Shown here: one piece after another, positions 1 through 64,000 of the stretch
Numbering within the stretch: position 1 is the stretch's first letter
How the letters are laid out: every line of letters begins with the position of its first letter
Assembly (NCBI GenBank): GCA_028533045.1
Contig: JAQQAP010000029.1
Coordinates: 62,001 to 126,000, forward strand
Reading direction: 5' to 3'
Length of the DNA: 64,000 nucleotides
Origin: Spirochaetales bacterium
Lineage (GTDB): Bacteria > Spirochaetota > Spirochaetia > DSM-2461
The notes under the pieces: generated by a model
Database searches by the model: none
The model's input: only the letters and a program-made list of their open reading frames with translations
What the model was told of the DNA's origin: nothing
Made by a program: the position numbers and the translations under genes

Positions 1-588
1 TTGACCGAGAGGGGTGAAGGGGAGGCTCTTGTGGAGGAAATAGGCTTTTTGGCAGAAAGTGTTTTCTCTTCCCGTATTTTTCCTGTTTTCCTGGCAAAGA
101 TGAACTCCCTATTCTCTCTTATCTTTGACCGTTTGGGGTTTTTTGAACAGGGAAAGATCAGGCCTTTGCCCTTTCTCCCTTCCGAGGAGATTATGATTCT
201 GAAAAACAGGGATGAGTGGGATTCCTGGTTTCATCACGGGATGGACCGTCTTTTAAAGGAGATGGGACGGAGAGAAGAGAAGGAATTGCCCGGTCCTCTC
301 TCCCGGGCGGTGGATTACATTCGGGAAGAATACGGCGGGGATCTTTATTTAGGTTCTGTGGCGGAAGAGTGCGGCGTTACGGCCAGTTATCTGAGCCGCC
401 TTTTTTCAGAGCATATGAAAGTTTCCTTTACCGATTATCTGAATCGATATCGCATAGACCGGGCGGCGGAACTCCTGAAGAAAGGGGCGCCCGTAAAAGA
501 AGCTTCCTATCGGGTCGGTTTTCACGACCCCAACTATTTTAGTAAAATTTTCAGAAAATATAAGGGGATGTCCCCTTCGGAGTTGTAA
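1..588 (+). CDS. AraC/YesN-type transcriptional regulator, 5' end outside window
   Basis: DNA-binding regulator of the AraC family. The last ~100 residues hold the two helix-turn-helix units: a first HTH around SVAEECGVTASYLSRLF and the conserved second-HTH segment with GFHDPNYFSKIFRKYKGMSPSE. The ~95 residues before it match no domain I can name. In YesN-type response regulators the receiver domain precedes such a region, so the gene probably begins upstream of the window and the TTG at position 1 is not its true start. The stop is one base before the ATG of the sugar-binding lipoprotein gene, so the two are co-transcribed and probably translationally coupled. The likely targets are the downstream sugar-transport genes. 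The family is certain; the missing receiver domain is inferred. Confidence 0.85.
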   Translation: MTERGEGEALVEEIGFLAESVFSSRIFPVFLAKMNSLFSLIFDRLGFFEQGKIRPLPFLPSEEIMILKNRDEWDSWFHHGMDRLLKEMGRREEKELPGPLSRAVDYIREEYGGDLYLGSVAEECGVTASYLSRLFSEHMKVSFTDYLNRYRIDRAAELLKKGAPVKEASYRVGFHDPNYFSKIFRKYKGMSPSEL

Positions 589-589
589 T

Positions 590-1660
590 ATGAGAAGAGA
601 CTGTATCGGTTCAATTATTCCACTTTCCCTCCTGGGGAAGATGGCTTTAGTGCTGATTCTGGGGGGATCGATTCTCTTCTCCTGTTCCCGGGAGAAGAGT
701 GAAGCCGGAGAAGAAGAACAGAGGGTGCTCATTGGTTTTTCCGCCGCTACGGAAACATTCCTCCTGGAGAGATGGGATAGGGATATCCAGATTTTTCTTA
801 GTTCCGCTCGCGCTCTGGGGGCGGAAGTAATACTCCAGAAAGCGGAAGGGGATGCGATGGGGCAGATCCCTCAAATTGAATATCTGATTGATGAGGGAGT
901 GGATGTGCTGGTAGTTATCCCCCACGATATGAAGTTGCTGGCAGGAATTCTCCGGAAAGCGGAAGATCGGGGTATTCCTGTTCTGGCCTATGACAGGCCC
1001 ATTATGGGGGTTCCCATCTCCGGTTATGTCTCTTTTGATAATCGGGAAGTAGGACGTCTCTTGAGCCGGGCTCTCATGAGAGAAGTCCCCGGGGGAAATT
1101 ATCTTATAGTTAACGGATCTGTTAGGGACAATAACAGCTATGAAGTGAACCGGGGTGTTTACGAAGTGCTTCAGCCTTCCCTGGATTCGGGGGAAATCAC
1201 CGTGATGGAAGAGATATGGCTGGATGAATGGAGTTCCGATGAGGCCTTTGAAAAAATCAGCCGGGTGATGAATGAGAACCGGGATATCCAGGCCATATCC
1301 GCCGCCAACGATCAGATTGCCGATGCGGCTATTCGGGTGTTGTCGGAGAGACAGCTGGCCGGTGAAGTGGCTGTGGTGGGACAGGATGCGGACCTGCTTT
1401 CCTGTCAGCGGGTGGTGGAAGGTTCCCAGCTTATGACCGTATATAAGCCTATTTCCCGTCTGGCGGAGAGAGCCGCCACCCTGGCCCTCGCTTTTGCCCG
1501 GGGAGAAAGGCCTGAACCGGACCAGACCCTGGATAATGGTTCGGAAACTCCCATCCCCTATTATGTGGAAACCCCCGTCCCTGTTTTTCGGGAGACCATG
1601 GATGAAACGGTAATCAAAGATGGTTTTCACTCAAAAGACGAGGTCTATCGAAGCTATTAG
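590..1660 (+). CDS. XylF-like sugar-binding lipoprotein, probable sensor component
   Basis: Periplasmic-binding-protein family 1 protein for a monosaccharide, 356 aa. The N-terminus has a hydrophobic stretch ending in a lipobox (LFSC, Cys about residue 32), so the mature protein should be membrane-anchored. Family motifs include LLERWDRDI near the start, VLAYDRPI, YVSFDNREVG, a DNNSYEVNRG segment and VVGQDAD. It is a distant paralogue of the binding protein encoded at 1812. It lies directly after the AraC-type regulator and before a complete ABC transporter that has its own binding protein. That position matches XylFII-type sensors, which pass sugar occupancy to a LytS-like kinase that signals to a YesN regulator. 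No kinase gene is visible here; it would lie upstream of the window. The sensor role is inference. Confidence 0.8.
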   Translation: MRRDCIGSIIPLSLLGKMALVLILGGSILFSCSREKSEAGEEEQRVLIGFSAATETFLLERWDRDIQIFLSSARALGAEVILQKAEGDAMGQIPQIEYLIDEGVDVLVVIPHDMKLLAGILRKAEDRGIPVLAYDRPIMGVPISGYVSFDNREVGRLLSRALMREVPGGNYLIVNGSVRDNNSYEVNRGVYEVLQPSLDSGEITVMEEIWLDEWSSDEAFEKISRVMNENRDIQAISAANDQIADAAIRVLSERQLAGEVAVVGQDADLLSCQRVVEGSQLMTVYKPISRLAERAATLALAFARGERPEPDQTLDNGSETPIPYYVETPVPVFRETMDETVIKDGFHSKDEVYRSY

Positions 1661-1811
1661 TAAAATTATGACCACAAATATTTACCTGTTCATAGTTTTT
1701 TTCTCTACATTAAAGTAAAAATCCCCCAGAAAATAGAAAGAATCTCCTGTTTTCCGATCCCCGAATCGGGTACATACTGACATTAATAAACACTTTAAAG
1801 GAGATAGTTTT

Positions 1812-2906
1812 ATGAAAAAAAGCCTTCTTGTAACGGTTTTAGTACTATCGATCTGCGGAGCCGGACTGTTTGCCAATGGTGCCGGTGAAAGTCTTGATAT
1901 CGGTCTCGCCATGCCCGAGACACACGTAGAACGGTGGCAAAAAGACGGGGCTTCCCTTTTGGAAGATGCCATTGCCAAGGGTTACAACGCGGAAGTCACC
2001 TACGGAGATGCGGACCAGAGTAAACAGAATCAGCAGATTGAAGACTTCATCACCAAAGGGGCCAAACTGCTTATCGTAGGCTCTGTAAATGAAGGGGTTG
2101 GTTCGGTTGTGGCCGATGCGGCTTCCGAAGGTATTGACGTTATCGCCTACGACAGACTGATTACCGGTTCCGGCGATTACGACTACTACATCACCTTTGA
2201 TAACTTTAAAGTCGGACAGTTCCAGGGACAGGGTATCGTAGATGCTCTTATGCTGGACAAAGCTACGGATACAAAATATATTACCCTTTTTGCCGGTTCC
2301 CCTACGGACAATAACGCCAATTTCTTTTTTGACGGCGCCATGTCTATCCTGACTCCCTACATCGAAAAGGGTGTTCTGGAAGTAGTCGGCCCCTATCCGA
2401 AAACTTCTGCGGACAAGGCGAATTTCACCAAAATTGCCACGGAAAACTGGAAAGCCGATATTGCCAAAGCAAGAATGGAAAATCTCCTGAATAACGACGC
2501 CAGCGGTGTTGTTCTTGATGCAGTACTGGCCCCTAACGATACTCTGGCTAGAGCTATTATTGAAGCTTGTTCAACCGATGCCAAGTACGATACCACCGAA
2601 ACTCTTCCCGTTGTAACAGGACAAGACGGAGAAGTGGCTTCCGTTAAATATATCCGAGACGGAAAACAGGCCATGACTGTTTTCAAAGATACGAGAAGCC
2701 TGGCTGCCGCCGCTATCGAACTGGCCGACGCTCTTCTTAAGGGTGAAGAACCGATGATTGCCGGCGCCCGTCTGGATACCAGCTCTTACGATACGGGTAA
2801 GAAAGTAGTGAAATCCTATCTCCTGGAACCTGTGATGGTTACCAAAGACAACTACAAAGAGGTTTTCCTGGATAGCGGATACTATATGGCTGATGATCTG
2901 AAATAG
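1812..2906 (+). CDS. chvE: ChvE-type multiple-monosaccharide ABC transporter substrate-binding protein
   Basis: Periplasmic binding protein, 364 aa, with a cleavable signal peptide (MKKSLLVTVLVLSICGAGLFA). It has the family landmarks of ChvE-like proteins: ERWQKDG near the N-terminus, VIAYDRLI, YITFDNFKVGQ, GSPTDNNANFFFDGAM, VTGQDGEV, TVFKDTRSLA and a C-terminal tail VTKDNYKEVFLDSGYY. ChvE proteins bind several aldoses (xylose, glucose, galactose, arabinose), so the substrate cannot be fixed from sequence. The ATG follows a strong Shine-Dalgarno (AAAGGAG). The gene is first in a transporter operon with the ATPase and permease, and is separated from them by a hairpin that may raise its mRNA level. 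An XylF-type xylose protein is the alternative name, but the tail and DNN segment fit ChvE better. Confidence 0.88.
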   Translation: MKKSLLVTVLVLSICGAGLFANGAGESLDIGLAMPETHVERWQKDGASLLEDAIAKGYNAEVTYGDADQSKQNQQIEDFITKGAKLLIVGSVNEGVGSVVADAASEGIDVIAYDRLITGSGDYDYYITFDNFKVGQFQGQGIVDALMLDKATDTKYITLFAGSPTDNNANFFFDGAMSILTPYIEKGVLEVVGPYPKTSADKANFTKIATENWKADIAKARMENLLNNDASGVVLDAVLAPNDTLARAIIEACSTDAKYDTTETLPVVTGQDGEVASVKYIRDGKQAMTVFKDTRSLAAAAIELADALLKGEEPMIAGARLDTSSYDTGKKVVKSYLLEPVMVTKDNYKEVFLDSGYYMADDLK

Positions 2907-2927
2907 TCAGATATCTTAATGGTACTG

Positions 2928-2970
2928 CCGGTCCTTTTCCCATGGTTATTCACGACAGGAAAAGGGCCGG
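2928..2970 (+). promoter_or_regulatory. intercistronic hairpin between binding-protein and ATPase genes
   Basis: Arms CCGGTCCTTTTCC (2928-2940) and GGAAAAGGGCCGG (2958-2970) pair over 13 bp with one G-U, around a 17-nt loop. No T-run follows, so it is not a full intrinsic terminator. In binding-protein-dependent transport operons such hairpins protect the upstream message from 3' decay and lower downstream expression. Confidence 0.75.
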
Positions 2971-2988
2971 TTATAACAGGAAAATAAA

Positions 2989-4512
2989 GTGAGTGATTAC
3001 ATATTGGAGGTACGGAATCTCATAAAAGACTTTCCCGGCGTCCGAGCTTTAAACAATGTCAACTTTAAGGTAAAAAAAGGAGAAATCCACTGTTTAGTAG
3101 GAGAGAATGGCGCGGGGAAATCTACCTTGATGAACGTCATAAGCGGTGTCTATCCCATCGGATCCTACGAAGGGGATGTGCTTCTCCACGGGAGTAAAAC
3201 CCGGTACAGAAGCGTCAAGGAGAGTGAGAAAGACCGATTGGCCATCATCCATCAGGAACTGGCCCTTAGTCCCTATCTTTCGATTTTCGAGAATATATTT
3301 TTGGGACACATAAAAACCAAAACGGGTATTATCAAGTGGGATAAACTGATTATGGATTCCCGGCCCTACCTGGAACGGGTCGGTTTGAGGGAGAACCCGG
3401 AAACCATAGTGAGCAAGATAGGCGTGGGAAAGCAGCAGTTGGTCGAAATCGCCCGGGCCCTCTCAAAGAATACGGAAGTTTTGATTCTGGACGAGCCGAC
3501 TTCTTCTCTGAACGATGACGAAAGCGATGCCCTTCTTGATCTGATTCTTGACCTGAAAAAAGAGGGGATTACCTGTATCATGATCTCCCATAAACTGAAC
3601 GAGATTATGAAAATAGCCGATACCATTACTATCCTGAGGGACGGCCAATCCATCTGCACCTATGACAAGCACACCGATGAAGTGAACGAAGATATCATTA
3701 TCCAGGGAATGGTGGGACGAGATATGACCCATCGCTATCCTCCCAAGACAGCCCAAGTGGAAGGGAAGGTTATGGAGGTGAAAGATTGGTCTGTTTATCA
3801 TCCTGAATACCCCGATAAAAAAGTCGTGGACAGGGCTAACTTTCATGTGAACAAGGGAGAGATTCTGGCCTTCTGCGGCCCTATGGGAGCGGGGCGGACC
3901 GAATTGATGATGAGCCTTTTTGGTAAAGCCTACGGTTCATCCTGCGAAGGAACCTTAACTATCGAAGGCCGGGAACAAACATTCCATACACCCATGGATG
4001 CCATTGCAGCCGGTTTAGGATATGTTTCGGAGGATAGAAAAGATTTGGGACTCATTCTCATACAGGATGTGAAAACCAATATTTCCAATTCCAGCCTGGG
4101 AAAACTCTCCCGCTGGGGTGTGGTGGACCAGCAAAAAGAGATAGGCGAGGCGGAGAAATTCAAGAAAGCTTTGAATATTAAAACCCCCAATATCTATCAA
4201 ACCGTACGAAATCTTTCCGGGGGGAACCAACAGAAAGTGGTACTAAGCCGCTGCCTCTTGGCAGAACCGTCTATTTTTATTGTGGACGAACCGACAAGGG
4301 GAATTGATGTGGGGGCCAAGTATGAGATCTACACCATACTCAACGATCTGGCAGCACAGGGGAAAAGCGTCATAATGATCTCTTCCGAGTTGCCCGAGGC
4401 TTTGGGAATGGCAGACCGGTTTTATGTTATGAACGAAGGCATGATCAAGGGTGAGCTAAAGCGGGGCGAAGCCACTCAGGAAAGAATCATGCAGATAGCT
4501 CTTAAGTCTTAG
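2989..4512 (+). CDS. mmsA: Sugar ABC transporter ATPase (MmsA/GguA type, two ABC domains)
   Basis: Cytoplasmic ATPase energising the monosaccharide importer, 507 aa, the usual length for this tandem-ABC family. The first domain has a Walker A GENGAGKST at residues 38-46, a variant signature (IGVGKQQLVEIARAL) and Walker B ILDEPTSSL. The second has the degenerate Walker A GPMGAGRTE typical of the family, a good signature LSGGNQQKVVLSRCL and VDEPTRGIDVG. Translation starts at a GTG, 82 bp after the binding-protein stop and beyond the intercistronic hairpin. The permease follows after 15 bp. XylG and MglA are related alternatives; the ChvE-like partner favours GguA/MmsA. Confidence 0.88.
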   Translation: MSDYILEVRNLIKDFPGVRALNNVNFKVKKGEIHCLVGENGAGKSTLMNVISGVYPIGSYEGDVLLHGSKTRYRSVKESEKDRLAIIHQELALSPYLSIFENIFLGHIKTKTGIIKWDKLIMDSRPYLERVGLRENPETIVSKIGVGKQQLVEIARALSKNTEVLILDEPTSSLNDDESDALLDLILDLKKEGITCIMISHKLNEIMKIADTITILRDGQSICTYDKHTDEVNEDIIIQGMVGRDMTHRYPPKTAQVEGKVMEVKDWSVYHPEYPDKKVVDRANFHVNKGEILAFCGPMGAGRTELMMSLFGKAYGSSCEGTLTIEGREQTFHTPMDAIAAGLGYVSEDRKDLGLILIQDVKTNISNSSLGKLSRWGVVDQQKEIGEAEKFKKALNIKTPNIYQTVRNLSGGNQQKVVLSRCLLAEPSIFIVDEPTRGIDVGAKYEIYTILNDLAAQGKSVIMISSELPEALGMADRFYVMNEGMIKGELKRGEATQERIMQIALKS

Positions 4513-4527
4513 AGGGGAGGTTACCGA

Positions 4528-5715
4528 ATGAAAGACACAAGAAAAGAAGACTCCTTTTGGGAGCTGGCCAAGCACAATTTAAGACATTATTCCATGTTTA
4601 TTATGTTGGCTTTGATTATTACCGGTTTCGCATTTATGACCGGATATGTGAATATTAATGCCCGTAATGTGACAAATATTTTTATTCAGAATAGTTATAT
4701 TCTGGTACTGGCTATTGGAATGGTACTGGTTATTATTATTGGAAACATTGATTTATCCGTCGGTTCGGTGGTGGCTTTTACAGGGGCACTGGGAGCCATG
4801 ATTTATAATTTGGGGCTCGGAATCCTTCCCACATTGATTTTGACCATGCTTATAGGAGGGTTTATTGGGGTCTTCCAGGGATATCTGGTCGCTTTTGTCA
4901 AAATCCCCGCCTTCATTGTTACATTGGGGGGGATGCTTCTTTTTAGAGGCTTAACCTATATTGTCACAAATGTAACCCCCGTTTCACTGCGGGATGACAG
5001 ATTTAGGAAAATCTCGTCCGGTTCTCTTTCTCCGGAAATCTTTCAGGTAGGAGATCTCCATCTCTTCCCTCTTATTGTGGGAGTAATTCTTCTCTCTTTC
5101 TATATTATTATGACTTTGAGGGACAGAAAGAGGAAAATAGCGAACGATTTCCATGTGCTCCCCTTTAAGTATTTTCTGTTGAAAACGGGGATCCTATCCT
5201 TAGTCGCCCTTATATTGTGTTGGAAATTTGCTAATTACCGCGGTTTGCCCACTGTTTTTGTGGTGCTTGCTATTGCCATTGGGATTTATGTCTTCATCAC
5301 GAATAACACGGTCTTCGGTCGTTATATTTATGCGGTGGGGGGGAATGCCCGTTCGGCCAAACTGTCCGGTATTAACTCGGAAATGGTTATTTTCCTCGTC
5401 CATGTTAATATGGGAATACTCTGCGGTCTTTCGGGTATCATTTTTACGGCATATATGAACTCCGCCTTGCCCCAGGCAGGTAATATGTTTGAATTGGATG
5501 CGATAGCCTCTTGTTTTATCGGCGGGGCATCCGCTTCTGGTGGTATCGGGACAATTATCGGAGCCATTACGGGCGGTCTTGTTATGGGGGTCATAAACAA
5601 CGGTATGTCTTTAATGAATATTGGGGCGGACTGGCAGTATGTCGTTAAGGCTTCTGTTCTGCTTCTTGCCGTCTGGTATGATATCTATACAAGAAAGCGC
5701 TCGGGAGTTGTGTAA
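4528..5715 (+). CDS. mmsB: Sugar ABC transporter permease (MmsB/GguB type)
   Basis: Integral membrane permease of the monosaccharide importer, 395 aa, with roughly ten hydrophobic segments. Family motifs of the BPD_transp_2 group are visible: IGNIDLSVGSVVAFTGALGA, VKIPAFIVTLGG, YAVGGNARSAKLSGI and FIGGASASGGIGTI. A ~100-residue central insertion containing charged residues (RDRKRKIANDF) is typical of the longer XylH/GguB permeases. Start ATG is preceded by GAGGGGAGG. A G7 tract at 5337-5343 is in frame here. It is the last gene of the operon; the converging carrier-protein gene follows after a 73-bp gap containing a hairpin. Confidence 0.88.
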   Translation: MKDTRKEDSFWELAKHNLRHYSMFIMLALIITGFAFMTGYVNINARNVTNIFIQNSYILVLAIGMVLVIIIGNIDLSVGSVVAFTGALGAMIYNLGLGILPTLILTMLIGGFIGVFQGYLVAFVKIPAFIVTLGGMLLFRGLTYIVTNVTPVSLRDDRFRKISSGSLSPEIFQVGDLHLFPLIVGVILLSFYIIMTLRDRKRKIANDFHVLPFKYFLLKTGILSLVALILCWKFANYRGLPTVFVVLAIAIGIYVFITNNTVFGRYIYAVGGNARSAKLSGINSEMVIFLVHVNMGILCGLSGIIFTAYMNSALPQAGNMFELDAIASCFIGGASASGGIGTIIGAITGGLVMGVINNGMSLMNIGADWQYVVKASVLLLAVWYDIYTRKRSGVV

Positions 5716-5722
5716 TATCGAT

Positions 5723-5762
5723 TGTTGGGGAGTTAATAGGCATTGTTATTAGCTCCCTAACA
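5723..5762. terminator. convergent-gene hairpin, possible bidirectional terminator
   Basis: Between the converging permease and carrier-protein genes, arms 5723-5738 and 5747-5762 pair over about 16 bp (two G-U) around the loop GGCATTGT. Neither strand has a T-run after it, so termination would be weak or Rho-assisted. RNA-end protection is the other option. Confidence 0.5.
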
Positions 5763-5788
5763 GGGGATGTGTTGTGCCTGGCAAATGC

Positions 5789-6040
5789 TCAGGTCTTGTT
5801 TTCCTTGTATTTCTCCATAACCCCGAACAAATCATGAACTGTTTGTATCGTTGATACTTCTGAAAGGGGTATGTTTATGTTATAGGTCTTCATTAACCTC
5901 ATTCCCAAGCTGAAGATTCCCAGGGAATCAATGCCTATGTCTTCGTAAAGGTGGGGTTGTTCCAGTATTTCATTTTCATCCATACCAAGGGCGGAGGATA
6001 AAGTGGAAAGGTAATGCTCCCATTCTAATTGTTCAGCCAT
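5789..6040 (-). CDS. Acyl/peptidyl carrier protein
   Basis: Small acidic carrier protein, 83 aa, the usual length of ACP/PCP domains. The phosphopantetheine attachment motif is GIDSLG with Ser39. The surrounding helix pattern (LYEDIGIDSLGIFSLGMRLMKTYNINIPLSEVSTIQTVHDL) fits a four-helix carrier. It is the last gene of a four-gene minus-strand cluster and starts 3 bp after the stop of the second AMP ligase, so a ligase very likely loads it. The stem differs from housekeeping fatty-acid AcpP (DSLDTVEL), and no fabF or fabD lies nearby, so a specialised role is more likely. The acyl group carried is unknown. Confidence 0.85.
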   Translation of the reverse strand: MAEQLEWEHYLSTLSSALGMDENEILEQPHLYEDIGIDSLGIFSLGMRLMKTYNINIPLSEVSTIQTVHDLFGVMEKYKENKT

Positions 6041-6043
6041 TAT

Positions 6044-7624
6044 TTACACTCCTATTGCTTTTAAATCTTCTTCTGCCATTTGAATCAGTTTTTCATAGTT
6101 CACCTTGCCCACTCCGGGGTTTTTAGGAATCTGGGAAATAAACTGAATCCTGTCCGGGGTCATATAGTTAGGAAGTTCCTGGCGGCAGTGTTTCATAATG
6201 TTCTTTTCCCTTTCGGGGGAGCGGGTTGTTTCAGAAACAAAGGCCCATATCATTTCTCCGAAAAGAGGGTGTTTAACCCCTACAACTGCCGAGTCCTGTA
6301 CTCCCCCGACCTGATTGATGCAGCTTTCTACGACAAGAGGAGATATCGATTTGCCTCCCCTTTTAATGAGATATTTATTTCGTCCTAAAAGAACAACTTC
6401 CCTCTCCCCGGTTTTTTTGGCATTGTCGCCGGTTTTAAACCAGCCGTCGGAAAAGGCTTTGGCCGTCTCTTCTTTATTGTCAAGATATCCCTTTATAACA
6501 CTGGGGCCTTTAACCCAGAGTTCTCCTTCCGTGCCATCTGAAACCTCATTTCCCTCTTCGTCCCGAATGGATATACCGTTTTCCACGGAAGAACTGAGAG
6601 CAAGGATATTTGTCGGGCCGTCCAGATTTTCCTGATTCAGTATTCTCATAACCATAAAGACGGTAGCTGTTTCTGTTAGTCCATAACCGTTGGCGAAAGA
6701 ATCAATTGCGGGAAATTTTTCTCTTAGTCTGGCTAGAAGGCGGGGTGAGAAAAAGTCCATGCCTGTTGCAATACTTCGTACATACTTCCTTTCAAATGAA
6801 TCCAGGTTAGGGAGATTGAGTATCGCTTCAAAAAAGGCCGGAGGAGCGCTTATATTTTCTGCTTTCCATCGGACAGCTAATTCCATGTACTTTGCCGGAT
6901 TGATTTCTGAAGTGAAAATACTTCGAGCTCCTGTGAAAAAGATACCTGATGCAACAAGAATGGCTGATGTCGAATAGGGAAAGGCCATGAGAGTTGAAAG
7001 AGGTTTTTTGCCGTATCGGTCAACAGGTTCGACAAGTTCTCCGGATATAGTCATTACGGAGGCTATATTTTGCTGGTTCATCATGACTAGCTTGGGAATG
7101 CCTGTGGTACCCGAACTGGTTGTCATTAGCGCGGGGAGATCCGGTTCCGTCTGTGTCGGAGAGGAGTCTTCTGTCGTGGGTGGCTCATTTGCCATTGAGT
7201 AGACCGGTCCATCGGGGCTATCGATAAGGGCAAATTTATAATTGGCGGAAATCTCCTCTGAAGCCGCTTTTAAAGGGGCATACAAGTTGGCACTGGTAAT
7301 GACAAGGACGGCCTTTCCCGCTTTAAAAGTGGAAGCTTTGACTTTATCCGGAATCATATGGAAAAGAGGGATACAATAGGCGCCTATGCGGCAAATGGCA
7401 AAGAAGAGAGCAAAGTCTTCCGGGCAATTGACTGTGGAATAACCGACTCCCATCCCTTTTTTTACTCCCAGTTCTTTTAGGTGGCAAACATAGGAGTCGA
7501 CCATATGTCTCATGTCTCCGTAGGTCAACTCGCGGTCATCAAAACAGATAGCTCCATTGTCTTTGTCCAATCGGGACATGTAATAGTCATAAACGGCGTT
7601 GAAATTGTCTAATTTTTTACTCAT
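6044..7624 (-). CDS. AMP-forming acyl ligase (ANL superfamily), second copy
   Basis: Adenylate-forming enzyme, 526 aa, that should activate a carboxylic acid with ATP and pass it to CoA or a carrier-protein thiol. The ATP-loop motif TSSGTTGIPK (A3), GYGLTETATVF (A5), WFKTGDNAKK (A7) and the C-terminal catalytic-lysine region PGVGKVNYEKL (A10) are all present, so it looks active. Its ATG overlaps the stop of the upstream ligase by 4 bp (ATGA) and the carrier-protein gene follows after 3 bp: this is one translationally coupled operon. The two ligases are clearly divergent paralogues rather than a recent duplication. The substrate cannot be read from sequence by eye. Confidence 0.87.
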   Translation of the reverse strand: MSKKLDNFNAVYDYYMSRLDKDNGAICFDDRELTYGDMRHMVDSYVCHLKELGVKKGMGVGYSTVNCPEDFALFFAICRIGAYCIPLFHMIPDKVKASTFKAGKAVLVITSANLYAPLKAASEEISANYKFALIDSPDGPVYSMANEPPTTEDSSPTQTEPDLPALMTTSSGTTGIPKLVMMNQQNIASVMTISGELVEPVDRYGKKPLSTLMAFPYSTSAILVASGIFFTGARSIFTSEINPAKYMELAVRWKAENISAPPAFFEAILNLPNLDSFERKYVRSIATGMDFFSPRLLARLREKFPAIDSFANGYGLTETATVFMVMRILNQENLDGPTNILALSSSVENGISIRDEEGNEVSDGTEGELWVKGPSVIKGYLDNKEETAKAFSDGWFKTGDNAKKTGEREVVLLGRNKYLIKRGGKSISPLVVESCINQVGGVQDSAVVGVKHPLFGEMIWAFVSETTRSPEREKNIMKHCRQELPNYMTPDRIQFISQIPKNPGVGKVNYEKLIQMAEEDLKAIGV

Positions 7625-9177
7625 GGTGTTCTCTTCTCCCTCAGATATTTATATTGTATTTTCCCTATGTCTTTGGGAATCTCTTTTGTGAGAATGAAAT
7701 TATCCGGGATCTTGTAAGAGGATATTTTTCCTACGCAGAATTTCATCAGGTCCTTTCGTTCAAGAGTGTTCCCCTCTGCGGCTTGGATGTAGGCTTCGAT
7801 TGTCTCTCCGATTATCTCATGCTTTTTTTTCACTACGGCGACCGCATTTATCGAGGGGTGGCTAAGTAGAAACGATTCAATTTCTTCGGGGAAAATAAGA
7901 TTAGCCCCTCGTTTGATAATTCGCTTTTCTCGACCGATAAATCGTATTCTGCCGTTGGGACATAATTGGGCTAAGTCCCCCGTGTCAAACCAGCGCTGTC
8001 CCTCTATCTGTAGAATCCTCTTGTCGCTTTCCTGAGGATTTTTATAGTATTCACGCAAAATGGCATCTGTGTGAATGATAATACGACCGGATTCACCTTC
8101 CTTCACGCTTTTACCCTCCGGGGACAATATTTTTACCGATGTAAAATCCAGCGTTCTGAAATCATTTACTTTCACATCTTTGTCATATTGAGAGTCCCAA
8201 ATTACCATTGTTGCGGTTTCGGAAGATCCAATGATATTTATGACTCTAATATTCATCTTCTCGTAAAAACGGGCGGCTAATTCATCGGGTAGGACCTCTC
8301 CGGCAAAGTAAGCGAGCCGGAGAGAACTAAGGTCATATTGTTCGATATTCCTAACTGTTAATAGTATCTTGGCCAAAGTAGGTGTAAGCTGAATATGGGT
8401 GACCTTGTGATTTTCGATGATTTCAAGGAACTTTATCGGATCGAAGCGGGGTTGATAGATGAGGGTGGTACCGGAGAGGGCAGCCTGGACTCCCATTCCA
8501 AAGCCTCCCTGATGATAAAGAGGCATCCCCAATAGCATAGTATCCTTTGAGTTGAGTCCAAGGTATTCGGCCATATCTCGCTGTGATTGATAAAACCCAG
8601 CATGCTCAACGGCTATGATCTTGGGATTACCCGTTGTTCCCGATGTACAGGCGTACATGAGTAAACCATCGGGAGTATCGGTGATTAGAATCTCTTCTGA
8701 TTCCCGGGGCCTTTTGTTATAAAAATCGTCCCAGCTCATGAAGGGAGAAGTGCATTCGGAGCCATTTTGTACAATGATATAGGGAGTCAGCTTCGTATTA
8801 TTAAGTATTTTTTTTAGACTTTCCTCTAAGTTATTCGCCCGGTATTTGCTTGTAATAAAACAGACGTGAAAATCCATAAGAGAAAAGAGTTCCCTAAGCT
8901 CCCATTCTCCCACCTGAGGGTCAAGGGGAACCGGTATTGCTCCTACAGAAACTATGGCCCAAAATAGTTCGTACCACGAAACAGAATTGGGAAGGATGAG
9001 AGCTATCTTGTCTCCCGGTTTTACCTTTAAATCTTTGAGTCCTTTGGCCAGATGTTTAATGGATTTAATAAAGTCTTTATTTTGACATATCTCATCTTCC
9101 ACAATAAGAAAGTTTTTTTGGGGGCTGAGGGAGTTCTTCTCCAATATAGATTTAAGAATGTTTTTCAACTTGATCAC
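7621..9177 (-). CDS. AMP-forming acyl ligase (ANL superfamily), first copy
   Basis: Second adenylate-forming enzyme of the cluster, 518 aa. Motifs: ACTSGTTGNPK (A3, about residue 178), IIGSSETATMV (A5), WFDTGDLAQL (A7), FIGREKRIIKRGANLIFPEEIE (A8) and IGKIQYKYL with the A10 lysine, so the full ANL fold is present. The start drawn is a GTG 26 bp inside the end of the hydrolase gene. No strong Shine-Dalgarno precedes it, so translation may be coupled; the TTG four codons in is an alternative. Having two different ligases next to one carrier suggests either two acyl substrates or one acyl-CoA and one acyl-carrier step. Confidence 0.86.
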   Translation of the reverse strand: MIKLKNILKSILEKNSLSPQKNFLIVEDEICQNKDFIKSIKHLAKGLKDLKVKPGDKIALILPNSVSWYELFWAIVSVGAIPVPLDPQVGEWELRELFSLMDFHVCFITSKYRANNLEESLKKILNNTKLTPYIIVQNGSECTSPFMSWDDFYNKRPRESEEILITDTPDGLLMYACTSGTTGNPKIIAVEHAGFYQSQRDMAEYLGLNSKDTMLLGMPLYHQGGFGMGVQAALSGTTLIYQPRFDPIKFLEIIENHKVTHIQLTPTLAKILLTVRNIEQYDLSSLRLAYFAGEVLPDELAARFYEKMNIRVINIIGSSETATMVIWDSQYDKDVKVNDFRTLDFTSVKILSPEGKSVKEGESGRIIIHTDAILREYYKNPQESDKRILQIEGQRWFDTGDLAQLCPNGRIRFIGREKRIIKRGANLIFPEEIESFLLSHPSINAVAVVKKKHEIIGETIEAYIQAAEGNTLERKDLMKFCVGKISSYKIPDNFILTKEIPKDIGKIQYKYLREKRTP

Positions 9178-10297
9178 TTATCCAATCGGCAAAGATATGA
9201 CGTATCCAGTGCAGCTGTTCTCCTATGGGCATGGCATGAAGCACCTTTTCGTCTTTAGAAAAAACCGGTTTATCTTCAATTATTAAGGTTTTTTTATCAT
9301 CGGTTTGAGCCAAGTCGTAAAGTTTGAGAGCATCTTCCAGGGACATCCAATTATCGTATTTCCCATGGATAAGGAAAAAGGGGCAATTAATGACTTCATT
9401 CTTTCTGCGACTCATATCCTCAAGGAAACTGTCTACTTCGGCTCCGCCCGTTTGATAGGATATCCATTCTCCGCTTTTCATCCATTGGGGAGTATTTTCC
9501 TTTTTTACTTGCGAAATGAAGAGAGGGAAGAGGGTGGCGCAAAAGGAATATTCCCCATTAAGCGCAGCCGCCCTGTACGCATATCCCCCGCCCATACAGA
9601 GGCCGGTACTTCCTATTAGACAATCTTTGGTTTTTTCGTGGTTTCTTATGAACCTTATACATCCTTTGAAGGTTTTTTCCAGATTGGCTCCATTGGCTTT
9701 TATCTCTTTCTCGAAAAGAGTTTCCCCGCACCCGGGCATATCGGGAATCAGGACGGAAATTCCTCTTTCGGTTATCGTCCTTGCTATGGTATTCATCTCT
9801 TCCTTGCAGCTTCCCAGTCCGGCGAAGAAAACGACACATCCCTTCTTGCGAAGGGAATCCTCCGGTAAATGAAGATAGGCAGAAACTTTTTTATCATTAT
9901 CAATGGGAATCTCTACTTTTTGTACCGGCTGCGGATAGAGCCGGACTCCTTCATAGTAGGAGGAAACCAATTTCCTATAGTATTGTTTTTTTTGTTCTAT
10001 ATTTCCCGGATTGACTAAATAGATGGCAAAATAGCATTGAGCTGTAATTAAGAATAGCTCTCTCGCTGTGGTTAAGTGATTCTTCTCCAGAGCGTCCAAA
10101 GCTTTTGCCTTATAATTTTCTCCTTTTTTTTCCCATAGGGCTGCCCATTTTTTGTTCAGGGATTTTGAGTTAAGAATAACCGTTTCTTCAATCTTCTGAA
10201 GGACATATTCCAAATCCATAGGATTCATGCCATAGATCAGGAGTCTTGTTGTAACCGGATTGAGCAGATTTCGGATGCTCCATTGGGAATCAGTCAT
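9152..10297 (-). CDS. Alpha/beta hydrolase with helical N-terminal cap and Cys nucleophile
   Basis: 381-aa protein with ~130 mostly helical N-terminal residues followed by an alpha/beta-hydrolase core, an arrangement like the FrsA/Ayg1/DUF1100 group. The nucleophile elbow reads GLCMGGG with Cys234 where most members have Ser. The acid is probably the Asp in HGKYDNW and the base the His in VLHAMP or LHW. Dienelactone hydrolase and class III PHA synthases also use Cys in this position; the latter are acyltransferases. It is the first gene of the cluster with two ligases and a carrier protein, so cleavage or transfer of a thioester-bound acyl product is a reasonable guess. No signal peptide, so it acts in the cytoplasm. 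Confidence 0.8.
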   Translation of the reverse strand: MTDSQWSIRNLLNPVTTRLLIYGMNPMDLEYVLQKIEETVILNSKSLNKKWAALWEKKGENYKAKALDALEKNHLTTARELFLITAQCYFAIYLVNPGNIEQKKQYYRKLVSSYYEGVRLYPQPVQKVEIPIDNDKKVSAYLHLPEDSLRKKGCVVFFAGLGSCKEEMNTIARTITERGISVLIPDMPGCGETLFEKEIKANGANLEKTFKGCIRFIRNHEKTKDCLIGSTGLCMGGGYAYRAAALNGEYSFCATLFPLFISQVKKENTPQWMKSGEWISYQTGGAEVDSFLEDMSRRKNEVINCPFFLIHGKYDNWMSLEDALKLYDLAQTDDKKTLIIEDKPVFSKDEKVLHAMPIGEQLHWIRHIFADWISDQVEKHS

Positions 10298-10423
10298 ATT
10301 TTATTCTCTCTTAAGGTATGGATGACGATTGTACTCTATAAGTAAATTGTATCTCCCCTTTTGAAAAAAATCTATTATTTTTATTCTTCCATAGAAGATT
10401 TATGGTGCGGATAATTTTTTATT

Positions 10424-10450
10424 GGGCCTATGATTGGGCCTATGATTGGG
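10424..10450. repeat. 12-bp direct repeat at 3' end of kinase gene
   Basis: GGGCCTATGATT occurs at 10424-10435 and 10436-10447, followed by a partial third copy. The repeat spans the stop codon of the minus-strand kinase gene, so loss or gain of one unit could alter its C-terminus. Confidence 0.7.
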
Positions 10451-11759
10451 CTATGGGAATCGCAATACGAAATTCCGTTCCCCTATCCTGTTGGCTTGAT
10501 ACGGTGATTTTAGCCTTATGCCGTTCCACTATACCATATACCGTGGCCAGTCCCAGACCGGTTCCGTTCATTCCCTTTGTTGTGTAAAAAGGTTCGAACA
10601 TATGCTCTGTTATTTCTGTTGACATGCCTAAGCCCGTATCGGAAACAGCCAATACAACCTGGTCTTCTTCCGTGTGGGTTTCTATCGTAATTACACCGCC
10701 ATTGGGCATTGCGTCTCCGGCGTTTACGGCCAGATTCATAACTACCTGCTCCCATTGATTTCTATTACCCATAATAAAAGGGAGCTGGGGAGTCGTTCGT
10801 ATGATCATTTTTATTTTTCGGTTTAGTGTTTCCCTCAGAAGAAGGGTTATTTCATCGATTGTTTCATTCAGGTCCAATTCGGTATATTCCTGTTTTTGCT
10901 GACGAGAGTAGACTAGTAGTCGTGTGACAAGATCCCTGGCACGGGTAGAGGCCTTTGTTATTTGCTTAACATAGGCTGCTTCTTCACTGTCATCTTCCAC
11001 TAAGGGGGAAAGAAGGTCGGCATAGGCCATAATAGGAGTGAGGAGATTGTTTATGTCATGGGCAATCCCTCCGGCCAGTCGTCCTACGGACTCCATCTTT
11101 TGCGCCTGAAGATACTGATGTTCCAGCTGCTCCTTATCTTGGGCTAGGCGTTTCTCTTCGGTTATATCCATCATCACCCCATCGACAAAGATCTTTTCTC
11201 CTTCAAGAATCCGGTTCCCCTTGTTCAACACCCAATGGATTTGTCCTTCTTTGTCAAGAATACGATGTTCCAGTCTGTAGGAGGATTTTTCATCCAGAGC
11301 CTTTCTTATGAATTTATTAAGAAGTACCTGATCCTCAATAGGGATTAGGGATAACATTGTTTTGTTATTATCATTGAGGAAGTTTATATCGGGGATACCG
11401 GTGAGCCGTTCTATTTCCTGACTCAAAAAAACTATGGGAAAGTACTTTTCTATACCGCAGCGGTAGGTTACTCCGGGAATATTGTTTACTAGTGATCGGA
11501 ATCGTCCTTCGCTCTCTATCAGCTCTTTTGTCCTTATGGCGATCTGCTCTTCCAAGAACATTTCCGTATCGTTGGCTATGTACCGGTTATTTATAAGTAT
11601 GAAGGCAAGGGCAGTAAGTCCTGTCAGTGTCACATGCCCCATGGTTGGGATTCCCGTTTTGACAATTGTTATACCTATGATTTCAAGTATGGCCAATACG
11701 AGAAGAGGAATATAGAGGAGAGGTCTTTTAGGGAATTCTTTTTGGGAAATGATCTTCAT
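10440..11759 (-). CDS. PAS-domain sensor histidine kinase
   Basis: Membrane histidine kinase, about 440 aa. Two transmembrane segments lie near residues 15-60, with no periplasmic domain of note between them. A PAS domain follows (about 85-205), then a HisKA box with GGIAHDINNLLTPIM carrying the phospho-accepting His, then an ATPase domain with N box (NLAVNAGDAM), G1 (VSDTGLGM) and G2 (GTGLGLATVYGIV). No receiver domain is attached and no response-regulator gene is adjacent. It lies 142 bp upstream of the hydrolase/ligase/carrier cluster on the same strand, so it may be co-regulated with it. Start chosen at ATG 11759; a TTG three codons upstream is possible. Confidence 0.85.
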   Translation of the reverse strand: MKIISQKEFPKRPLLYIPLLVLAILEIIGITIVKTGIPTMGHVTLTGLTALAFILINNRYIANDTEMFLEEQIAIRTKELIESEGRFRSLVNNIPGVTYRCGIEKYFPIVFLSQEIERLTGIPDINFLNDNNKTMLSLIPIEDQVLLNKFIRKALDEKSSYRLEHRILDKEGQIHWVLNKGNRILEGEKIFVDGVMMDITEEKRLAQDKEQLEHQYLQAQKMESVGRLAGGIAHDINNLLTPIMAYADLLSPLVEDDSEEAAYVKQITKASTRARDLVTRLLVYSRQQKQEYTELDLNETIDEITLLLRETLNRKIKMIIRTTPQLPFIMGNRNQWEQVVMNLAVNAGDAMPNGGVITIETHTEEDQVVLAVSDTGLGMSTEITEHMFEPFYTTKGMNGTGLGLATVYGIVERHKAKITVSSQQDRGTEFRIAIPIAQS

Positions 11760-11830
11760 CAGTAACAATTATGAATAAGGGAAAAGAAAAAATCTACCCT
11801 GGGAAGAGTTAAGGGGGAAGGAAGTTAGGC

Positions 11831-11867
11831 AAAAAAAAAGGCGTTTATGCATATTGGCATAAACGCC
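11831..11867 (-). terminator. Rho-independent terminator of leuS
   Basis: A perfect 11-bp stem, GGCGTTTATGC (11840-11850) with GCATAAACGCC (11857-11867), is followed on the minus strand by nine T residues (11831-11839). It lies 26 bp after the leuS stop codon. Confidence 0.93.
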
Positions 11868-11892
11868 CCGAGCTACTATTTTTTCAATAATC

Positions 11893-14400
11893 CTATTTTG
11901 CTACAATATTCACAAGCTTATCGGGTACGACAATCTCTTTAATAATATTCTTTCCCTCAATCAGCTCAATAATCTTCTCATCCGCCCGGGCCAGGGCCAG
12001 GAGTTCTTCCTTGGGAAGACCGGCGGCCACCATCATCTTGGCCCGCACCTTGCCATTAATTTGCACAACAACCTGTTTTTCGTCATCTTTGGTAAGAGCC
12101 TCGTCCCATTCAGGCCAGCCTTCGTAGGCCAAAGACTCGCTCTTACCCAGCTTTTCCCACATCTCCTCGCCCAGGTGGGGCGCGTAGGGAGCAATCAAAA
12201 GAACAAAGGGTTCCCAAAGCTTCCGGTAGCACTTATCTTCCTTGTAGACCTCGTTGATGAAAATCATCATCTGGCTAATCGCCGTATTGAACTCCAACTG
12301 GTCCGTATCGTTGGAAACCTTCTTAATCGTTTTATGGAGCACTTTCTTGAGTGCGTCCGAGGGCTCTTCGTCGCTAATCTCCCGCTCCGCCACGTCCCAG
12401 ACGCGGTTCAGGAAGCGGTTTACCCCCACAAGACCCTTGGTCTGCCAGGGCTTGGAAACCTGCAGGGGACCCATGAACATCTCGTAGAGGCGCATGGAAT
12501 CGGCCCCGTAGTCGCGAATAATATCATCCGGATTAATTACATTCTTAAGGCTCTTGGACATCTTGGCGATAACCTGTTCCACCGGCTCGCCCGTATCGTT
12601 TGCCGTATACTTACCCGGCTCAACTTCTGTCACCTCATCGGTAGGAACCAGAGACTTGTTGGCCCGCTGATAGGCAAAGCTGGTAATCATCCCCTGGTTA
12701 ATCAGTCTCTGAAAAGGCTCGGGATGCTTAACCGCCCCGATGTCAAAGAGAACCTTGTGCCAGAAACGGCTATAAAGCAAGTGAAGAACCGCATGTTCCG
12801 CACCGCCCACATAGAGGTCTACCGGCATCCAGTAGTCTTCCTTATCCTTCCCCACAAACTCGGTGGGATTCTTTGCATCGAGATATCTCAAGTAATACCA
12901 GCAGGAACCGGCCCACTGGGGCATGGTATTGGTCTCCCGCTTCGCCTTGCCGCCGCACTTGGGACAGGTCGTATTGAGCCAGTCGTCCAGCTTGGCCAGG
13001 GGTGATTCCCCGGTGCCGCTGGGCTCAAAACTCGTCGTAGGAGGCAGAACCAAAGGCAGGTCGCTCTCGGGAAGGGGCACCACGCCGCACTTGTCGCAGT
13101 GAACCAGAGGCATCGGCTCGCCCCAGTAGCGCTGGCGGCTAAAAATCCAGTCGCGCAACTTGTAATTCACCGCTTTCTCACCTACGCCCTTGTCGGCCAG
13201 CCAGGCAATCATCGCATCGATACCTTCCTGCTTGCCCAGGCCGTTCAAAAAGTCCGAATTCACATGGGGACCGTCCTCGGTAAAGGCCTCTTCCTGAACA
13301 TTCCCGCCCTCAAGGACCTCGATGATGGGAAGCTCAAACTGCTTGGCGAACTCCCAGTCCCGCGTATCGTGGGCGGGAACGGCCATAATCGCTCCCGTAC
13401 CGTAGGAAATCAGTACATAATCGGCTACCCAGATGGGAATCTTTTTATCGTTAACCGGATTCACCGCGTAGGAACCGGAGAACACACCGGTTTTCTCCTT
13501 GGCCAGATCGGTTCTTTCCAGGTCGCTCTTCAGTTTCGCCTGCTGGCAGTAAGCCTCAACGGCGTTCTTCTGCTCGGAAGACGTCAGCTTCTCCACCAGG
13601 GGATGCTCCGGAGAAATAACCATGTAGGTCGCCCCAAAAAGCGTATCGGGACGGGTGGTATATACCTTCAGTTCATCGCCTGACTCGGTCTTGAAAACCA
13701 CGTCGGCTCCGATGGACTTGCCAATCCAGTTTCGCTGCATCGCCTTAACCGACTCGGGCCAATCCAGAGAATCCAGATCTTCCAGAAGCTTCTCGGCGTA
13801 CTCGGTAATCTTCAGAACCCACTGGCGGATATTCTTCTGTTCCACCTGGGCATCACAGCGCTCGCATCGCCCGTCCTTAACCTCTTCGTTGGCCAGACCA
13901 GTGAGACAGCTGGGACACCAGTTAATCGGCTTGTCCGATTCGTAGGCCAGACCCTGCTCGTAGAGCTTGAGAAAAATCCACTGAGTCCAGTGATAGTAAT
14001 CATCGGAGTGGGTGCAAATCTCCCGGTCCCAGTCATAGGAAAATCCCAGGCTCTTGATTTGCTTCGTAAAGTGTTCGATATTTTTTTCGGTCGTCGTCTT
14101 GGGGTGAGTCCCCGTCTTGATCGCGTAGTTCTCTGCGGGCAGGCCGAATGAGTCGTAGCCCATGGGATGGAGAACATTAAAACCCTTCATTCGTAGGTAG
14201 CGGCAGTAAATATCCGTAGCCGTATAGCCCTCGGGATGACCCACGTGGAGGCCCGCGCCGGAGGGGTAGGGGAACATATCCAGAACATACTTTCTCTTCT
14301 CCGCAGGGAAAGAGGGATCCTCAGTCGCCTTGAACGTCTTGTTGTCGTCCCAGAACTTCTGCCATTTTTCTTCAATCGTGCTAAAAGGGTACTTTGCCAT
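11893..14400 (-). CDS. leuS: Leucyl-tRNA synthetase
   Basis: Class Ia aminoacyl-tRNA synthetase charging tRNA-Leu, 835 aa, near the normal bacterial length. The N-terminus ([23 protein letters not shown]) matches the family start, which fixes the ATG. The HIGH-type motif is in [16 protein letters not shown], the KMSKS loop in [15 protein letters not shown]. The CP1 editing domain is present with its threonine-rich [12 protein letters not shown] segment, and a zinc-ribbon pair CPSC/CERC follows LAYES. A consensus -10 box sits 9 nt before the ATG with no Shine-Dalgarno, so the mRNA appears leaderless or nearly so. A strong terminator follows. Confidence 0.98.
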
Positions 14401-14409
14401 AATGGGCTG

Positions 14410-14438
14410 ATTATATCTTTACCCCGTAAAAAACTCAA
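14410..14438 (-). promoter_or_regulatory. leuS promoter (near-leaderless)
   Basis: On the minus strand, -35 TTGAGT (14433-14438), a 17-bp spacer and a perfect -10 TATAAT (14410-14415) precede the leuS ATG by only 9 nt. The predicted transcription start is within about 3 nt of the initiation codon. Confidence 0.8.
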
Positions 14439-14499
14439 TCCGTTGGGAGTCTGTTTTTGGGGGTTGCCCGGCGGCAATTCAACGCCCATGGACTTAGAT

Positions 14500-14544
14500 G
14501 GTTTTCAATATAACACCAATCTTCGAGGTGTTATATTGAAAACC
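14500..14544. repeat. perfect 18-bp inverted repeat
   Basis: Arms GGTTTTCAATATAACACC (14500-14517) and its exact complement (14527-14544) flank a 9-nt centre, AATCTTCGA. It lies 62 bp upstream of the leuS -35 box. It could be an operator, an RNA hairpin or a mobile-element end; there is no T-run for termination. Confidence 0.85.
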
Positions 14545-14707
14545 TGATATCTCGCGAGCCGGGCCGGGCTGCTTCGGGCTCCGCTATCGCTGCGGCCTCC
14601 TCGGTCCTTGTGCGTGCCTACGGCCCTTCTTCGGTCCTGCGGGGTCTGGCCTGGCGGCCACCCTGCGAATCCCTAACCTTTTGCGTGTTCTTTTCGTGAA
14701 ACCGTAC

Positions 14708-14728
14708 TATACTATAAACCGGAGGGGG
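14708..14728 (+). promoter_or_regulatory. -10 box and Shine-Dalgarno of the 14733 gene
   Basis: TATACT (14708-14713) resembles a -10 element, without a convincing -35. GGAGGGGG (14721-14728) is a strong ribosome-binding site 4 nt before the ATG. Confidence 0.5.
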
Positions 14729-14732
14729 TTCC

Positions 14733-15269
14733 ATGAAAAAACAGTTCCTTACCATTCTGGCCGTTTTTATTCTGCTATCCGCCTGCGACGAAGGCTCCGG
14801 CGATTTCCCCGACCTTACGCTGGACGCCTATATTAATGCTTCCTATGAGGGAACCTTCGTCGGCGATGGCTCCACCACAGAAACGGTAACCTACACTAAT
14901 ATCATTACTTATTCCTTTGTGGCAGATGTAGATATCACCATCACCGATGGAACTTGGGAATGTACCATTAATGACGGGGAAACAATTACAGGAACCCTTG
15001 CAGGAACCGCAGTCGTCACTTATAGCGCCGATTCTGTCTATGAGGACTACCTTCCCACGGTGAGTTCAACTCCCTTCACCGGCACCATTTTCGCCACCTT
15101 AGACGGTTCGGCACTCACCATGACCTGCGAAGACATAGACATCTACGACTACGGCTCACAGGATATCATCCTCACCGGAACCGTAACAAACGGCATCGTA
15201 GACGGGACCTGGGAACTAACCGACTCCGATGTTTCCGGTAGCTTCGAGGGCGAAAGGAGCGATTCATGA
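14733..15269 (+). CDS. Putative lipoprotein of unknown function
   Basis: 178-aa secreted lipoprotein. The signal sequence MKKQFLTILAVFILLSAC ends in a clear lipobox with Cys18. The mature part is acidic and rich in Thr, Gly, Asp and Ser, with beta-type repeats such as ITDGTWECTINDGETITGTLAG and VTNGIVDGTWELTDSDVSGSFEG, suggesting a small all-beta domain. I do not recognise the family. The stop overlaps the next ATG by 4 bp (ATGA), so it is co-translated with the barrel-like protein that follows. Confidence 0.78.
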   Translation: MKKQFLTILAVFILLSACDEGSGDFPDLTLDAYINASYEGTFVGDGSTTETVTYTNIITYSFVADVDITITDGTWECTINDGETITGTLAGTAVVTYSADSVYEDYLPTVSSTPFTGTIFATLDGSALTMTCEDIDIYDYGSQDIILTGTVTNGIVDGTWELTDSDVSGSFEGERSDS

Positions 15270-16147
15270 AGAAATCAGTCTTAACCACTCTTCTCCTCAA
15301 CCTGGCCCTCCTCCTCTCCGCCCAGACCCTGGACGGGGATATCACGGAAACGGTTGTCTCCGGCATAGAAGAGGTGGCCCGCAAAATGATTGGAACCTCC
15401 TTCACTCCCATGACCGGCTACGACAAGGGGGATTACCAAATTACCTCTGCCGCCGGCTTTACCCTGGTAAATGCCCTTGGTTCCGATGTGGAGGGCGACG
15501 GGCTATACGGTTATTCCGGAGGCATAGGCGGCGGATATGCTCTGACCGACCGGGTTCTGGTCTACACCATCGTCAACGGTCTTTTTGTGGATGGAACCGT
15601 CGAAGCTCCCTTCCTGGGCGACGGCTACGACGACAGCGGCGCTGCCCTTAGCCTTACCATGGCCGATCTTTTTGTAGGCGCCGGGTATGATGTCCTGAGT
15701 CATCCCCATTTCTCCTTGCCCCTCTTTGCGGGTATGCATGCCGCCTGGTACGACTACTCCGGCGATTTGGACGACAGCGATGTGCTTAGCGGAACGGTGG
15801 ACGGAGTCATCTCCGGCAGCGGGCTTACCCCGGGCTTTTCCGGAGGAGCCGCCGCAGAATACAAAAAGAATCGGTTCTCCCTGGGAGCTTATTACATCTT
15901 CATGGTCGACTTTTACGGCGTAGAGGGGGAAGCGGATTTCTCTTACGACAGTGAATCTATTAGCGGTAGCGAAACAGACGACTTTCGCACTCCCTCCTAC
16001 TATGGAGGAACCTACGGTCTCTACACCGGGTTTAAGCCGGGGAAGAACTGGGCCTTCTCCCTGAACCTTTCCGACCTTCTCTCTTTTGTGAAAGAGGATG
16101 AGGCGGAACTGATGACCCTGGCCCTAAGCGTTTCCTACTACAAGTAG
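15266..16147 (+). CDS. Secreted barrel-like protein, paralogue A
   Basis: 293-aa exported protein with a signal peptide (MKKSVLTTLLLNLALLLSAQ). The mature part begins LDGDITETVVSGIEEVARKMIG and continues as alternating Gly/aromatic-rich strands that end in VSYYK. An aromatic end is common in outer-membrane beta-barrels. The next gene, 32 bp on, encodes a clear paralogue with the matching landmarks LDGDAAEAVIGGTEKAARKMVS, SGFTPGMHGGASAEY and LTVSYLP. The pair therefore arose by tandem duplication. No catalytic motif is visible. Barrel topology is inferred only from the strand pattern. Confidence 0.78.
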   Translation: MKKSVLTTLLLNLALLLSAQTLDGDITETVVSGIEEVARKMIGTSFTPMTGYDKGDYQITSAAGFTLVNALGSDVEGDGLYGYSGGIGGGYALTDRVLVYTIVNGLFVDGTVEAPFLGDGYDDSGAALSLTMADLFVGAGYDVLSHPHFSLPLFAGMHAAWYDYSGDLDDSDVLSGTVDGVISGSGLTPGFSGGAAAEYKKNRFSLGAYYIFMVDFYGVEGEADFSYDSESISGSETDDFRTPSYYGGTYGLYTGFKPGKNWAFSLNLSDLLSFVKEDEAELMTLALSVSYYK

Positions 16148-16167
16148 ATTTTTTCTTCCGCCCCTAC

Positions 16168-16173
16168 TATACT
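16168..16173 (+). promoter_or_regulatory. candidate -10 box of the 16180 gene
   Basis: TATACT ends 6 nt before the ATG at 16180 and no Shine-Dalgarno lies between them, which fits a leaderless transcript. The -35 region is poor, so the box alone supports the call. Confidence 0.45.
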
Positions 16174-16179
16174 GGTTCC

Positions 16180-17100
16180 ATGATTTTCTCTCCCCGCCGG
16201 GCCCGTTTTTTTATTATTTTTCTCTTCTTTGTAGCCCTAACCCTTTCGGCTCAGTCCCCCCTGGACGGGGACGCTGCGGAAGCGGTCATCGGAGGCACGG
16301 AAAAGGCGGCCCGGAAGATGGTCAGTTCCGTACTGAATCACCGCACCCACTACGCGGAGGGGGAGTTTACCTATGCCTTCACCCCGGCCGTTTCCTTTAT
16401 AGACAAGGTCTGGTCCGAACCGGAAGTGACAGGCGACCGCTGGACCGGTGTGAGTCTGGGGAATAGCGTTGCCTACGGTTTAAGCGACAAACTGGCCTTG
16501 ATAGGGACCCTTGCTCTGGGCGCTTCCCACGGTACTTTGGAGACGGACCTGTATGGAGACGGGACGGATATTGAGGGGGATGTGGATTTCTTCATTGGGC
16601 AGCTTTATCTGGGGGGGAGCTATGAGGCGATTCGAAGGGAGCGCTTTTCCCTGCCTTTAACCTTGGGTTTCATGGGTACCGGATTCTTCCTGGAGCTAAG
16701 GCCGGAAAACTATGAACTGGATGACAGCTATGAAGGTACGGCATATGCCACTCTGGAGGCTTCCGGTTTCACCCCCGGTATGCATGGAGGAGCCTCCGCC
16801 GAGTACCGCTTTAAGTGGGTTGCCCTTAAGCTGAACGCCGCCTTTTTGGCAACCTTTACAGGCCTTTCCGGTGAATCGGAAGTCAGTCTTGCCTCAACGG
16901 ATGGCAGCACTACCACCTATTCTTCGGATTACACGGTCAGCCCCTATCTTTTGGGCCTGTTCGGTTTCTCCATGGAACTCCAAAGGGACAAGCATTGGCG
17001 TTTTAAGTTGGATGTTTCCGATTTCCTTCCCCTTCAAAACCAGGATGAGAGTGCTGTGAATCTCTATAATCTAGCCCTGACCGTAAGTTATCTCCCGTGA
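16180..17100 (+). CDS. Secreted barrel-like protein, paralogue B
   Basis: 306-aa exported protein, paralogue of the preceding gene. The signal peptide has an arginine-rich start (MIFSPRRARFFIIFLFFVALTLSAQ). The mature part has the same opening (LDGDAAEAVIGGTEKAARKM), a central GLSDKLALIGTLALGASHG segment, SGFTPGMHGGASAEY and the ending LALTVSYLP. Pairwise similarity is spread over the full length but is moderate, so the duplication is not recent. Function is unknown; an outer-membrane or periplasmic beta-structure is likely. No Shine-Dalgarno precedes the ATG, and a TATACT box ends 6 nt upstream. Confidence 0.78.
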   Translation: MIFSPRRARFFIIFLFFVALTLSAQSPLDGDAAEAVIGGTEKAARKMVSSVLNHRTHYAEGEFTYAFTPAVSFIDKVWSEPEVTGDRWTGVSLGNSVAYGLSDKLALIGTLALGASHGTLETDLYGDGTDIEGDVDFFIGQLYLGGSYEAIRRERFSLPLTLGFMGTGFFLELRPENYELDDSYEGTAYATLEASGFTPGMHGGASAEYRFKWVALKLNAAFLATFTGLSGESEVSLASTDGSTTTYSSDYTVSPYLLGLFGFSMELQRDKHWRFKLDVSDFLPLQNQDESAVNLYNLALTVSYLP

Positions 17101-17110
17101 GGATTGCCCT

Positions 17111-17704
17111 GTGAATATTCCCAAAGGCCCTGCCTTCGCCCAAATCGAAGTAAAAAAATCCAAATTTCTCGCCTACGCCCTGCCCATTTCCTCCCTTTCC
17201 GACATAAAAGGGGAAATCCAGAAGGCCCGCCAGGAACATCCCGATTCGCGCCATGTGGTTCACGCCGCCGTGGTCGGTCCCGACGGAGGAGAATTCAGCC
17301 TAAGCGATGACGGGGAACCCAAAGGAACTTCCGGTCGTCCCTCTCTGGAGGTACTCAAAGGACGTGACGTAACCAATGTCCTGGTACTTATTGTACGTTA
17401 CTTCGGCGGGACGAAACTGGGGACCGGCGGGTTGGTTAAAGCCTATGGCGATGCGGTTAAAGCGGTGTTGGAAGCGCTGGAGACGGAAGAGCTGGTGGAA
17501 AAGACCGATTTTACGGTAAAGCTTTCCTATCACGATCATTCTCCGGTTCGCCTGCTCTTGGAAAAGGAAGGGGTTGAGATAATTTCTGAAGACTTTGCCG
17601 AGGGGGTTGTGGTCAAGGGGAGGTGCCCCCGGGAAATCCTGGACTCCCTGGAGCCGCGCATCAGGGATTTGACCCGCGGTTCAGGAGTGCTTACAAGGGT
17701 TTAG
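17111..17704 (+). CDS. YigZ/IMPACT family protein
   Basis: 197-aa cytoplasmic protein of the UPF0029/IMPACT family. The conserved core is easy to see: HVVHAAVV, FSLSDDGEPKGTSGRPSLEVL and VLVLIVRYFGGTKLGTGGLVKAYGDAV, followed by the C-terminal ferredoxin-like domain. Family members occur in most bacteria; the eukaryotic homologue binds Gcn1, but the bacterial role is unsettled. GTG start, with GAGG about 8 nt upstream, and 10 bp after the barrel gene. Its stop overlaps by 4 bp the stop of the converging FecR/TPR gene. Confidence 0.93.
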   Translation: MNIPKGPAFAQIEVKKSKFLAYALPISSLSDIKGEIQKARQEHPDSRHVVHAAVVGPDGGEFSLSDDGEPKGTSGRPSLEVLKGRDVTNVLVLIVRYFGGTKLGTGGLVKAYGDAVKAVLEALETEELVEKTDFTVKLSYHDHSPVRLLLEKEGVEIISEDFAEGVVVKGRCPREILDSLEPRIRDLTRGSGVLTRV

Positions 17705-18486
17705 ATTCCCTGCTTTGCCAGAGACAGGAGGACTCGCGCCTCTTCTGTCGCTTCGTTTTGAGGGTAGTTTTGAAGGAAGGTTTCCAAAGATCGGACCGCT
17801 TCCTCATAGTTTTGAGCCCGAAGGGAAATCCTCCCGTTTAAAAGCAGGTAAGAGGGGTAAAACTCTTCCTGTTCGGGCATGAAAATGTCACTTAAATGAT
17901 TCCAGGCCTCGCCTGTTTTATTCTGCATCTCCTCCGCATAGGCCAGGGCAAAGAGCAAGCGACCTTCCGAGTAGGGGTCCGCTGACATTTGGTAAAGCCT
18001 TTCCAGTTCTCTTTCCGCATCGGAGTAGTCGCCGGAGGCAATTTGATCCCAGGCCCGGTCAAGTTCTTCCCGGCTTGTGTTGGCAAATCCCAATTCGTCC
18101 GTACCCACTACGTTTCCCCGGATTCCCATGGCAACGGTGGTTCCGTCGCTCCGGTTCTTAAGGAGTCGGTTGATCTTGTCGGAAAGCCTGTCCAGGGCCG
18201 AATTTTGTTCGGTCCGGATCTCCTCTTTTATGGCTGTTAAATGGTATTCTCCGGGGCGGGAGAAGAAGAGGCTGTTTTGAAGTGAGTCGAGCTGAACTGA
18301 AGAGTTTTCTCCCAGCCGGATAATCTGATTCGTTCCCAGGGAAGTCCCAAAGTCTATGGGATACCAGCCTCCCCGGAATTGGTATTCCGCCTGTCCCTCA
18401 TAGAAAACGCAAATAAAGCTTTCTCCCCAGAGGGTCTGGGCAAAAAGGAACACAATCATTAAACTTATTAATCCGTGCCGTTTCAT
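17701..18486 (-). CDS. Exported FecR-like/TPR protein
   Basis: 261-aa protein with a signal peptide (MKRHGLISLMIVFLFAQTLWG). Residues about 25-125 resemble a FecR-type domain: a surface layer with LGTNQIIRLGENSSVQLDS, then AMGIRGNVVGTDE. Residues about 140-260 form tetratricopeptide-like helices (YSDAERELERLYQMS, EGRLLFALAYAEE, YEEAVRSLETFLQNYPQNEATEEARVLLSLA). The combination suggests a periplasmic scaffold or assembly factor. It is a single gene convergent with yigZ and divergent from the Cys-cluster gene; no partner gene is visible. Confidence 0.75.
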   Translation of the reverse strand: MKRHGLISLMIVFLFAQTLWGESFICVFYEGQAEYQFRGGWYPIDFGTSLGTNQIIRLGENSSVQLDSLQNSLFFSRPGEYHLTAIKEEIRTEQNSALDRLSDKINRLLKNRSDGTTVAMGIRGNVVGTDELGFANTSREELDRAWDQIASGDYSDAERELERLYQMSADPYSEGRLLFALAYAEEMQNKTGEAWNHLSDIFMPEQEEFYPSYLLLNGRISLRAQNYEEAVRSLETFLQNYPQNEATEEARVLLSLAKQGI

Positions 18487-18558
18487 ACTAATAGTTTAGT
18501 CCATATTCACGGGAAGTACATAGGATTTTGTCATATTAAAGTAAAATGAGGTTAAAAG

Positions 18559-19050
18559 GTGCTGGAAGAGTACAGTAAAATAATAGAGAGAGCCACCCGG
18601 CGAAAAAAAGAAATCCGTAAGAACCTGCGCGATTTAAAAAAACAGCGGCGGATTAATCTGGATGAACTCTTTGGCGAGGAGCACCGGAAGGCTTTTGAGG
18701 AGATTGACTGCCTCAAATGCGCCAACTGCTGTGCTTCCCTGGGGCCGCGCATTACCGACCGGGATATAGACCGTCTTGCCCGTGCCGCCCGAATGAAGCC
18801 GGGACAGCTGACGGAAACCTGGCTCACCATAGATGAGGACGGCGATTACGTCTATCGTGAGATGCCCTGTCCCTTCCTGGGGGCGGACAAATACTGCCTC
18901 TACTACGAAGCTCGTCCCGATGCCTGCCGTCGTTATCCCTACACGGACAGGCGCAATGTGAAAGGTTATCTGGGAGAACTGATTAAGGATATGGAAATTT
19001 GTCCCGCCGTGGCCCTTGTTCTTGAAAGGGTGACCGGCGTAAACGGTTAA
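18559..19050 (+). CDS. YkgJ-family cysteine-cluster protein
   Basis: 163-aa protein with a basic helical N-terminus (RATRRKKEIRKNLRDLKKQRR) followed by the zinc/iron-chelating cysteine-cluster domain: CLKCANCCASLGPRI, then MPCPFLGADKYCLYYEARPDACRRYPYTD and a last Cys in EICPAVA. The spacing is typical of the YkgJ/UPF0153 family, whose members are thought to bind a metal or Fe-S cluster; substrate and role are unknown. GTG start with GAGG upstream. The stop abuts the stop of the converging GGDEF gene. A second family member is encoded at 60644. Confidence 0.85.
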   Translation: MLEEYSKIIERATRRKKEIRKNLRDLKKQRRINLDELFGEEHRKAFEEIDCLKCANCCASLGPRITDRDIDRLARAARMKPGQLTETWLTIDEDGDYVYREMPCPFLGADKYCLYYEARPDACRRYPYTDRRNVKGYLGELIKDMEICPAVALVLERVTGVNG

Positions 19051-20478
19051 TCAGTCGGACCGTACCGTTTGATTGCGGCCTCCTTCCTTGGCCCGGTAGA
19101 GAGCCTTGTCCGCCATGACTATGTAGCTGTTTATTGATTCTCCCGGCAAAGGTATTCCCGAATACAAACCTCCCGAGAGGGTTATTTTGCCCTCAATACC
19201 TTCGAACTGAAACTGCTCTACGGCGGTTCGTATTCTTTCCACGGCCCTGTATGCGTTTTCTCCGGATGTTTCGGGGAGTATGAGAACGAACTCCTCCCCC
19301 CCGAAGCGGGCCAGAAGGCTTGTGCCCCTAACCTGGCTCTTAATAAGACCGGATACGGATTTTAATACTTCGTCTCCCTTGTCATGGCCGTAAGTATCAT
19401 TGATCTTTTTGAAAAAATCGATATCAAGCATAGCTATGGTGAGGACGTTTTTTTTTCTTATGGCCCGTTCGAATATCAAGCGGCCTTCCATTTCCATGCG
19501 GTGTCGGCTTCCCAGTCCGGTTAGAGCATCTTCCATGGCCAGTTTATAGGCTTTTTCATGGAGCATGGCGTTCTCCAGGGCTATGGATAGGTGGTCGCCG
19601 ACTATTTCGGCCATCTCCAGATGATGTTTTGTAAAGTGGTCTTTTGAGTAACAGTCCAGAGCTATGAGGCCCAGAACGGACTTGCTTGTAATCAGGGGAA
19701 TCCCCATCCAGGAATAGATGGGGCGGGAAGGGTTAGGGTGGATAAAACTGGGGAATTCCTTGGGAACATTTCCTGTTATAAAGGGTCTATGTTCCTGTAT
19801 CGCCCGGGTACTTAAACTGTCGCTCTGGGGAAAGGGAAATTTGAGCTTTTTAATCGCTTCTTCATCGTCAAAGCCTTCACCTCCTACCACATGAAGGTAC
19901 CCGTCGGAGAGAATCTGAAGAGAGCAGGATTCGTAGGGAATGATTCGCTTGAGTTGCCTCATTATCTGCCTGACCGTTTCGTTCCTGTCGAGGGATGAGC
20001 CGACTTCTTTGATAATATCCCTTAGAACGATGAGTTCTTCGCTCCGTTTTTGTTCTTTGGAGATGCTTTCCAGCAGTTTTCTTTCCGTATCCTTGAGTTC
20101 CGATATATCCGAATCTATCCCTACGAAGAGGCTTATGGAATTGTCATCTTTATTTCTGATCGCCTTTCCCACGGAAAGTACCCAGCGGTAGCCTCCCTCG
20201 CTTTCCTTGAGCCGGTATATTATCTGGATAATCGAGCTCTCCCCCTTAAGCATCTTATTTAAGGACCGGTGGATTTTCTCTCGGTCCTCCGGATGAATGT
20301 AGTCCATATACTGCTCTTCCAAATCTTGGGGCGTGAATTTTTTGGGCTGTACCTTCCATATATGGCTGGAAAAATTTTCGTTTGTTTTATAGTCGCTTAT
20401 GGAAACTCCGATTTGGGAGAGGGCTTCTCTCACTGAGGGGTCGTTGAGATCTATGCTTTCGAAGCGCTTCTTTTTCAT
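19051..20478 (-). CDS. PAS-GAF-GGDEF diguanylate cyclase
   Basis: 475-aa cytoplasmic signalling protein, with no membrane segment visible. An N-terminal PAS domain (about 10-130) has a PAC-like end LFVGIDSDISELK. A GAF domain (about 150-305) has YSWMGIPLITSKSVLGLIALD. The GGDEF domain (about 310-475) contains the active-site signature RFGGEEFVLILPE, so cyclic-di-GMP synthesis is expected. The inhibitory RxxD site nine residues upstream reads RGTS, so classical product inhibition is probably absent. The PilZ protein encoded at 59792 is a possible effector in the same genome segment. Single transcription unit. Confidence 0.92.
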   Translation of the reverse strand: MKKKRFESIDLNDPSVREALSQIGVSISDYKTNENFSSHIWKVQPKKFTPQDLEEQYMDYIHPEDREKIHRSLNKMLKGESSIIQIIYRLKESEGGYRWVLSVGKAIRNKDDNSISLFVGIDSDISELKDTERKLLESISKEQKRSEELIVLRDIIKEVGSSLDRNETVRQIMRQLKRIIPYESCSLQILSDGYLHVVGGEGFDDEEAIKKLKFPFPQSDSLSTRAIQEHRPFITGNVPKEFPSFIHPNPSRPIYSWMGIPLITSKSVLGLIALDCYSKDHFTKHHLEMAEIVGDHLSIALENAMLHEKAYKLAMEDALTGLGSRHRMEMEGRLIFERAIRKKNVLTIAMLDIDFFKKINDTYGHDKGDEVLKSVSGLIKSQVRGTSLLARFGGEEFVLILPETSGENAYRAVERIRTAVEQFQFEGIEGKITLSGGLYSGIPLPGESINSYIVMADKALYRAKEGGRNQTVRSD

Positions 20479-20587
20479 AGTTCTTTAAAGTGTAAAACAT
20501 TGTGGGGGGAACTTCCATACTTTTTGGGCAAGCCCGAATGGGGAAGGTGAGCGTACTGTTTATCCAAGGAATTTTGGGCTATAATTG

Positions 20588-21505
20588 ATGATTGTGAAAC
20601 ATTCCATGAGAGCTTTCCTGTTTTGGTCCCTGCTGATTTTCCGACTTATTCCCTGCTTCTCCCAAAGCGGAGAAGAATCCCTGCGCGACTGGAATAGGCT
20701 GCGTGACTCTTCCCCCTATTCGGGGTACCGTGTTTTAGGCGCCATGACGGAGGCCTATCCCGGAGTCGTAACGGACCGCTTCTATCTTAAGGGGGATTGG
20801 TCCTGCCTGGTCCGGGGAGAGCGATTTTACTGGGCCGGGGGGAGGCTTCTCCCGGAAGAAGCTCTGGATTCACAGGAGGAATACGCTCCCTATCCATTCT
20901 ATCCCTATTCGAAAGAGTATGAACCGGATCTCATGTTGTTTTTGGGAGAAAGGGAAGACGCCCTGGTAAAACTGATTAATGAACGGGAGGAATATCCTCT
21001 CTATCGTCATCCCGGTTTTTACGACGCCCTATACCGGCTTCATGATGAGAGGACCGCCTGGGAAATGATGAAATCAGTCTATTTCCTGGGATATAAGATT
21101 ACCGTTCATCGGGATATCATGGAAGATTTGGCCCGGGTGGAAGAAACGATTCAGAATCGCCTGGCCGAAGATGAAGAGCTTAAAGCCTATTTGGAGAGTC
21201 TTACTCAGGTAGCCGGTTACAGTTGGCGGGAAATTGCCGGAACCGAGAGCCGGAGCAATCACTCCTATGGTATTGCTGTGGATTTCCTTCCCCGCAATTA
21301 TGAGGGGAAAAATGTTTATTGGCGCTGGAGCCGGGACTACTATGACCAATGGTACAACCTTGAGTGGGAAGAACGCTATCGTCCTCCGGCAAGTTTTATT
21401 CAGGCCTTTGAAGAGGCCGGATTCGTGTGGGGCGGGAAGTGGCTTCTTTTTGACAGCATTCACTTTGAATACCGGCCGGAAATAGGGATTTTGAACGGAA
21501 AATAG
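20588..21505 (+). CDS. M15 family (VanY-like) D-Ala-D-Ala carboxypeptidase-type protein
   Basis: About 305 aa, exported by a signal peptide ending near IPCFSQS. The C-terminal third is an M15/VanY peptidase domain: SNHSYGIAVDF supplies the HxxxxxxD zinc ligands, and the terminal FDSIHFEYRPE the last His. It should trim peptidoglycan stem peptides or act in cell-wall turnover. The N-terminal 170 residues match no domain I can name. Start is uncertain: a consensus TATAAT at 20580-20585 ends 2 nt before the ATG used here. If that box is the -10, translation begins at GTG 20594 or ATG 20606, both in frame and both keeping the signal peptide. Confidence 0.82.
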   Translation: MIVKHSMRAFLFWSLLIFRLIPCFSQSGEESLRDWNRLRDSSPYSGYRVLGAMTEAYPGVVTDRFYLKGDWSCLVRGERFYWAGGRLLPEEALDSQEEYAPYPFYPYSKEYEPDLMLFLGEREDALVKLINEREEYPLYRHPGFYDALYRLHDERTAWEMMKSVYFLGYKITVHRDIMEDLARVEETIQNRLAEDEELKAYLESLTQVAGYSWREIAGTESRSNHSYGIAVDFLPRNYEGKNVYWRWSRDYYDQWYNLEWEERYRPPASFIQAFEEAGFVWGGKWLLFDSIHFEYRPEIGILNGK

Positions 21506-21609
21506 CTTTTTTTTACCGTTTCTGCAAAAAAACACATATCTCTTTGCAAAAACGTATAGGGTACTTAGTCTTTAAAAGTCTCTCTATTTATTTCCGGCAG
21601 GAGTCTTTT

Positions 21610-22512
21610 ATGAAACTGAAATTAGTTATTCAAACAATGGTAGTCACCGTACTTGTTCTTATTATTGGTTCCCTTGTTTTCACCTATCGAAATATTGGTA
21701 TAAACGATCAGATTGAAGAGAAAATGACCGAGAGGTATTTCGCTTTTACCATTGCCGATGAATTTCGACAGACCTCCCAGAATCTTACCCGCTTTGCCCG
21801 TACCTATGCGGCCACGGGAAACGAAAAATACTGGGATGAATACTGGGCCATCGTAAATTGGCGGGCCGGGAAGACAAAAAGACCCAGTTATGTTCATAAA
21901 GATCTTTACAGGGGAGAAATAAAAGCTCAGCAGGAGATTATGGCCGAGATAGGTTTTACCGAGGGTGAGTTTGCCCTGTTAAAGGAAATCTCAGCTATGT
22001 CTAATGATCTTATAAATCTGGAAGATCAGGTTATGCAGTCTATTAAGGCCGGGGAGATCCTTGATGGCCCCGGAATCCCTCAGGGCGGAGAGACTGTCTT
22101 GGAATTTGGAGTCAGGAATCTGTATAACAAATTTTACCATGACGAAGTCTATAAAATCTGGGGTACGGTGGATATTTTTGTAGAGAAGCTGGATGAGAGA
22201 ATCAATAATGAGGTTCTTGAGCTAGAAAAGAAACGGAACCTCTCCAATATGGTTATACAAATATTACAGCTTCTTATTGCTCTCTCCGTATCTGTTCTCG
22301 CCTGGTTTCTTATTACCCGTATGATTCGTCATCACCTTGGGGCGGAACCGGCAGAGCTGATTGGGTTGGCTGACCGGATAAGTCAGGGGGGATTTATCTT
22401 TAAAAGAGAAGGGAGGCAAGCTTCATGGCTCATATCTCTCCATGATACAAATGTCCGAAAAGTTGGGGGAGATTATTACGAATGTAAAAGAAAAGACCGG
22501 GCATTTAGGTGA
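21610..22512 (+). pseudogene. Methyl-accepting chemotaxis protein, N-terminal part before a frameshift
   Basis: First part of a split chemotaxis receptor. The ATG at 21610 follows GGCAGGAG. Residues 1-25 form a first membrane segment. About 190 residues form an all-helical sensor region (DEFRQTSQNLTRFARTYAATGNEKYWDEYWAI), and a second membrane segment is near IQILQLLIALSVSVLAWFLI. The reading frame changes within the G6 tract at 22386-22391. With one G fewer the protein continues [21 protein letters not shown] into the signalling domain encoded downstream, giving a normal 628-aa receptor. As written, this frame runs on ~40 codons into nonsense and stops at 22512. Confidence 0.85.
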
Positions 22513-23497
22513 TTTGGGGAGCGATTTGGCCACCAATGCGGAGGGTTCCGGTTCTTCTCTCAGGAATATGACCGACAACGTTAAGTCTATGGGGTCCCAT
22601 TTCGCCAATCAGGAGGCCAGTGTTGAGCAGGTTACTTCTGCCATTTCCCAGATAACAAGTAATATTAATTCCCTAAAGGCTTCTATTGAAAATCAGGCTA
22701 CCCAGGTAGTGGAATCCTCCAGTGCCATTGAACAGATGGTGAGTTCCATAGACAGTGTTACCGACAATATGGGCCAGGTTCACAACTCCACCCGGGAGCT
22801 TAGCAGTGCCAGTGTTCGGGGAATGGAGAATATGGTAGAGAATAATCTCCAGATCAAGCGAATTGTAGAGGAATCGGACAGGCTTTTGGAAACGAACGAA
22901 CTTATTAGCGGTATTGCCAGCCAAACAAACCTATTGGCCATGAATGCTGCTATCGAAGCGGCCCATGCGGGCGAAGCGGGCCGGGGATTCAGCGTTGTGG
23001 CCGACGAAATACGAAAACTGGCCGAATCGACCAGTCAGCAGAGTCACGAAGTGGCCAATATGATTGGTTCTATCCAGACTCTTATCACAGAAATCGTTAA
23101 AGGCGCCGGGGATACAACCAAAAGTTTTGAAACCATTCAGTCTATGGTCGATAGGGTGAGTCAGCGAAGCGAAGAAATCCGAATGGCCCTTGTTGAACAG
23201 TCTACCGGGAGTAAGCAGGTCCTTGAATCTCTTAGTAATATGAATCAGATAACACAGACCGTACAGGCGGGTGCTTCGGAGATTACTTCCGGAAGCGAGC
23301 TGGTCCTGAGCGAGATACTGGAACTTAAAGAGATAAGCGATGACAGCCGCCGCCGTCTGGCAGAGATTACAGAAGGGGTGGACAGTGTTAACCGGGCTGT
23401 TGATGAAGTGGCCCAGTCGAGTCGCACCAACAAAGAGATGGTAAACGGCATTATTTCCGATTTGGGATATTTTAATACAGAGCGGAAAGAGGATTAG
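22442..23497 (+). pseudogene. Methyl-accepting chemotaxis protein, C-terminal signalling part after the frameshift
   Basis: Second part of the split receptor, in the +1 frame relative to the first. The open frame extends back through SMIQMSEKL to the G tract at 22386-22391. It contains the cytoplasmic four-helix signalling domain with the highly conserved hairpin tip ([37 protein letters not shown]) that binds CheA and CheW. The ATG at 22442 has no Shine-Dalgarno, so independent translation is doubtful. Without the membrane part it could act only as a soluble receptor. The end overlaps the converging hybrid-kinase gene by 4 bp. Confidence 0.88.
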
Positions 23498-26268
23498 TTT
23501 AGCAGGTTCGAAAGAATTCGGCTTAATGATGCGGTGGTGTAGGGTTTCTTGATAAAGCCCTGCAAACCGTCCCTTTTTAGATCGTTCACATCTTCTTCCT
23601 GGGAGAATCCGGAGCTCAGGACTACCTTTACCTCTGGCGAAATTTCTTTCATGGCGTAAAAACACTCTTTTCCGTTCATATGGGGCATAATCATATCCAT
23701 GAGTACAAGATCGATGGCTTGCTGCTCTTTCCGATAGATCTCGAGACCTTCTGCTCCGTCCTCTGCCAGAATTACCTTATACCCGAGTCCTTTCAGTATG
23801 GCGGAAGCCGATGTCCGCAGAAGAGCTTCATCGTCAATTACCAGGATCGTTCCGCTGCCTCTTGTAGGGGTGTCTTCGTTTACTTCAGTTTTCTCTTTTT
23901 TGTCCGACAGGGGAAGATAAATCCAGAAGGTGGTGCCCCGGCCTACTTCGCTTTGTACGGTGATCGCTCCTCTATGCTGCTGTATTGTCCCATAGACGGC
24001 AGCCAGTCCCAAGCCGCTTCCCTTTCCCGCTTCCCGGGTGGTGAAGAAGGGTTCGAATATTTTTTTTAGAATTTTGGGAGCCATTCCCACCCCCGTGTCG
24101 CTTACTTCTATCTGGAGAAAGTCCCCCGGGGTGATTTCGAAGGGGCTGTTACGGCAGTAGGTCTCATCCAGACCGGCTTTCTTTATGGTATAAACCAGTT
24201 CTCCTCCGTCGGGCATGGCATGCCCCGCATTTATCCCCAGATTTATCAGGGCGTTTTGAAGTTGAATGGAATCGCCTTCCACCATTGTATTATCCGTTTG
24301 TATCGATTGGGACAGGAGGATTTGTTTATCCAGACTGTGTTCCAGGATGGCAAAGGTTTCTTTTAAAATGTCCTGCAGGGAAACGGGAGTGGAGGCTATG
24401 GTACCTTTGCGGGCGAAGGCGAGAAGTTTTTTGGAAAGTTCACCGGCCCTCATGCCCGACTGGAGTATGGTATCGGCAAAGCGGAGGACTCTGTCGTTTC
24501 CCTTTACTTCCCTTTTAATCAACTCTGCCCCGCCGACAATGCCGGCCAGCATATTGTTAAAGTCATGGGCGATTCCACCGGCCAGCTGGCCAACTGCGTC
24601 AAGGCGCCGACTGTGGGCCAGTTCCTCCTGCAATTCGTGTTGTCCGGTTATGTCGTCTATCCGGATTACCGCTCCTTTGGCTCCCTCTCCCATCAAAGGG
24701 AAAATCGTGACTTCCTCATAGATGAGTTTATCTTCCCCTTCCGGCGTATAGCAGAGGCTTTCATGAAAGACTTGCTGTTGGGAGAGGGCCTGGTCAATTG
24801 CTTCATAGGTCCCGGAGAGTCGGGGGAGGACTTCTCCAATCGGTTTCCCCTCCGCTTCGGAGAAGGTCTGGCCGCTTCGTTTTTCCGCTTCCCTGTTCCA
24901 CTGAGTAATCCGGTGGTTTTTATCCACTCCCGCCAGAACGGAGGGCATTGAGTCAATCACGTTGGCCAAATAGACCCGCAAGCGGGAAACTTCCTGTTCC
25001 GCCTCTTCCCGGGCGTCCATCATTTTATTTACCGATTGGGCGAGGGCATGGAACTCTTCCAGATGGACTTCGTTCAGATTGATTTTCACCGATTCGGAGG
25101 ACGCCTTGTCAAAAAAACGGATGAATACGGAGAGATGGTCGTTCATTTTCCCCGACAAATGATGAATAAACAGGCCGATTATGAGGAGTGTCAGGAGGAA
25201 GATAATCAGAACGGTTGTCAGATTTCGAATCAAAGTTTTTAAGAGCTTTTGTTTGTTTTGGGCTATGGTTTCATTAATCTCATCCACGTAAACCCCGGCT
25301 CCCACGGTCCATTCCCAATCGTCCACGGAACGGGCGTAGCCGATTTTGGGAGCCCTTTCCCCTGTAGAGGGGCGGATTAACCCTTCGTATTCGAGAAAGT
25401 CCGCTTCCTTTGTTTGGCTAAGGGCTATCAGGTCACCCACTATCTGCCTGCCGTAGGGGTCATCTTTCTGTTCCAGTACATTGCTTCCTATGCTCTCTTT
25501 CAGGAAATGAGCCAGCACGATGCCGCTATAGTGATAGGTAAATATGTAGCCGTCATCTCCAAAGCGTATTTTGTTTATCCAGGCCAGGGTTTCTTTCTGC
25601 ACAACCTTTTCAAAGTCTTCTACGTATTCCCCTGTCCCAATCCACCAGTCATAGGGGGCAAAGTATTTATTGAATCCGATTTTTTCCTTCATCACATCCG
25701 ACTCTCCCGGTTTATACCAGTGCCAGCGGTTAAAACCTTCTCCCTTTTCTTCTATCAGTTTGATCGTTTCCTGAATTGTTAAGTAACCTTTGCTGTCTTC
25801 AAGGCCCATCAGGTTCGTACCTTCCAGCTGGGGAGAGAAGGGGAGGAGGACATTGTTTCCCTTCATATCGTAGATGAAAAAATAGCCCCGCCCCTCATTG
25901 AATATCAGAGGGCGCAGGGCTTCTTTTATCAGCTCTTGTATCTCCCCATCGCTTTTTTCGCCCTCGTAGCGCAGATAAATCCCTTCCGCAATTTGATGGG
26001 CTTCGTAAACGCGGGATTTTATGGATGCCATAAGTTCTTCTTCGGTGGTGGCTCTTTTATATTCTATGAAAGAGATAGCCCGGTCTACTTCGGTCTTGAG
26101 AGCTTCTTTTCTGGCTTTCAGGTAACTATCCTTGAGTTGTCCGATTTCCTGATTGACCGCTCTGTATTCCTGGATTATCCACATGGTACCTACGAGAGTT
26201 ACTGAGAGAAGGCACAGGAGAATCATGGTGCCGTTAATGGTGGACCGCAAACTTTTTTTCTGTTTCAC
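23494..26268 (-). CDS. Cache-PAS hybrid sensor histidine kinase
   Basis: 924-aa hybrid kinase. A first membrane segment near residues 13-31 is followed by a large extracytoplasmic Cache-type sensor with two similar halves ([17 protein letters not shown]... and [16 protein letters not shown]..., each ending in a WWIGTGEYV or WTVGAGVYV motif). A second membrane segment is near 345-370. Then come PAS (about 440-560), HisKA with [22 protein letters not shown], an ATPase domain ([36 protein letters not shown]) and a C-terminal receiver ([24 protein letters not shown]). Cache domains usually bind small carboxylates or amino acids. A TATACT box directly abuts the GTG start. Confidence 0.9.
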
Positions 26269-26297
26269 AGTATAATTTTACGGGATAGACAGGGCAA
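26269..26297 (-). promoter_or_regulatory. promoter-like element at the hybrid-kinase start
   Basis: On the minus strand, TTGCCC (26292-26297), a 17-bp spacer and TATACT (26269-26274) end directly at the GTG. If it is active, transcription would start inside the first codons, and the true start might be the ATG at 26226. Confidence 0.45.
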
Positions 26298-26313
26298 ATT
26301 CAAATTTGATGAG

Positions 26314-27165
26314 TTAGGGACATTTTTGATAGACCCGGACAAAATCCACTTCCAGGGTTTGGGGAAATGGGGTGGTGCTGTCCGGTGGGCCGGGCCATTC
26401 ACCGCCCACAGCAAGATTTAGGATAATCATGAAATCCTTGTCGAAAGGGGCGGGGTAGGCATATTCTTCACGGTTGTACAGATCCTTGCTGAACCATTCT
26501 GTTTGGCTGTAATAGGGTTCTCCGTCAAGAAACCAGGTGATTTTCCCCGGTTCCCATTCTATAGAAAAAATATGGAAATCATCGGAAAACTGTCCCTCTT
26601 TCAGGGTTATTTTCCCGCCCTTATACTCGTGAGGGTCACCGTAATGAACTGTCCCGTGGATGGTCGCCGGTTCATGGCCCACCATCTCCATAATATCTAT
26701 TTCCCCTCCGGCGGGCCATTTCATGGCGTAAGGATCCATGGGAAGCATCCAGAAGGCGGGCCAGATTCCTTGACCTTGGGGTAAACGGGCCCGCATGACA
26801 AAGCGCCCGTAGGTCCAGCCCGCTTTTCCCATGGTCCAGATTTTGGAAGAAGTATAGGGATTCCCCTTATATTTCTCTTTCCTGGCCTCTATGGTGAGAA
26901 GACCTTTTTTTACCTGAAGATTATCCTCAAAGGTGTAGTATTGAAGTTCGTGATTGCCAAAGCCGTGGCCGCCCACATCGTAGCTCCATTTTTCCCTGTC
27001 CAGTTCGGAACCGTCAAACTCATCGGCCCAGACAAGAGTCCACTCCTCCCCGGTGGTGTAGTCTTCCACGGGAGGGGGACTTTGACAGGCGGCGAAGAGG
27101 CACAGGAAGAGACAGGCTCTCCCAAAGGATGCAAAAGAAGCGGACGTCCACATAGTCGGTCTCAA
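26314..27165 (-). CDS. GH16 family endo-beta-glucanase (laminarinase-like) lipoprotein
   Basis: 283-aa glycoside hydrolase family 16 enzyme. The N-terminus has a lipobox (LFAAC) for anchoring outside the cytoplasm. The catalytic signature GEIDIMEMVG is intact, with Glu155 and Glu160 as nucleophile and acid/base and Asp157 between them (numbered from the TTG at 27165). Flanking conserved regions include WADEFDGSELDREKWSYDVGGHGFGNHELQYYT and GIWPAFWMLP. GH16 members of this type cut beta-1,3- or mixed beta-1,3/1,4-glucans. It is the last gene of a minus-strand operon with a sugar importer. The start may instead be the ATG at 27153. Confidence 0.92.
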   Translation of the reverse strand: MRPTMWTSASFASFGRACLFLCLFAACQSPPPVEDYTTGEEWTLVWADEFDGSELDREKWSYDVGGHGFGNHELQYYTFEDNLQVKKGLLTIEARKEKYKGNPYTSSKIWTMGKAGWTYGRFVMRARLPQGQGIWPAFWMLPMDPYAMKWPAGGEIDIMEMVGHEPATIHGTVHYGDPHEYKGGKITLKEGQFSDDFHIFSIEWEPGKITWFLDGEPYYSQTEWFSKDLYNREEYAYPAPFDKDFMIILNLAVGGEWPGPPDSTTPFPQTLEVDFVRVYQKCP

Positions 27166-27167
27166 TC

Positions 27168-28052
27168 CTATTTCTGTAATCGGTCTGTGATGACTTTATT
27201 CATCCATGTCATACCTATGATGATAATGAAGAGCAGCCAGGCAATGGCAGAGGCCTTACCGAAGCGGTTAAAGTGGAAACCGGTGGTGAGCAGGTAGTAG
27301 GCGCTGGTAAGACCGGCGTTCTGCGCTCCTCCCATAGTTTCATAGCCTCTGAGAAGGACAAAGGGCTCTTCAAAAAGCTGCATTCCCCCAATAATACTCA
27401 TGGACATGGCAAAGAAAATAATTTTTATGAGCATGGGCAGGGTTATGAAGATGTGCTGCTGAAGGATGGAGGCTCCGTCAATTTTAGCCGCTTCATAGAG
27501 TCGGTCGTCGATGGACTGGAGCCCGGCCAGGTAGATGACCATATTCCATCCAATGTAGCGCCAGTTTACCATGATGGCGATACTGGCCCGGATGGCTGCG
27601 GTGTTTTGGGTCCATTTTACCTTGTCCAGGTGCAGCCAATTGACGATGACGTAGTTGAGCCAGCCGTAATTGGTATCGAAAAGCTGGCTGAAAATCAGGG
27701 CAATAACGACGGTGCTTGTGATGTAAGGGAGAAAGTAGAGCACCTTAAAAAAATCTCTTCCCTTGATAAGTCTGTCGTTGAGCATGATAGCCAGTGGGAT
27801 GGCGAAAAGGTGCTGGAGCATGGAGCCGAATACAAGCAGGATGAAGGTGGTCCCCAGGGATCGCATGAAAAAGGGGTCCGTAGTGAGGAGTTTGGCGTAG
27901 TTGGAAAGACCGCGAAACTCCTGGGGGCCGCTAATGGTCCACTTGAAGAGGGACATGGTAAGAGAATAGACCGTAGGAAAGAGGCCGAATATGAGGAAAA
28001 GTATGAAAAAAGGACTGATGAATAGGTAGGGTGCTAATTTGTTGGTTTTCAT
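27168..28052 (-). CDS. Carbohydrate ABC transporter permease (MalF type)
   Basis: 294-aa inner-membrane permease of the CUT1 family with about six membrane segments. The cytoplasmic EAA loop, which contacts the ATPase, reads EAAKIDGASILQQHIFITLPML. The N-terminus (LAPYLFISPFFILFLIFGLFPTVYSLTMSLFKW) is typical. It pairs with the next-named permease and the family-1 binding protein encoded upstream on the same strand. No ATPase gene is present, so a shared MsmK/UgpC-like ATPase encoded elsewhere must serve it. The GH16 gene follows 2 bp after its stop, suggesting that it imports glucan oligosaccharides. Confidence 0.92.
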   Translation of the reverse strand: MKTNKLAPYLFISPFFILFLIFGLFPTVYSLTMSLFKWTISGPQEFRGLSNYAKLLTTDPFFMRSLGTTFILLVFGSMLQHLFAIPLAIMLNDRLIKGRDFFKVLYFLPYITSTVVIALIFSQLFDTNYGWLNYVIVNWLHLDKVKWTQNTAAIRASIAIMVNWRYIGWNMVIYLAGLQSIDDRLYEAAKIDGASILQQHIFITLPMLIKIIFFAMSMSIIGGMQLFEEPFVLLRGYETMGGAQNAGLTSAYYLLTTGFHFNRFGKASAIAWLLFIIIIGMTWMNKVITDRLQK

Positions 28053-28055
28053 GGA

Positions 28056-28895
28056 TTACCCCTTTAGGCTGCCCGAGGTCAGCCCGGAAATGATTTGTTT
28101 ATTGAAGGTAATGAAGACGATCATGAGAGGGAGTACGGCCAGGAGGGTTCCCGCCATGAGGCCTCCCCGGTCCCCGTCCATCTGCATGAAAAGCTTGGAG
28201 AGAGCCACGGGGATGGTGGTGTCCTCAAGGTTGGGAAGCATGATAAGGGCTCCCAGGTAGTTGTTCCAGCTTCCTATGAAGGTGACGATTCCCAATACGG
28301 AGATCCCCGGTTTGGCCAGGGGGAATACCACCCGGAAAAGGAGGCCGAATTCGGTTACTCCGTCTATACGTGCCGCATCGAGTAGATCCAGCGGGACCGA
28401 ATCCTGAAGGAACTGGGTCATGAGGAAGATCCCGAAGGCGCTGGCCATGCCCGGTATGATGAGGGGAAGCCAGGTTCCGTACCATTTGAAAAGGATCATC
28501 ATTTTGAAGAAGGGGATTATATTTAGAAAGGGGGGGACGGCCATGGTGCTCAGAATGAACATCATGATGGCTTTTTTTCCTTTAAATTCGTATTTGGCCA
28601 GGGCAAAACCGCCCATGGTGCTAAAAAATATGACCGTTACCGTAGCCAGTAGGGCAATTCCCAGGCTATTCATGGCATTAGTAAGAAAGGGGATGTCTTC
28701 AAAGAGGGCCTGAATATTGGTAAAAAGGGAGTCTTTGAAAAAAATATGGGGCGGATTCCGATAGATTGTTTTTCCCGGGACGGTGGCAAGGACAAGCATG
28801 TAGTAGAAGGGAAAAGCGAAAATAAATGTGAATAGACCGAGTAAGCCGTACACGGGAATCCGGGTGGCTGCTTTTTTTAATGCATTGGACTTCAT
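28056..28895 (-). CDS. Carbohydrate ABC transporter permease (MalG type)
   Basis: 279-aa CUT1 permease with six predicted membrane segments. The EAA-type loop appears as DAARIDGVTEFGLLFRVVFPLAKPG, and the C-terminal IISGLTSGSLKG is characteristic of MalG-like proteins. It is encoded between the binding-protein gene (49 bp upstream, with a hairpin in the gap) and the MalF-type permease (3 bp downstream). Its Shine-Dalgarno AAGGAA lies just after that hairpin. Together the two permeases form the transmembrane pore for the putative beta-glucan oligosaccharide importer. Confidence 0.92.
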   Translation of the reverse strand: MKSNALKKAATRIPVYGLLGLFTFIFAFPFYYMLVLATVPGKTIYRNPPHIFFKDSLFTNIQALFEDIPFLTNAMNSLGIALLATVTVIFFSTMGGFALAKYEFKGKKAIMMFILSTMAVPPFLNIIPFFKMMILFKWYGTWLPLIIPGMASAFGIFLMTQFLQDSVPLDLLDAARIDGVTEFGLLFRVVFPLAKPGISVLGIVTFIGSWNNYLGALIMLPNLEDTTIPVALSKLFMQMDGDRGGLMAGTLLAVLPLMIVFITFNKQIISGLTSGSLKG

Positions 28896-28914
28896 GGCGT
28901 ATTATTCCTTGGAA

Positions 28915-28936
28915 GGGGAGAGCCTTGGCTCTCCCC
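28915..28936 (-). promoter_or_regulatory. intercistronic hairpin after the binding-protein gene
   Basis: A perfect 9-bp GC-rich stem, GGGGAGAGC (28915-28923) with GCTCTCCCC (28928-28936), loop CTTG on the plus strand. It lies between the binding-protein stop and the first permease start and has no T-run. This is the same layout as the hairpin at 2928. Confidence 0.75.
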
Positions 28937-28944
28937 GGTATGGT

Positions 28945-30243
28945 TTAGTCGGTAAGGGCGGAGATTTCGAGGAGAGCGTTCTGATAGGCTGCCTCGGGAT
29001 CTACGTTATTTACCAGTACGTCGGTAATGGCATTGCCAAAGAGGGCCAGTACGGCTGCGTCATATTCGCTGACCTTGGCACTGGGGATATTCCGGGCCAC
29101 GTCGGCATAGATGAGTCTTACTTTCTGGCCTCCAAAGTATTCCACCGGTTCGTCCATGATGGGGTTATCGTAGACCGTAGTTAGAGCGGGGAAAGCGTCT
29201 ATTTCTCTAAAAGTGGTAAGCTGGGCATTTTCGCTGGTGGAAAGATATTTGATCACTTCCCAGGCGGCGGCTTTGTTTTCCGCCGGTACCTGAGCGGGAA
29301 TGGCCAGGTAGGTTCCTCCCAGGGCAGCGTAGGTGTTGCCGGGAAGAGGGGCGACACGCCAGTCTCCGGCCAGGTCGGAGGCAATCCATGCTTTTAGGGC
29401 CCCGCCGAACCAGGCTCCGTTAACAATAGAAGCCACTGTACCGTCCGCAAAGGACTGGATCCAGGGACCGCTCCAGGCGCCCAGGTCTCCGTCTATTCCG
29501 GCATCGCGAATCTCTTTAACCACTTCCAGAGCGGTGATAAATTTTTCCTTGGGTTCCAGGGCCCGGCCTTTTTCGTCAAACCAGCCGCCCTTTCCTCCGC
29601 TAAGGGGAGTCATGGCCACTTCGCTGGCGTGGGGCATGGCGTACTGGTCAATCTGTCCGTCCCCGTCCTTATCCAGAGTCAGCAGTTTACCCGCTTCAAT
29701 AAGATCGTCCCATGATTCGAGGCTGTTCATATCAACTCCGGCCGCATCGGTGAGGCTTTTTCTGTAAAAGAGAACCGCCGGGGCAATGTCTACGGGGAAC
29801 GCGACAAGGTTGCCCGCATCGGTGGTGGCGTTGGACATGGCAAAATCCACCATATCTTTTCCTGCGTCCAGGCCGTTGTAGGGTTTGGCTGCCAGGTTTG
29901 TAAGGCCGCCCCCTTCTACAAATTTGGCAATATAGCCTACTTCAAGGGCTTCTATGTCATTTGTCGCTTCACCGGCTGCCAGAACGGTGGTGAGCCGGTT
30001 GTGGTGGCCCCCAAAGTCGGCTGTTTGAAATTCAAAGGTGATGTTGGGGTACTTGGCTTTAAAATCTTCCGATTCAAAAACCGCCTTATAGGCAATTTCC
30101 AGTTCTCCGTATCCCCCAAAGCTTAAGTGATACTCCTTTTGCGGGTCAAAGGGGGCAATCGATTCAGCCTCCTGACTTCCTTCGGCCCAGAGAGCCATTC
30201 CTGCGAACAGGGCAAGTGTGCACAGTATCAACATCTTTTTCAT
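28945..30243 (-). CDS. Family 1 extracellular sugar-binding protein (CUT1)
   Basis: 432-aa periplasmic solute-binding protein for a carbohydrate importer. The signal peptide is MKKMLILCTLALFAGMALWAEGSQ. The start at 30243 is set by the strong ribosome site GGAGG, 9 nt upstream; an in-frame ATG at 30270 lies upstream of that site. Landmarks of the SBP_bac_1 family: an N-terminal FGGYGELEIAYKAVFE, FPVDIAPAVLFYRKSL, MTPLSGGKGGWFDEKG, SIVNGAWFGGALKAW and LGGTYLAIPAQVPAENKAAAWEVIKYLST. It is the first gene of the operon with two permeases and a GH16 enzyme. Ligand by context: beta-1,3-gluco-oligosaccharides (inference). Confidence 0.9.
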   Translation of the reverse strand: MKKMLILCTLALFAGMALWAEGSQEAESIAPFDPQKEYHLSFGGYGELEIAYKAVFESEDFKAKYPNITFEFQTADFGGHHNRLTTVLAAGEATNDIEALEVGYIAKFVEGGGLTNLAAKPYNGLDAGKDMVDFAMSNATTDAGNLVAFPVDIAPAVLFYRKSLTDAAGVDMNSLESWDDLIEAGKLLTLDKDGDGQIDQYAMPHASEVAMTPLSGGKGGWFDEKGRALEPKEKFITALEVVKEIRDAGIDGDLGAWSGPWIQSFADGTVASIVNGAWFGGALKAWIASDLAGDWRVAPLPGNTYAALGGTYLAIPAQVPAENKAAAWEVIKYLSTSENAQLTTFREIDAFPALTTVYDNPIMDEPVEYFGGQKVRLIYADVARNIPSAKVSEYDAAVLALFGNAITDVLVNNVDPEAAYQNALLEISALTD

Positions 30244-30278
30244 AAAATATCCTCCGTTAATAAACTTCAACTAAGGAT

Positions 30279-30307
30279 ATTCTGAGGCCAAAAAAGAAAA
30301 TTGTCAA
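30279..30307 (-). promoter_or_regulatory. promoter of the minus-strand beta-glucan transport operon
   Basis: On the minus strand, -35 TTGACA (30302-30307), 17-bp spacer, -10 CAGAAT (30279-30284), about 35 nt before the ATG. The 15 bases leading into the -35 (AAAGTTTTTATTGAC) are nearly repeated at the divergent promoter. Confidence 0.75.
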
Positions 30308-30380
30308 TAAAAACTTTCTAATTCTTTATCTCTATTATTATCTTTATATCTATTCTAATGGTGTTTTAAAAAGGTTTTTA

Positions 30381-30408
30381 TTGACTTTTCCCTATTCTTT
30401 GCTAGAAT
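30381..30408 (+). promoter_or_regulatory. promoter of the phosphorylase gene
   Basis: -35 TTGACT (30381-30386), 16-bp spacer, -10 TAGAAT (30403-30408), 32 nt before the GTG. The preceding bases, AAAGGTTTTTATTGAC, match the box at the divergent promoter apart from one extra G. Confidence 0.78.
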
Positions 30409-30440
30409 GTTGTTAATGAAAACTAAATAGGAGGTGTTCC

Positions 30441-33400
30441 GTGAGCATCACCAAATCCAACGTTCCCGTCGATTTGCCGGAGGGACAGTTTGTAAATTAT
30501 AGAAATGACCGATATTATCGAATAAATAACTATGACCGGATGGACCCCTTTTTTATGACTCTTACCAGCCCGTCCGATCATTGGCTCTTTATTTCCTCCA
30601 CCGGAGGATTGACGGCGGGTCGTAAAGATCGGGATAACGCCCTTTTCCCCTATTATACGGTGGATAAAATTACGGAAAACCGGGATAACACGGGAGGCCT
30701 TTCTCTTTTTCATCTTACTTTTGGGGGGACGTCTCTCTTCTGGAAGCCCTTTGAAGATGCTCCCCTATCTCCCTTGAAGCGGGAAAGGTATCTCTATAAA
30801 AATATTTGCGGGAATTCTCTTGTTTTTCAGGAAATCCTTGTGGATGAGGGGCTCTCTTTTGAGGTTGAGTGGACTACTAGCCCCCGCTTTGGATTGGTTC
30901 GCCGCTGCCGTCTGGAAAACAGAGGGCAGCGAACAGTACAAATATCCCTGTTGGACGGGGTCATTAATACCTTGCCCGCCTTTGTGACCGAACAGGTTCA
31001 GTCGGGGTTAAGTAATCTTCTGGACGCCTATAAAAGGAACGAACTTATTCCCGGAGCCGGTGTGGGGATTTTTAGCTTAAGTGCCACCCTTACGGATAAG
31101 GCCGAACCGAGTGAGTCTCTCCGGGCCAACACCTGGTGTCAAGCCGGGTTGGATAAGGTGACCCATTTACTCAGCGAAAAGCAGGTGCGGGCCTTTGTTA
31201 CCGGCGGGACAGTTGAACAGGAAGAGGATGTTAAAGGGTATCGTGGGGCCTATCTGGTTAAGACGGATTTAAGCCTTGCCGGAGGAGAGGGGAAAGATTG
31301 GACTTTCTGTGGAGAGGTTAATCAGGATTTGGTGGACCTTGAACTCCTTGAATTTCGTCTGAATGAAGGCATTTTGCTTTCCGAACTAGAAGACGATTTG
31401 GAAGAAGCTAAAAAACAGCTCCGGGAGATCATGGGACAAAACGACGGTCTTCAGGCTACCGGGAATGAGCTTACTTCGGCCCATCATTTTACCAATGTCA
31501 TGTTCAATGTTATGCGAGGCGGCTATTTCGTTAATGGCTACAAGATTGAGGGGGCAGATCTGGCCCGATTTGTCCAAGAGGCAAATAAGCCGGTTTACGA
31601 ACGGAATGGAGACTTTTTTGACGGGATTAAGGGCAGCCTCTCTCTTGAGGAAATAGAAGAAAAAGCAAGTGCCCGGGGGGATTCTCATTTGCTGCGTCTG
31701 GTCCGGGAATATCTGCCGGTTACCTTCAGCCGTCGTCATGGAGACCCGAGCCGTCCCTGGAATCGCTTCTCCATTAATACGAAAAACCCCGATGGTACAC
31801 CCAAAATAGATTTTCAGGGGAACTGGCGGGATATCTTTCAGAACTGGGAGGCCCTTTTGGTCTCCAGTCCCCGCTTTGTTTTTTCCGTCATAGACAAATT
31901 TCTCAATGCCACCACAGCCGACGGTTATAATCCCTATCGGATTTCCCGTTCGGGAATTGACTGGGAACGTCCCGAGCCGGACAACCCCTGGGCAAATATC
32001 GGTTATTGGAGCGATCATCAGATCATCTATCTTTTAAAACTGATGGAGCTGGCCGAAAAGTACTATCCCGGAGAGTTCGGGGGACGCCTTTTGGAAAAAA
32101 GCATGGTTCACGGCGATGTCCCCTATGAACTTCGTCCCTATGAATATCTGAAAAAAGATCCCCGGAACAGCATTCTTTTTAACAGGAAAAAGGACGGGGA
32201 AATAACGAAGCGAAGCGAAGAGGTTGGCTTTGACGGGAGATTGTGCTGGCACGACGGGGAGATTGTGCAAACCAGTCGGCTGGAAAAATTGATGATCCTT
32301 CTTCTGGCCAAATGTACAAACTTTATTCCCGACGGGGGAATCTGGATGAACACCCAGAGGCCGGAGTGGAACGATGCAAACAACGCTCTGGTCGGGGAGG
32401 GTATTTCCGTGGTGACCCTCTCCTATCTTGTACGCTACCTTAAGTTTCTTATTCCTCTGGTGGAGGAGAGCGAGGCTTCCCTTCGCCTTAGCCATGCCGT
32501 CATCGAGTGGATGGAGGGAATAGAAGAAACTTTGGTCGCCTATGAAAAAAAACTCTCCCGCCAGTTTACTCCTGCGGAAAGGCAGGAGTTTGTTGATCGA
32601 ATAGGAAGGGCCGGGGGAAAGTATCGCCGGGCTCTTTACGAAGGTACCGTCGACAGGAGTGAAACGTCTGTCCACAGGGATAGAATCCTGATTTTCTTGA
32701 GACTCCAGTTAAGCTACTTTGAAGTAACCTTGACCTCTTCCTTGAGAGAAGATGGTCTGGTTCACTCTTACAACAGACGGGACGTGACCAATGAAGGTTT
32801 GGAGGTCCGTCACTACTACGGGATGCTTGAAGGACAGGTCGCCGGAATCAGCTCAAAACACTTTTCCGGAACCCAGGTTCTTTCCCTCTTGGGCAGATTA
32901 AGGCAAAGTGCGATTTATAGGGAAGATCAGAACTCCTACATGCTTTATCCCAATCGGGAACTCAAAGGGTTTCGGGAGAAAAATCGCTGTCCCCTGGAAA
33001 GACAGAAGTCCTACCCGGAAATTGCCGAATTACTTGAAAAACCGGAAAATCCCTTAATAAAAAAGAGCCTCTCCGGGGATTGGCATTTTAACTCCTCCTT
33101 TAAGAACCGGGGGACATTGCTGGACGAGGTAGGGCGCTTTGAAGCGAAACGGGGCCAATCCCTTTCGCCCTCTCTTAAGGAAGAATTGCTGGCCCTTTTT
33201 GAAGAAATCTTTGAACACAAGGAATTTACCGGTCGTTCGGGTACTTTTTTTGGTTACGAAGGGCTGGGGAGTATTTATTGGCATATGGTGTCCAAGTTAC
33301 TTCTTGCGGCACAGGAAGCCCTATTTGAGGCCAGGAATAAGGGTGATGATAAGAATCTCCCCCTGTTAAGGGAGAAGTATTATGATATCCGTCGGGGAAT

Positions 33401-33875
33401 CGGTTTTAACAAGTCCCCCTCTGTTTACGGGGCCTTTCCCATTGACCCCTATTCTCACACTCCCCGGGGTAAGGGGGCCAAACAGCCGGGGATGACCGGG
33501 CAGGTGAAGGAAGAGGTGCTTACCCGATTTGCCGAACTCGGCTTGCTTGTAGAGAAGGGGCGGATTTGCTTTGATTCTTTCCTCCTTTCGGAAGAGGAGT
33601 TTCTCAAGGAAGCGGTGGAGTGGGAATATGTGGATGTGGACGGTCGATTCAACGGAATATCTCTGGAGCCGGACAGCCTGGCCTTAACCTTTTGCCAGGT
33701 CCCGATTATTGTTCGGAAAGGGGAGGGGCCTCTAATCGTAAGCTACGGTGAAGGCAAATGTGAGACTCTTGAGTCAAATTGTTGCACCCCGGAGATAAGC
33801 CGGGCTATTTTTGCCAAAGAGGGAACAGTGAAAAAGATTGAAGTCAGCTTTAGGCCGGAAGAGATTCGGGATTAA
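30441..33875 (+). CDS. GH94-like glycoside phosphorylase, candidate beta-1,3-oligoglucan phosphorylase
   Basis: 1144-aa cytoplasmic enzyme related to glycoside phosphorylases of family GH94 and the long families GH149 and GH161. The N-terminal beta-sandwich has LFISSTGGLTAGRKDRDNALFPYYTVDKI. The (alpha/alpha)6 core carries an EWNDANNAL motif whose Asp645 aligns by eye with the catalytic Asp of cellobiose phosphorylase (DWND). The great length fits GH149/GH161, known for beta-1,3-oligoglucan phosphorolysis, better than the ~800-aa cellobiose phosphorylases. The adjacent GH16 lipoprotein and oligosaccharide importer support the same substrate. The product would be glucose 1-phosphate. GTG start with the strong site TAGGAGGTG. 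The exact GH family needs a profile search. Confidence 0.78.
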   Translation: MSITKSNVPVDLPEGQFVNYRNDRYYRINNYDRMDPFFMTLTSPSDHWLFISSTGGLTAGRKDRDNALFPYYTVDKITENRDNTGGLSLFHLTFGGTSLFWKPFEDAPLSPLKRERYLYKNICGNSLVFQEILVDEGLSFEVEWTTSPRFGLVRRCRLENRGQRTVQISLLDGVINTLPAFVTEQVQSGLSNLLDAYKRNELIPGAGVGIFSLSATLTDKAEPSESLRANTWCQAGLDKVTHLLSEKQVRAFVTGGTVEQEEDVKGYRGAYLVKTDLSLAGGEGKDWTFCGEVNQDLVDLELLEFRLNEGILLSELEDDLEEAKKQLREIMGQNDGLQATGNELTSAHHFTNVMFNVMRGGYFVNGYKIEGADLARFVQEANKPVYERNGDFFDGIKGSLSLEEIEEKASARGDSHLLRLVREYLPVTFSRRHGDPSRPWNRFSINTKNPDGTPKIDFQGNWRDIFQNWEALLVSSPRFVFSVIDKFLNATTADGYNPYRISRSGIDWERPEPDNPWANIGYWSDHQIIYLLKLMELAEKYYPGEFGGRLLEKSMVHGDVPYELRPYEYLKKDPRNSILFNRKKDGEITKRSEEVGFDGRLCWHDGEIVQTSRLEKLMILLLAKCTNFIPDGGIWMNTQRPEWNDANNALVGEGISVVTLSYLVRYLKFLIPLVEESEASLRLSHAVIEWMEGIEETLVAYEKKLSRQFTPAERQEFVDRIGRAGGKYRRALYEGTVDRSETSVHRDRILIFLRLQLSYFEVTLTSSLREDGLVHSYNRRDVTNEGLEVRHYYGMLEGQVAGISSKHFSGTQVLSLLGRLRQSAIYREDQNSYMLYPNRELKGFREKNRCPLERQKSYPEIAELLEKPENPLIKKSLSGDWHFNSSFKNRGTLLDEVGRFEAKRGQSLSPSLKEELLALFEEIFEHKEFTGRSGTFFGYEGLGSIYWHMVSKLLLAAQEALFEARNKGDDKNLPLLREKYYDIRRGIGFNKSPSVYGAFPIDPYSHTPRGKGAKQPGMTGQVKEEVLTRFAELGLLVEKGRICFDSFLLSEEEFLKEAVEWEYVDVDGRFNGISLEPDSLALTFCQVPIIVRKGEGPLIVSYGEGKCETLESNCCTPEISRAIFAKEGTVKKIEVSFRPEEIRD

Positions 33876-33941
33876 GCCGATTCGCCTTGACTTTGCCGCT
33901 TGGGTCTAACCATAATAGCCGGTAAGAATAATGAGGTAAAA

Positions 33942-35114
33942 ATGAGAGTCGTACAGAACAGCAATAACATTCTTCGCGTTTTGAAGCTGGTTAAACAGAA
34001 CCGGGGTATAAGTCGCATCGATATTTCCAAAAAGCTGAGTCTGGATAAATCAACCGTTACGGTTGTGGTAAAGCGGCTCATGGATTTGGGTTTTGTGGAA
34101 GAGACCACCGAGACCCTCTCCGAATATCAAGGCGGCCGGAAGCCCGTAGGACTGCGTATCTGTGAGGATCGCGGACTGATTCTGGGACTGGAAATTCAGA
34201 CTGACTACTACAGCGCCGTTCTTATTGACTTGACGGGAAAAGTCTACAAAAGGCTCCGGGGTGAAGCTTTTGAGGCCGATTCTTTTCTGGAGTACTTTCT
34301 TAAAATCTATCGGCAGGTTTTTCCGGAAATCGACAGAATGGATATTCCCCTCTTGGGGATAGGCATTGCCGCTGCGGGGCTTATCAATCCCCACGAAGGT
34401 ATCATCTACGACTCCAATCCTCTGGGAATCCACTCCCCCGAGAACTTTTACGAAGAAGTCCGCCCCTTTATTCAGGTTCCTATCTTTATAGAAAACGATG
34501 CCAATTGCGGCTGTTGGGCGGAGCTGGCCAATCAGGATACAAGCCGTCCTCAGGATTTTCTCTATGTATTGGGAGAGTTTCGTCGGGCACAGGTTCAGGG
34601 GGATAACACCTACCTTTTAGCTTTTGGCCTGGGGATTGTTATTGGCGAACGGGTTCATTACGGACGGAATTTTGCCGCCGGTGAATATCAAAGTCCCTAT
34701 TGGAACTCGGAAAATCACAGCCAGTTCTCCGTGAGCGATGAAAAATTGCGCGGCGTACAGAGTGACCGCGAGATTATAGACCTTGTGAAGGAGGATGTCT
34801 GTAAGGATCTGGCGTTCCTTGTGAACATCTTTAACTTCAGCTGCGTGACTTTTGGCGGGGGAGTGGCGAAATATGTGGAAGAGTTAAAGCCGCTTCTTAA
34901 CAGGGAGGTGGCCTATAACTGGTCCTATTCGGAAAAGGAAAGTCTGGAAATTCGTTCCAATCCGGAGGAAGAAGTCATTGCCCTGGGGGCTGCGTCCATG
35001 CTTTTGGAACATCTTTTTATCCTTGTGGAGAACGCCTCTGAAAATCCCTGGCAGCAAAAAGTGGGGATTGAGTTATTTAACAGTTTTGCCGATCTGATGG
35101 GCAGGAAAAACTAA
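33942..35114 (+). CDS. ROK-family transcriptional regulator
   Basis: 390-aa regulator of the NagC/XylR ROK group. A winged helix-turn-helix occupies residues ~8-65 (ILRVLKLVKQNRGISRIDISKKLSLDKSTVTVVVKRLMDLGFVEE), followed by the sugar-kinase-like ROK domain. The usual zinc-binding CxCGxxGC motif is missing; the region instead reads AAGEYQSPYWNSENHSQF. The ATP-binding DxGGT motif is also absent, so it is a pure regulator. It follows the phosphorylase gene on the same strand and is the natural candidate to control the divergent glucan promoters at 30279-30408. The ATG at 33942 is preferred because GAGG precedes it. Confidence 0.85.
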   Translation: MRVVQNSNNILRVLKLVKQNRGISRIDISKKLSLDKSTVTVVVKRLMDLGFVEETTETLSEYQGGRKPVGLRICEDRGLILGLEIQTDYYSAVLIDLTGKVYKRLRGEAFEADSFLEYFLKIYRQVFPEIDRMDIPLLGIGIAAAGLINPHEGIIYDSNPLGIHSPENFYEEVRPFIQVPIFIENDANCGCWAELANQDTSRPQDFLYVLGEFRRAQVQGDNTYLLAFGLGIVIGERVHYGRNFAAGEYQSPYWNSENHSQFSVSDEKLRGVQSDREIIDLVKEDVCKDLAFLVNIFNFSCVTFGGGVAKYVEELKPLLNREVAYNWSYSEKESLEIRSNPEEEVIALGAASMLLEHLFILVENASENPWQQKVGIELFNSFADLMGRKN

Positions 35115-35173
35115 GTTTCCAAGCTTCAAGCCTCTTTAAATGCTGTTTTTTGGAAAAAAAGAAAAAAGAGTTG

Positions 35174-35202
35174 TTGAAGAATCGGCATTAAGCCACTACA
35201 AT
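35174..35202 (+). promoter_or_regulatory. cheW promoter
   Basis: TTGAAG (35174-35179), a 17-bp spacer and TACAAT (35197-35202), 38 nt before the cheW ATG, which has its own site AGGAGG. Confidence 0.65.
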
Positions 35203-35240
35203 TAAACCAGCCGCTTACGGTAAGGCAACAGGAGGATTCC

Positions 35241-35723
35241 ATGAGTGAATTGGACACACGACTTCAAATGGTAACTTTTCAATTGGGCAGGGAGAGTTAC
35301 GGCATCGATATTATGGACGTAAAGGAAATTTACGGCATAGAAGATGTACGTCCCATTCCCAATGCCCCCAGTTACGTGGAAGGAATCTTTAACCTTCGGG
35401 GGAATATCATCCCCATTATTAACCTGCATAAACGGTTTCACATTAACCGGGCTCAGCTGAGCGAAGAGGAAAAATTGCTCTCCGGGTTTATTATTCTGAA
35501 TCTTCAGGGGACCCACGTGGGCATTATCATCGACAAGGTGCTCCGGGTTATGAATATTGAGGGTGACTCCATTCAGCCTCCCCCCCAGATGGTTTCCGGA
35601 ATCGGCACGGAGTATATTACCGGTGTGGTTCAGCAGGAGAATGACGGTACCTACCTGATTCTTCTGGATATTAACCGACTCTTCAACCCGGAAGAACTCA
35701 GGCAGATTTCCGCTCTTACCTAA
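35241..35723 (+). CDS. cheW: Chemotaxis coupling protein CheW
   Basis: 160-aa cytoplasmic adaptor linking chemoreceptors to CheA. The CheW fold is evident: MVTFQLGRESYGIDIMDVKEIYG, VEGIFNLRGNIIPIINLHKRF, IIDKVLRVMNIEGDSIQPPP and ITGVVQQENDGTYLILLDINRLF. The conserved GIFNLRG motif that contacts receptors and CheA is intact. A C7 tract at 35580-35586 is in frame. The stop TAA overlaps the ATG of the next gene by one base (TAATG), so cheW heads a chain that continues through the DegT-like gene to nadK and recN. Confidence 0.96.
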   Translation: MSELDTRLQMVTFQLGRESYGIDIMDVKEIYGIEDVRPIPNAPSYVEGIFNLRGNIIPIINLHKRFHINRAQLSEEEKLLSGFIILNLQGTHVGIIIDKVLRVMNIEGDSIQPPPQMVSGIGTEYITGVVQQENDGTYLILLDINRLFNPEELRQISALT

Positions 35724-36745
35724 TGTCCATAGCTCTCTTTAAGCCGACCATAAAGCGCAAGGATATGGATTCGGTTCTCACCTGTCTTGTCTCAGATCAA
35801 ATAGGTCCCTCCGCTCTGGCCGATGACCTCATAGCCACAATCTCTTCCGAGTTGGGGACACACGGCGGTTGCGCCTTGCGGGAGTTTCCCCGGGCCCTTT
35901 CACTTCTTCTGGATACCCTTGAGCTGCAGCGGGGCGACAAAGTTATTCTGTCCCCTTTAGCTCCCCAGGCTTACTCCCGTGTTTTTGCCGAAAAGGGCAT
36001 CGTACCTCTCTACGCGGATGTGACCGAGGAGAAGGGTGCCATGGACCCGGAAAAAATCGTTCCCCTTATGGAAGAGGAACCAAAGGCTATTTTTGCTGTC
36101 CACACCATGGGGTTCATTCAGCCCATGGAGGAGTTAGGCCGATTCGGTCTTCCCTTAATTGAAGATATCAGCCAATCCCTGGGCGCTCAACTTAAGGAGG
36201 AGGAAGCCGGAAGTTGGGGGCAGTATGTCCTTTTGGGGATGGAATCGCACCATATTATTACCTCCGGCGGGGGAGCCCTCCTTTTGGGGCGGAGCGAAGA
36301 AGAAACGGGGCTTTTGGATGAAAAGTGTTCCGAACTCTGTGTGGAGTCCTTCCTCCCCGATATGAACGGTTCCCTGGGACTGGTTCAATGGTCACAATTG
36401 GAGGGATTTCTGGAAAAAAGGCGTCAGTTGGCGGAGCTTTTTAACAGATCCTCCTCCCGGGGGCGTCACAGTTCCTTTCGGCCCGAAGAGGGGGAAGAAC
36501 CCTCCTGGTATGCCTATCCCCTCTACTTGAAGGACAGCATGAAGGAAATCCGGCAGTACGCCCGGAAAAAGGGTGTGGAAACGGCCATGGCCTTTGGGGG
36601 TACCTGCATTGACTTTATGGAGGATCGCTCCCTCTGTCCCGTCGCCTCCCGCTTAGCCATGGGAACTCTGCTTTTTCCTCTCTATCCCATGATGGGGCAG
36701 AAGAACGGGGAACTCATTAGCAGGGTCTTGACCACATTGCCCTGA
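35723..36745 (+). CDS. DegT/DnrJ-fold protein lacking the PLP lysine
   Basis: 340-aa protein with the fold-type I outline of DegT/DnrJ/EryC1 sugar aminotransferases: GDKVILSPLAPQAYSRVFAEKGIVPLYADV, KAIFAVHTMGF, LPLIEDISQSLGA and SWYAYPLYL. In active members the PLP-binding Lys lies in a segment like TKNITTGEGG. Here the segment reads SHHIITSGGG, with His176 at the Lys position, so normal transaminase chemistry is not expected. It may be a pseudo-enzyme, or a dehydratase-like variant (some PLP sugar dehydratases use His). It lies between cheW and nadK and is translationally coupled to cheW. Function unknown. Confidence 0.72.
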   Translation: MSIALFKPTIKRKDMDSVLTCLVSDQIGPSALADDLIATISSELGTHGGCALREFPRALSLLLDTLELQRGDKVILSPLAPQAYSRVFAEKGIVPLYADVTEEKGAMDPEKIVPLMEEEPKAIFAVHTMGFIQPMEELGRFGLPLIEDISQSLGAQLKEEEAGSWGQYVLLGMESHHIITSGGGALLLGRSEEETGLLDEKCSELCVESFLPDMNGSLGLVQWSQLEGFLEKRRQLAELFNRSSSRGRHSSFRPEEGEEPSWYAYPLYLKDSMKEIRQYARKKGVETAMAFGGTCIDFMEDRSLCPVASRLAMGTLLFPLYPMMGQKNGELISRVLTTLP

Positions 36746-36765
36746 GAAAGCTACTCTATTCCTGC

Positions 36766-37626
36766 ATGTCCCACGCTCACAGACCGGTTAACCGGGTACT
36801 TATTGTCTATAAAAGCCACGATGAACGGGCGGAACAGCTCTCCCGTGAGGTCTCAAATTACCTGACCGAACAGGGCATAGAGCAGAAACGGCTCTCCTAT
36901 GGAGACGTGGATTTTGACCGCAGCCTGGAGTGGGATCTGGCCGTTTCCCTCGGCGGTGACGGAACCTTTTTGTTTACGGCCCGCCTTCTCCTGGATTTAT
37001 GCGTTCCCATCCTCCCTGTTCATATGGGTACATTTGGTTATATTACGGAGATATCCGGCAGCGAATGGCACTTTGCCTTAACCAGATGCCTTAAGGGAGA
37101 CTATTCCATAAGCAAACGCATGGTTTTGCAAACCGTTCTTTACCGCAAGGGCGAAGAAATCGCCCGCCATACGGCCATTAATGATGCGGTAATCACCTGC
37201 GGAATGATTTCCCGTATGGTCCATCTTGTGATGGAAGTGGATGGTCGTATGTTGGCCGACTTTAGAGGGGATGGGTTGATTCTGGCCACTCCCACCGGGT
37301 CTACCGCCTATTCCATGGCGGCCGGCGGTCCCATTGTGCATCCCGAGATGGACGCTCTTATCATGACCCCTATCTGTCCCTTCTCCTTAAACTTTCGCCC
37401 CATTATTTTAGATAAAAAGGAAAAGATTTCCGTAAAAGTGGGCGAAAACAGACAAAAATCCCTGCTCCTAACCATAGACGGCCAGGTGGTAACTCCCCTG
37501 GAAGCGGGGGACCGGGTCTGTTACGAGTCCACCGATCGGTGCGTTCCGGTGATAACCTCCCGGAAGCGGTCATTTTTGGATGTGGTCCAGTCCAAGCTGG
37601 GCTGGGCGGGAGGTCCCGATGCTTGA
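36766..37626 (+). CDS. nadK: NAD kinase
   Basis: 286-aa cytoplasmic enzyme phosphorylating NAD to NADP. The GGDGT motif is in SLGGDGTFLFTAR, followed by LPVHMGTFGYITE, the NDAVI motif and the substrate loop ATPTGSTAYSMAAGGPIVHP. C-terminal ITSRKRSFLDVVQSKLGW. No Shine-Dalgarno precedes the ATG (CTATTCCTGC). A weak promoter-like TTGACC-18-TACTCT ends 8 nt upstream, so this may be another leaderless start. The end overlaps recN by 8 bp. Confidence 0.95.
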   Translation: MSHAHRPVNRVLIVYKSHDERAEQLSREVSNYLTEQGIEQKRLSYGDVDFDRSLEWDLAVSLGGDGTFLFTARLLLDLCVPILPVHMGTFGYITEISGSEWHFALTRCLKGDYSISKRMVLQTVLYRKGEEIARHTAINDAVITCGMISRMVHLVMEVDGRMLADFRGDGLILATPTGSTAYSMAAGGPIVHPEMDALIMTPICPFSLNFRPIILDKKEKISVKVGENRQKSLLLTIDGQVVTPLEAGDRVCYESTDRCVPVITSRKRSFLDVVQSKLGWAGGPDA

Positions 37627-39313
37627 GGAACTGGTAATTGAAAATGTAGCGCTAATCGAGAAGGTGGAGATCCGCTTTGGCCGGGGATTGAATGTGCTTA
37701 CAGGAGAGACCGGGGCGGGTAAATCCATTCTGGTAGGTTCCCTTTCTCTTTTGTTGGGAGCGCCGGCCGATAAAAATCTGATTCGCGAAGGCAAAGAAGA
37801 GGCCCGGGTTTCGGGAATTTTGCCGGTGCGTGATATTCCGGAACTGGCCGAATGGTATGAAAAATACGGCATAGAACCGGAAGAAAATACTCTTTTAATT
37901 CGAAGAACCATCAAAAGAACCGGCCGGGGGACCATCTATGTTCAGTCCCAGCCGGTGAATTTAGCGGCCCTGCAGGAACTGGGGGCCATGCTTTTTGATA
38001 TGCACAGTCAGCATGAGCATCAGTCTCTCTTTGTTTTGGAAAATCATCGCAAACTGCTCGACCGCTACGGCGGCCTTGTGGAAGAAACGGCCGAACTTAC
38101 CGCCCGATTTCAGGAACTCTCCCGTCTTAGGGAAGAGATTGAGAAAATGGATGAAGACCGGGAAAGTCGTGAGCGTGACGCCGAATTGGCCCGTTATGCC
38201 GCCGAGGAGATCGAATCGGCAGCCCTGAAAGATGGGGAAGAGGAAGAGCTGAACGGACGGGTAGAACTTCTTTCCAGTCAGGAAGATCTTATGCGCAATT
38301 GGGATATGCTTACCCGTCTTATGACCGGTGCCGCCGGAGTTATCGGTTCTCTGGAAGAGGCCCGGGAGTCGGTGGATAAACTTTCCCCTCTTATGAGCGG
38401 AGAAGGGGAAATTTCCCGGCGTTTTGAAAGCGCTTCTCTGGAACTGGAAGATATTTATGATTCCCTTCGTCAGGCCATGGATAGGGTCAGTTTTAGCCCG
38501 GAAGAACAGGCCGAGGCGGACGAACGGCTCCTTCTCATTCATCAGCTAAAAAAGAAATACGGCTCTTCCATTGGAGAGATAAACGCCTACGGCGCCCAGT
38601 GCCGGGAAAGGCTCGCCCTTTTTGAATCGGGCGACGGGGGTAAAGAGGCTCTCATGGCAAAAAAGGGCGAAATGGAGAAGGAACTCTCCCGCATGGCACG
38701 GGAACTTTCGGAAAAGCGGCGGGTAACCGCAGAAAAGCTCCAGGAAAAAATTGAAGCCAACCTGAGGGAGTTGGGAATGGAATCGGGGCGTTTTGTTATT
38801 GATCTGAACCGCAAGCAGACAAGTGGCGGCGTTCCCCTTTGCGGCCCCTATGGCATAGATTCCATAGAATTCCTCCTCTCCGCCAACCGGGGGATGGCGC
38901 TTAAGCCGCTCAAGTCGGTGGCTTCCGGGGGGGAAATCAGCCGTGTAATGTTGGCTCTCAAGTCGGTTTTTGCCGCCCAGGATATTATTGAAACCCTGGT
39001 CTTTGACGAGATCGATACGGGAATCGGCGGGGAAGTGGCCCTCTCAATTGGGCGTCATTTCCGTAAATTGGCCCGGGACAAGCAGATTTTCACAATAACA
39101 CATCTTGCCTCCATAGCTTCTTTTGCCGATAATCATATTAGAATAGAAAAAAAATCCGCCGGAGAGAGGACACAGACCTATGTGACCCAGGTTACCGGTG
39201 ACGAGCGGAGAGAAGAGGTGGCGAGGATGCTCGCAGGGGACAGCCGGCGTGAAGCTTCACTGGCCCATGCGGAGGAATTATTGCTCCAGAACTCTCCCGA
39301 GGGAGTTTATTAA
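37619..39313 (+). CDS. recN: DNA repair protein RecN
   Basis: 564-aa SMC-like ATPase of recombinational double-strand-break repair. Walker A GETGAGKSILVGSL near the N-terminus, two coiled-coil arms (residues ~150-390, charged Glu/Arg-rich), the signature VASGGEISRVMLALKSVF and Walker B VFDEIDTGIGGEVA. The family start MLEELVIENVALIEKVEI fixes the ATG at 37619, which lies within the end of nadK with GGGAGG upstream. A longer in-frame reading from 37580 is not needed. The unknown coiled-coil gene follows after 2 bp. Confidence 0.96.
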   Translation: MLEELVIENVALIEKVEIRFGRGLNVLTGETGAGKSILVGSLSLLLGAPADKNLIREGKEEARVSGILPVRDIPELAEWYEKYGIEPEENTLLIRRTIKRTGRGTIYVQSQPVNLAALQELGAMLFDMHSQHEHQSLFVLENHRKLLDRYGGLVEETAELTARFQELSRLREEIEKMDEDRESRERDAELARYAAEEIESAALKDGEEEELNGRVELLSSQEDLMRNWDMLTRLMTGAAGVIGSLEEARESVDKLSPLMSGEGEISRRFESASLELEDIYDSLRQAMDRVSFSPEEQAEADERLLLIHQLKKKYGSSIGEINAYGAQCRERLALFESGDGGKEALMAKKGEMEKELSRMARELSEKRRVTAEKLQEKIEANLRELGMESGRFVIDLNRKQTSGGVPLCGPYGIDSIEFLLSANRGMALKPLKSVASGGEISRVMLALKSVFAAQDIIETLVFDEIDTGIGGEVALSIGRHFRKLARDKQIFTITHLASIASFADNHIRIEKKSAGERTQTYVTQVTGDERREEVARMLAGDSRREASLAHAEELLLQNSPEGVY

Positions 39314-39315
39314 GC

Positions 39316-40149
39316 GTGGCCAGGGTAAACGAACGGGCAAAACAAAAATACTTTGAACGAATCAAGGAATACCGTAAAATCACTCAGCATCTTCTTGAGA
39401 ATGAGAAAAAAGTTCTTCAGCAGCTTAAGAGGGAAGAGGACGGTGCGGCCTATAAACGGATTCGTCTGGCCAATGAAAACCTGGATATTGTTTCCTATTT
39501 TCTTATTATTAATAATTTGTCCCAGAATCTTCTGGGAGTAAAAAACGAAAATGCCCTGAATGACGCCCGAAAAGCCTGCTATAAAGCCATTATCTATTTG
39601 GAAGAGATATTCAGCTCCCTCATAGATGTTCCCTACAGCGACTACGAAGAACGGCTAACCGAAGTCACCGCTTTTCCTGAAAAGGACCGTTTTACCCTTA
39701 TACGTAAACTCGGCTTTGCCATCAATTCCATTGAACTCGGTTTCGGAGCCAACTCAAAATGGAAGTGGTCCTTTGTTGAACTTGAAGGTCGTCTGGCCAC
39801 CATTTCTAAAAACTGTCTGGATATGAAGCATTTCATCGCCGGGCTCGATCCCCGTGTGGAAGGCTACAAGGATAGGCTTTTCCATATGAACATGACTGCC
39901 GGATTGTTACAGAAATCGGCCGAGGAATACCGTAAAAAATATGAGCTTTCCACCCGTAGGCTTGATGACTATAAAAAGGCCCTCGACTATTTGGGAGCTC
40001 TCCGCCGAATCTATATCCTCATAAACAAGCCTGACCAGGCGGAAGCTATGAAGAAGAAGCGGGATGTCTGGCTTGTAAAACTGAATCAGGACATGAAGCG
40101 GGAAGAGCAGGATGCCAAAGCGGCTCGCTTGGGAGTTAAGAAATCTTAG
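39316..40149 (+). CDS. Conserved-looking helical protein of unknown function
   Basis: 277-aa, highly charged, almost entirely helical protein with no signal peptide or membrane segment. N-terminus RVNERAKQKYFERIKEYRKITQHLLENEKKV, a central LGFAINSIELGFGANSKWKWSFVELEGRLATI, and a Lys-rich C-terminus. I do not recognise the family. It is 2 bp after recN with a GTG start, so it is the last gene of the cheW-nadK-recN chain. Its stop is 3 bp from the end of the converging cytidine deaminase gene. Confidence 0.75.
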   Translation: MARVNERAKQKYFERIKEYRKITQHLLENEKKVLQQLKREEDGAAYKRIRLANENLDIVSYFLIINNLSQNLLGVKNENALNDARKACYKAIIYLEEIFSSLIDVPYSDYEERLTEVTAFPEKDRFTLIRKLGFAINSIELGFGANSKWKWSFVELEGRLATISKNCLDMKHFIAGLDPRVEGYKDRLFHMNMTAGLLQKSAEEYRKKYELSTRRLDDYKKALDYLGALRRIYILINKPDQAEAMKKKRDVWLVKLNQDMKREEQDAKAARLGVKKS

Positions 40150-40152
40150 GTT

Positions 40153-40554
40153 TTACCTGTCCTTCAAATGTTCGAGCCCGTAATAGGGCAGCAATTCCCC
40201 AAGGGTACTAATAACGTAATTCTCCAGGCTGTTGCCAAAGATCACGGGAAAGTCGGGCTTAACGAATTCCGAAAGAACCTGGCGGCAGGCGCCGCAGGGG
40301 CTGGTCGGCTCATCCCCGTCGGGGGCATAGATAGCAATAGCTTTGAATTCGTCTATTCCCTGGGTAAGGGCCGTGAAAAGTGCGGTGCGTTCGGCACAAT
40401 TGGTCAGGCCGAAGGAGCGGTTTTCCACATTGACGCCGGTAATAACCCGGTCGTCTTTGGTAAGGAGAGCCGAACCGACTCTAAAATTGGAGTAGGGGGC
40501 GTAGGCCCGGTTGCATACTTTTTCCGCTTCCGCCAATAATTCAATCAGTTCCAT
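40153..40554 (-). CDS. cdd: Cytidine deaminase
   Basis: 133-aa homotetrameric-type enzyme converting cytidine to uridine. The zinc site is the all-cysteine form: CAERTALF (Cys and catalytic Glu) and PCGACRQVL. YSNFRVGSALL and GVNVENRSFGLTNCAERTAL are family hallmarks. The start at 40554 has a good site, GAGGAG, 7 nt upstream; the reading frame continues 18 codons further but without such a site. It is divergent from the repeat-protein gene at 40636. Two adenosine deaminases elsewhere in the window also point to active nucleoside salvage. Confidence 0.95.
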   Translation of the reverse strand: MELIELLAEAEKVCNRAYAPYSNFRVGSALLTKDDRVITGVNVENRSFGLTNCAERTALFTALTQGIDEFKAIAIYAPDGDEPTSPCGACRQVLSEFVKPDFPVIFGNSLENYVISTLGELLPYYGLEHLKDR

Positions 40555-40575
40555 AGAATGCTCCTCAAAAAACGT

Positions 40576-40604
40576 TTGACCTCTTTTGTCTGTTCGTATA
40601 GGAT
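40576..40604 (+). promoter_or_regulatory. promoter of the 40636-43384 gene group
   Basis: TTGACC (40576-40581), a 17-bp spacer and TAGGAT (40599-40604). The same -10 sequence and spacing recur at 43359-43387. Confidence 0.65.
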
Positions 40605-40635
40605 ACACAGTTGAAAAGGGTTGGTAAAGTTTTTT

Positions 40636-41685
40636 ATGGGCAAAAACAGATTTCTCCTGCCGGCGCTGCTGGTTTTTTTTGTTTTCTATCTATTTCTTTT
40701 TCCCCTCAAGATAAAGGAAGAGTATGTTCTCGTTCCCGAAAGCAAGGCTTCTCTTAAGGGCGAAGACCAATCGGACTTAGTGGGACAGACGGGAGACTGG
40801 GCTTTTCGTTCTACCGGGAAAATGGGCTATTATCATCTTACCGACGGTAGCTTTTCCCTTCTGGAAAAAGGAAGCCGCTCATCCATTTCCGACCGTTTTT
40901 ATATGGTGGAAGAAGAGAGCCTTCTCTCCCTAAAGGCCAAATCCGGAGAGACTCTGGCTTCTGTCGATTCAAAACTGAGTCCCGTTCTTTTTGGGGACCA
41001 CTTCTTTCTAGCCGATTTCTATCAGGGCTATATCCGGGAGATTGATAATCAGGGACGCACCCTTTGGGATTACACTCTTCCCACCCTCATCACTTGTATG
41101 GATCATAAGGGCGACATCACATCGGTCGGACTTCTCAATGGAGAGATTTATCTTTTTGACAGAACCGGTTCTCCCTTTCATGTCTGGAGCCCCGGTGGGA
41201 GTCGGATTGATGTTATTTACGGCATAGCTCTTTCTCCGAATGGGGAAAACCTGGGGCTTGTTTCCGGGCTGGATCCGCAGCGTTTTATTTATATGGAAAA
41301 AAAAGAGAACGGTTATCGTCCTGTCTTTCATGAAAATCTTTCCGAAAGTTTTCGGGGCCCCCTCTCTTTGAGAATTGATGATTCACTTAATGTTGTGGTT
41401 GAAGGGACACGGAAGGGACTTTATTACACCCCCGGGGCAGCCTCTCTTTTTGAATTCCCTCTTCCCGGTGATTTTATCGATTCCGCTTCATCTTTGGAGG
41501 ACGGCACTCTTTTCTTTCAATCCCGTTCCCGGGCTGGGACAATTCTTTCCTTCTTTACGGAGACGGGGGACCGGATTGGAGAAAACTATTTTACCGATGA
41601 GCCTCATTCTCTGACGACCAGGGGGAACCGGATTCTTATGACTGGGGAAGATGAGGTCTACGTTCTTAGGAGGGAATTTCATTGA
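40636..41685 (+). CDS. Membrane-anchored beta-propeller-like protein
   Basis: 349 aa from the ATG at 40636. A single N-terminal membrane segment (FLLPALLVFFVFYLFLFPL) anchors a long all-beta extracytoplasmic part. That part has repeats of the kind IDNQGRTLWDYTLPTLITCMDHKGDITSVGLLNGEIYLFDRTG, suggesting a WD40/PQQ-like propeller. There are no catalytic motifs. It is translationally coupled to the degenerate M23 gene (stop overlaps the TTG start). Together with that partner it may form a cell-envelope complex. I do not recognise the exact family. Confidence 0.72.
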   Translation: MGKNRFLLPALLVFFVFYLFLFPLKIKEEYVLVPESKASLKGEDQSDLVGQTGDWAFRSTGKMGYYHLTDGSFSLLEKGSRSSISDRFYMVEEESLLSLKAKSGETLASVDSKLSPVLFGDHFFLADFYQGYIREIDNQGRTLWDYTLPTLITCMDHKGDITSVGLLNGEIYLFDRTGSPFHVWSPGGSRIDVIYGIALSPNGENLGLVSGLDPQRFIYMEKKENGYRPVFHENLSESFRGPLSLRIDDSLNVVVEGTRKGLYYTPGAASLFEFPLPGDFIDSASSLEDGTLFFQSRSRAGTILSFFTETGDRIGENYFTDEPHSLTTRGNRILMTGEDEVYVLRREFH

Positions 41686-42512
41686 TAAAAAGGCTCATTG
41701 TTACACTTTTTTTTCTCTCTCTCATTCCTCTTTACTCTATTCAATGGCCCATAGTTGAACCGGAGCTTGTCGATGGTTTTGCCTCTCCCCTCGAAACGGG
41801 CGTTTCCCACAGCATTGGATTACGCGGGGAAGGGCGGAGTGTGGTTGCCTATGATGAGGGAGAGCTGATTTTCTGGGCCCCCGAAGGATATGGCCCTGGG
41901 GCGGAAGGTTCCGGGGTGGCCGTTCTTGAGCATAAGGATGGTTTTCGGTCCTGTTATGGGAATCTTATTACCGAGAAAAGTCTCGATTCCCGCAGTTTCT
42001 TGCGTGAGGGAGAAAGCTTGGGGGTTGTGCCCGAAGGGTTACGGTTTTCCATCAGGGATAGTGACCTGTCCTGTTGGGTGAATCCGTTTTTTATGTTTTC
42101 CGCCGGTGAAGATGGTGAATCCCCTCTTGTGGAGGAGGTCTTGCTGGAGAGAGAAGGCAAGGCGTTGGTTTTAACCGGCAACTCATCGGTTCCTTCCGGC
42201 TCGTATAGGCTTTTGGTTCGGATTTCCGATAGGATGGAAGACGAGGGAGCCCTGATTTTACCCTATAGTGTGAAAATTCGCTATTTGGGCCAGGTTCACT
42301 TATCTCTTACTCTCGACTCTTTGACTATCAAGGACGGAATCCCCTATCTGGGGGAGGATTTGTTGATAAAGGGAGAAGGCCTTTTTACCAATGAAGGTTA
42401 TTTGGACGGAGGAGATATTGTCATAAATCAGGGAAAAGGGCTTCTGGAAGTAGAAGTGGCCGACTATTGGGGAAATAGGACAACACGCAGCTATTCGCTT
42501 AACAGGAGATAA
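41682..42512 (+). CDS. Degenerate M23 (LytM-fold) exported protein
   Basis: 276 aa with a signal peptide (MIKRLIVTLFFLSLIPLYS). The TTG start has a strong AGGAGG 8 nt upstream. Residues ~30-145 trace an M23 peptidase: a beginning FASPLETGVSHSIGLRG, VAVLEHKDGFRSCYGNL, then LREGESLGVVPEGLRFSIRD and WVNPFFMF. The zinc ligands are mostly lost: the YAHL motif reads YGNL, the HLHFE motif GLRFSI, and the first HxxxD has no Asp. It is therefore probably a non-catalytic peptidoglycan-binding or activator protein, as known for other degenerate LytM proteins. The C-terminal 130 residues are beta-rich. Confidence 0.7.
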   Translation: MIKRLIVTLFFLSLIPLYSIQWPIVEPELVDGFASPLETGVSHSIGLRGEGRSVVAYDEGELIFWAPEGYGPGAEGSGVAVLEHKDGFRSCYGNLITEKSLDSRSFLREGESLGVVPEGLRFSIRDSDLSCWVNPFFMFSAGEDGESPLVEEVLLEREGKALVLTGNSSVPSGSYRLLVRISDRMEDEGALILPYSVKIRYLGQVHLSLTLDSLTIKDGIPYLGEDLLIKGEGLFTNEGYLDGGDIVINQGKGLLEVEVADYWGNRTTRSYSLNRR

Positions 42513-42514
42513 AT

Positions 42515-43384
42515 GTGAAAACCTACTCTTCCGAACCGGGAAGGGATGAAAAATCCCGTCTCATCCCCTGTCCCCTTTGTGGTGGTGACAAGTTTCGTTC
42601 CCGATGGGAATGCGGTTCCTTTCGTTTCTCCCGTTGTCTTGGATGCGGCCTTATAATGCAAAACCCTCAAATTCTTCCCCTTCATGCCCACTCCCGCTAT
42701 GACGAGGAGTATTGTGAATATGAGAAGGGGAATGAAGAATCTTTTCTTCACCTAATGAAGTTGGGGTTGCAGGATGCCGGTTTTGACCGTTGGGAAGAGG
42801 AGCAAAGGGTGAAAGGTCCTCTCTTGGATATTGGGTGCGCCACGGGATCACTCATTCGCTGGTTGGGGGAAAGAGGCTGGGAGGCGGAGGGACTTGAGAT
42901 ATGTTCCGCCTCAGCCGAAAGGGCCAGAAGTGGGGGGCAGAAAGTTTATGAACTCCCCCTTGAAAAAGCGGCCTTGTCCGCAGAGGCCTATTCTGTTATC
43001 CACTCGTCCCATGTCATCGAGCACGTAAACGATCCCCGCTCCTTTGTGCGGGAAATTCATCGCCTTCTCATGCCGGGGGGGTATTTTCTTTGTGTGACCC
43101 CCAATACGGCTTCTTTTCAAGGGGTTGTTAAAAAGGAGAAATGGCGTTCAGCCATTGCGGATCATCTGATTCTTTTTTCTGCCCGTCGTTTGAAGAAATT
43201 ATTGGAGCAGGAGGGGTTTCGCATTATCGCAAGAAAAACCTGGGGCGGTGCTCCGGCCGGCTCGGTGCCGGCTCCTGTTAAAAAAATTATGGACAGGGCG
43301 GCTAAAAAAGGCGGTTGGGGAGATGTGGTTATGCTCCTTGCCGAGAAGATCGCCCCTCTTGACAATACAACATCTAATCACTAG
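42515..43384 (+). CDS. SAM-dependent methyltransferase with N-terminal zinc ribbon
   Basis: 289-aa class I methyltransferase. The N-terminus has a zinc-ribbon-like CPLCGGDKF...CLGCGL. The SAM-binding motif is LLDIGCATGSLIRWLGERGWEAEGLE, followed by VIHSSHVIEHVNDPRSFVREIHRLLMPGGYFLCVTPN. This UbiE/Methyltransf_23-like arrangement with a zinc ribbon is common in envelope-glycan or sugar-modifying enzymes; the substrate is unknown. A G7 tract at 43075-43081 is in frame. GTG start 3 bp after the M23-like gene. A second promoter overlaps its 3' end. Confidence 0.85.
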   Translation: MKTYSSEPGRDEKSRLIPCPLCGGDKFRSRWECGSFRFSRCLGCGLIMQNPQILPLHAHSRYDEEYCEYEKGNEESFLHLMKLGLQDAGFDRWEEEQRVKGPLLDIGCATGSLIRWLGERGWEAEGLEICSASAERARSGGQKVYELPLEKAALSAEAYSVIHSSHVIEHVNDPRSFVREIHRLLMPGGYFLCVTPNTASFQGVVKKEKWRSAIADHLILFSARRLKKLLEQEGFRIIARKTWGGAPAGSVPAPVKKIMDRAAKKGGWGDVVMLLAEKIAPLDNTTSNH

Positions 43385-43387
43385 GAT
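43359..43387 (+). promoter_or_regulatory. promoter of the DUF4912-GH57 pair
   Basis: TTGACA (43359-43364), 17-bp spacer, TAGGAT (43382-43387). It overlaps the methyltransferase stop codon and lies 52 nt before the DUF4912 ATG. Confidence 0.7.
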
Positions 43388-43438
43388 AATTTCAAAATCG
43401 AAAAGTGATTCTACGGAGACTTAGGGGTACCGCAATTT

Positions 43439-44173
43439 ATGATAGAAGAACGGCTTAAAAATTTAACCCTAGAAAAGCTTCAGGAAGTTGCCGATTGGGG
43501 TAAAATTTCTTACTATCCCGAGATGGAGAAGGAAGAGCTGGTAGAGCTGATTCTGGAATCCATGGAAGAGGAACAGGAAGAGAAAAATTCCCTTCATAAT
43601 ATGGCCATCAAGATTGAAGCCCAGAAGTTCAATGCCTACCTCATGGAAGAGCTTTGCATCGATTATGATGAAGATCTTACCCTTCCCGAAAGATATAATG
43701 AAACAAAAATGATGTTCATGCCCCGTGATCCCTCTTGGGGATTCCTTTACTGGGATGTGGAAGAGAAAGTCCGTGACGCCATTGGCAACAGGGACGATTT
43801 TGAATCCATTTGGATTCGTGTATACCAGTTTTCCTCTGAGGAAAGGGACATCTCCCGGGCGGATGAGTGGTTTGATATTCCCGTTCAATTTGGAGATCGG
43901 AGGCGTTACCTTAATTTGCCGGAAACCGATACTTGGTATAAGGCTGAGTTAAGAGTGCTGGTGGGCGATAGGGAATCGGTGATAGTCGGCTCCAACCTGA
44001 TTAGAACATCCCGCGATCATATTGTTCCCGGAGTCCTTCAGGATAAGGAAAATCGGGATTTGCTCATAAAGCTTTCCGGTTTTTCTACGGATTTTGGAAA
44101 TTTCCCCGGTAAGGAAGCCAAGAAGAAGATCCCCCAGCGAATATTTCCCTTTACTTCAGAAGGAGAGAAATAA
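43439..44173 (+). CDS. DUF4912 protein with Rho-N-like N-terminus
   Basis: 244 aa, no signal peptide. Residues 1-45 (LKNLTLEKLQEVADWGKISYYPEMEKEELVELIL) resemble a Rho N-terminal/SAP-like helical domain. Residues ~85-200 are a DUF4912 domain with MMFMPRDPSWGFLYWDVEEKV and EWFDIPVQFGDRRRYLNL. DUF4912 is found next to GH57 glucan enzymes in spirochaetes and other bacteria, and its fold suggests carbohydrate binding. The GH57 gene begins at the base after its stop, so the two products very likely work together in glycogen-like polymer synthesis. Confidence 0.85.
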   Translation: MIEERLKNLTLEKLQEVADWGKISYYPEMEKEELVELILESMEEEQEEKNSLHNMAIKIEAQKFNAYLMEELCIDYDEDLTLPERYNETKMMFMPRDPSWGFLYWDVEEKVRDAIGNRDDFESIWIRVYQFSSEERDISRADEWFDIPVQFGDRRRYLNLPETDTWYKAELRVLVGDRESVIVGSNLIRTSRDHIVPGVLQDKENRDLLIKLSGFSTDFGNFPGKEAKKKIPQRIFPFTSEGEK

Positions 44174-45784
44174 GTGAGAAAGAACTTTCTGGAGAGTAAA
44201 GCAGGCATCGCCCTGGTTCTTCACGCCCATTTACCCTTTGTACGCCATCCCGATCATGACTGGTTTTTGGAAGAGAATTGGCTTTTTGAAGCTATTTCCG
44301 AAACCTATTTGCCCCTTTTGCGGATTTTCCGTAACCTTGAGGCCGATGATATTCCCTTTCGCATAACCCTGAGCATCTCTCCCACCCTGGCCAGTATGCT
44401 GGGGGATGAATATCTTTCCGATCGTTATACTGCCCGTTTGGAGAAACTGATTCAGCTGGCCGAAGAGGAGAAGAAGAGAACTGCCCAGATAAAGGATGAA
44501 TATCGTCTGGCCGAAATGTATGGTGAGATATACAGCCGTTGTTATGAGGAGTATGTCAATCTATATAATCGGGACATCCTCACTCCCTTTAAGGAGTATC
44601 AGGCCAAGGGGAATCTGGAGATTATTACAACTTCCGCAACCCATAGTTTTCTTCCCCATTATCAGGAATATTCCCAGAGTCTCCGGGCTCAGGTCGATAC
44701 GGCTCTGGATTTTCATAAATCTCTCTTTGGGGATATGCCTAAAGGATTTTGGCTTCCCGAATGCGGTTACTCTCCCGGTTTGGAGAAGTATCTTGAGAAC
44801 AGGGGAATCCGCTACTTTGTATCCTCTGCCCACGGTGTTCTTTATGCCGATGAGCAGCCCCGCTACGGAGCCTATGGCCCTATTGAATGTCCCAATGGAA
44901 TTGCCGCTTTTGGACGGGACCGGGCCGCTTCTCAGTCAGTCTGGTCTTCTGACGAAGGTTTCCCCGGAAACCCTGTCTACCGTGATTTTTACCGGGATAT
45001 TGGTTTTGATCTTCCCCTGGATTATATAGGAAGGTTCGTCGGAGACGGAAGTTTTGCTGTAAATACAGGGTTTAAGTATTATGCCATCTCCGGTAAAAAG
45101 AGCCTGGAGAACAAGCATCTTTATTACCCGGATCTCGCAGATGAACAACTTAAGCAGGATGCGGAAACCTATGTGGCCAACCGTTTGCGTCAAGCCGAAA
45201 CGGTCGCCGGACTTATGGATCGGAAACCTATTATTCTGGCTCCCTTTGATGTGGAACTTTTTGGCCACTGGTGGTTTGAAGGTCCCCGTTTTCTGGAAGA
45301 GGTGATCCGGGGAATTCATAATGCTGGCAGCGAGCTGTCTCTTATTACGCCGGGGGATTACCTGGATGTTTATCCGGAAAATCAGAGAACCACTCCCGCC
45401 TGTTCCAGTTGGGGAGAAAAGGGTTATGGCCAGGTTTGGCTGGACGGAAGTAACGATTGGATTTACCGGCATACCCATAAGCTTGTTGAGCGAATGAGCG
45501 AACTGGTTGAACGTTATCCCAATGAGACGGGACTTAAAAAGAGAACTCTCGATCAGGCCGCCCGGGAAGTTTTATTGGCACAGGCTTCCGATTGGCCCTT
45601 TATCATGAAAACGGGAACTACCGTGCCTTATGCTATCAAAAGAGTAAAAAATCATATAAATAATTTTAATTATATTTATGACACTCTCTGTTGTAACTGC
45701 GTAAAGACCGAATGGTTAACCCGCCTGGAAAAAAAGAACAATATTTTTCCCGATCTGGATTATCGCATATTTAAGAAGAGTTAA
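44174..45784 (+). CDS. GH57/DUF1957 1,4-alpha-glucan branching enzyme
   Basis: 536-aa cytoplasmic glycoside hydrolase family 57 protein with the C-terminal DUF1957 helical domain. Family motifs: LVLHAHLPFVRHPD at the N-terminus, FRITLSISPTLASML, GFWLPECGYSPGLEKYL with the catalytic Glu, FDVELFGHWWFEGPRFLEEVI with the catalytic Asp, and NDWIYRHTHKLVERM. Members with this layout transfer alpha-1,4 glucan chains to alpha-1,6 branches. GTG start with AAGGAGAG upstream, directly after DUF4912. No classical GlgB, GlgA or GlgC is in the window. Confidence 0.92.
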   Translation: MRKNFLESKAGIALVLHAHLPFVRHPDHDWFLEENWLFEAISETYLPLLRIFRNLEADDIPFRITLSISPTLASMLGDEYLSDRYTARLEKLIQLAEEEKKRTAQIKDEYRLAEMYGEIYSRCYEEYVNLYNRDILTPFKEYQAKGNLEIITTSATHSFLPHYQEYSQSLRAQVDTALDFHKSLFGDMPKGFWLPECGYSPGLEKYLENRGIRYFVSSAHGVLYADEQPRYGAYGPIECPNGIAAFGRDRAASQSVWSSDEGFPGNPVYRDFYRDIGFDLPLDYIGRFVGDGSFAVNTGFKYYAISGKKSLENKHLYYPDLADEQLKQDAETYVANRLRQAETVAGLMDRKPIILAPFDVELFGHWWFEGPRFLEEVIRGIHNAGSELSLITPGDYLDVYPENQRTTPACSSWGEKGYGQVWLDGSNDWIYRHTHKLVERMSELVERYPNETGLKKRTLDQAAREVLLAQASDWPFIMKTGTTVPYAIKRVKNHINNFNYIYDTLCCNCVKTEWLTRLEKKNNIFPDLDYRIFKKS

Positions 45785-45879
45785 CTCCTGCAAACTCACA
45801 TTCTCCTTTGAAACTTCACAATCTTCATGAGAAGTGGGTTAAAAGCCCTTCCTTGGAGGGGGATAAAAAAATAAAATCG

Positions 45880-45908
45880 TTGTATTTTAACTAGGGTAAG
45901 GGTATAAT
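45880..45908 (+). promoter_or_regulatory. promoter of the 861-aa protein gene
   Basis: TTGTAT (45880-45885), 17-bp spacer, perfect TATAAT (45903-45908), 35 nt before the ATG. Confidence 0.75.
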
Positions 45909-45943
45909 CTTTTTATTACAATACTGGCCTTAGGAGTCCCTAG

Positions 45944-48529
45944 ATGAGTTTTTCTCAATTGCCCTGGGAAAACCGGGTATTTCGAATTGATCGTGAATGT
46001 TACCTGCTTTTTCTTGGAATTGACGAGCTTGACCAAAAACCTTTTGTGCGAATCGGGAATAGTTCCTGGTTGGATGAAAGGGTCCTGGAAGTAATCTCAC
46101 ATACGGTAATTACCGAATCATTCACGGGAAATCCCTTTGGTGAAGTCGGGCTTACCCACCATTATAATGGCCTCTATTTGGGCGAACCGAAAATCGTTGA
46201 AGTTATCAAGAGTTTTTTCGGCCGTTTTCATGTGACCGATTCCGAAGTTATTTCCTATAGTGAACAGGAAGAACGGGAAGGCCGCGATCATGTCTATTTT
46301 TATAATACGGGAAACATTGTCGTTACCTTCGGCGGGCAGCGTCTCTTTGATCTTTATGCTCGGGAGAAGGCAGACCGCCATTACAATTATTACTGTTCCG
46401 AGATCCTCGGTATTTTTCGTAAGAATCCCCTTAAGTGGGAACCGGGCAGTATTCGGGGAAAGGGCTTTTTTCGTGCCGGAGAGAATCTTTTCTTCTTTGA
46501 CGGGGGGAAACTCCTGGGATTACGATGGGACCGGAACTATTTCAAGACACTGGCCCGCGCCGGTTGGGATCCGGATAAATTGGAGAGCATCCTGGTAAAT
46601 CTCAAGCCCGAAGAAATGGAAGGGGATAAGTCGGCAGGAGTGATGAATTTCATTAAACGGGGAATTGCTGCGAGAAACCCGATGACTTTTTTCTCTCGGG
46701 ATAAAGATTTCTCCGGGAAAATTGAACCGCTTTTTGAATATGTACGCTCACGGGATGTTCCTATTCACTTTAATGATATTTCCGATAAAGGGAATTTTGA
46801 GTGGAACGGTACTGCCGGCGAATGGAATAATGAAACATTTACCTTTAATTTAACCGATTCGGTAGATGTTAAAATAAATGAACAGGGGAGGGCTTCTCTT
46901 CATTTTGAAGATTATAGCTGTGACTGTAATTTGGCCGACAGTGTCCCTTCCCGTATTCTTCCTGAGACTCCGGCCCTGTCCAGGCTTATGAACACATATA
47001 TTGATGGTGTGGCCAAAGCTGTAATGTATTCCGATATTAAGGGGGATGAACTCCGTTTTGTTCGGGAGGCCTATCAGGTTGTGCAAGCCTTTTATGAGGG
47101 ATGGGAAAACGGTCGTGGAGAACTGACTGTTCCTCAGCAGAAAAATGTTGCCGAGATGAAGCGCCTGGTAAGAACCGTCGGAAAAGGCGATGATGAAAGA
47201 TTGACTCTATTCGCCTCTAACTGTGCTGTCTTACTAAGGCTTATTTCCGGGGAGGAGAGTCCCTTGGCCGCTCAGGCTGGCGAAGCTTCTTCTCTTCTCT
47301 CAAAGCAGATAAAGGAGCCCGTTCAGCAGGCTTCGGACTTTCTTTTTTCTGCCGATTATTACAAAGAAGGTTGTTTTTACCTACCCTATAAATTGGATAT
47401 TTCTCCGGGAGACAGGGATAAAGCCCAGGACATGCATGATGCCCTCGCCCATTGTGATAAGCAGGAAGTGGACTTTTTCTTCTCCGAAAGAAAACGGCTG
47501 GAAGCCATTTTGGCTGCTTTAAGCGAGGGGACTCTTTGGGAGGATATGAAAAAGCATGAGGAACGTCAGGCTACCTTAGTCGAGTCAGCACCTCCCGCAG
47601 CTCCTAAGAAAGAGGCGGCTTCCCATACCTCAGACACGTCCCGTAATAGTGATATTCCTCAGGTTAAAACAGGGGGAAAGACTAATAGCAAGAAGAGCCC
47701 TTCTCGCTTATGGCTCTTGCTTTTACTTTTACTGCTTATTCCTTTAGGTTGGTTGGGGTTTGATTATTTTACCTCAGGGGAAGACTCTTTTCTTGGTAGC
47801 ACGATTGCCTCTTTTCAATCTACTTCTAGCCCAGGCTCGTCAAGTTCTTCCGGGGATGGTGATTCTCTTGGACAGGAAGTTTCAAATACGGGAGGGGATC
47901 CTTCTCACGCGGAAAGCCTGGAAGGGGGTAGTCGGGAAGCTAAAGACAATTCCCCGGGCAACAAAACCGTTCTGACCGGAGAAGAAGAGGTGCCCGATAC
48001 GTCTCCCCTCTCTGATAATGACTCCATGATAATTCCCGGGGAGAAAGAAGGCGAAGAGGGGGAGGTCGTATTTCAGGATACGGAAGAGACGATCGTCACT
48101 AAACCCTTTGTTATGGATGATACCTTTCTTGAGCATTTTTCCGTAGGGGGAATCCTTATTACCATGGCAGATATCCATCTTAAAGCTAATGCCATTTCTG
48201 TCATGAATGGATACAGGGATTTGGGATTTCATCTTGTTGACGGAGCGGATCCCACTATTATTGAACCGGGATTGGTGTTAAAAATCCCGGGAAATTTAAC
48301 TTATAAGGTAAAAGAGGCCGATAATATATGGTATATTGCCGCAAGATTATTGGAAAGTGAACTGGCTGAGCATACCAGACGGTTTGAAGAATTAAAGAAT
48401 CAATATGGAAAAAATACGGAGCAGGGGCTCGGCCAAAAGAATATTCTTGAAGAAATGGATAGACTTTTGGAGAGTAGTAATTGTGAAAATTTCAGAATTG
48501 AGGTGCAAAACTGGCTAAATAAGCGCTAA
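45944..48529 (+). CDS. Large single-pass protein with LysM-like C-terminal region
   Basis: 861 aa, family not recognised. Residues 1-~550 lack a signal peptide and look cytoplasmic, with a mixed alpha/beta pattern (FRIDRECYLLFLGIDELDQKPFVRIGNSSWLDERVL). Residues ~551-585 are a Lys/Ser/Pro linker. Residues ~586-606 are one membrane segment (LWLLLLLLLLIPLGWLGFDYF). A Ser/Gly/Glu-rich spacer follows, then a LysM-like stretch near 786-803 (YKVKEADNIWYIAARLL). The topology suggests a link from a cytoplasmic partner, possibly the CfpA filament encoded next, to the periplasmic peptidoglycan. That link is inference from order and topology only. Confidence 0.75.
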   Translation: MSFSQLPWENRVFRIDRECYLLFLGIDELDQKPFVRIGNSSWLDERVLEVISHTVITESFTGNPFGEVGLTHHYNGLYLGEPKIVEVIKSFFGRFHVTDSEVISYSEQEEREGRDHVYFYNTGNIVVTFGGQRLFDLYAREKADRHYNYYCSEILGIFRKNPLKWEPGSIRGKGFFRAGENLFFFDGGKLLGLRWDRNYFKTLARAGWDPDKLESILVNLKPEEMEGDKSAGVMNFIKRGIAARNPMTFFSRDKDFSGKIEPLFEYVRSRDVPIHFNDISDKGNFEWNGTAGEWNNETFTFNLTDSVDVKINEQGRASLHFEDYSCDCNLADSVPSRILPETPALSRLMNTYIDGVAKAVMYSDIKGDELRFVREAYQVVQAFYEGWENGRGELTVPQQKNVAEMKRLVRTVGKGDDERLTLFASNCAVLLRLISGEESPLAAQAGEASSLLSKQIKEPVQQASDFLFSADYYKEGCFYLPYKLDISPGDRDKAQDMHDALAHCDKQEVDFFFSERKRLEAILAALSEGTLWEDMKKHEERQATLVESAPPAAPKKEAASHTSDTSRNSDIPQVKTGGKTNSKKSPSRLWLLLLLLLLIPLGWLGFDYFTSGEDSFLGSTIASFQSTSSPGSSSSSGDGDSLGQEVSNTGGDPSHAESLEGGSREAKDNSPGNKTVLTGEEEVPDTSPLSDNDSMIIPGEKEGEEGEVVFQDTEETIVTKPFVMDDTFLEHFSVGGILITMADIHLKANAISVMNGYRDLGFHLVDGADPTIIEPGLVLKIPGNLTYKVKEADNIWYIAARLLESELAEHTRRFEELKNQYGKNTEQGLGQKNILEEMDRLLESSNCENFRIEVQNWLNKR

Positions 48530-48557
48530 ATCACAAGTATTGGCACAAAAAGGGTGC

Positions 48558-48603
48558 AAAAAAAAAAACTCTTTTGGTTTTTTTTTGAATATGCGCCTAT
48601 ACT
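48558..48603 (+). promoter_or_regulatory. cfpA upstream region with A11/T9 tracts and -10 box
   Basis: A run of 11 A (48558-48568) and of 9 T (48578-48586) precede TATACT (48598-48603), 56 nt before the cfpA ATG. The -35 (TTGGTT, 48574-48579) is weak, so the A/T tracts may act as an UP-like element. They could instead form a weak terminator stem for the gene before. Confidence 0.5.
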
Positions 48604-48659
48604 GTCTTATATTTGTTTTAGATATCCTACACTAACAAAACATTAAAGAGGAGATGATT

Positions 48660-50624
48660 ATGGCAGGTGAATTACCCAGAAGTCCTAATGTGTTTCACCC
48701 TACTAAACCTTCAGCGGTAGGTTCGCGAAACTCTCTGGCTCAGGAAGGCCGTTCTCAGAAAGAAGAGTACGAAAGACTTATAAATGAAGAAACCGACAAA
48801 GTACTGAACATCGTACAGACCAAACTACCCAAAGAGGTCCTTCAGCAGCTTGAGGTAATGGGTGGCCTAAAAGAGAAGCTCTACAACTACGTTAACCAGA
48901 ACTATCAGAACATGTTCAACCGTTACGTGGTTACTTCCGAAGATGAAATGGTCAAGAAGATCAGAGGTTTCATCGATAAGGAAGAACAGAAGCAGCTGGC
49001 TCGCTATACTCCCAAGGAAATTGCGGAGATGCTCGACCAGATCGGCGGTGCGGACAAGTTCAACACCGGTGAAATCGAGAAATCCATGGTTAACATGTAT
49101 GGACACCTTCAGGGGCACATCCAGCGTGGTATGAATGACCTGGAAAACGAAACCAACGCCCTTCTTCGGCAGAAGACCGATGTTGGAGCCTTCATTCGTG
49201 GTGAGAATGCCTACTCTATTGTAAAGTGTTCTTTCAAGGATAATGCCAACAAACCCAAGACTGTTTCCGATGTTAAGCTTTCCATCAATATTCTTGATTC
49301 CGAGCTTATCAGTCCTATCTTTCAGTATCAGGCTACCGTTGAGTACATCATTAAAGAGCAGATTGCCAAGACCGTTACAGAAATGATCGATAAGGAAATC
49401 GAAATCTTTCAGGATGAACTGGTAGACGAAGGTAAGGAAGAGCTGACCGATACGGAAATGATGTTTGAAAAGATCAAGCGGGTTCCCGACTTTACCGATG
49501 ACGATACGGAAAATGAAGGTTCCAAAAGATACACCTTCATGGCCAAAACTCTTGTAGACAAGATCGAAGGCCTCCGTGCCGAAGTAGACCCGGAAGAGTT
49601 CGACCCCCTTAATATTCGTGAAAACATCAAAAAGATTGTCGATACGGAAAACATCAGAAACCGTGGTTTCAATACTGCGATTAACAATCTGACTTCTATT
49701 CTGGATACCAGTAAAATGGGTTATCAGTACGTAGAAAACCTTAAGGGTGCCCGAGAACTGATTCTCCGTGAATACGAAGATACGGATATGGACATTCTTC
49801 CCGATGAAAGATACAGCATCAGATTGAAGTATTTCGATTCTTCACAGCTTATCAAACAGCGGGAAGCCTACGACAAGCAGATGGTCGCTTTCCAGCAGGA
49901 AATTACCCATGTTTTTGATGTTGTAGAGGTTGTTTATCAGAGCAATAAGAAAATGTTTGCTGTAAATGACTTTGAAGATTTGGCTAAGAAAGCTAAATCC
50001 CGGATTAAGAAGAACATCAAAGATGAAAGTGGTGATCCCCTGTACGAAGAACAGGAAAAGAACTGGAATGAGATCCTGAGAATCCGTGAAGAAGATACTG
50101 ACGTAGAGAAGCTGAATCAGACTTATCTCTACGAGAAGGATCTTCTTAAAAAGATGCTCAAGAGATCTTCCGAGAAGGTTCAGACCGTATACGGTTACCA
50201 GAACCCCAAGACCCGTGTTGTCATTGACGAAAGAATTTCTTTCCTTAAAAGAGAGTTCAACGATTTCGACTACCTGATTAACCCCTACCACGTACAACCC
50301 GGTCTTCTCCTTGATGTGGATATCACAAGCATCAAGAGAAAGAAATACACCTTGAATTCTATGGCTAACGTACTGAATGAGTTCCTCAACGGTATTTCCA
50401 AAGGATTCCAGGATGCCGCCTTCGCTTCCTTCAAGAGAAGACGTTCTACTGTGAGAGATGACATCAACCAGACCTTTGGTTCTGAACCTGCTACTTCCGG
50501 ACATACGGACTATGTTGAAAAACTTTCCTCCGCTGCCTCCGAAGAGCCCGCACCCAAAGGAAAGGCCGATGTGACTCCTTCACGAAGAAAGAAAGTTAAT
50601 CTTGATGAATTGAGAGATATGTAA
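48660..50624 (+). CDS. cfpA: Cytoplasmic filament protein A
   Basis: 654-aa structural protein, recognised as the treponemal cytoplasmic filament protein CfpA. It starts [17 protein letters not shown]. It is predominantly alpha-helical and very rich in charged residues, with long amphipathic stretches ([55 protein letters not shown]). In Treponema, CfpA forms ribbon-like filaments running under the inner membrane along the cell body and affects cell division. No ATPase motif, signal peptide or membrane segment. GAGGAG six bases upstream favours the ATG at 48660 over the one at 48654. Codon use looks strongly biased, as expected for an abundant protein. The next gene begins at the base after its stop. 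Confidence 0.88.
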
Positions 50625-51593
50625 ATGACTGAAACCATACGGGATAATAAGTTAAATCTATTATCTAGTAGAGCTGGTTTTAACCAGGCTCTGGGCCATT
50701 TTAAAATGGCCCTTGGTTTCTCAGATGACGTCAGCGAGGGGTATAACCTCGCTGACGCGATTAATGAATCGCTGGGAAACCAGGAAATTGAAGAACACCA
50801 GATACTTCCCATTCTGAATATTCTTCTTGTTGATAAGTTTGCCTTTGCCTATAGGTCCCACAATATTAAGGGAACCCCCGGTAATACGGTGAAAATTGCC
50901 AATACTCTGTCCACCTGGAATAAGTGTCACCTTGTTTTAGCTACCTGGAGCACCGACGGTAAGCTCAATATCATTAACCCTGCCGATAAGGAACAGTGGA
51001 ATGATATTCCCCTTAGTGAGGGCGAGCTCATTGTGCTCTATGCCGGTCCTTCCGGTGATAGCGATATAGATAAAAAGACCCTTGAGAGTTGTGTTGATGA
51101 TTTCTTCAAACTTCTTTATGGGGCGAATATTAAAGGGAAAAAAGCCTATATTGACAGTAGCAAGGACGTGGCATCCAGTCCTGCCCCGGCAAAAGCTGTA
51201 GCACCTCCTCCGGTTCAATCGGAAAGTTCTTTCGCCGCTAATGATCAGACCGTAACAGCTAATCGAAGAGTTTCTACCAAGTATGGTATTACCGTAACTA
51301 ATGAGCTTTTTCATAATGGTAATGTGGAAGCCTGGAAGAAAATTATCGAAAGCTATAAGGTCGCCCATGCCGGTTGCGATGTACTCATCTGGTACGATGG
51401 GGAGCGCATCAATGATATCAATGCCTTGTTTAAGTGGGGCAAAGTTAAAAGGGGAAACCCTATCATGTTCAGTGTTGCCGGAGCTGATATCAAAAATGTG
51501 GCTAAATTGAAAAAATATCTCTTTGAAGGTGCCAGTTCTCGATTCGAAGTCTTTTTAAACGGACCGGTCGGTGCTGTTTTGGACCTTTTTTAA
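50625..51593 (+). CDS. Unknown protein encoded between cfpA and the PPDK-like gene
   Basis: 322-aa soluble protein, family not recognised. Residues 1-~175 form one alpha/beta region (ILPILNILLVDKFAFAYRSHNIKGTPGNTVKIANTL). A Pro/Ala linker (SSPAPAKAVAPPPVQSES) follows, then a C-terminal domain (TVTNELFHNGNVEAWKKIIESYKVAHAGCDVLIWYDGERINDINALFKWGKVKRG). A gene of unknown function sits in this position in T. pallidum, as far as I remember. Codons 16-45 contain three consecutive RNA hairpins (50670-50757). No spacing from cfpA, so translation is coupled and the hairpins may set the expression ratio. Confidence 0.78.
   Translation: MTETIRDNKLNLLSSRAGFNQALGHFKMALGFSDDVSEGYNLADAINESLGNQEIEEHQILPILNILLVDKFAFAYRSHNIKGTPGNTVKIANTLSTWNKCHLVLATWSTDGKLNIINPADKEQWNDIPLSEGELIVLYAGPSGDSDIDKKTLESCVDDFFKLLYGANIKGKKAYIDSSKDVASSPAPAKAVAPPPVQSESSFAANDQTVTANRRVSTKYGITVTNELFHNGNVEAWKKIIESYKVAHAGCDVLIWYDGERINDINALFKWGKVKRGNPIMFSVAGADIKNVAKLKKYLFEGASSRFEVFLNGPVGAVLDLF
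50670..50757 (+). promoter_or_regulatory. three consecutive hairpins inside the gene after cfpA
   Basis: Hairpin A: AGAGC/GCTCT plus TGGTT/AACCA, 50670-50692, with one bulged G. Hairpin B: a perfect 20-bp palindrome 50693-50712, half-site GGGCCATTTT. Hairpin C: CGTCAGCGAGG (50729-50739) with its exact complement (50747-50757), 7-nt loop. They begin 45 nt after the start codon. They could be an mRNA processing or stability element protecting the cfpA message. Confidence 0.75.
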
Positions 51594-51608
51594 CCCAAGG
51601 AATTTGCA

Positions 51609-54218
51609 ATGAATACCGTCTATCCTTTTAGTAAGACAGTCTATACCGATAATGACAAGGAACTTGAACTTTGTGGTGTCCGCGGGCAGCGTCTCATGGA
51701 ACTCGCCGCCCTGGATATTCCTATTCTACCCGGTTTTATTTTACCCAATGAATCGGTTATGAGTTTGGAAGAAGATCGGGAGGATACCCTTAAACGGCTT
51801 AACGGGCAGCTTCGCGTTATGGAACCCATCGTGGAGAAGGAATTTGACAGTTCCGAGAACCCCTTGCTGGTCAAAGTTGTTGTCAGTTCAACACTCAACA
51901 TGGTTGATACCACTTCCAGTATTCATAATATTGGTCTATGCGATACCACTCTGGGCGGATTTGCCGAAAAAGTGGGGGAAGAGTTTGCCTATCATGAGTA
52001 CCGGGGTATGATTAAACGGGTTCTCCTTCTTGATAAAGAGTTGGAAGAGGATCCAAAAATCATTAAGAAGATCGATGGTTTTATCAAGGAAGCTTCCGAT
52101 GCCAAAAATATTGCTTCGATCAAAAAATTCCTGGAGAAAATCAAGACTTTCTATCCGGCCGAATTTTTTGAAAAATCGGATAAACAGCTTCTTTACGTTC
52201 TGTCCCGCTACAGAGAAGTTTTCAAGAAGAGTGAGGTCCTTAACGATTCGGCTCTTCTCATTCAGGCTATGACTTTTGGAAACTACGGCAAGGAAAGTTA
52301 CTCCGGTTTCTTTTTCTCCCGTAATATAGAAAATGGACAGGATGAGCTTTCTGGTCTCTTCTTTAAGGATTCCTTTGATGAAGTGGATTCTCAGGGGGCT
52401 GATATTCTGTCATTGAACAAGACCTATCTCAATGGTTTAATCCCGGTTGCCAAATGCCTTGAGGCTCATTATAAACAGATTCGTCGAATCAAGTTTACTG
52501 TGGAAGATGGTAAATTATGGATTATCGATCAAGCTGAAGCAACCAATAAATCGGCCATGGCAGAGATAAAGACTCTTCTGAGCCTTCATGATCAGGAGGT
52601 AATTGATGACGAGTATGTTATTAATGCCATTCGTCCTCCCCGTTTGGCCGAGATTCTCCATCCCGTGTTGAACAAAGCGTCAACGGGAAAGATCAAATCG
52701 GTGAAAGACGGACTGTCCGGGGCTATCGGTGCAGCCGTTGGCCGTGTTTATTTTACGACCGATCGGATCATAAAAGAGGCTCGTATTGCTCATCAGAGAG
52801 GTTTAGAGGATAACTTTATCCTGGCTATGCCCTCTACCTATGCGGATGATGTTAAAGGTATTGAAGTCAGTCGCGGTGTTATTGCCCGGGACGGCGGTTA
52901 CGCCTCTCATGCTCCCGTTGTGGCCCGTTCTCTTGGAAAGGTTGCCATGATCAATCCGGGGATCGAATTTAATGATGACGGTATGGTTATTGACGGCGTT
53001 CAGGTTAAAGAAGGGGATTACCTTTCTCTGGATGTCCCTTCCTATGATAAGCCTACCATATACTTTGGCAAGGTTGAATTGATTGAGCCGTCTATTGAGG
53101 AAAGCGGTCTTCTTGATTTTCTGGAAATTGTTCAGCGTCATATGGGTGATATGGATGTCCATGTTAATGCGGACCAGCCCAGAGAGGCCAAGCTGGCTAA
53201 AACTTTTGGTGCCAAGGGGCTTGGACTATGCCGGACCGAGCATATGTTCTTTGATGAGAAGAGAATCCAGATCTTCCGCTCTATGATCATCACCGATGAC
53301 GATAAGGATCGTAATGCTATTCTGAAGAAACTTCAGAAGATGCAGACCGATGACTTCTATGAGCTCTTTAAGATTATGGAAGGTATGCCGACTACTATTC
53401 GGCTTCTTGATTCTCCTCTTCATGAATTCCTTCCCCATACGAAGGAACAGATGGATGATTTTATTTCTTTCTTCCAAAAGAGTCATGCAGGTATTACGGA
53501 TAAAGAAATTCGTAATCGTTGTGATCTTTTGGGTGAGGTTAACCCCATGCTGGGGCATCGTGGTATAAGATTGGCTATTTCTATTCCAGAAATTTACCGC
53601 ATGCAGGTAACGGCCATTTTTGAGGCGGCCTATAAGCTTAGGAAAGAAGAAAATATCATTTCTAAACCGGAAATCATGATCCCAATAGTTATGTCTCCCA
53701 GTGAGCTAAAGGCTGTTCGTTACGGGAAAAAGATTGAAGGAAAAGAAATTGTAGGTATCGAGACAATAGAAGAAGAGGTTAGGGCCAAACAGGCTGTTGA
53801 TATTCTTCCCTATAAGGTTGGAACTATGGTAGAGCTGCCATCTGCTGCTATTCTCTCCGGACAGATTGCCCGATATGCGGATTTCTTTAGCTTTGGTACA
53901 AATGACCTGACCCAGACAACATTAGGTTTGTCTCGAGATGACTTTAACACCTTTTTCCCTGATTACAATGAGTTTGACTTGCTGGCAAAGAATCCCTTTG
54001 CGGCCTTGAATCCGGCCGTTCGAGAACTTGTTGCACTGGCCAGTCAGAGAGGGCGTATCGTCAGACCTGATTTGAAGTTGGGTATCTGTGGTGAACATGG
54101 AGCAGAGCCGGATAACGTTGAGTTCTTCAAGAGTGTTGGACTGAATTATGTATCATGTTCTCCCTATGGCGTGCCTATTGCCAAGCTTGCCATTGCTCGA
54201 AGCAATCTTAAAAAATAA
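51609..54218 (+). CDS. PPDK-family PEP-utilizing protein with degenerate nucleotide-binding domain
   Basis: 869 aa, the full length of pyruvate phosphate dikinase. The central phosphohistidine domain is intact (DGGYASHAPVVARSLG, His434). So is most of the C-terminal PEP/pyruvate barrel: LGLCRTEHMFF, TIRLLDSPLHEFLP, MLGHRGIRLAISIPEIY, GTMVELPSAA, FFSFGTNDLTQTTLGLSRDD and GICGEHG with catalytic Cys827. The N-terminal ATP-grasp half is divergent: the SVRSGA segment reads VKVVVSST, and the LQTR motif reads IDQAEA. ATP use is therefore doubtful. It may be a phosphotransfer protein fed by another donor, or a regulator. It follows the cfpA neighbour by 15 bp with AAGGAA before the ATG. Overlaps the converging J-domain gene by 11 bp. 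Confidence 0.85.
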   Translation: MNTVYPFSKTVYTDNDKELELCGVRGQRLMELAALDIPILPGFILPNESVMSLEEDREDTLKRLNGQLRVMEPIVEKEFDSSENPLLVKVVVSSTLNMVDTTSSIHNIGLCDTTLGGFAEKVGEEFAYHEYRGMIKRVLLLDKELEEDPKIIKKIDGFIKEASDAKNIASIKKFLEKIKTFYPAEFFEKSDKQLLYVLSRYREVFKKSEVLNDSALLIQAMTFGNYGKESYSGFFFSRNIENGQDELSGLFFKDSFDEVDSQGADILSLNKTYLNGLIPVAKCLEAHYKQIRRIKFTVEDGKLWIIDQAEATNKSAMAEIKTLLSLHDQEVIDDEYVINAIRPPRLAEILHPVLNKASTGKIKSVKDGLSGAIGAAVGRVYFTTDRIIKEARIAHQRGLEDNFILAMPSTYADDVKGIEVSRGVIARDGGYASHAPVVARSLGKVAMINPGIEFNDDGMVIDGVQVKEGDYLSLDVPSYDKPTIYFGKVELIEPSIEESGLLDFLEIVQRHMGDMDVHVNADQPREAKLAKTFGAKGLGLCRTEHMFFDEKRIQIFRSMIITDDDKDRNAILKKLQKMQTDDFYELFKIMEGMPTTIRLLDSPLHEFLPHTKEQMDDFISFFQKSHAGITDKEIRNRCDLLGEVNPMLGHRGIRLAISIPEIYRMQVTAIFEAAYKLRKEENIISKPEIMIPIVMSPSELKAVRYGKKIEGKEIVGIETIEEEVRAKQAVDILPYKVGTMVELPSAAILSGQIARYADFFSFGTNDLTQTTLGLSRDDFNTFFPDYNEFDLLAKNPFAALNPAVRELVALASQRGRIVRPDLKLGICGEHGAEPDNVEFFKSVGLNYVSCSPYGVPIAKLAIARSNLKK

Positions 54219-55011
54219 TTTTTCCGGCCCTGATCAGATCCTGAAGTTCCAAGAATGAATCTAGGAGGTTCAGTTTCTGCAGGGCCAGGTTATACCATTC
54301 GGTCTGAGGGTAGTTTTCCACAAGTAGAATGAGAAGGTGCGAGGCTCGGTAAAGAGGAGAAAGATAGTTTTCTCTTTTCTCTGGTTCTGCACTAAAATAT
54401 CCCCCAAAAGCTTTATCCATACTGGCCGCAGCTTCACTATAGGCCACATGAGTTTCTCCTCCCCGCAGAGAGAGAGGAATGTTCGGTTCAAAAGCCTGAA
54501 TATCGGAGAGAAAAAGTTCACCAAAATAGATAAGCTTTTCCCATCCCTGATCTCTGTTTGTTGGTGAGATTCTTTTCTCCATTTCTTTAAGGGCCTTATC
54601 CATAAGTCTAATAGCCCTTCTATAGTGATAGCGCCAGACTCCTTCTTGTCTGAGAGAGCGTTTAGTTAATTCGTAGTCATAATAGGTGTGTACGCCTTCA
54701 AAAAACAGGGCGGAAGCTTTTTGAAAAAAAGTAGAATCGGAGGAGTTTCGTTTTTCTTCTTTACGAGGGGGCGGAGAGGGATCTTGCCCTTTTTCTTCTT
54801 GTCCCTGGTAAGACCGATTTTCAATATGAGCCATAAGAACTTCATAGGCTTCATTGATTTCGGTCATTCTAAGGTGACACCATTCTGCCTGGGCCTGGTT
54901 TTTGTCGGGGTGGTATTTCTTTACCAGTTTTTTGAAACCCCTATCCAGTTCATCTCGGGAGAATCTATTATCCTTTATACGGTAAATTGAAAAAGCAGAA
55001 GCCAAATCCAT
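54208..55011 (-). CDS. J-domain (DnaJ-like) protein
   Basis: 267 aa. Residues 1-~65 are a J-domain with the HPD motif in KKYHPDKNQAQ, so it should stimulate an Hsp70 ATPase. It lacks the Gly/Phe and zinc-finger regions of DnaJ, making it a class III J-protein. A charged linker (QEEKGQDPSPPPRKEEKRN) leads to a ~165-residue helical domain of repeated TPR-like helices that may choose the client. A perfect TATAAT ends 6 nt before the ATG with no Shine-Dalgarno: another leaderless-type start. Placement beside cfpA and the PPDK-like gene is suggestive but unproven as a link. Confidence 0.87.
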   Translation of the reverse strand: MDLASAFSIYRIKDNRFSRDELDRGFKKLVKKYHPDKNQAQAEWCHLRMTEINEAYEVLMAHIENRSYQGQEEKGQDPSPPPRKEEKRNSSDSTFFQKASALFFEGVHTYYDYELTKRSLRQEGVWRYHYRRAIRLMDKALKEMEKRISPTNRDQGWEKLIYFGELFLSDIQAFEPNIPLSLRGGETHVAYSEAAASMDKAFGGYFSAEPEKRENYLSPLYRASHLLILLVENYPQTEWYNLALQKLNLLDSFLELQDLIRAGKIIF

Positions 55012-55017
55012 GGATAA

Positions 55018-55045
55018 ATTATAGCAGAAATGATTTTTGTTTCAT
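55018..55045 (-). promoter_or_regulatory. promoter of the J-domain gene (near-leaderless)
   Basis: On the minus strand, ATGAAA (55040-55045), 16-bp spacer and perfect TATAAT (55018-55023), 6 nt before the ATG at 55011. No ribosome-binding sequence lies in between. Confidence 0.65.
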
Positions 55046-55080
55046 ACCTTTTCCCGGAGAAGCGAAAATCTTTTTTCTCA

Positions 55081-55109
55081 TTGACAAGGCATAAGGGCTG
55101 AATTAAACT
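55081..55109 (+). promoter_or_regulatory. promoter of the 55142 gene
   Basis: Perfect TTGACA (55081-55086), 17-bp spacer, TAAACT (55104-55109), 32 nt before the ATG, which follows the site AAGGAG. Confidence 0.7.
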
Positions 55110-55141
55110 TAACATGGATTTACCAAACAAGGAGTTTAACA

Positions 55142-55711
55142 ATGGCCGAAATTAAAGACCTGTTTGAAGCTTATAAGGATGGTTCTCTTCCCCAGGACGG
55201 AGGATATGTCGTCTCTGTATTTTTTGATGAGAACTCAAATTACACACGTTTTGAAGCCATATCCTATGGAAATGTAAAGGATATATATTTAACAGAAGAA
55301 GGAATTACCTTTCAGGCGGACGGACGTAAATTGTTTGTTCTTTATGAACCCCTTTCCTATATTCAAAAGGGGATTGATCCCTGTTACCGGGACGATTTTC
55401 ACAGAATTCCCTATCGTTTTAAGGAGTTGGAACGGCATGTGACAAAACGGCAGGATCGCATTTATGTTGCTAAGGAAGCGGTGGAAACCTATACTTCCTT
55501 TACCGTATTGAATGAAACGGGATACAATGAATCCTATGTTATCTATCAAGGCGATGATGCGGGAGAAATGGTAGGCAATTTTGTTCTTATGACTCTTTGG
55601 AAAAATATGCGTATCGCCAAGGGTGATGCCCAGAGTGCTGTGGATCTCCTCAAGGAAGTCATACCTACTTGGATGACTCCCTTTGGTTTTGAAACAGAAG
55701 ATGAGGAGTAG
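55142..55711 (+). CDS. Unknown cytoplasmic protein
   Basis: 189 aa, acidic, no signal peptide or membrane segment, family not recognised. It begins MAEIKDLFEAYKDGSLPQDGGYVVSVFFDENSNYTRFEAISYGNVKDIYL and has a mixed alpha/beta pattern with a helical C-terminus (DAQSAVDLLKEVIPTWMTPFGFE). It has its own good promoter and ribosome site. The stop is 2 bp from the end of the converging MinD-like gene. Divergent from the J-domain gene. Confidence 0.75.
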   Translation: MAEIKDLFEAYKDGSLPQDGGYVVSVFFDENSNYTRFEAISYGNVKDIYLTEEGITFQADGRKLFVLYEPLSYIQKGIDPCYRDDFHRIPYRFKELERHVTKRQDRIYVAKEAVETYTSFTVLNETGYNESYVIYQGDDAGEMVGNFVLMTLWKNMRIAKGDAQSAVDLLKEVIPTWMTPFGFETEDEE

Positions 55712-55713
55712 TC

Positions 55714-56889
55714 CTACATGGACATCCTGTTAATCTGATCAATTATACCCCCCTGAGTGGCTCCGCTCAAAGCGGAGCGCCCTAAGGCTGTTTCTAATTC
55801 GTAGATACGTTTTTTCTGCTCTTCCACAAGGCGTACTAGGTTTTCTATTTCTTCCGGTGAATAACCGCCGCCTTTTTCCCGTTCCATTACAACCTGATCA
55901 TTTTCCGCTTCAATATGGGCCAATTCAAAGCTGTCCTTATAATAGTCCAGTTCCAGAGGCATTTCGGGAAATCTTTTGGAAAAGATGATCTTTTTGGCAA
56001 TCCTGTCCATCCCTTCTGCCGTAACCGCATCGGGATATTGCATAATAAAAGGAACCCGTTCCTTTAAGGCATCGCTTACCTGCTTGTCCATGAAGAGCAT
56101 TCCCAGACACTCTGCATGTATGGAAAGGCTCCGGTCGGTTAAGTCCTTAAGACTTTCTGCTATAGAGAGTTCCGAAGCGTCTTCGGCCATATTCATTATA
56201 ATCTTTGGCTGAAGGATATCCAGGAACAATTCAGCCTTTTCTACGGCTTCCGGTTCGACATGACGCAGCTCTTCGAGCATCTCCTTAAGGGGTTTTTGCT
56301 CTCCCGGATTCCTTTCCTGGAAGGCCCGGTCAAAATACTCGGTAAAAACCTCATTTTCTGCAAAAGCTCTCTGAAGAAATCGGAAGGCTACATTTTTAAG
56401 GAAGCCAAAGGCGTTCATAATAGAGGTCATGTGTGGGGTGGTAACGACAATTCCTGAGTTGGCTATAAGGAAGAAATCAATAACATTCAGGCTGGATCCT
56501 GCACCCAGGTCCAGAAGAATATAGTCGGCATCGAGCTCCACAAGGCCTTTCATGATGCGCTTTTTCTCTTCAAAGGCTATTTCTCCCAGTCCATAAACAA
56601 GTACATCTCCGGGAATGAGTGAGAGATTCTCGTAGTCCGTGGGTACCACAAGTTCTTCCATAGTAAGGCTTTTATCGGAAATGAAGTTCCCAATTCCCTT
56701 GTTGTTATTTTTAATTCCCAGCATGGTATGAAGGTTCGAGCCCCCCAAGTCCAGGTCAACCACAATTGTTTTTTTTCCGTTGACAGCTAAGAGAAGGGAC
56801 AGGTTTGTTGACAGAACACTTTTGCCTACTCCGCCTTTTCCCCCTGCTATGGGAATGATTTTTTTCTCTGAATTTTCGTTTAGGATCAT
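55714..56889 (-). CDS. MinD/ParA-family ATPase
   Basis: 391-aa P-loop ATPase of the MinD/ParA superfamily, with the deviant Walker A GGKGGVGKSVLSTNLSLLLA, switch region VDLDLGGSNLHTMLG and DYILLDLGAGSSLNVIDFFL. The C-terminal ~130 residues are an extra domain ending in a coiled coil (PEEIENLVRLVEEQKKRIYELETALGR). The start at 56889 follows GGGGAG; ten upstream in-frame codons precede that site. Members position cell-division, chemotaxis or flagellar machinery. Possible roles include FlhG-like flagellar control. No ParB, MinC or FlhF partner is adjacent. Confidence 0.87.
   Translation of the reverse strand: MILNENSEKKIIPIAGGKGGVGKSVLSTNLSLLLAVNGKKTIVVDLDLGGSNLHTMLGIKNNNKGIGNFISDKSLTMEELVVPTDYENLSLIPGDVLVYGLGEIAFEEKKRIMKGLVELDADYILLDLGAGSSLNVIDFFLIANSGIVVTTPHMTSIMNAFGFLKNVAFRFLQRAFAENEVFTEYFDRAFQERNPGEQKPLKEMLEELRHVEPEAVEKAELFLDILQPKIIMNMAEDASELSIAESLKDLTDRSLSIHAECLGMLFMDKQVSDALKERVPFIMQYPDAVTAEGMDRIAKKIIFSKRFPEMPLELDYYKDSFELAHIEAENDQVVMEREKGGGYSPEEIENLVRLVEEQKKRIYELETALGRSALSGATQGGIIDQINRMSM
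55760..55778. repeat. 8-bp hairpin in the 3' end of the MinD-like gene
   Basis: GCTCCGCT (55760-55767) and AGCGGAGC (55771-55778) with a 3-nt loop, close to the junction of two converging genes. No T-run; it might weakly terminate the plus-strand transcript or be chance. Confidence 0.5.
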
Positions 56890-56995
56890 GTAATTCTCCC
56901 CGTTTTCCCTAGCATACAACAGAACTCCTTTATAAACAACATTTCTTCTGTTCTGCGGGAATTATGAGATCTCAATCAATTGTTAGAGTCTTTAC

Positions 56996-57024
56996 TTGAT
57001 GAACAGGGCCAGAGTGTTTAGAAT
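56996..57024 (+). promoter_or_regulatory. promoter of the first adenosine deaminase gene (near-leaderless)
   Basis: TTGATG (56996-57001), 17-bp spacer, TAGAAT (57019-57024), 6 nt before the ATG at 57031. There is no Shine-Dalgarno. Confidence 0.65.
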
Positions 57025-57030
57025 TATACT

Positions 57031-58104
57031 ATGTTGGATGAGGAAAGGGTTAAGAAACTACCCAAAGTTGAGCTGCATTATCATCTGGACGGCGGTGTAC
57101 GTCCGGAAACCATCGTTGAGCTGGCCGGTGAAATAGGTATGGACTTACCGGAAACAGAACCGGGGAGACTGGCTGAATGGTTCCATCGGGGGGCGGACAG
57201 AAAAAGTTTGAGCCTCTACCTGGAAGGTTTTGCCCTGACTTGCGGTATTATGCAGACGGCCTCAGCTTTGACTCGTATTGCCCGGGAAGCTCTGGAACAA
57301 CTTAAGGAAGACGGTGTTGTCTATGGAGAGATTCGTTTTGCCCCTATTCTTCATCAGGCAAAAGGTCTGACCCTTGAAGAAATTGTCCATGCCGTTGTGG
57401 CCGGGCTAGAAGAGGGGAGAAAGAAGACCGGAGTGGAATTCGGAGTTATCCTTTGTGCCATGCGTCATCAGAGCGGAGACCTCTCTATGGAAATGGCCGA
57501 GTTGGCCGTTTCTTTTCGTGACCGGGGTGTTGTGGGGTTTGATATCGCCGGAGATGAATTCGGTCATCCTCCCAAAAGACATTTGGAGGCATTTGAATAT
57601 ATCCGCAGGAAAAACTTTAATATTACCATCCATGCGGGCGAAGCCTTTGGGGTCGAGTCCATTTGGCAGGCTATTCAGATTTGTGGAGCCCATCGTATTG
57701 GCCACGCCACTCGTTTAACCGAAGACATGACGGTTCAGGGCAAGGAAATCAAACAGATGGGGACTTTGTCCCATTTTATTCGGGATAGACGGATTCCTTT
57801 GGAAATTTGTCTTTCCTCCAATATTCAGACCGGAGCGGCTTCCTCTATTGAAGGACATCCTTTTGGTCTTTATTATAATAACAATTTTAGGGTTATGCTC
57901 TGTACGGATAATGTACTTATGAGCAATACGACTCTAACAAAAGAAATGATGCTTGCTATTGAAGCTTTCGGACTTGAATTGGATGATTTGGAAAAGCTGA
58001 CTATAAATGCGATGAAGTCCGCTTTTATTCACTATGATGAACGGCTTAAACTTATTTATGACGTGATCAAACCGGGGTACAAAGCAATCGCCGGTGAAAA
58101 ATAG
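57031..58104 (+). CDS. add: Adenosine deaminase
   Basis: 357-aa zinc enzyme converting adenosine (or deoxyadenosine) to inosine. Zinc ligands and catalytic residues: KVELHYHLDGG (HxH), ITIHAGEAFG with the catalytic Glu, the later His in HRIGHATRL, and MLCTDNVLMSNTTLTKEM where the zinc-binding Asp is present and the next residue is Asn rather than Asp. Actinobacterial ADAs, as I recall them, show a similar TDNxLMS motif. The phosphofructokinase gene follows 18 bp downstream with its own ribosome site. The mRNA appears leaderless. Confidence 0.93.
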   Translation: MLDEERVKKLPKVELHYHLDGGVRPETIVELAGEIGMDLPETEPGRLAEWFHRGADRKSLSLYLEGFALTCGIMQTASALTRIAREALEQLKEDGVVYGEIRFAPILHQAKGLTLEEIVHAVVAGLEEGRKKTGVEFGVILCAMRHQSGDLSMEMAELAVSFRDRGVVGFDIAGDEFGHPPKRHLEAFEYIRRKNFNITIHAGEAFGVESIWQAIQICGAHRIGHATRLTEDMTVQGKEIKQMGTLSHFIRDRRIPLEICLSSNIQTGAASSIEGHPFGLYYNNNFRVMLCTDNVLMSNTTLTKEMMLAIEAFGLELDDLEKLTINAMKSAFIHYDERLKLIYDVIKPGYKAIAGEK

Positions 58105-58122
58105 AATAACGGAGAAAACCTG

Positions 58123-59448
58123 ATGCTCAGAGAAAAGCACGATTTTACCATTGAAAGTTTGGGTGAGCCTAAAATTGATTCCCCCATTCCCTATTCCAAA
58201 GTTTATGGTGATTCCATTGCCAATTACGTGAAGGAGGAAGAACGGATCCTTTACGATATTGATATTGTAGATGGAAAAACCATGAAAGATCTGGAAGCGG
58301 CCGGTCTCATGGAAAAAGCCGGCCCTCGGGAGAAAATCTACTTTAATCCCAAGCACAGCCATGCGGCTATTGTCACCTGTGGTGGCCTTTGCCCGGGGCT
58401 GAATGATGTTATCCGTGCTGTTGTTCGAACCCTTTGGTACCGTTACGGTGTTGAGAGAATTACAGGTGTCCGTTATGGGTTTACCGGTTTTCTTGCCGAT
58501 TCGGACATTCCCACCATCGAACTGAATCCCCGAGTCGTTGATGATATCCATAAGATGGGCGGTACCATGCTCGGTTCTTCCCGAGGGAACGGGAAAAAAG
58601 TAGAAGAGATTGTTGATGCTCTGGAAAGAATGAATGTTAACATGCTTTTTATCGTAGGCGGTGACGGTACGCAGCGAGCATCAAATGATATCGGGGAAGA
58701 GGTTATCAGGCGTGGTCTGAAAATCTCTGTAGTGGGAATCCCAAAAACGATTGATAATGACCTTTTGTTTACGGAAAAAACCTTTGGATTCGAAACAGCT
58801 GTAGCCAAAGCGGTTGAGGCGGTTGAGGCGGCTCATGTTGAAGCACACAGTGCCAATAATGGAATTGGTCTCTTGAAGGTAATGGGGCGGGATTCAGGTT
58901 TTATTGCCGCCAGTACGGCTCTTTCCTCCAATGAGGCGAACTTTGTTTTGATTCCGGAAGTACCCTTTGACCTTCACGGAGAGAATGGTCTTTTAATACA
59001 TCTTGTTGAACGGCTTAAGCGTCGGCAGCACGCCGTAATTATTGTAGCCGAAGGGGCAGGTCAGGAATTGGTCGAAATCCCGGAAGGGGAAGATAAATCG
59101 GGTAATAAGAAGTATGGTGATATCGGCAAATATCTGGCCGAAGAGATTAAAGCTCATCTTAAAGAGACCGGAATGGACTTTGCCCTTAAGTATATTGATC
59201 CCAGTTATATCATTCGGGCTTCCGAAGCCCTCCCTTCCGATTCGCTTTACTGTGCCCGTTTGGGGGCCAATGCGGTTCATGCGGCTATGGCTGGTAAGAC
59301 CAAGTGTCTTGTAACATTGATGAATACCCAGTATGTTCACCTGCCCATTAAATTGGTTGTAGGGGGGCGGAAGAAGGTGGATCCGGAAAGTTCACTATGG
59401 CGGGATGTTTTGGAGAGTACTCACCAACCTCTCTCCATGAAAAACTAA
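58123..59448 (+). CDS. 6-phosphofructokinase, group with GGDG/PKTIDND signature
   Basis: 441-aa glycolytic kinase. An ~80-residue N-terminal extension precedes the core. Motifs: CGGLCPGLNDVIRAVV, VGGDGTQRASNDIG, GIPKTIDNDLLFTEKTFGFETAV and KVMGRDSGFIA. At the two phosphodonor-selecting sites it has Gly (GGDG, typical of ATP enzymes) and Lys (PKTIDND, typical of PPi enzymes). Plant and trypanosome ATP-dependent PFKs have this same mixture, so ATP is the more likely donor. Good site ACGGAG before the ATG. A strong terminator follows the gene. Confidence 0.92.
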   Translation: MLREKHDFTIESLGEPKIDSPIPYSKVYGDSIANYVKEEERILYDIDIVDGKTMKDLEAAGLMEKAGPREKIYFNPKHSHAAIVTCGGLCPGLNDVIRAVVRTLWYRYGVERITGVRYGFTGFLADSDIPTIELNPRVVDDIHKMGGTMLGSSRGNGKKVEEIVDALERMNVNMLFIVGGDGTQRASNDIGEEVIRRGLKISVVGIPKTIDNDLLFTEKTFGFETAVAKAVEAVEAAHVEAHSANNGIGLLKVMGRDSGFIAASTALSSNEANFVLIPEVPFDLHGENGLLIHLVERLKRRQHAVIIVAEGAGQELVEIPEGEDKSGNKKYGDIGKYLAEEIKAHLKETGMDFALKYIDPSYIIRASEALPSDSLYCARLGANAVHAAMAGKTKCLVTLMNTQYVHLPIKLVVGGRKKVDPESSLWRDVLESTHQPLSMKN

Positions 59449-59791
59449 TCTCACAGCTTCTTCTTCGCTACGAAATAAAAGGGGCGCCTCCGGGCGCTCC
59501 CTTTTTTTTCTCCGTTGCGAAGAAGCTGCCCTTCGGTCGGCAGCTTGAACCGGTACTCGTCGTTGTCTGCGGCTTTGACGTACTTTTGTACGTCTGCGCC
59601 TTGCTGCCTAGATTACCGGTCCAATCTGCTCGTGAGATTGTTACGCTTTTTTCTGGTTTGGGATTGTTGCACGCGAGGATAGGCCCGAGCCTCTGGCCCG
59701 GTCCTATCCTGACGTTTTTGCGCTGTGGTTCGGGGTTGGTAATACGCAAAGAGGTGGCCTTCGCTGTATGCTTGGCCTGTCTTTGGGCGGG
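59449..59791. other. 343-bp intergenic region with several inverted repeats
   Basis: No convincing gene. After the pfk stop there is the terminator at 59481-59509, enclosed by a longer stem (59460-59472 with 59513-59525). Further hairpins follow: AAGCTGCC/GGCAGCTT (59523-59530, 59539-59546), GACGTAC/GTACGTC with a TTTT loop (59577-59594), and AGGATAGG/CCTATCCT (59676-59683, 59703-59710). The region may encode a structured RNA. It lacks tRNA-like or tmRNA landmarks. Reading frames through it on both strands look non-coding. Confidence 0.55.
59481..59509 (+). terminator. Rho-independent terminator after phosphofructokinase gene
   Basis: GGGGCGCC (59481-59488) pairs with GGCGCTCC (59493-59500) around TCCG, with one G-U, and a run of eight T follows at 59502-59509. 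Confidence 0.92.
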
Positions 59792-60544
59792 TTAGGCGAT
59801 GGTTTTGTTCAGTTCTTTTTGGAGGGAGCTGTGTATGAAGTTTCGGATTTTGGAGCGTTGGGCTTTTCGTTCCGGGGTGAAGCGAAAGAGGAGGACGTAA
59901 ATGAGGGTGCCCTGGTCATCGCGGCTGCCCATGAGGACACAGTCGGTGGTGAGGAGTACTCCGTTGAGTTTGAGTTGTACATCCTTTATGACGGTATTTT
60001 TTTGCATTTCCACGGATTCATCAAGAACGAAGGAGAGGCCTACGGAGCTTATGTCCATAATATGGCCCCGCTGCTGTGATGTTAGCAGGGCAAAGTTGAG
60101 GGTAATGTTGTCATTGTAGCCGCACTGGTAGCGAAGATATTTACGACGCCCTTTGGCTTCGTTGGCTTCCAGGACTTTGAGCATGTTTTGGGAGCACTCT
60201 TTTACTCCCTGTCTAAGCTGTATTACTCCGCAGTTGATGCCTACATCCATGATATAGGAATTGATCATATTTGGGTCGGAGAGACGACCGGACAGCACTC
60301 CTATCTGGAGATCCCCGTGCCGGTCGAGCAAGCCTTTAAGGTAGCTTTTCCATTCCGTTTCAGAGAGAGTCCCGTCTATGTTTACATAAAGGATGGAGTC
60401 GGGGAAGCGGTTAACCAGGGAATCTACTTTTTCCTGATTATTCAGAATATAAACTTCATATTCATTTTCCGATAGTATTTCAATGATATGTTCCCGGACT
60501 ATTTCATGGGGGAGGACGAAAAAAACTTTTTTGCCTTCGTACAT
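59792..60544 (-). CDS. PilZ-domain protein with N-terminal receiver-like domain
   Basis: 250-aa cytoplasmic protein. Residues 1-~115 form an alpha/beta domain resembling a receiver (VFFVLPHEIVREHIIEIL, ILYVNIDGTLS) but without the phospho-Asp context. Residues ~130-245 are a PilZ domain with the cyclic-di-GMP binding motifs RKYLR (Arg134 and Arg138) and DISSVG (Asp164, Ser166, Gly169). It therefore probably responds to the second messenger made by proteins such as the GGDEF enzyme at 19051. Single gene, converging on pfk. Confidence 0.88.
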   Translation of the reverse strand: MYEGKKVFFVLPHEIVREHIIEILSENEYEVYILNNQEKVDSLVNRFPDSILYVNIDGTLSETEWKSYLKGLLDRHGDLQIGVLSGRLSDPNMINSYIMDVGINCGVIQLRQGVKECSQNMLKVLEANEAKGRRKYLRYQCGYNDNITLNFALLTSQQRGHIMDISSVGLSFVLDESVEMQKNTVIKDVQLKLNGVLLTTDCVLMGSRDDQGTLIYVLLFRFTPERKAQRSKIRNFIHSSLQKELNKTIA

Positions 60545-60643
60545 TAGTACCTCTCTAGGATATAAGAATAATATAAATATAGAGTCCGGTCAAATCTCTT
60601 CTGTAAGATTGATGGTGAACCGGCTTTGTGTTAATCTTGTCCC

Positions 60644-61153
60644 ATGTCCAAGCTATTTAAGTGCCGCCTATGCGGGGAGTGCTGCTCCGGGGAAATGAAG
60701 GTTTTCCTGAATCCCGATGACCTCTTGCTTCTGCGATCCTACCTGAATAACTGTTCCGAGGAGGAGCTTTTTAGCCGGAATTATCTGACTTGGGATGAAA
60801 AAAGCGGTGTTAAACAGCCCCGCATGAAGTTTCGTGAGTTTCAGGGGATTAAATTCTGCCCATTTTTGGAAAATAGACTGGAAGAGGACGGGACTCTTTT
60901 GGGTTTATGCCGACTTCATCCTGACTTCAAGCCTCTTGTTTGTCATTTGGCTCCCCTGACCCGGACGATTGACTTCGCCGCCGATTCGGAAAGCTACGGT
61001 TTCATGCTTCCCCATCCGGCCTGCCCCGGCTGTGACCCCGATGTAGAGGACCGGGAGGAGCTGAGTTATGAGAATCTTGCCGACGATCTTAAAAGGCGTC
61101 TGGCTAGGGAGAAGGAGTACTTCCGCAGTCTCTGGCTTGCTCCGGGCGATTGA
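60644..61153 (+). CDS. YkgJ-family cysteine-cluster protein
   Basis: 169 aa. The N-terminal cluster CRLCGECCSGEM is followed by KFCPFLENRLEEDGTLLGLCRLHPDFKPLVCHLAPL and PACPGCDPDVED, the metal/Fe-S-type cysteine arrangement of the YkgJ/UPF0153 family. Exact role unknown. It is a distant paralogue of the protein encoded at 18559. No ribosome site precedes the ATG (AATCTTGTCCC). A weak TTGATG-17-TAATCT element ends 6 nt upstream, which would make it leaderless. trpS follows after 21 bp. Confidence 0.83.
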   Translation: MSKLFKCRLCGECCSGEMKVFLNPDDLLLLRSYLNNCSEEELFSRNYLTWDEKSGVKQPRMKFREFQGIKFCPFLENRLEEDGTLLGLCRLHPDFKPLVCHLAPLTRTIDFAADSESYGFMLPHPACPGCDPDVEDREELSYENLADDLKRRLAREKEYFRSLWLAPGD

Positions 61154-61165
61154 TTGTGTTAAAAT
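61137..61165 (+). promoter_or_regulatory. trpS promoter (near-leaderless)
   Basis: TTGCTC (61137-61142), 17-bp spacer, TAAAAT (61160-61165), 9 nt before the trpS ATG. The bases between (GGCCCCACT) have no Shine-Dalgarno. Confidence 0.6.
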
Positions 61166-61174
61166 GGCCCCACT

Positions 61175-62176
61175 ATGGAAAAGCAGATTGTTTTAACAGG
61201 AATCAAGCCCACCGGAATGCCTCATATCGGCAATTATCTGGGGGCTATTAAGCCGGCTCTCGCCCTGAGTGAAAAGTATGAGTCCCGTTTTTTTATCGCC
61301 GACTATCATTCGCTCAATTCAATAAAGGATCCCGCCGAACTCAGGGGATATACTTACGAGATTGCCGCCTGTTGGCTTGCTGCAGGGCTCGATCCGGAAA
61401 AAGTCCTATTCTACCGACAGTCCGATGTGCCGGAAACCTTTGAATTAACCACTATGATTATGGCCTTTACCTCCAAGGGGTTGATGAACCGGGCCCACGC
61501 CTACAAGGCACAACTCGATATTAACCGGGAGAAGGGCAAGCCCGACGACCATAACGTTAACATGGGCCTTTACACCTATCCTGTTCTTATGGCTGCGGAT
61601 ATTCTTCTTTTTGATACCAACCTTGTTCCCGTAGGAAAGGATCAGGTACAGCATATTGAGATGGCGGCGGATATTGCCGAAGCGGTGAACAGGAATTACA
61701 AGGAACAGCTCCTTACTATTCCCGAAGCCTATGTTTCCGAATCCACCAAGACTGTTCTGGGGATGGACGGTCGGAAAATGAGCAAAAGTTACAACAACAC
61801 GATTCCTCTTTTCCTTCCCGAGAAGAAGCTTAAGAAGCAGCTTAATAAAATTGTAACCAATTCCCAGGAAATTGAAGAACCGAAAGACCCGGATACCTGC
61901 AATGTCTTTGCCCTTTATAAGTTGTTTGCCACAAAGGAACAGCAGGATGCCCTTGCCGAACGCTACAGAGCCGGCGGAATGGGATGGGGACACGCCAAGG
62001 CGGAACTTTTCGAAGTGATGAACGAAGTTATTAAACCCATGCGTGACCGCTATGATGAACTCATGGTGGACAAGTCCTATATTGATGAAGTCCTTGTTAA
62101 GGGGGCTCGGAAAGCCCGTGTTCTGGCGGGAGAAAAAATCTCTCACATGAGAAAAGTTATGGGAGTGGACGGTTAG
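61175..62176 (+). CDS. trpS: Tryptophanyl-tRNA synthetase
   Basis: 333-aa class Ic aminoacyl-tRNA synthetase charging tRNA-Trp, normal length. The HIGH-type motif is in GIKPTGMPHIGNYLGAIKP, the KMSKS loop in DGRKMSKSYNNTI. VGKDQVQHIEMAADIAEAVN is a family hallmark. The start is fixed by the family N-terminus; there is no Shine-Dalgarno and a promoter -10 ends 9 nt upstream. A small unknown gene begins at the base after its stop. Confidence 0.97.
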   Translation: MEKQIVLTGIKPTGMPHIGNYLGAIKPALALSEKYESRFFIADYHSLNSIKDPAELRGYTYEIAACWLAAGLDPEKVLFYRQSDVPETFELTTMIMAFTSKGLMNRAHAYKAQLDINREKGKPDDHNVNMGLYTYPVLMAADILLFDTNLVPVGKDQVQHIEMAADIAEAVNRNYKEQLLTIPEAYVSESTKTVLGMDGRKMSKSYNNTIPLFLPEKKLKKQLNKIVTNSQEIEEPKDPDTCNVFALYKLFATKEQQDALAERYRAGGMGWGHAKAELFEVMNEVIKPMRDRYDELMVDKSYIDEVLVKGARKARVLAGEKISHMRKVMGVDG

Positions 62177-62536
62177 ATGAGACGAAGCGAACACAATAAA
62201 AGGGAAAAATACGGGGCCCGAGCCAAGGCTCTGTTGGAGGCTTTCTACTGGCAGCCTGAGGAAAAGGCTCTTCTGGAAATTATGGCGGACGAGTTTTTTA
62301 CCATGCCCAATGCCCGGGAACTTCGCTGGAATGCGGTCCGGGAAGGGGTGGATTGTATTATTCTCAAGGAAAGGGAGATCGAATTCTCTCCCGATATCTA
62401 CTCTCTCTTTGTTCGGGGACTAAAGGATGGCCTGGATTTTGAGGGGGAAAAGATTGAATCGCCCGAGGAAAAACTCTTTTCCCATGAAACGGGAAAGAAT
62501 GTTCTTAAACAGCTGGACTCATACAAGATCGGCTAA
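62177..62536 (+). CDS. Small unknown protein downstream of trpS
   Basis: 119 aa, strongly charged, no signal peptide; family not recognised. It reads MRRSEHNKREKYGARAKALLEAFYWQPEEKALLEIMADEFFTMPNARELRWNAVREGVDCIILKEREIEFSPDIYSLF, mostly helical. It starts directly after the trpS stop codon, so expression depends on trpS translation. The last 18 bp overlap the converging adenosine deaminase gene. Confidence 0.75.
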   Translation: MRRSEHNKREKYGARAKALLEAFYWQPEEKALLEIMADEFFTMPNARELRWNAVREGVDCIILKEREIEFSPDIYSLFVRGLKDGLDFEGEKIESPEEKLFSHETGKNVLKQLDSYKIG

Positions 62537-63637
62537 GCCAGCCTGAATGGCCTTCTCCGCTTTGGACAGGAGTTTTGCCTTGGGAGCGTTATTCAAAAAG
62601 GACGCTCTTATGGTATTAAGGAGAAGGGTTAACATATCACTAAAACTCAGAGAGCTTCCTCTGTAGACATCTACATACTCTTGATTCAGTTCTACTTCGA
62701 AGAGCAGGGGATCGTCCGTATTCAGAGTGAGAAAAACTCCCTTTTCCATGAGAGTGGAAATTGGGTGATTCTCCATTTTTGTCGCAAAGGTTTTTGTGAG
62801 CAAATTGCTGGTGGGGCAGATTTCCAAAGGTATCTGTGATTCGGCCAAGTCTTCCATAATTTGTTCATTTTGGAAGGCACTTACTCCATGACCTATTCTC
62901 TCCGGGTTAAGAAACTCCAGGGTTTCGTAGATCTGGGTATAGGGTGTTTCTTCTCCCGCATGGGCAACGTAGTGCAAACCGGCTGCTGTGGCTTTGGCGA
63001 AAACTTCCTTGTAGGTTTCGGGCAGGCCCGACTTTTCCGCCCCGCCCAACCCGATACCGAGTATTCGTGTTTTCTCTACTGTTCCCAGATAGCCGAGGAG
63101 CAGATTCAGGTTGTTCATGGCATTTTCCGGCCCAAAGGTCCGGGAGACATCAATGAATATTCCCGTTTCACGGCCTGTGGTCCGGGCTATTTCTTCCAGA
63201 CTGGCATCGAGGGAGGTCATCATCATGTTAAAGTCGAGTCCTCGCTTAACGAAGGAGGAAACGGCAAGATGTCCTTCCAGGTAGTGGATATTATTTCTCT
63301 CCATATAGGGGAGGATGGAATTTCCGATAAGAGCAAAATCCTCTTCTTCTTTGATAAAGGACTGTATGTTAAGAAATTGCTGAATCATTTCAGAAAGATT
63401 GGCTATTTTTTTGATACCAAGTACTTCTTTTAGGTCCTGTTCTGTTTTACATTCCGGATAGAGGGCGTATTTTTCATTCAGCTTAAGCAGGTCTGCGGCG
63501 GTCATGAGGGACTCTATGTGAATATGCAGTTCCGCTTTGGGGATTTTTGTGATAAATTCCTTAAACTGTTCGGGATTTTTACCTGATAGCTTTTCCTGTT
63601 CGGTGATTGTCCCGGCAAGCTTCATTATCTCATTCAT
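62519..63637 (-). CDS. Adenosine deaminase-family protein, second copy
   Basis: 372-aa zinc hydrolase of the adenosine/adenine deaminase family. Motifs: KAELHIHIESL (HxH), HYVAHAGEETPY with the catalytic Glu, RIGHGVSAFQNE, CPTSNLLTKTF and LNTDDPLLFEVEL with the paired Asp residues. It is the classical TDDP form and only distantly similar to the copy at 57031, so substrate preference may differ (adenine, adenosine or a related base). GGGAG before the ATG gives a normal ribosome site. Conservative name only. Confidence 0.88.
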   Translation of the reverse strand: MNEIMKLAGTITEQEKLSGKNPEQFKEFITKIPKAELHIHIESLMTAADLLKLNEKYALYPECKTEQDLKEVLGIKKIANLSEMIQQFLNIQSFIKEEEDFALIGNSILPYMERNNIHYLEGHLAVSSFVKRGLDFNMMMTSLDASLEEIARTTGRETGIFIDVSRTFGPENAMNNLNLLLGYLGTVEKTRILGIGLGGAEKSGLPETYKEVFAKATAAGLHYVAHAGEETPYTQIYETLEFLNPERIGHGVSAFQNEQIMEDLAESQIPLEICPTSNLLTKTFATKMENHPISTLMEKGVFLTLNTDDPLLFEVELNQEYVDVYRGSSLSFSDMLTLLLNTIRASFLNNAPKAKLLSKAEKAIQAGLADLV

Positions 63638-63721
63638 ATATTACTCCCATCTCGGAAACATGGCTGGATTCATACTCATTGTTTATAAGTTTCGGCAGAG
63701 GAAGGGGAAACATTAATGGTC

Positions 63722-64000
63722 CTATCTAAAAGAAACGGCTTCATTTTCACTGACCGATCTTTCCAGTTGAACCTCAATTTTCTTCTGTATCTGAGAAAGT
63801 CTTGTACTGGCCGGATAAATTTCTCTGGCTCTGAGGATATCCTTGAGGGCGGCCTGATACTTTTTCTCCTTGAAGGAAAGAAGGGCACGACGTCGGATTG
63901 TATCATAACGGTTGGGAGAACGGCGGAGAACTCTATTGTAGTCCATTCGGGCAAAGTCAAAGGAACCGATCTTTTCATAGCAAAGGGCTCGGTAGTAGTA
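63722..64000 (-). CDS. TPR-repeat protein, 5' end outside window
   Basis: Minus-strand gene whose beginning lies beyond position 64000. The 92 visible C-terminal residues start YYYRALCYEKIGSFDFARMDYNRVLRRSPNRYDTIRRRALLSFKEKKYQAALKDILRAREIYPAS. These are two tetratricopeptide repeats with the A/G/Y spacing of that motif, followed by a charged tail. The full reading frame has no stop up to the window edge, so the Met at 63946 is internal. Function cannot be given. Confidence 0.75.
   Translation of the reverse strand, partial: YYYRALCYEKIGSFDFARMDYNRVLRRSPNRYDTIRRRALLSFKEKKYQAALKDILRAREIYPASTRLSQIQKKIEVQLERSVSENEAVSFR

Follow-up and report, generated by a model that had tools for sequence, protein, structure and literature searches.

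A compact operon for a cysteine-nucleophile α/β hydrolase, two AMP-forming ligases and a carrier protein, shared by a spirochaete and distant cellulose-associated anaerobes: a candidate acyl-transfer pathway

The DNA analysed here, referred to as the window, is a stretch of 64,000 nucleotides from a Spirochaetales bacterium (contig JAQQAP010000029.1, positions 62,001 to 126,000). Its minus strand carries four genes transcribed in the order hydrolase (hyd), ligase 1 (lig1), ligase 2 (lig2) and carrier (acp), located between positions 5789 and 10297 (Table 1). A preliminary description had presented them as a coupled set at these positions, and the open reading frames bear this out: the end of hyd overlaps the start of lig1, a GTG codon, by 26 bp, lig1 and lig2 overlap by 4 bp (ATGA), and lig2 is separated from acp by 3 bp. 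The Pfam matches were FrsA-like/DLH for hyd, AMP-binding and AMP-binding_C for each ligase, and PP-binding for acp. A convergent sugar ABC transporter lies on the left and a PAS-type kinase on the right, so that the operon stands isolated. Scans for promoters and terminators gave sites no more numerous than in shuffled sequences. The G+C content of the operon is 43%, compared with 47% for the window, but low G+C is common to the wider region and its neighbours are likewise low, so that this is weak evidence of transfer. Neither the window nor the adjoining 16 kb contained a match to the ketosynthase, acyltransferase, KASIII or Sfp-type PPTase of the same genome, and lig1 and lig2 were the only AMP ligases found in that region; the claim that no assembly-line genes lie nearby thus holds locally. 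Elsewhere in the window (26314-33875), a GH16-like glucanase, a sugar ABC transporter and a 1144-aa phosphorylase-like protein, all read by eye, suggest β-glucan use.

Table 1. Genes and catalytic codons of the operon, in window coordinates
Feature	Position	Strand	Basis
hyd: two-domain α/β hydrolase with N-terminal helical lid, FrsA/DHPON-hydrolase/AntI family, Cys nucleophile; 381 aa	9152..10297	-	ORF, Pfam, AF2, Foldseek, seven orthologues
Cys234 codon (TGT), nucleophile position	9596..9598	-	Cys in 8/8 orthologues, Ser in 60/60 distant relatives
Asp315 codon, triad acid	9353..9355	-	Invariant in 63/63 aligned relatives
His354 codon, triad base	9236..9238	-	Invariant in 63/63; lower-confidence stretch of the model
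lig1: AMP-forming acid ligase, 518 aa	7621..9177	-	Pfam; motifs; orthologue in all seven operon genomes
lig2: AMP-forming acid ligase, 526 aa	6044..7624	-	Pfam; motifs; orthologues
acp: discrete acyl carrier protein, 83 aa	5789..6040	-	PF00550; orthologues
Ser39 codon (TCC, DSL), phosphopantetheine attachment	5924..5926	-	DSLG invariant in 7/7 orthologues

Orthologues were sought with a search guided by the hydrolase-family motifs in an alignment; a scan with the hydrolase alone drew its patterns from variable stretches and gave no match. Five extra rows of the steering alignment are synthetic and were excluded from every tree and count. Seven further hydrolase loci were found in six genomes, with two phyla named on the records. 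A check for conservation of the four-gene neighbourhood, proposed in the preliminary description, was positive, the full order hyd-lig1-lig2-acp being present in five loci that include the window and distant genomes. A Spirochaetales MAG (locus L046 of genome G435) has the same order as the window, with a hydrolase 57% identical to that of the window, and in Pseudobacteroides cellulosolvens (L047) the hydrolase (49%), ligase 2 and the carrier are joined by a type II thioesterase. Four additional genomes came from searches of the orders to which these hosts belong; their arrangement is hyd-lig1-lig2-acp-thioesterase (G826), hyd-lig2-acp-thioesterase (G841), or hyd-lig1-lig2-acp followed by a peptidase-U32-like gene (G882, and G881, which has a second copy truncated by the end of its contig). 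The type II thioesterase gene therefore adjoins acp in three loci, all clostridial. Hydrolase, ligase 2 and carrier occur together in all seven loci whose contig extends far enough, and are the core of the operon. All seven operon genomes contain ligase 1, whereas two order-mates lacking hyd gave no match to it at 1e-60; the gene is unlinked in P. cellulosolvens and G841, where an intact copy sits in a neighbourhood common to both genomes. The operons in which acp is followed by the U32-like gene (L138, 5128-6210; L139, 14329-15420) are the two most divergent; the product of this gene, which has a C-terminal Cys cluster and weak similarity to TrhP, could be an oxygen-independent hydroxylase acting on the bound acid.

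Given that the gene order recurs in distant genomes, the neighbourhood is more than chance, and a chance association was rejected. The gene set is conserved and rare: of 393 genomes sampled across the spirochaetes, the phylum of the window, one had it, as did 3/58 and 3/26 genomes of the host orders. Gene trees were congruent and gave three groups (the window with the MAG; the three clostridia; the first copy of G881 with G882), and the patchy spread suggests lateral transfer. Plasmid matches to the hydrolase and the ligases reached only 22-31% identity, with no similar operons where inspected. Purifying selection on the operon genes is strong: in the comparison of the two nearest clostridia, dN/dS was 0.05-0.13 for every gene, including the unlinked lig1 (0.10) and both pieces of lig2, these ratios being approximate because dS is high (1.4-3.0). 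The two lig2 pieces arise from a frameshift in the deposited record of P. cellulosolvens (L047, about 9949-9982); both look selected, and the frameshift is either a sequencing error or a recent loss.

The two ligases are about 23% alike, and the motifs SGTTGxPK, YGLTET or GSSET, TGD, GR and the C-terminal GK with its Lys are intact and kept in the orthologues, in agreement with their earlier designation as two divergent AMP-forming enzymes. Both scored below the TIGR01733 cut-off. Gln223 of Lig1 aligned to the amino-acid-binding Asp (PheA position 235, A4 core) of LgrA. The AFPxST motif of Lig2 resembles that of aryl-acid AMP ligases, its FPxST corresponding to FPMSS of dihydroxybenzoate (DHB)-AMP ligase, and alignment with that ligase places Ala at the Asn/Asp position. 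Because the Asp that binds the α-amino group is replaced in both ligases, their substrates are probably not α-amino acids, and NRPS-type amino-acid activation was rejected. Lig1 is better conserved among orthologues (49-59% identity) than Lig2 (34-54%), and its pocket motif MPLYHQGGFGMG is invariant, which argues that the acid used by Lig1 is probably the same in all hosts and that of Lig2 may depend on the host. The carrier, described beforehand as an 83-aa protein with a DSL serine, is indeed a PF00550 protein with an invariant DSLG; its orthologues are 41-50% identical. Against the NCBIfam acyl_carrier models its best score was 40.5 bits (cut-off 71), and a role as the primary FAS carrier was rejected on these low scores. 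An Sfp-type PPTase encoded on another contig of the genome could activate it.

The AF2 model of Hyd (pLDDT 87, pTM 0.90) shows a two-domain protein with a helical lid and an α/β hydrolase core, with TM scores of 0.7-0.8 to 2jbw, 8qbh, 6hxa and 4i4c. Foldseek gave 2jbw as the best match (5.8e-18), with TM scores of 0.77-0.81 to AntI; the best structural matches were 2,6-dihydroxypseudooxynicotine (DHPON) hydrolase, Wdyg1p, AntI and Ayg1, and a profile search led to the same families. Hyd scored 39.1 bits with Pfam FrsA-like (cut-off 22) and 44.2 bits with the NCBIfam FrsA equivalog PRK05077, under the curated cut-off of 477. Judged by sequence and model, Hyd is thus assigned to the DHPON-hydrolase/AntI/Ayg1/FrsA fold family. 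It shares with these proteins the fold, the N-terminal helical lid, the triad Asp and His and the loop that reads GLxS in the relatives; it differs in having Cys rather than Ser and in belonging to an operon without a polyketide synthase, and structural-alignment identity is 16-20%.

The Cys nucleophile proposed in the preliminary description was upheld, as GLCMGG of Hyd aligned with the nucleophilic Ser of DHPON hydrolase, an Ayg1-like protein and AntI. The nucleophile is Cys in all eight operon members, within the motif G[LI]CMGG, and Ser in all 60 distant relatives, so that the Ser of GxSxG, a feature of the family, is absent from the operon hydrolases. Asp315 and His354 are invariant in the 63 aligned proteins and in the eight operon members. 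The Cys hydrolases form one clade (support 100/100), the seven orthologues of Hyd being 38-57% identical to it. By fold, Hyd is closest to C-C hydrolases and polyketide-trimming lyases rather than to any known transferase. One could accordingly envisage that the Cys enzyme is itself a releasing or C-C-cleaving enzyme like AntI, Ayg1 and DHPON hydrolase, which trims or hydrolyses an ACP-bound intermediate instead of passing it on; the top structural matches and the profile search both point this way, and AntI acts directly on its ACP-bound substrate via an acyl-enzyme, trimming it and offloading it from the ACP (PMC11165489). We consider this unlikely, given that the AntI-type relatives use Ser while the switch to Cys is universal in the operon clade, that three loci have a separate thioesterase, and that none of the loci holds a ketide-forming enzyme.

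The same families would also fit a catabolic cassette, in which two CoA ligases and a C-C hydrolase serve the uptake or breakdown of plant-derived acids and the ACP is minor. Among the NCBIfam and PDB matches of Lig1 and Lig2 are CoA ligases, for example 4-coumarate and feruloyl-CoA ligase, the hydrolase resembles the DHPON hydrolase of nicotine breakdown, and there are sugar transporters in the window. However, every locus has a dedicated carrier whose DSL serine is invariant, and three also have a type II thioesterase, both of them biosynthetic features; moreover, no oxygenase, dehydrogenase or β-oxidation gene was a consistent companion in the loci read, which makes this explanation highly improbable.

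A literature search found no system that matches the four-gene set, be it a lipid, a siderophore or any other described cluster, consistent with the earlier statement that no named system is known to have this composition. SyrC, CmaE and CysB are α/β hydrolases with a Cys nucleophile, a combination of fold and nucleophile that Hyd has as well. As compared by description, these small enzymes, which shuttle acyl groups between carriers, are like Hyd stand-alone and found beside a carrier, and CysB transfers via an acyl-enzyme; they differ in working in NRPS pathways with amino acids, whereas the operon is predicted to use non-α-amino acids and has one carrier (PMC7966384). The closthioamide pathway, from a cellulolytic anaerobe, is likewise thiotemplated, with discrete carriers and no NRPS modules, but it has two carriers, the thioamide synthetase CtaC and other genes, and the account consulted describes no Cys α/β hydrolase (PMC6772006). 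In the eight loci there is one carrier per operon, and no CtaC-like neighbour gene recurred among the ORFs read by eye. The best reading is that the operon works like a thiotemplated acyl-transfer pathway and is a member of none of the named pathways tested.

From these observations we infer, with about even confidence, a compact carrier-dependent pathway without a ketosynthase or condensation domain, in which transfer prevails over hydrolysis. Lig2 would adenylate a carboxylic acid (not an α-amino acid, perhaps aromatic) and load it onto the ACP through its phosphopantetheine. The Cys enzyme would accept this acyl group from the carrier on Cys234 and hand it to an acceptor. Lig1 would activate a second, more constant acid, which would either be attached to the same carrier or serve the acceptor side as a CoA derivative or adenylate. 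In the clostridial versions, the type II thioesterase, of a class that clears carrier proteins (PMC9730843), would remove misloaded groups. Several results argue for acyl transfer: hyd, lig2 and acp are kept together, lig1 is in every operon genome and the trees are congruent; lig1 stays under purifying selection even where unlinked; every operon member has Cys at the nucleophile position, against Ser in each of the 60 distant relatives; a type II thioesterase adjoins the carrier in three genomes; the fold-family member AntI works on a substrate bound to an ACP; transfer of acyl groups from one carrier to another is the function of CysB, SyrC and CmaE; both ligases lack the Asp that binds α-amino groups; and the genome has an Sfp-type PPTase. 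Weighing against transfer are the closest folds, which are those of C-C hydrolases and lyases, the occasional unlinking of lig1, the fact that Cys hydrolases can hydrolyse too, as dienelactone hydrolase does, and the lack of an acceptor-specific gene common to all loci.

A fuller version, which we regard as possible rather than probable, is that a single Ser-to-Cys change at the base of the clade gave a polyketide-trimming-type lyase the activity of an acyl transferase. The enzyme would join two acids, each activated by a ligase, via a single carrier, in a self-contained pathway without a ketosynthase or condensation domain that would be shared laterally among cellulose-associated spirochaetes and clostridia. 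The operon is a small, recognisable cassette of predicted biosynthetic function, and because it has neither ketosynthase nor condensation domain, cluster rules based on these would probably miss it. It is also a clear example of a Ser-to-Cys switch, which may convert a C-C lyase or hydrolase into a transferase.

Beyond the locus, assembly-line genes do occur: other contigs of the window's genome carry NRPS-sized genes and a PKS cluster that has a ligase, a carrier and a PPTase of its own. The gene content of this cluster (L036, 3659-17077; G000:C42) is that published for celluxanthene (cex; PMC12144888): besides an iterative-type PKS (KS-AT-ACP-ACP-KR-DH), it encodes a PPTase, an ACP, two KASIII, an AMP ligase and an α/β hydrolase. 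A second cex-like cluster on the spirochaete side is found in the MAG (L155, 117-13401; G435:C26); the published description reports cex only from clostridial cellulolytic anaerobes (PMC12144888). Both cex and the operon hold an AMP ligase, an ACP and an α/β hydrolase, but cex is a separate locus built on an iterative type I PKS and two KASIII, neither of which matched anything in the window or 16 kb beyond it, and its AMP ligase is about 26% identical to Lig1 and Lig2. The operon as the celluxanthene genes proper was rejected, since the locus is PKS-free and occurs without cex in two genomes.

The operon might instead be a trans-acting supply module for a PKS encoded elsewhere, providing aryl or acyl starter loading or acylating a celluxanthene-like product. 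Cex-like iterative PKSs (40-48% identical to that of the window's genome) occur in 5/7 operon genomes on both the spirochaete and clostridial sides, with full clusters in the window's genome and the MAG, and P. cellulosolvens makes celluxanthenes with a profile unlike that of other group I strains (PMC12144888). However, no cex-like PKS was found in G881 or G882 at 1e-80, the proposed cex pathway needs no such genes, and cex is common in cellulolytic clostridia, so that co-occurrence may reflect a shared habitat (PMC12144888). Since the PKS is missing from two operon genomes and the cex model does without these genes, we rank a supply role, which we judge quite unlikely, below an independent pathway. 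The preliminary proposal that acyl activation, a carrier and a Cys transferase act without a classical assembly line remains the best fit, although the closest fold relatives are not known to be transferases and most hosts hold a cex-like PKS. P. cellulosolvens ATCC 35603 is in culture and its celluxanthenes have already been detected, so the product of the operon should be findable.

Further observations concern other contigs of the window's genome. A methyltransferase, two ACPs, an AMP ligase, acyltransferases, an ammonia-lyase-like protein and an exporter are encoded at L035, about 6996-19998 (G000:C8), which resembles an aryl-polyene cluster. NRPS-sized ORFs with AMP-binding domains are present at L041, 2795-5950 (G000:C39), and also on C37 and C47; the C39 gene adjoins an asparagine-synthetase-like gene and glycosyltransferase genes.
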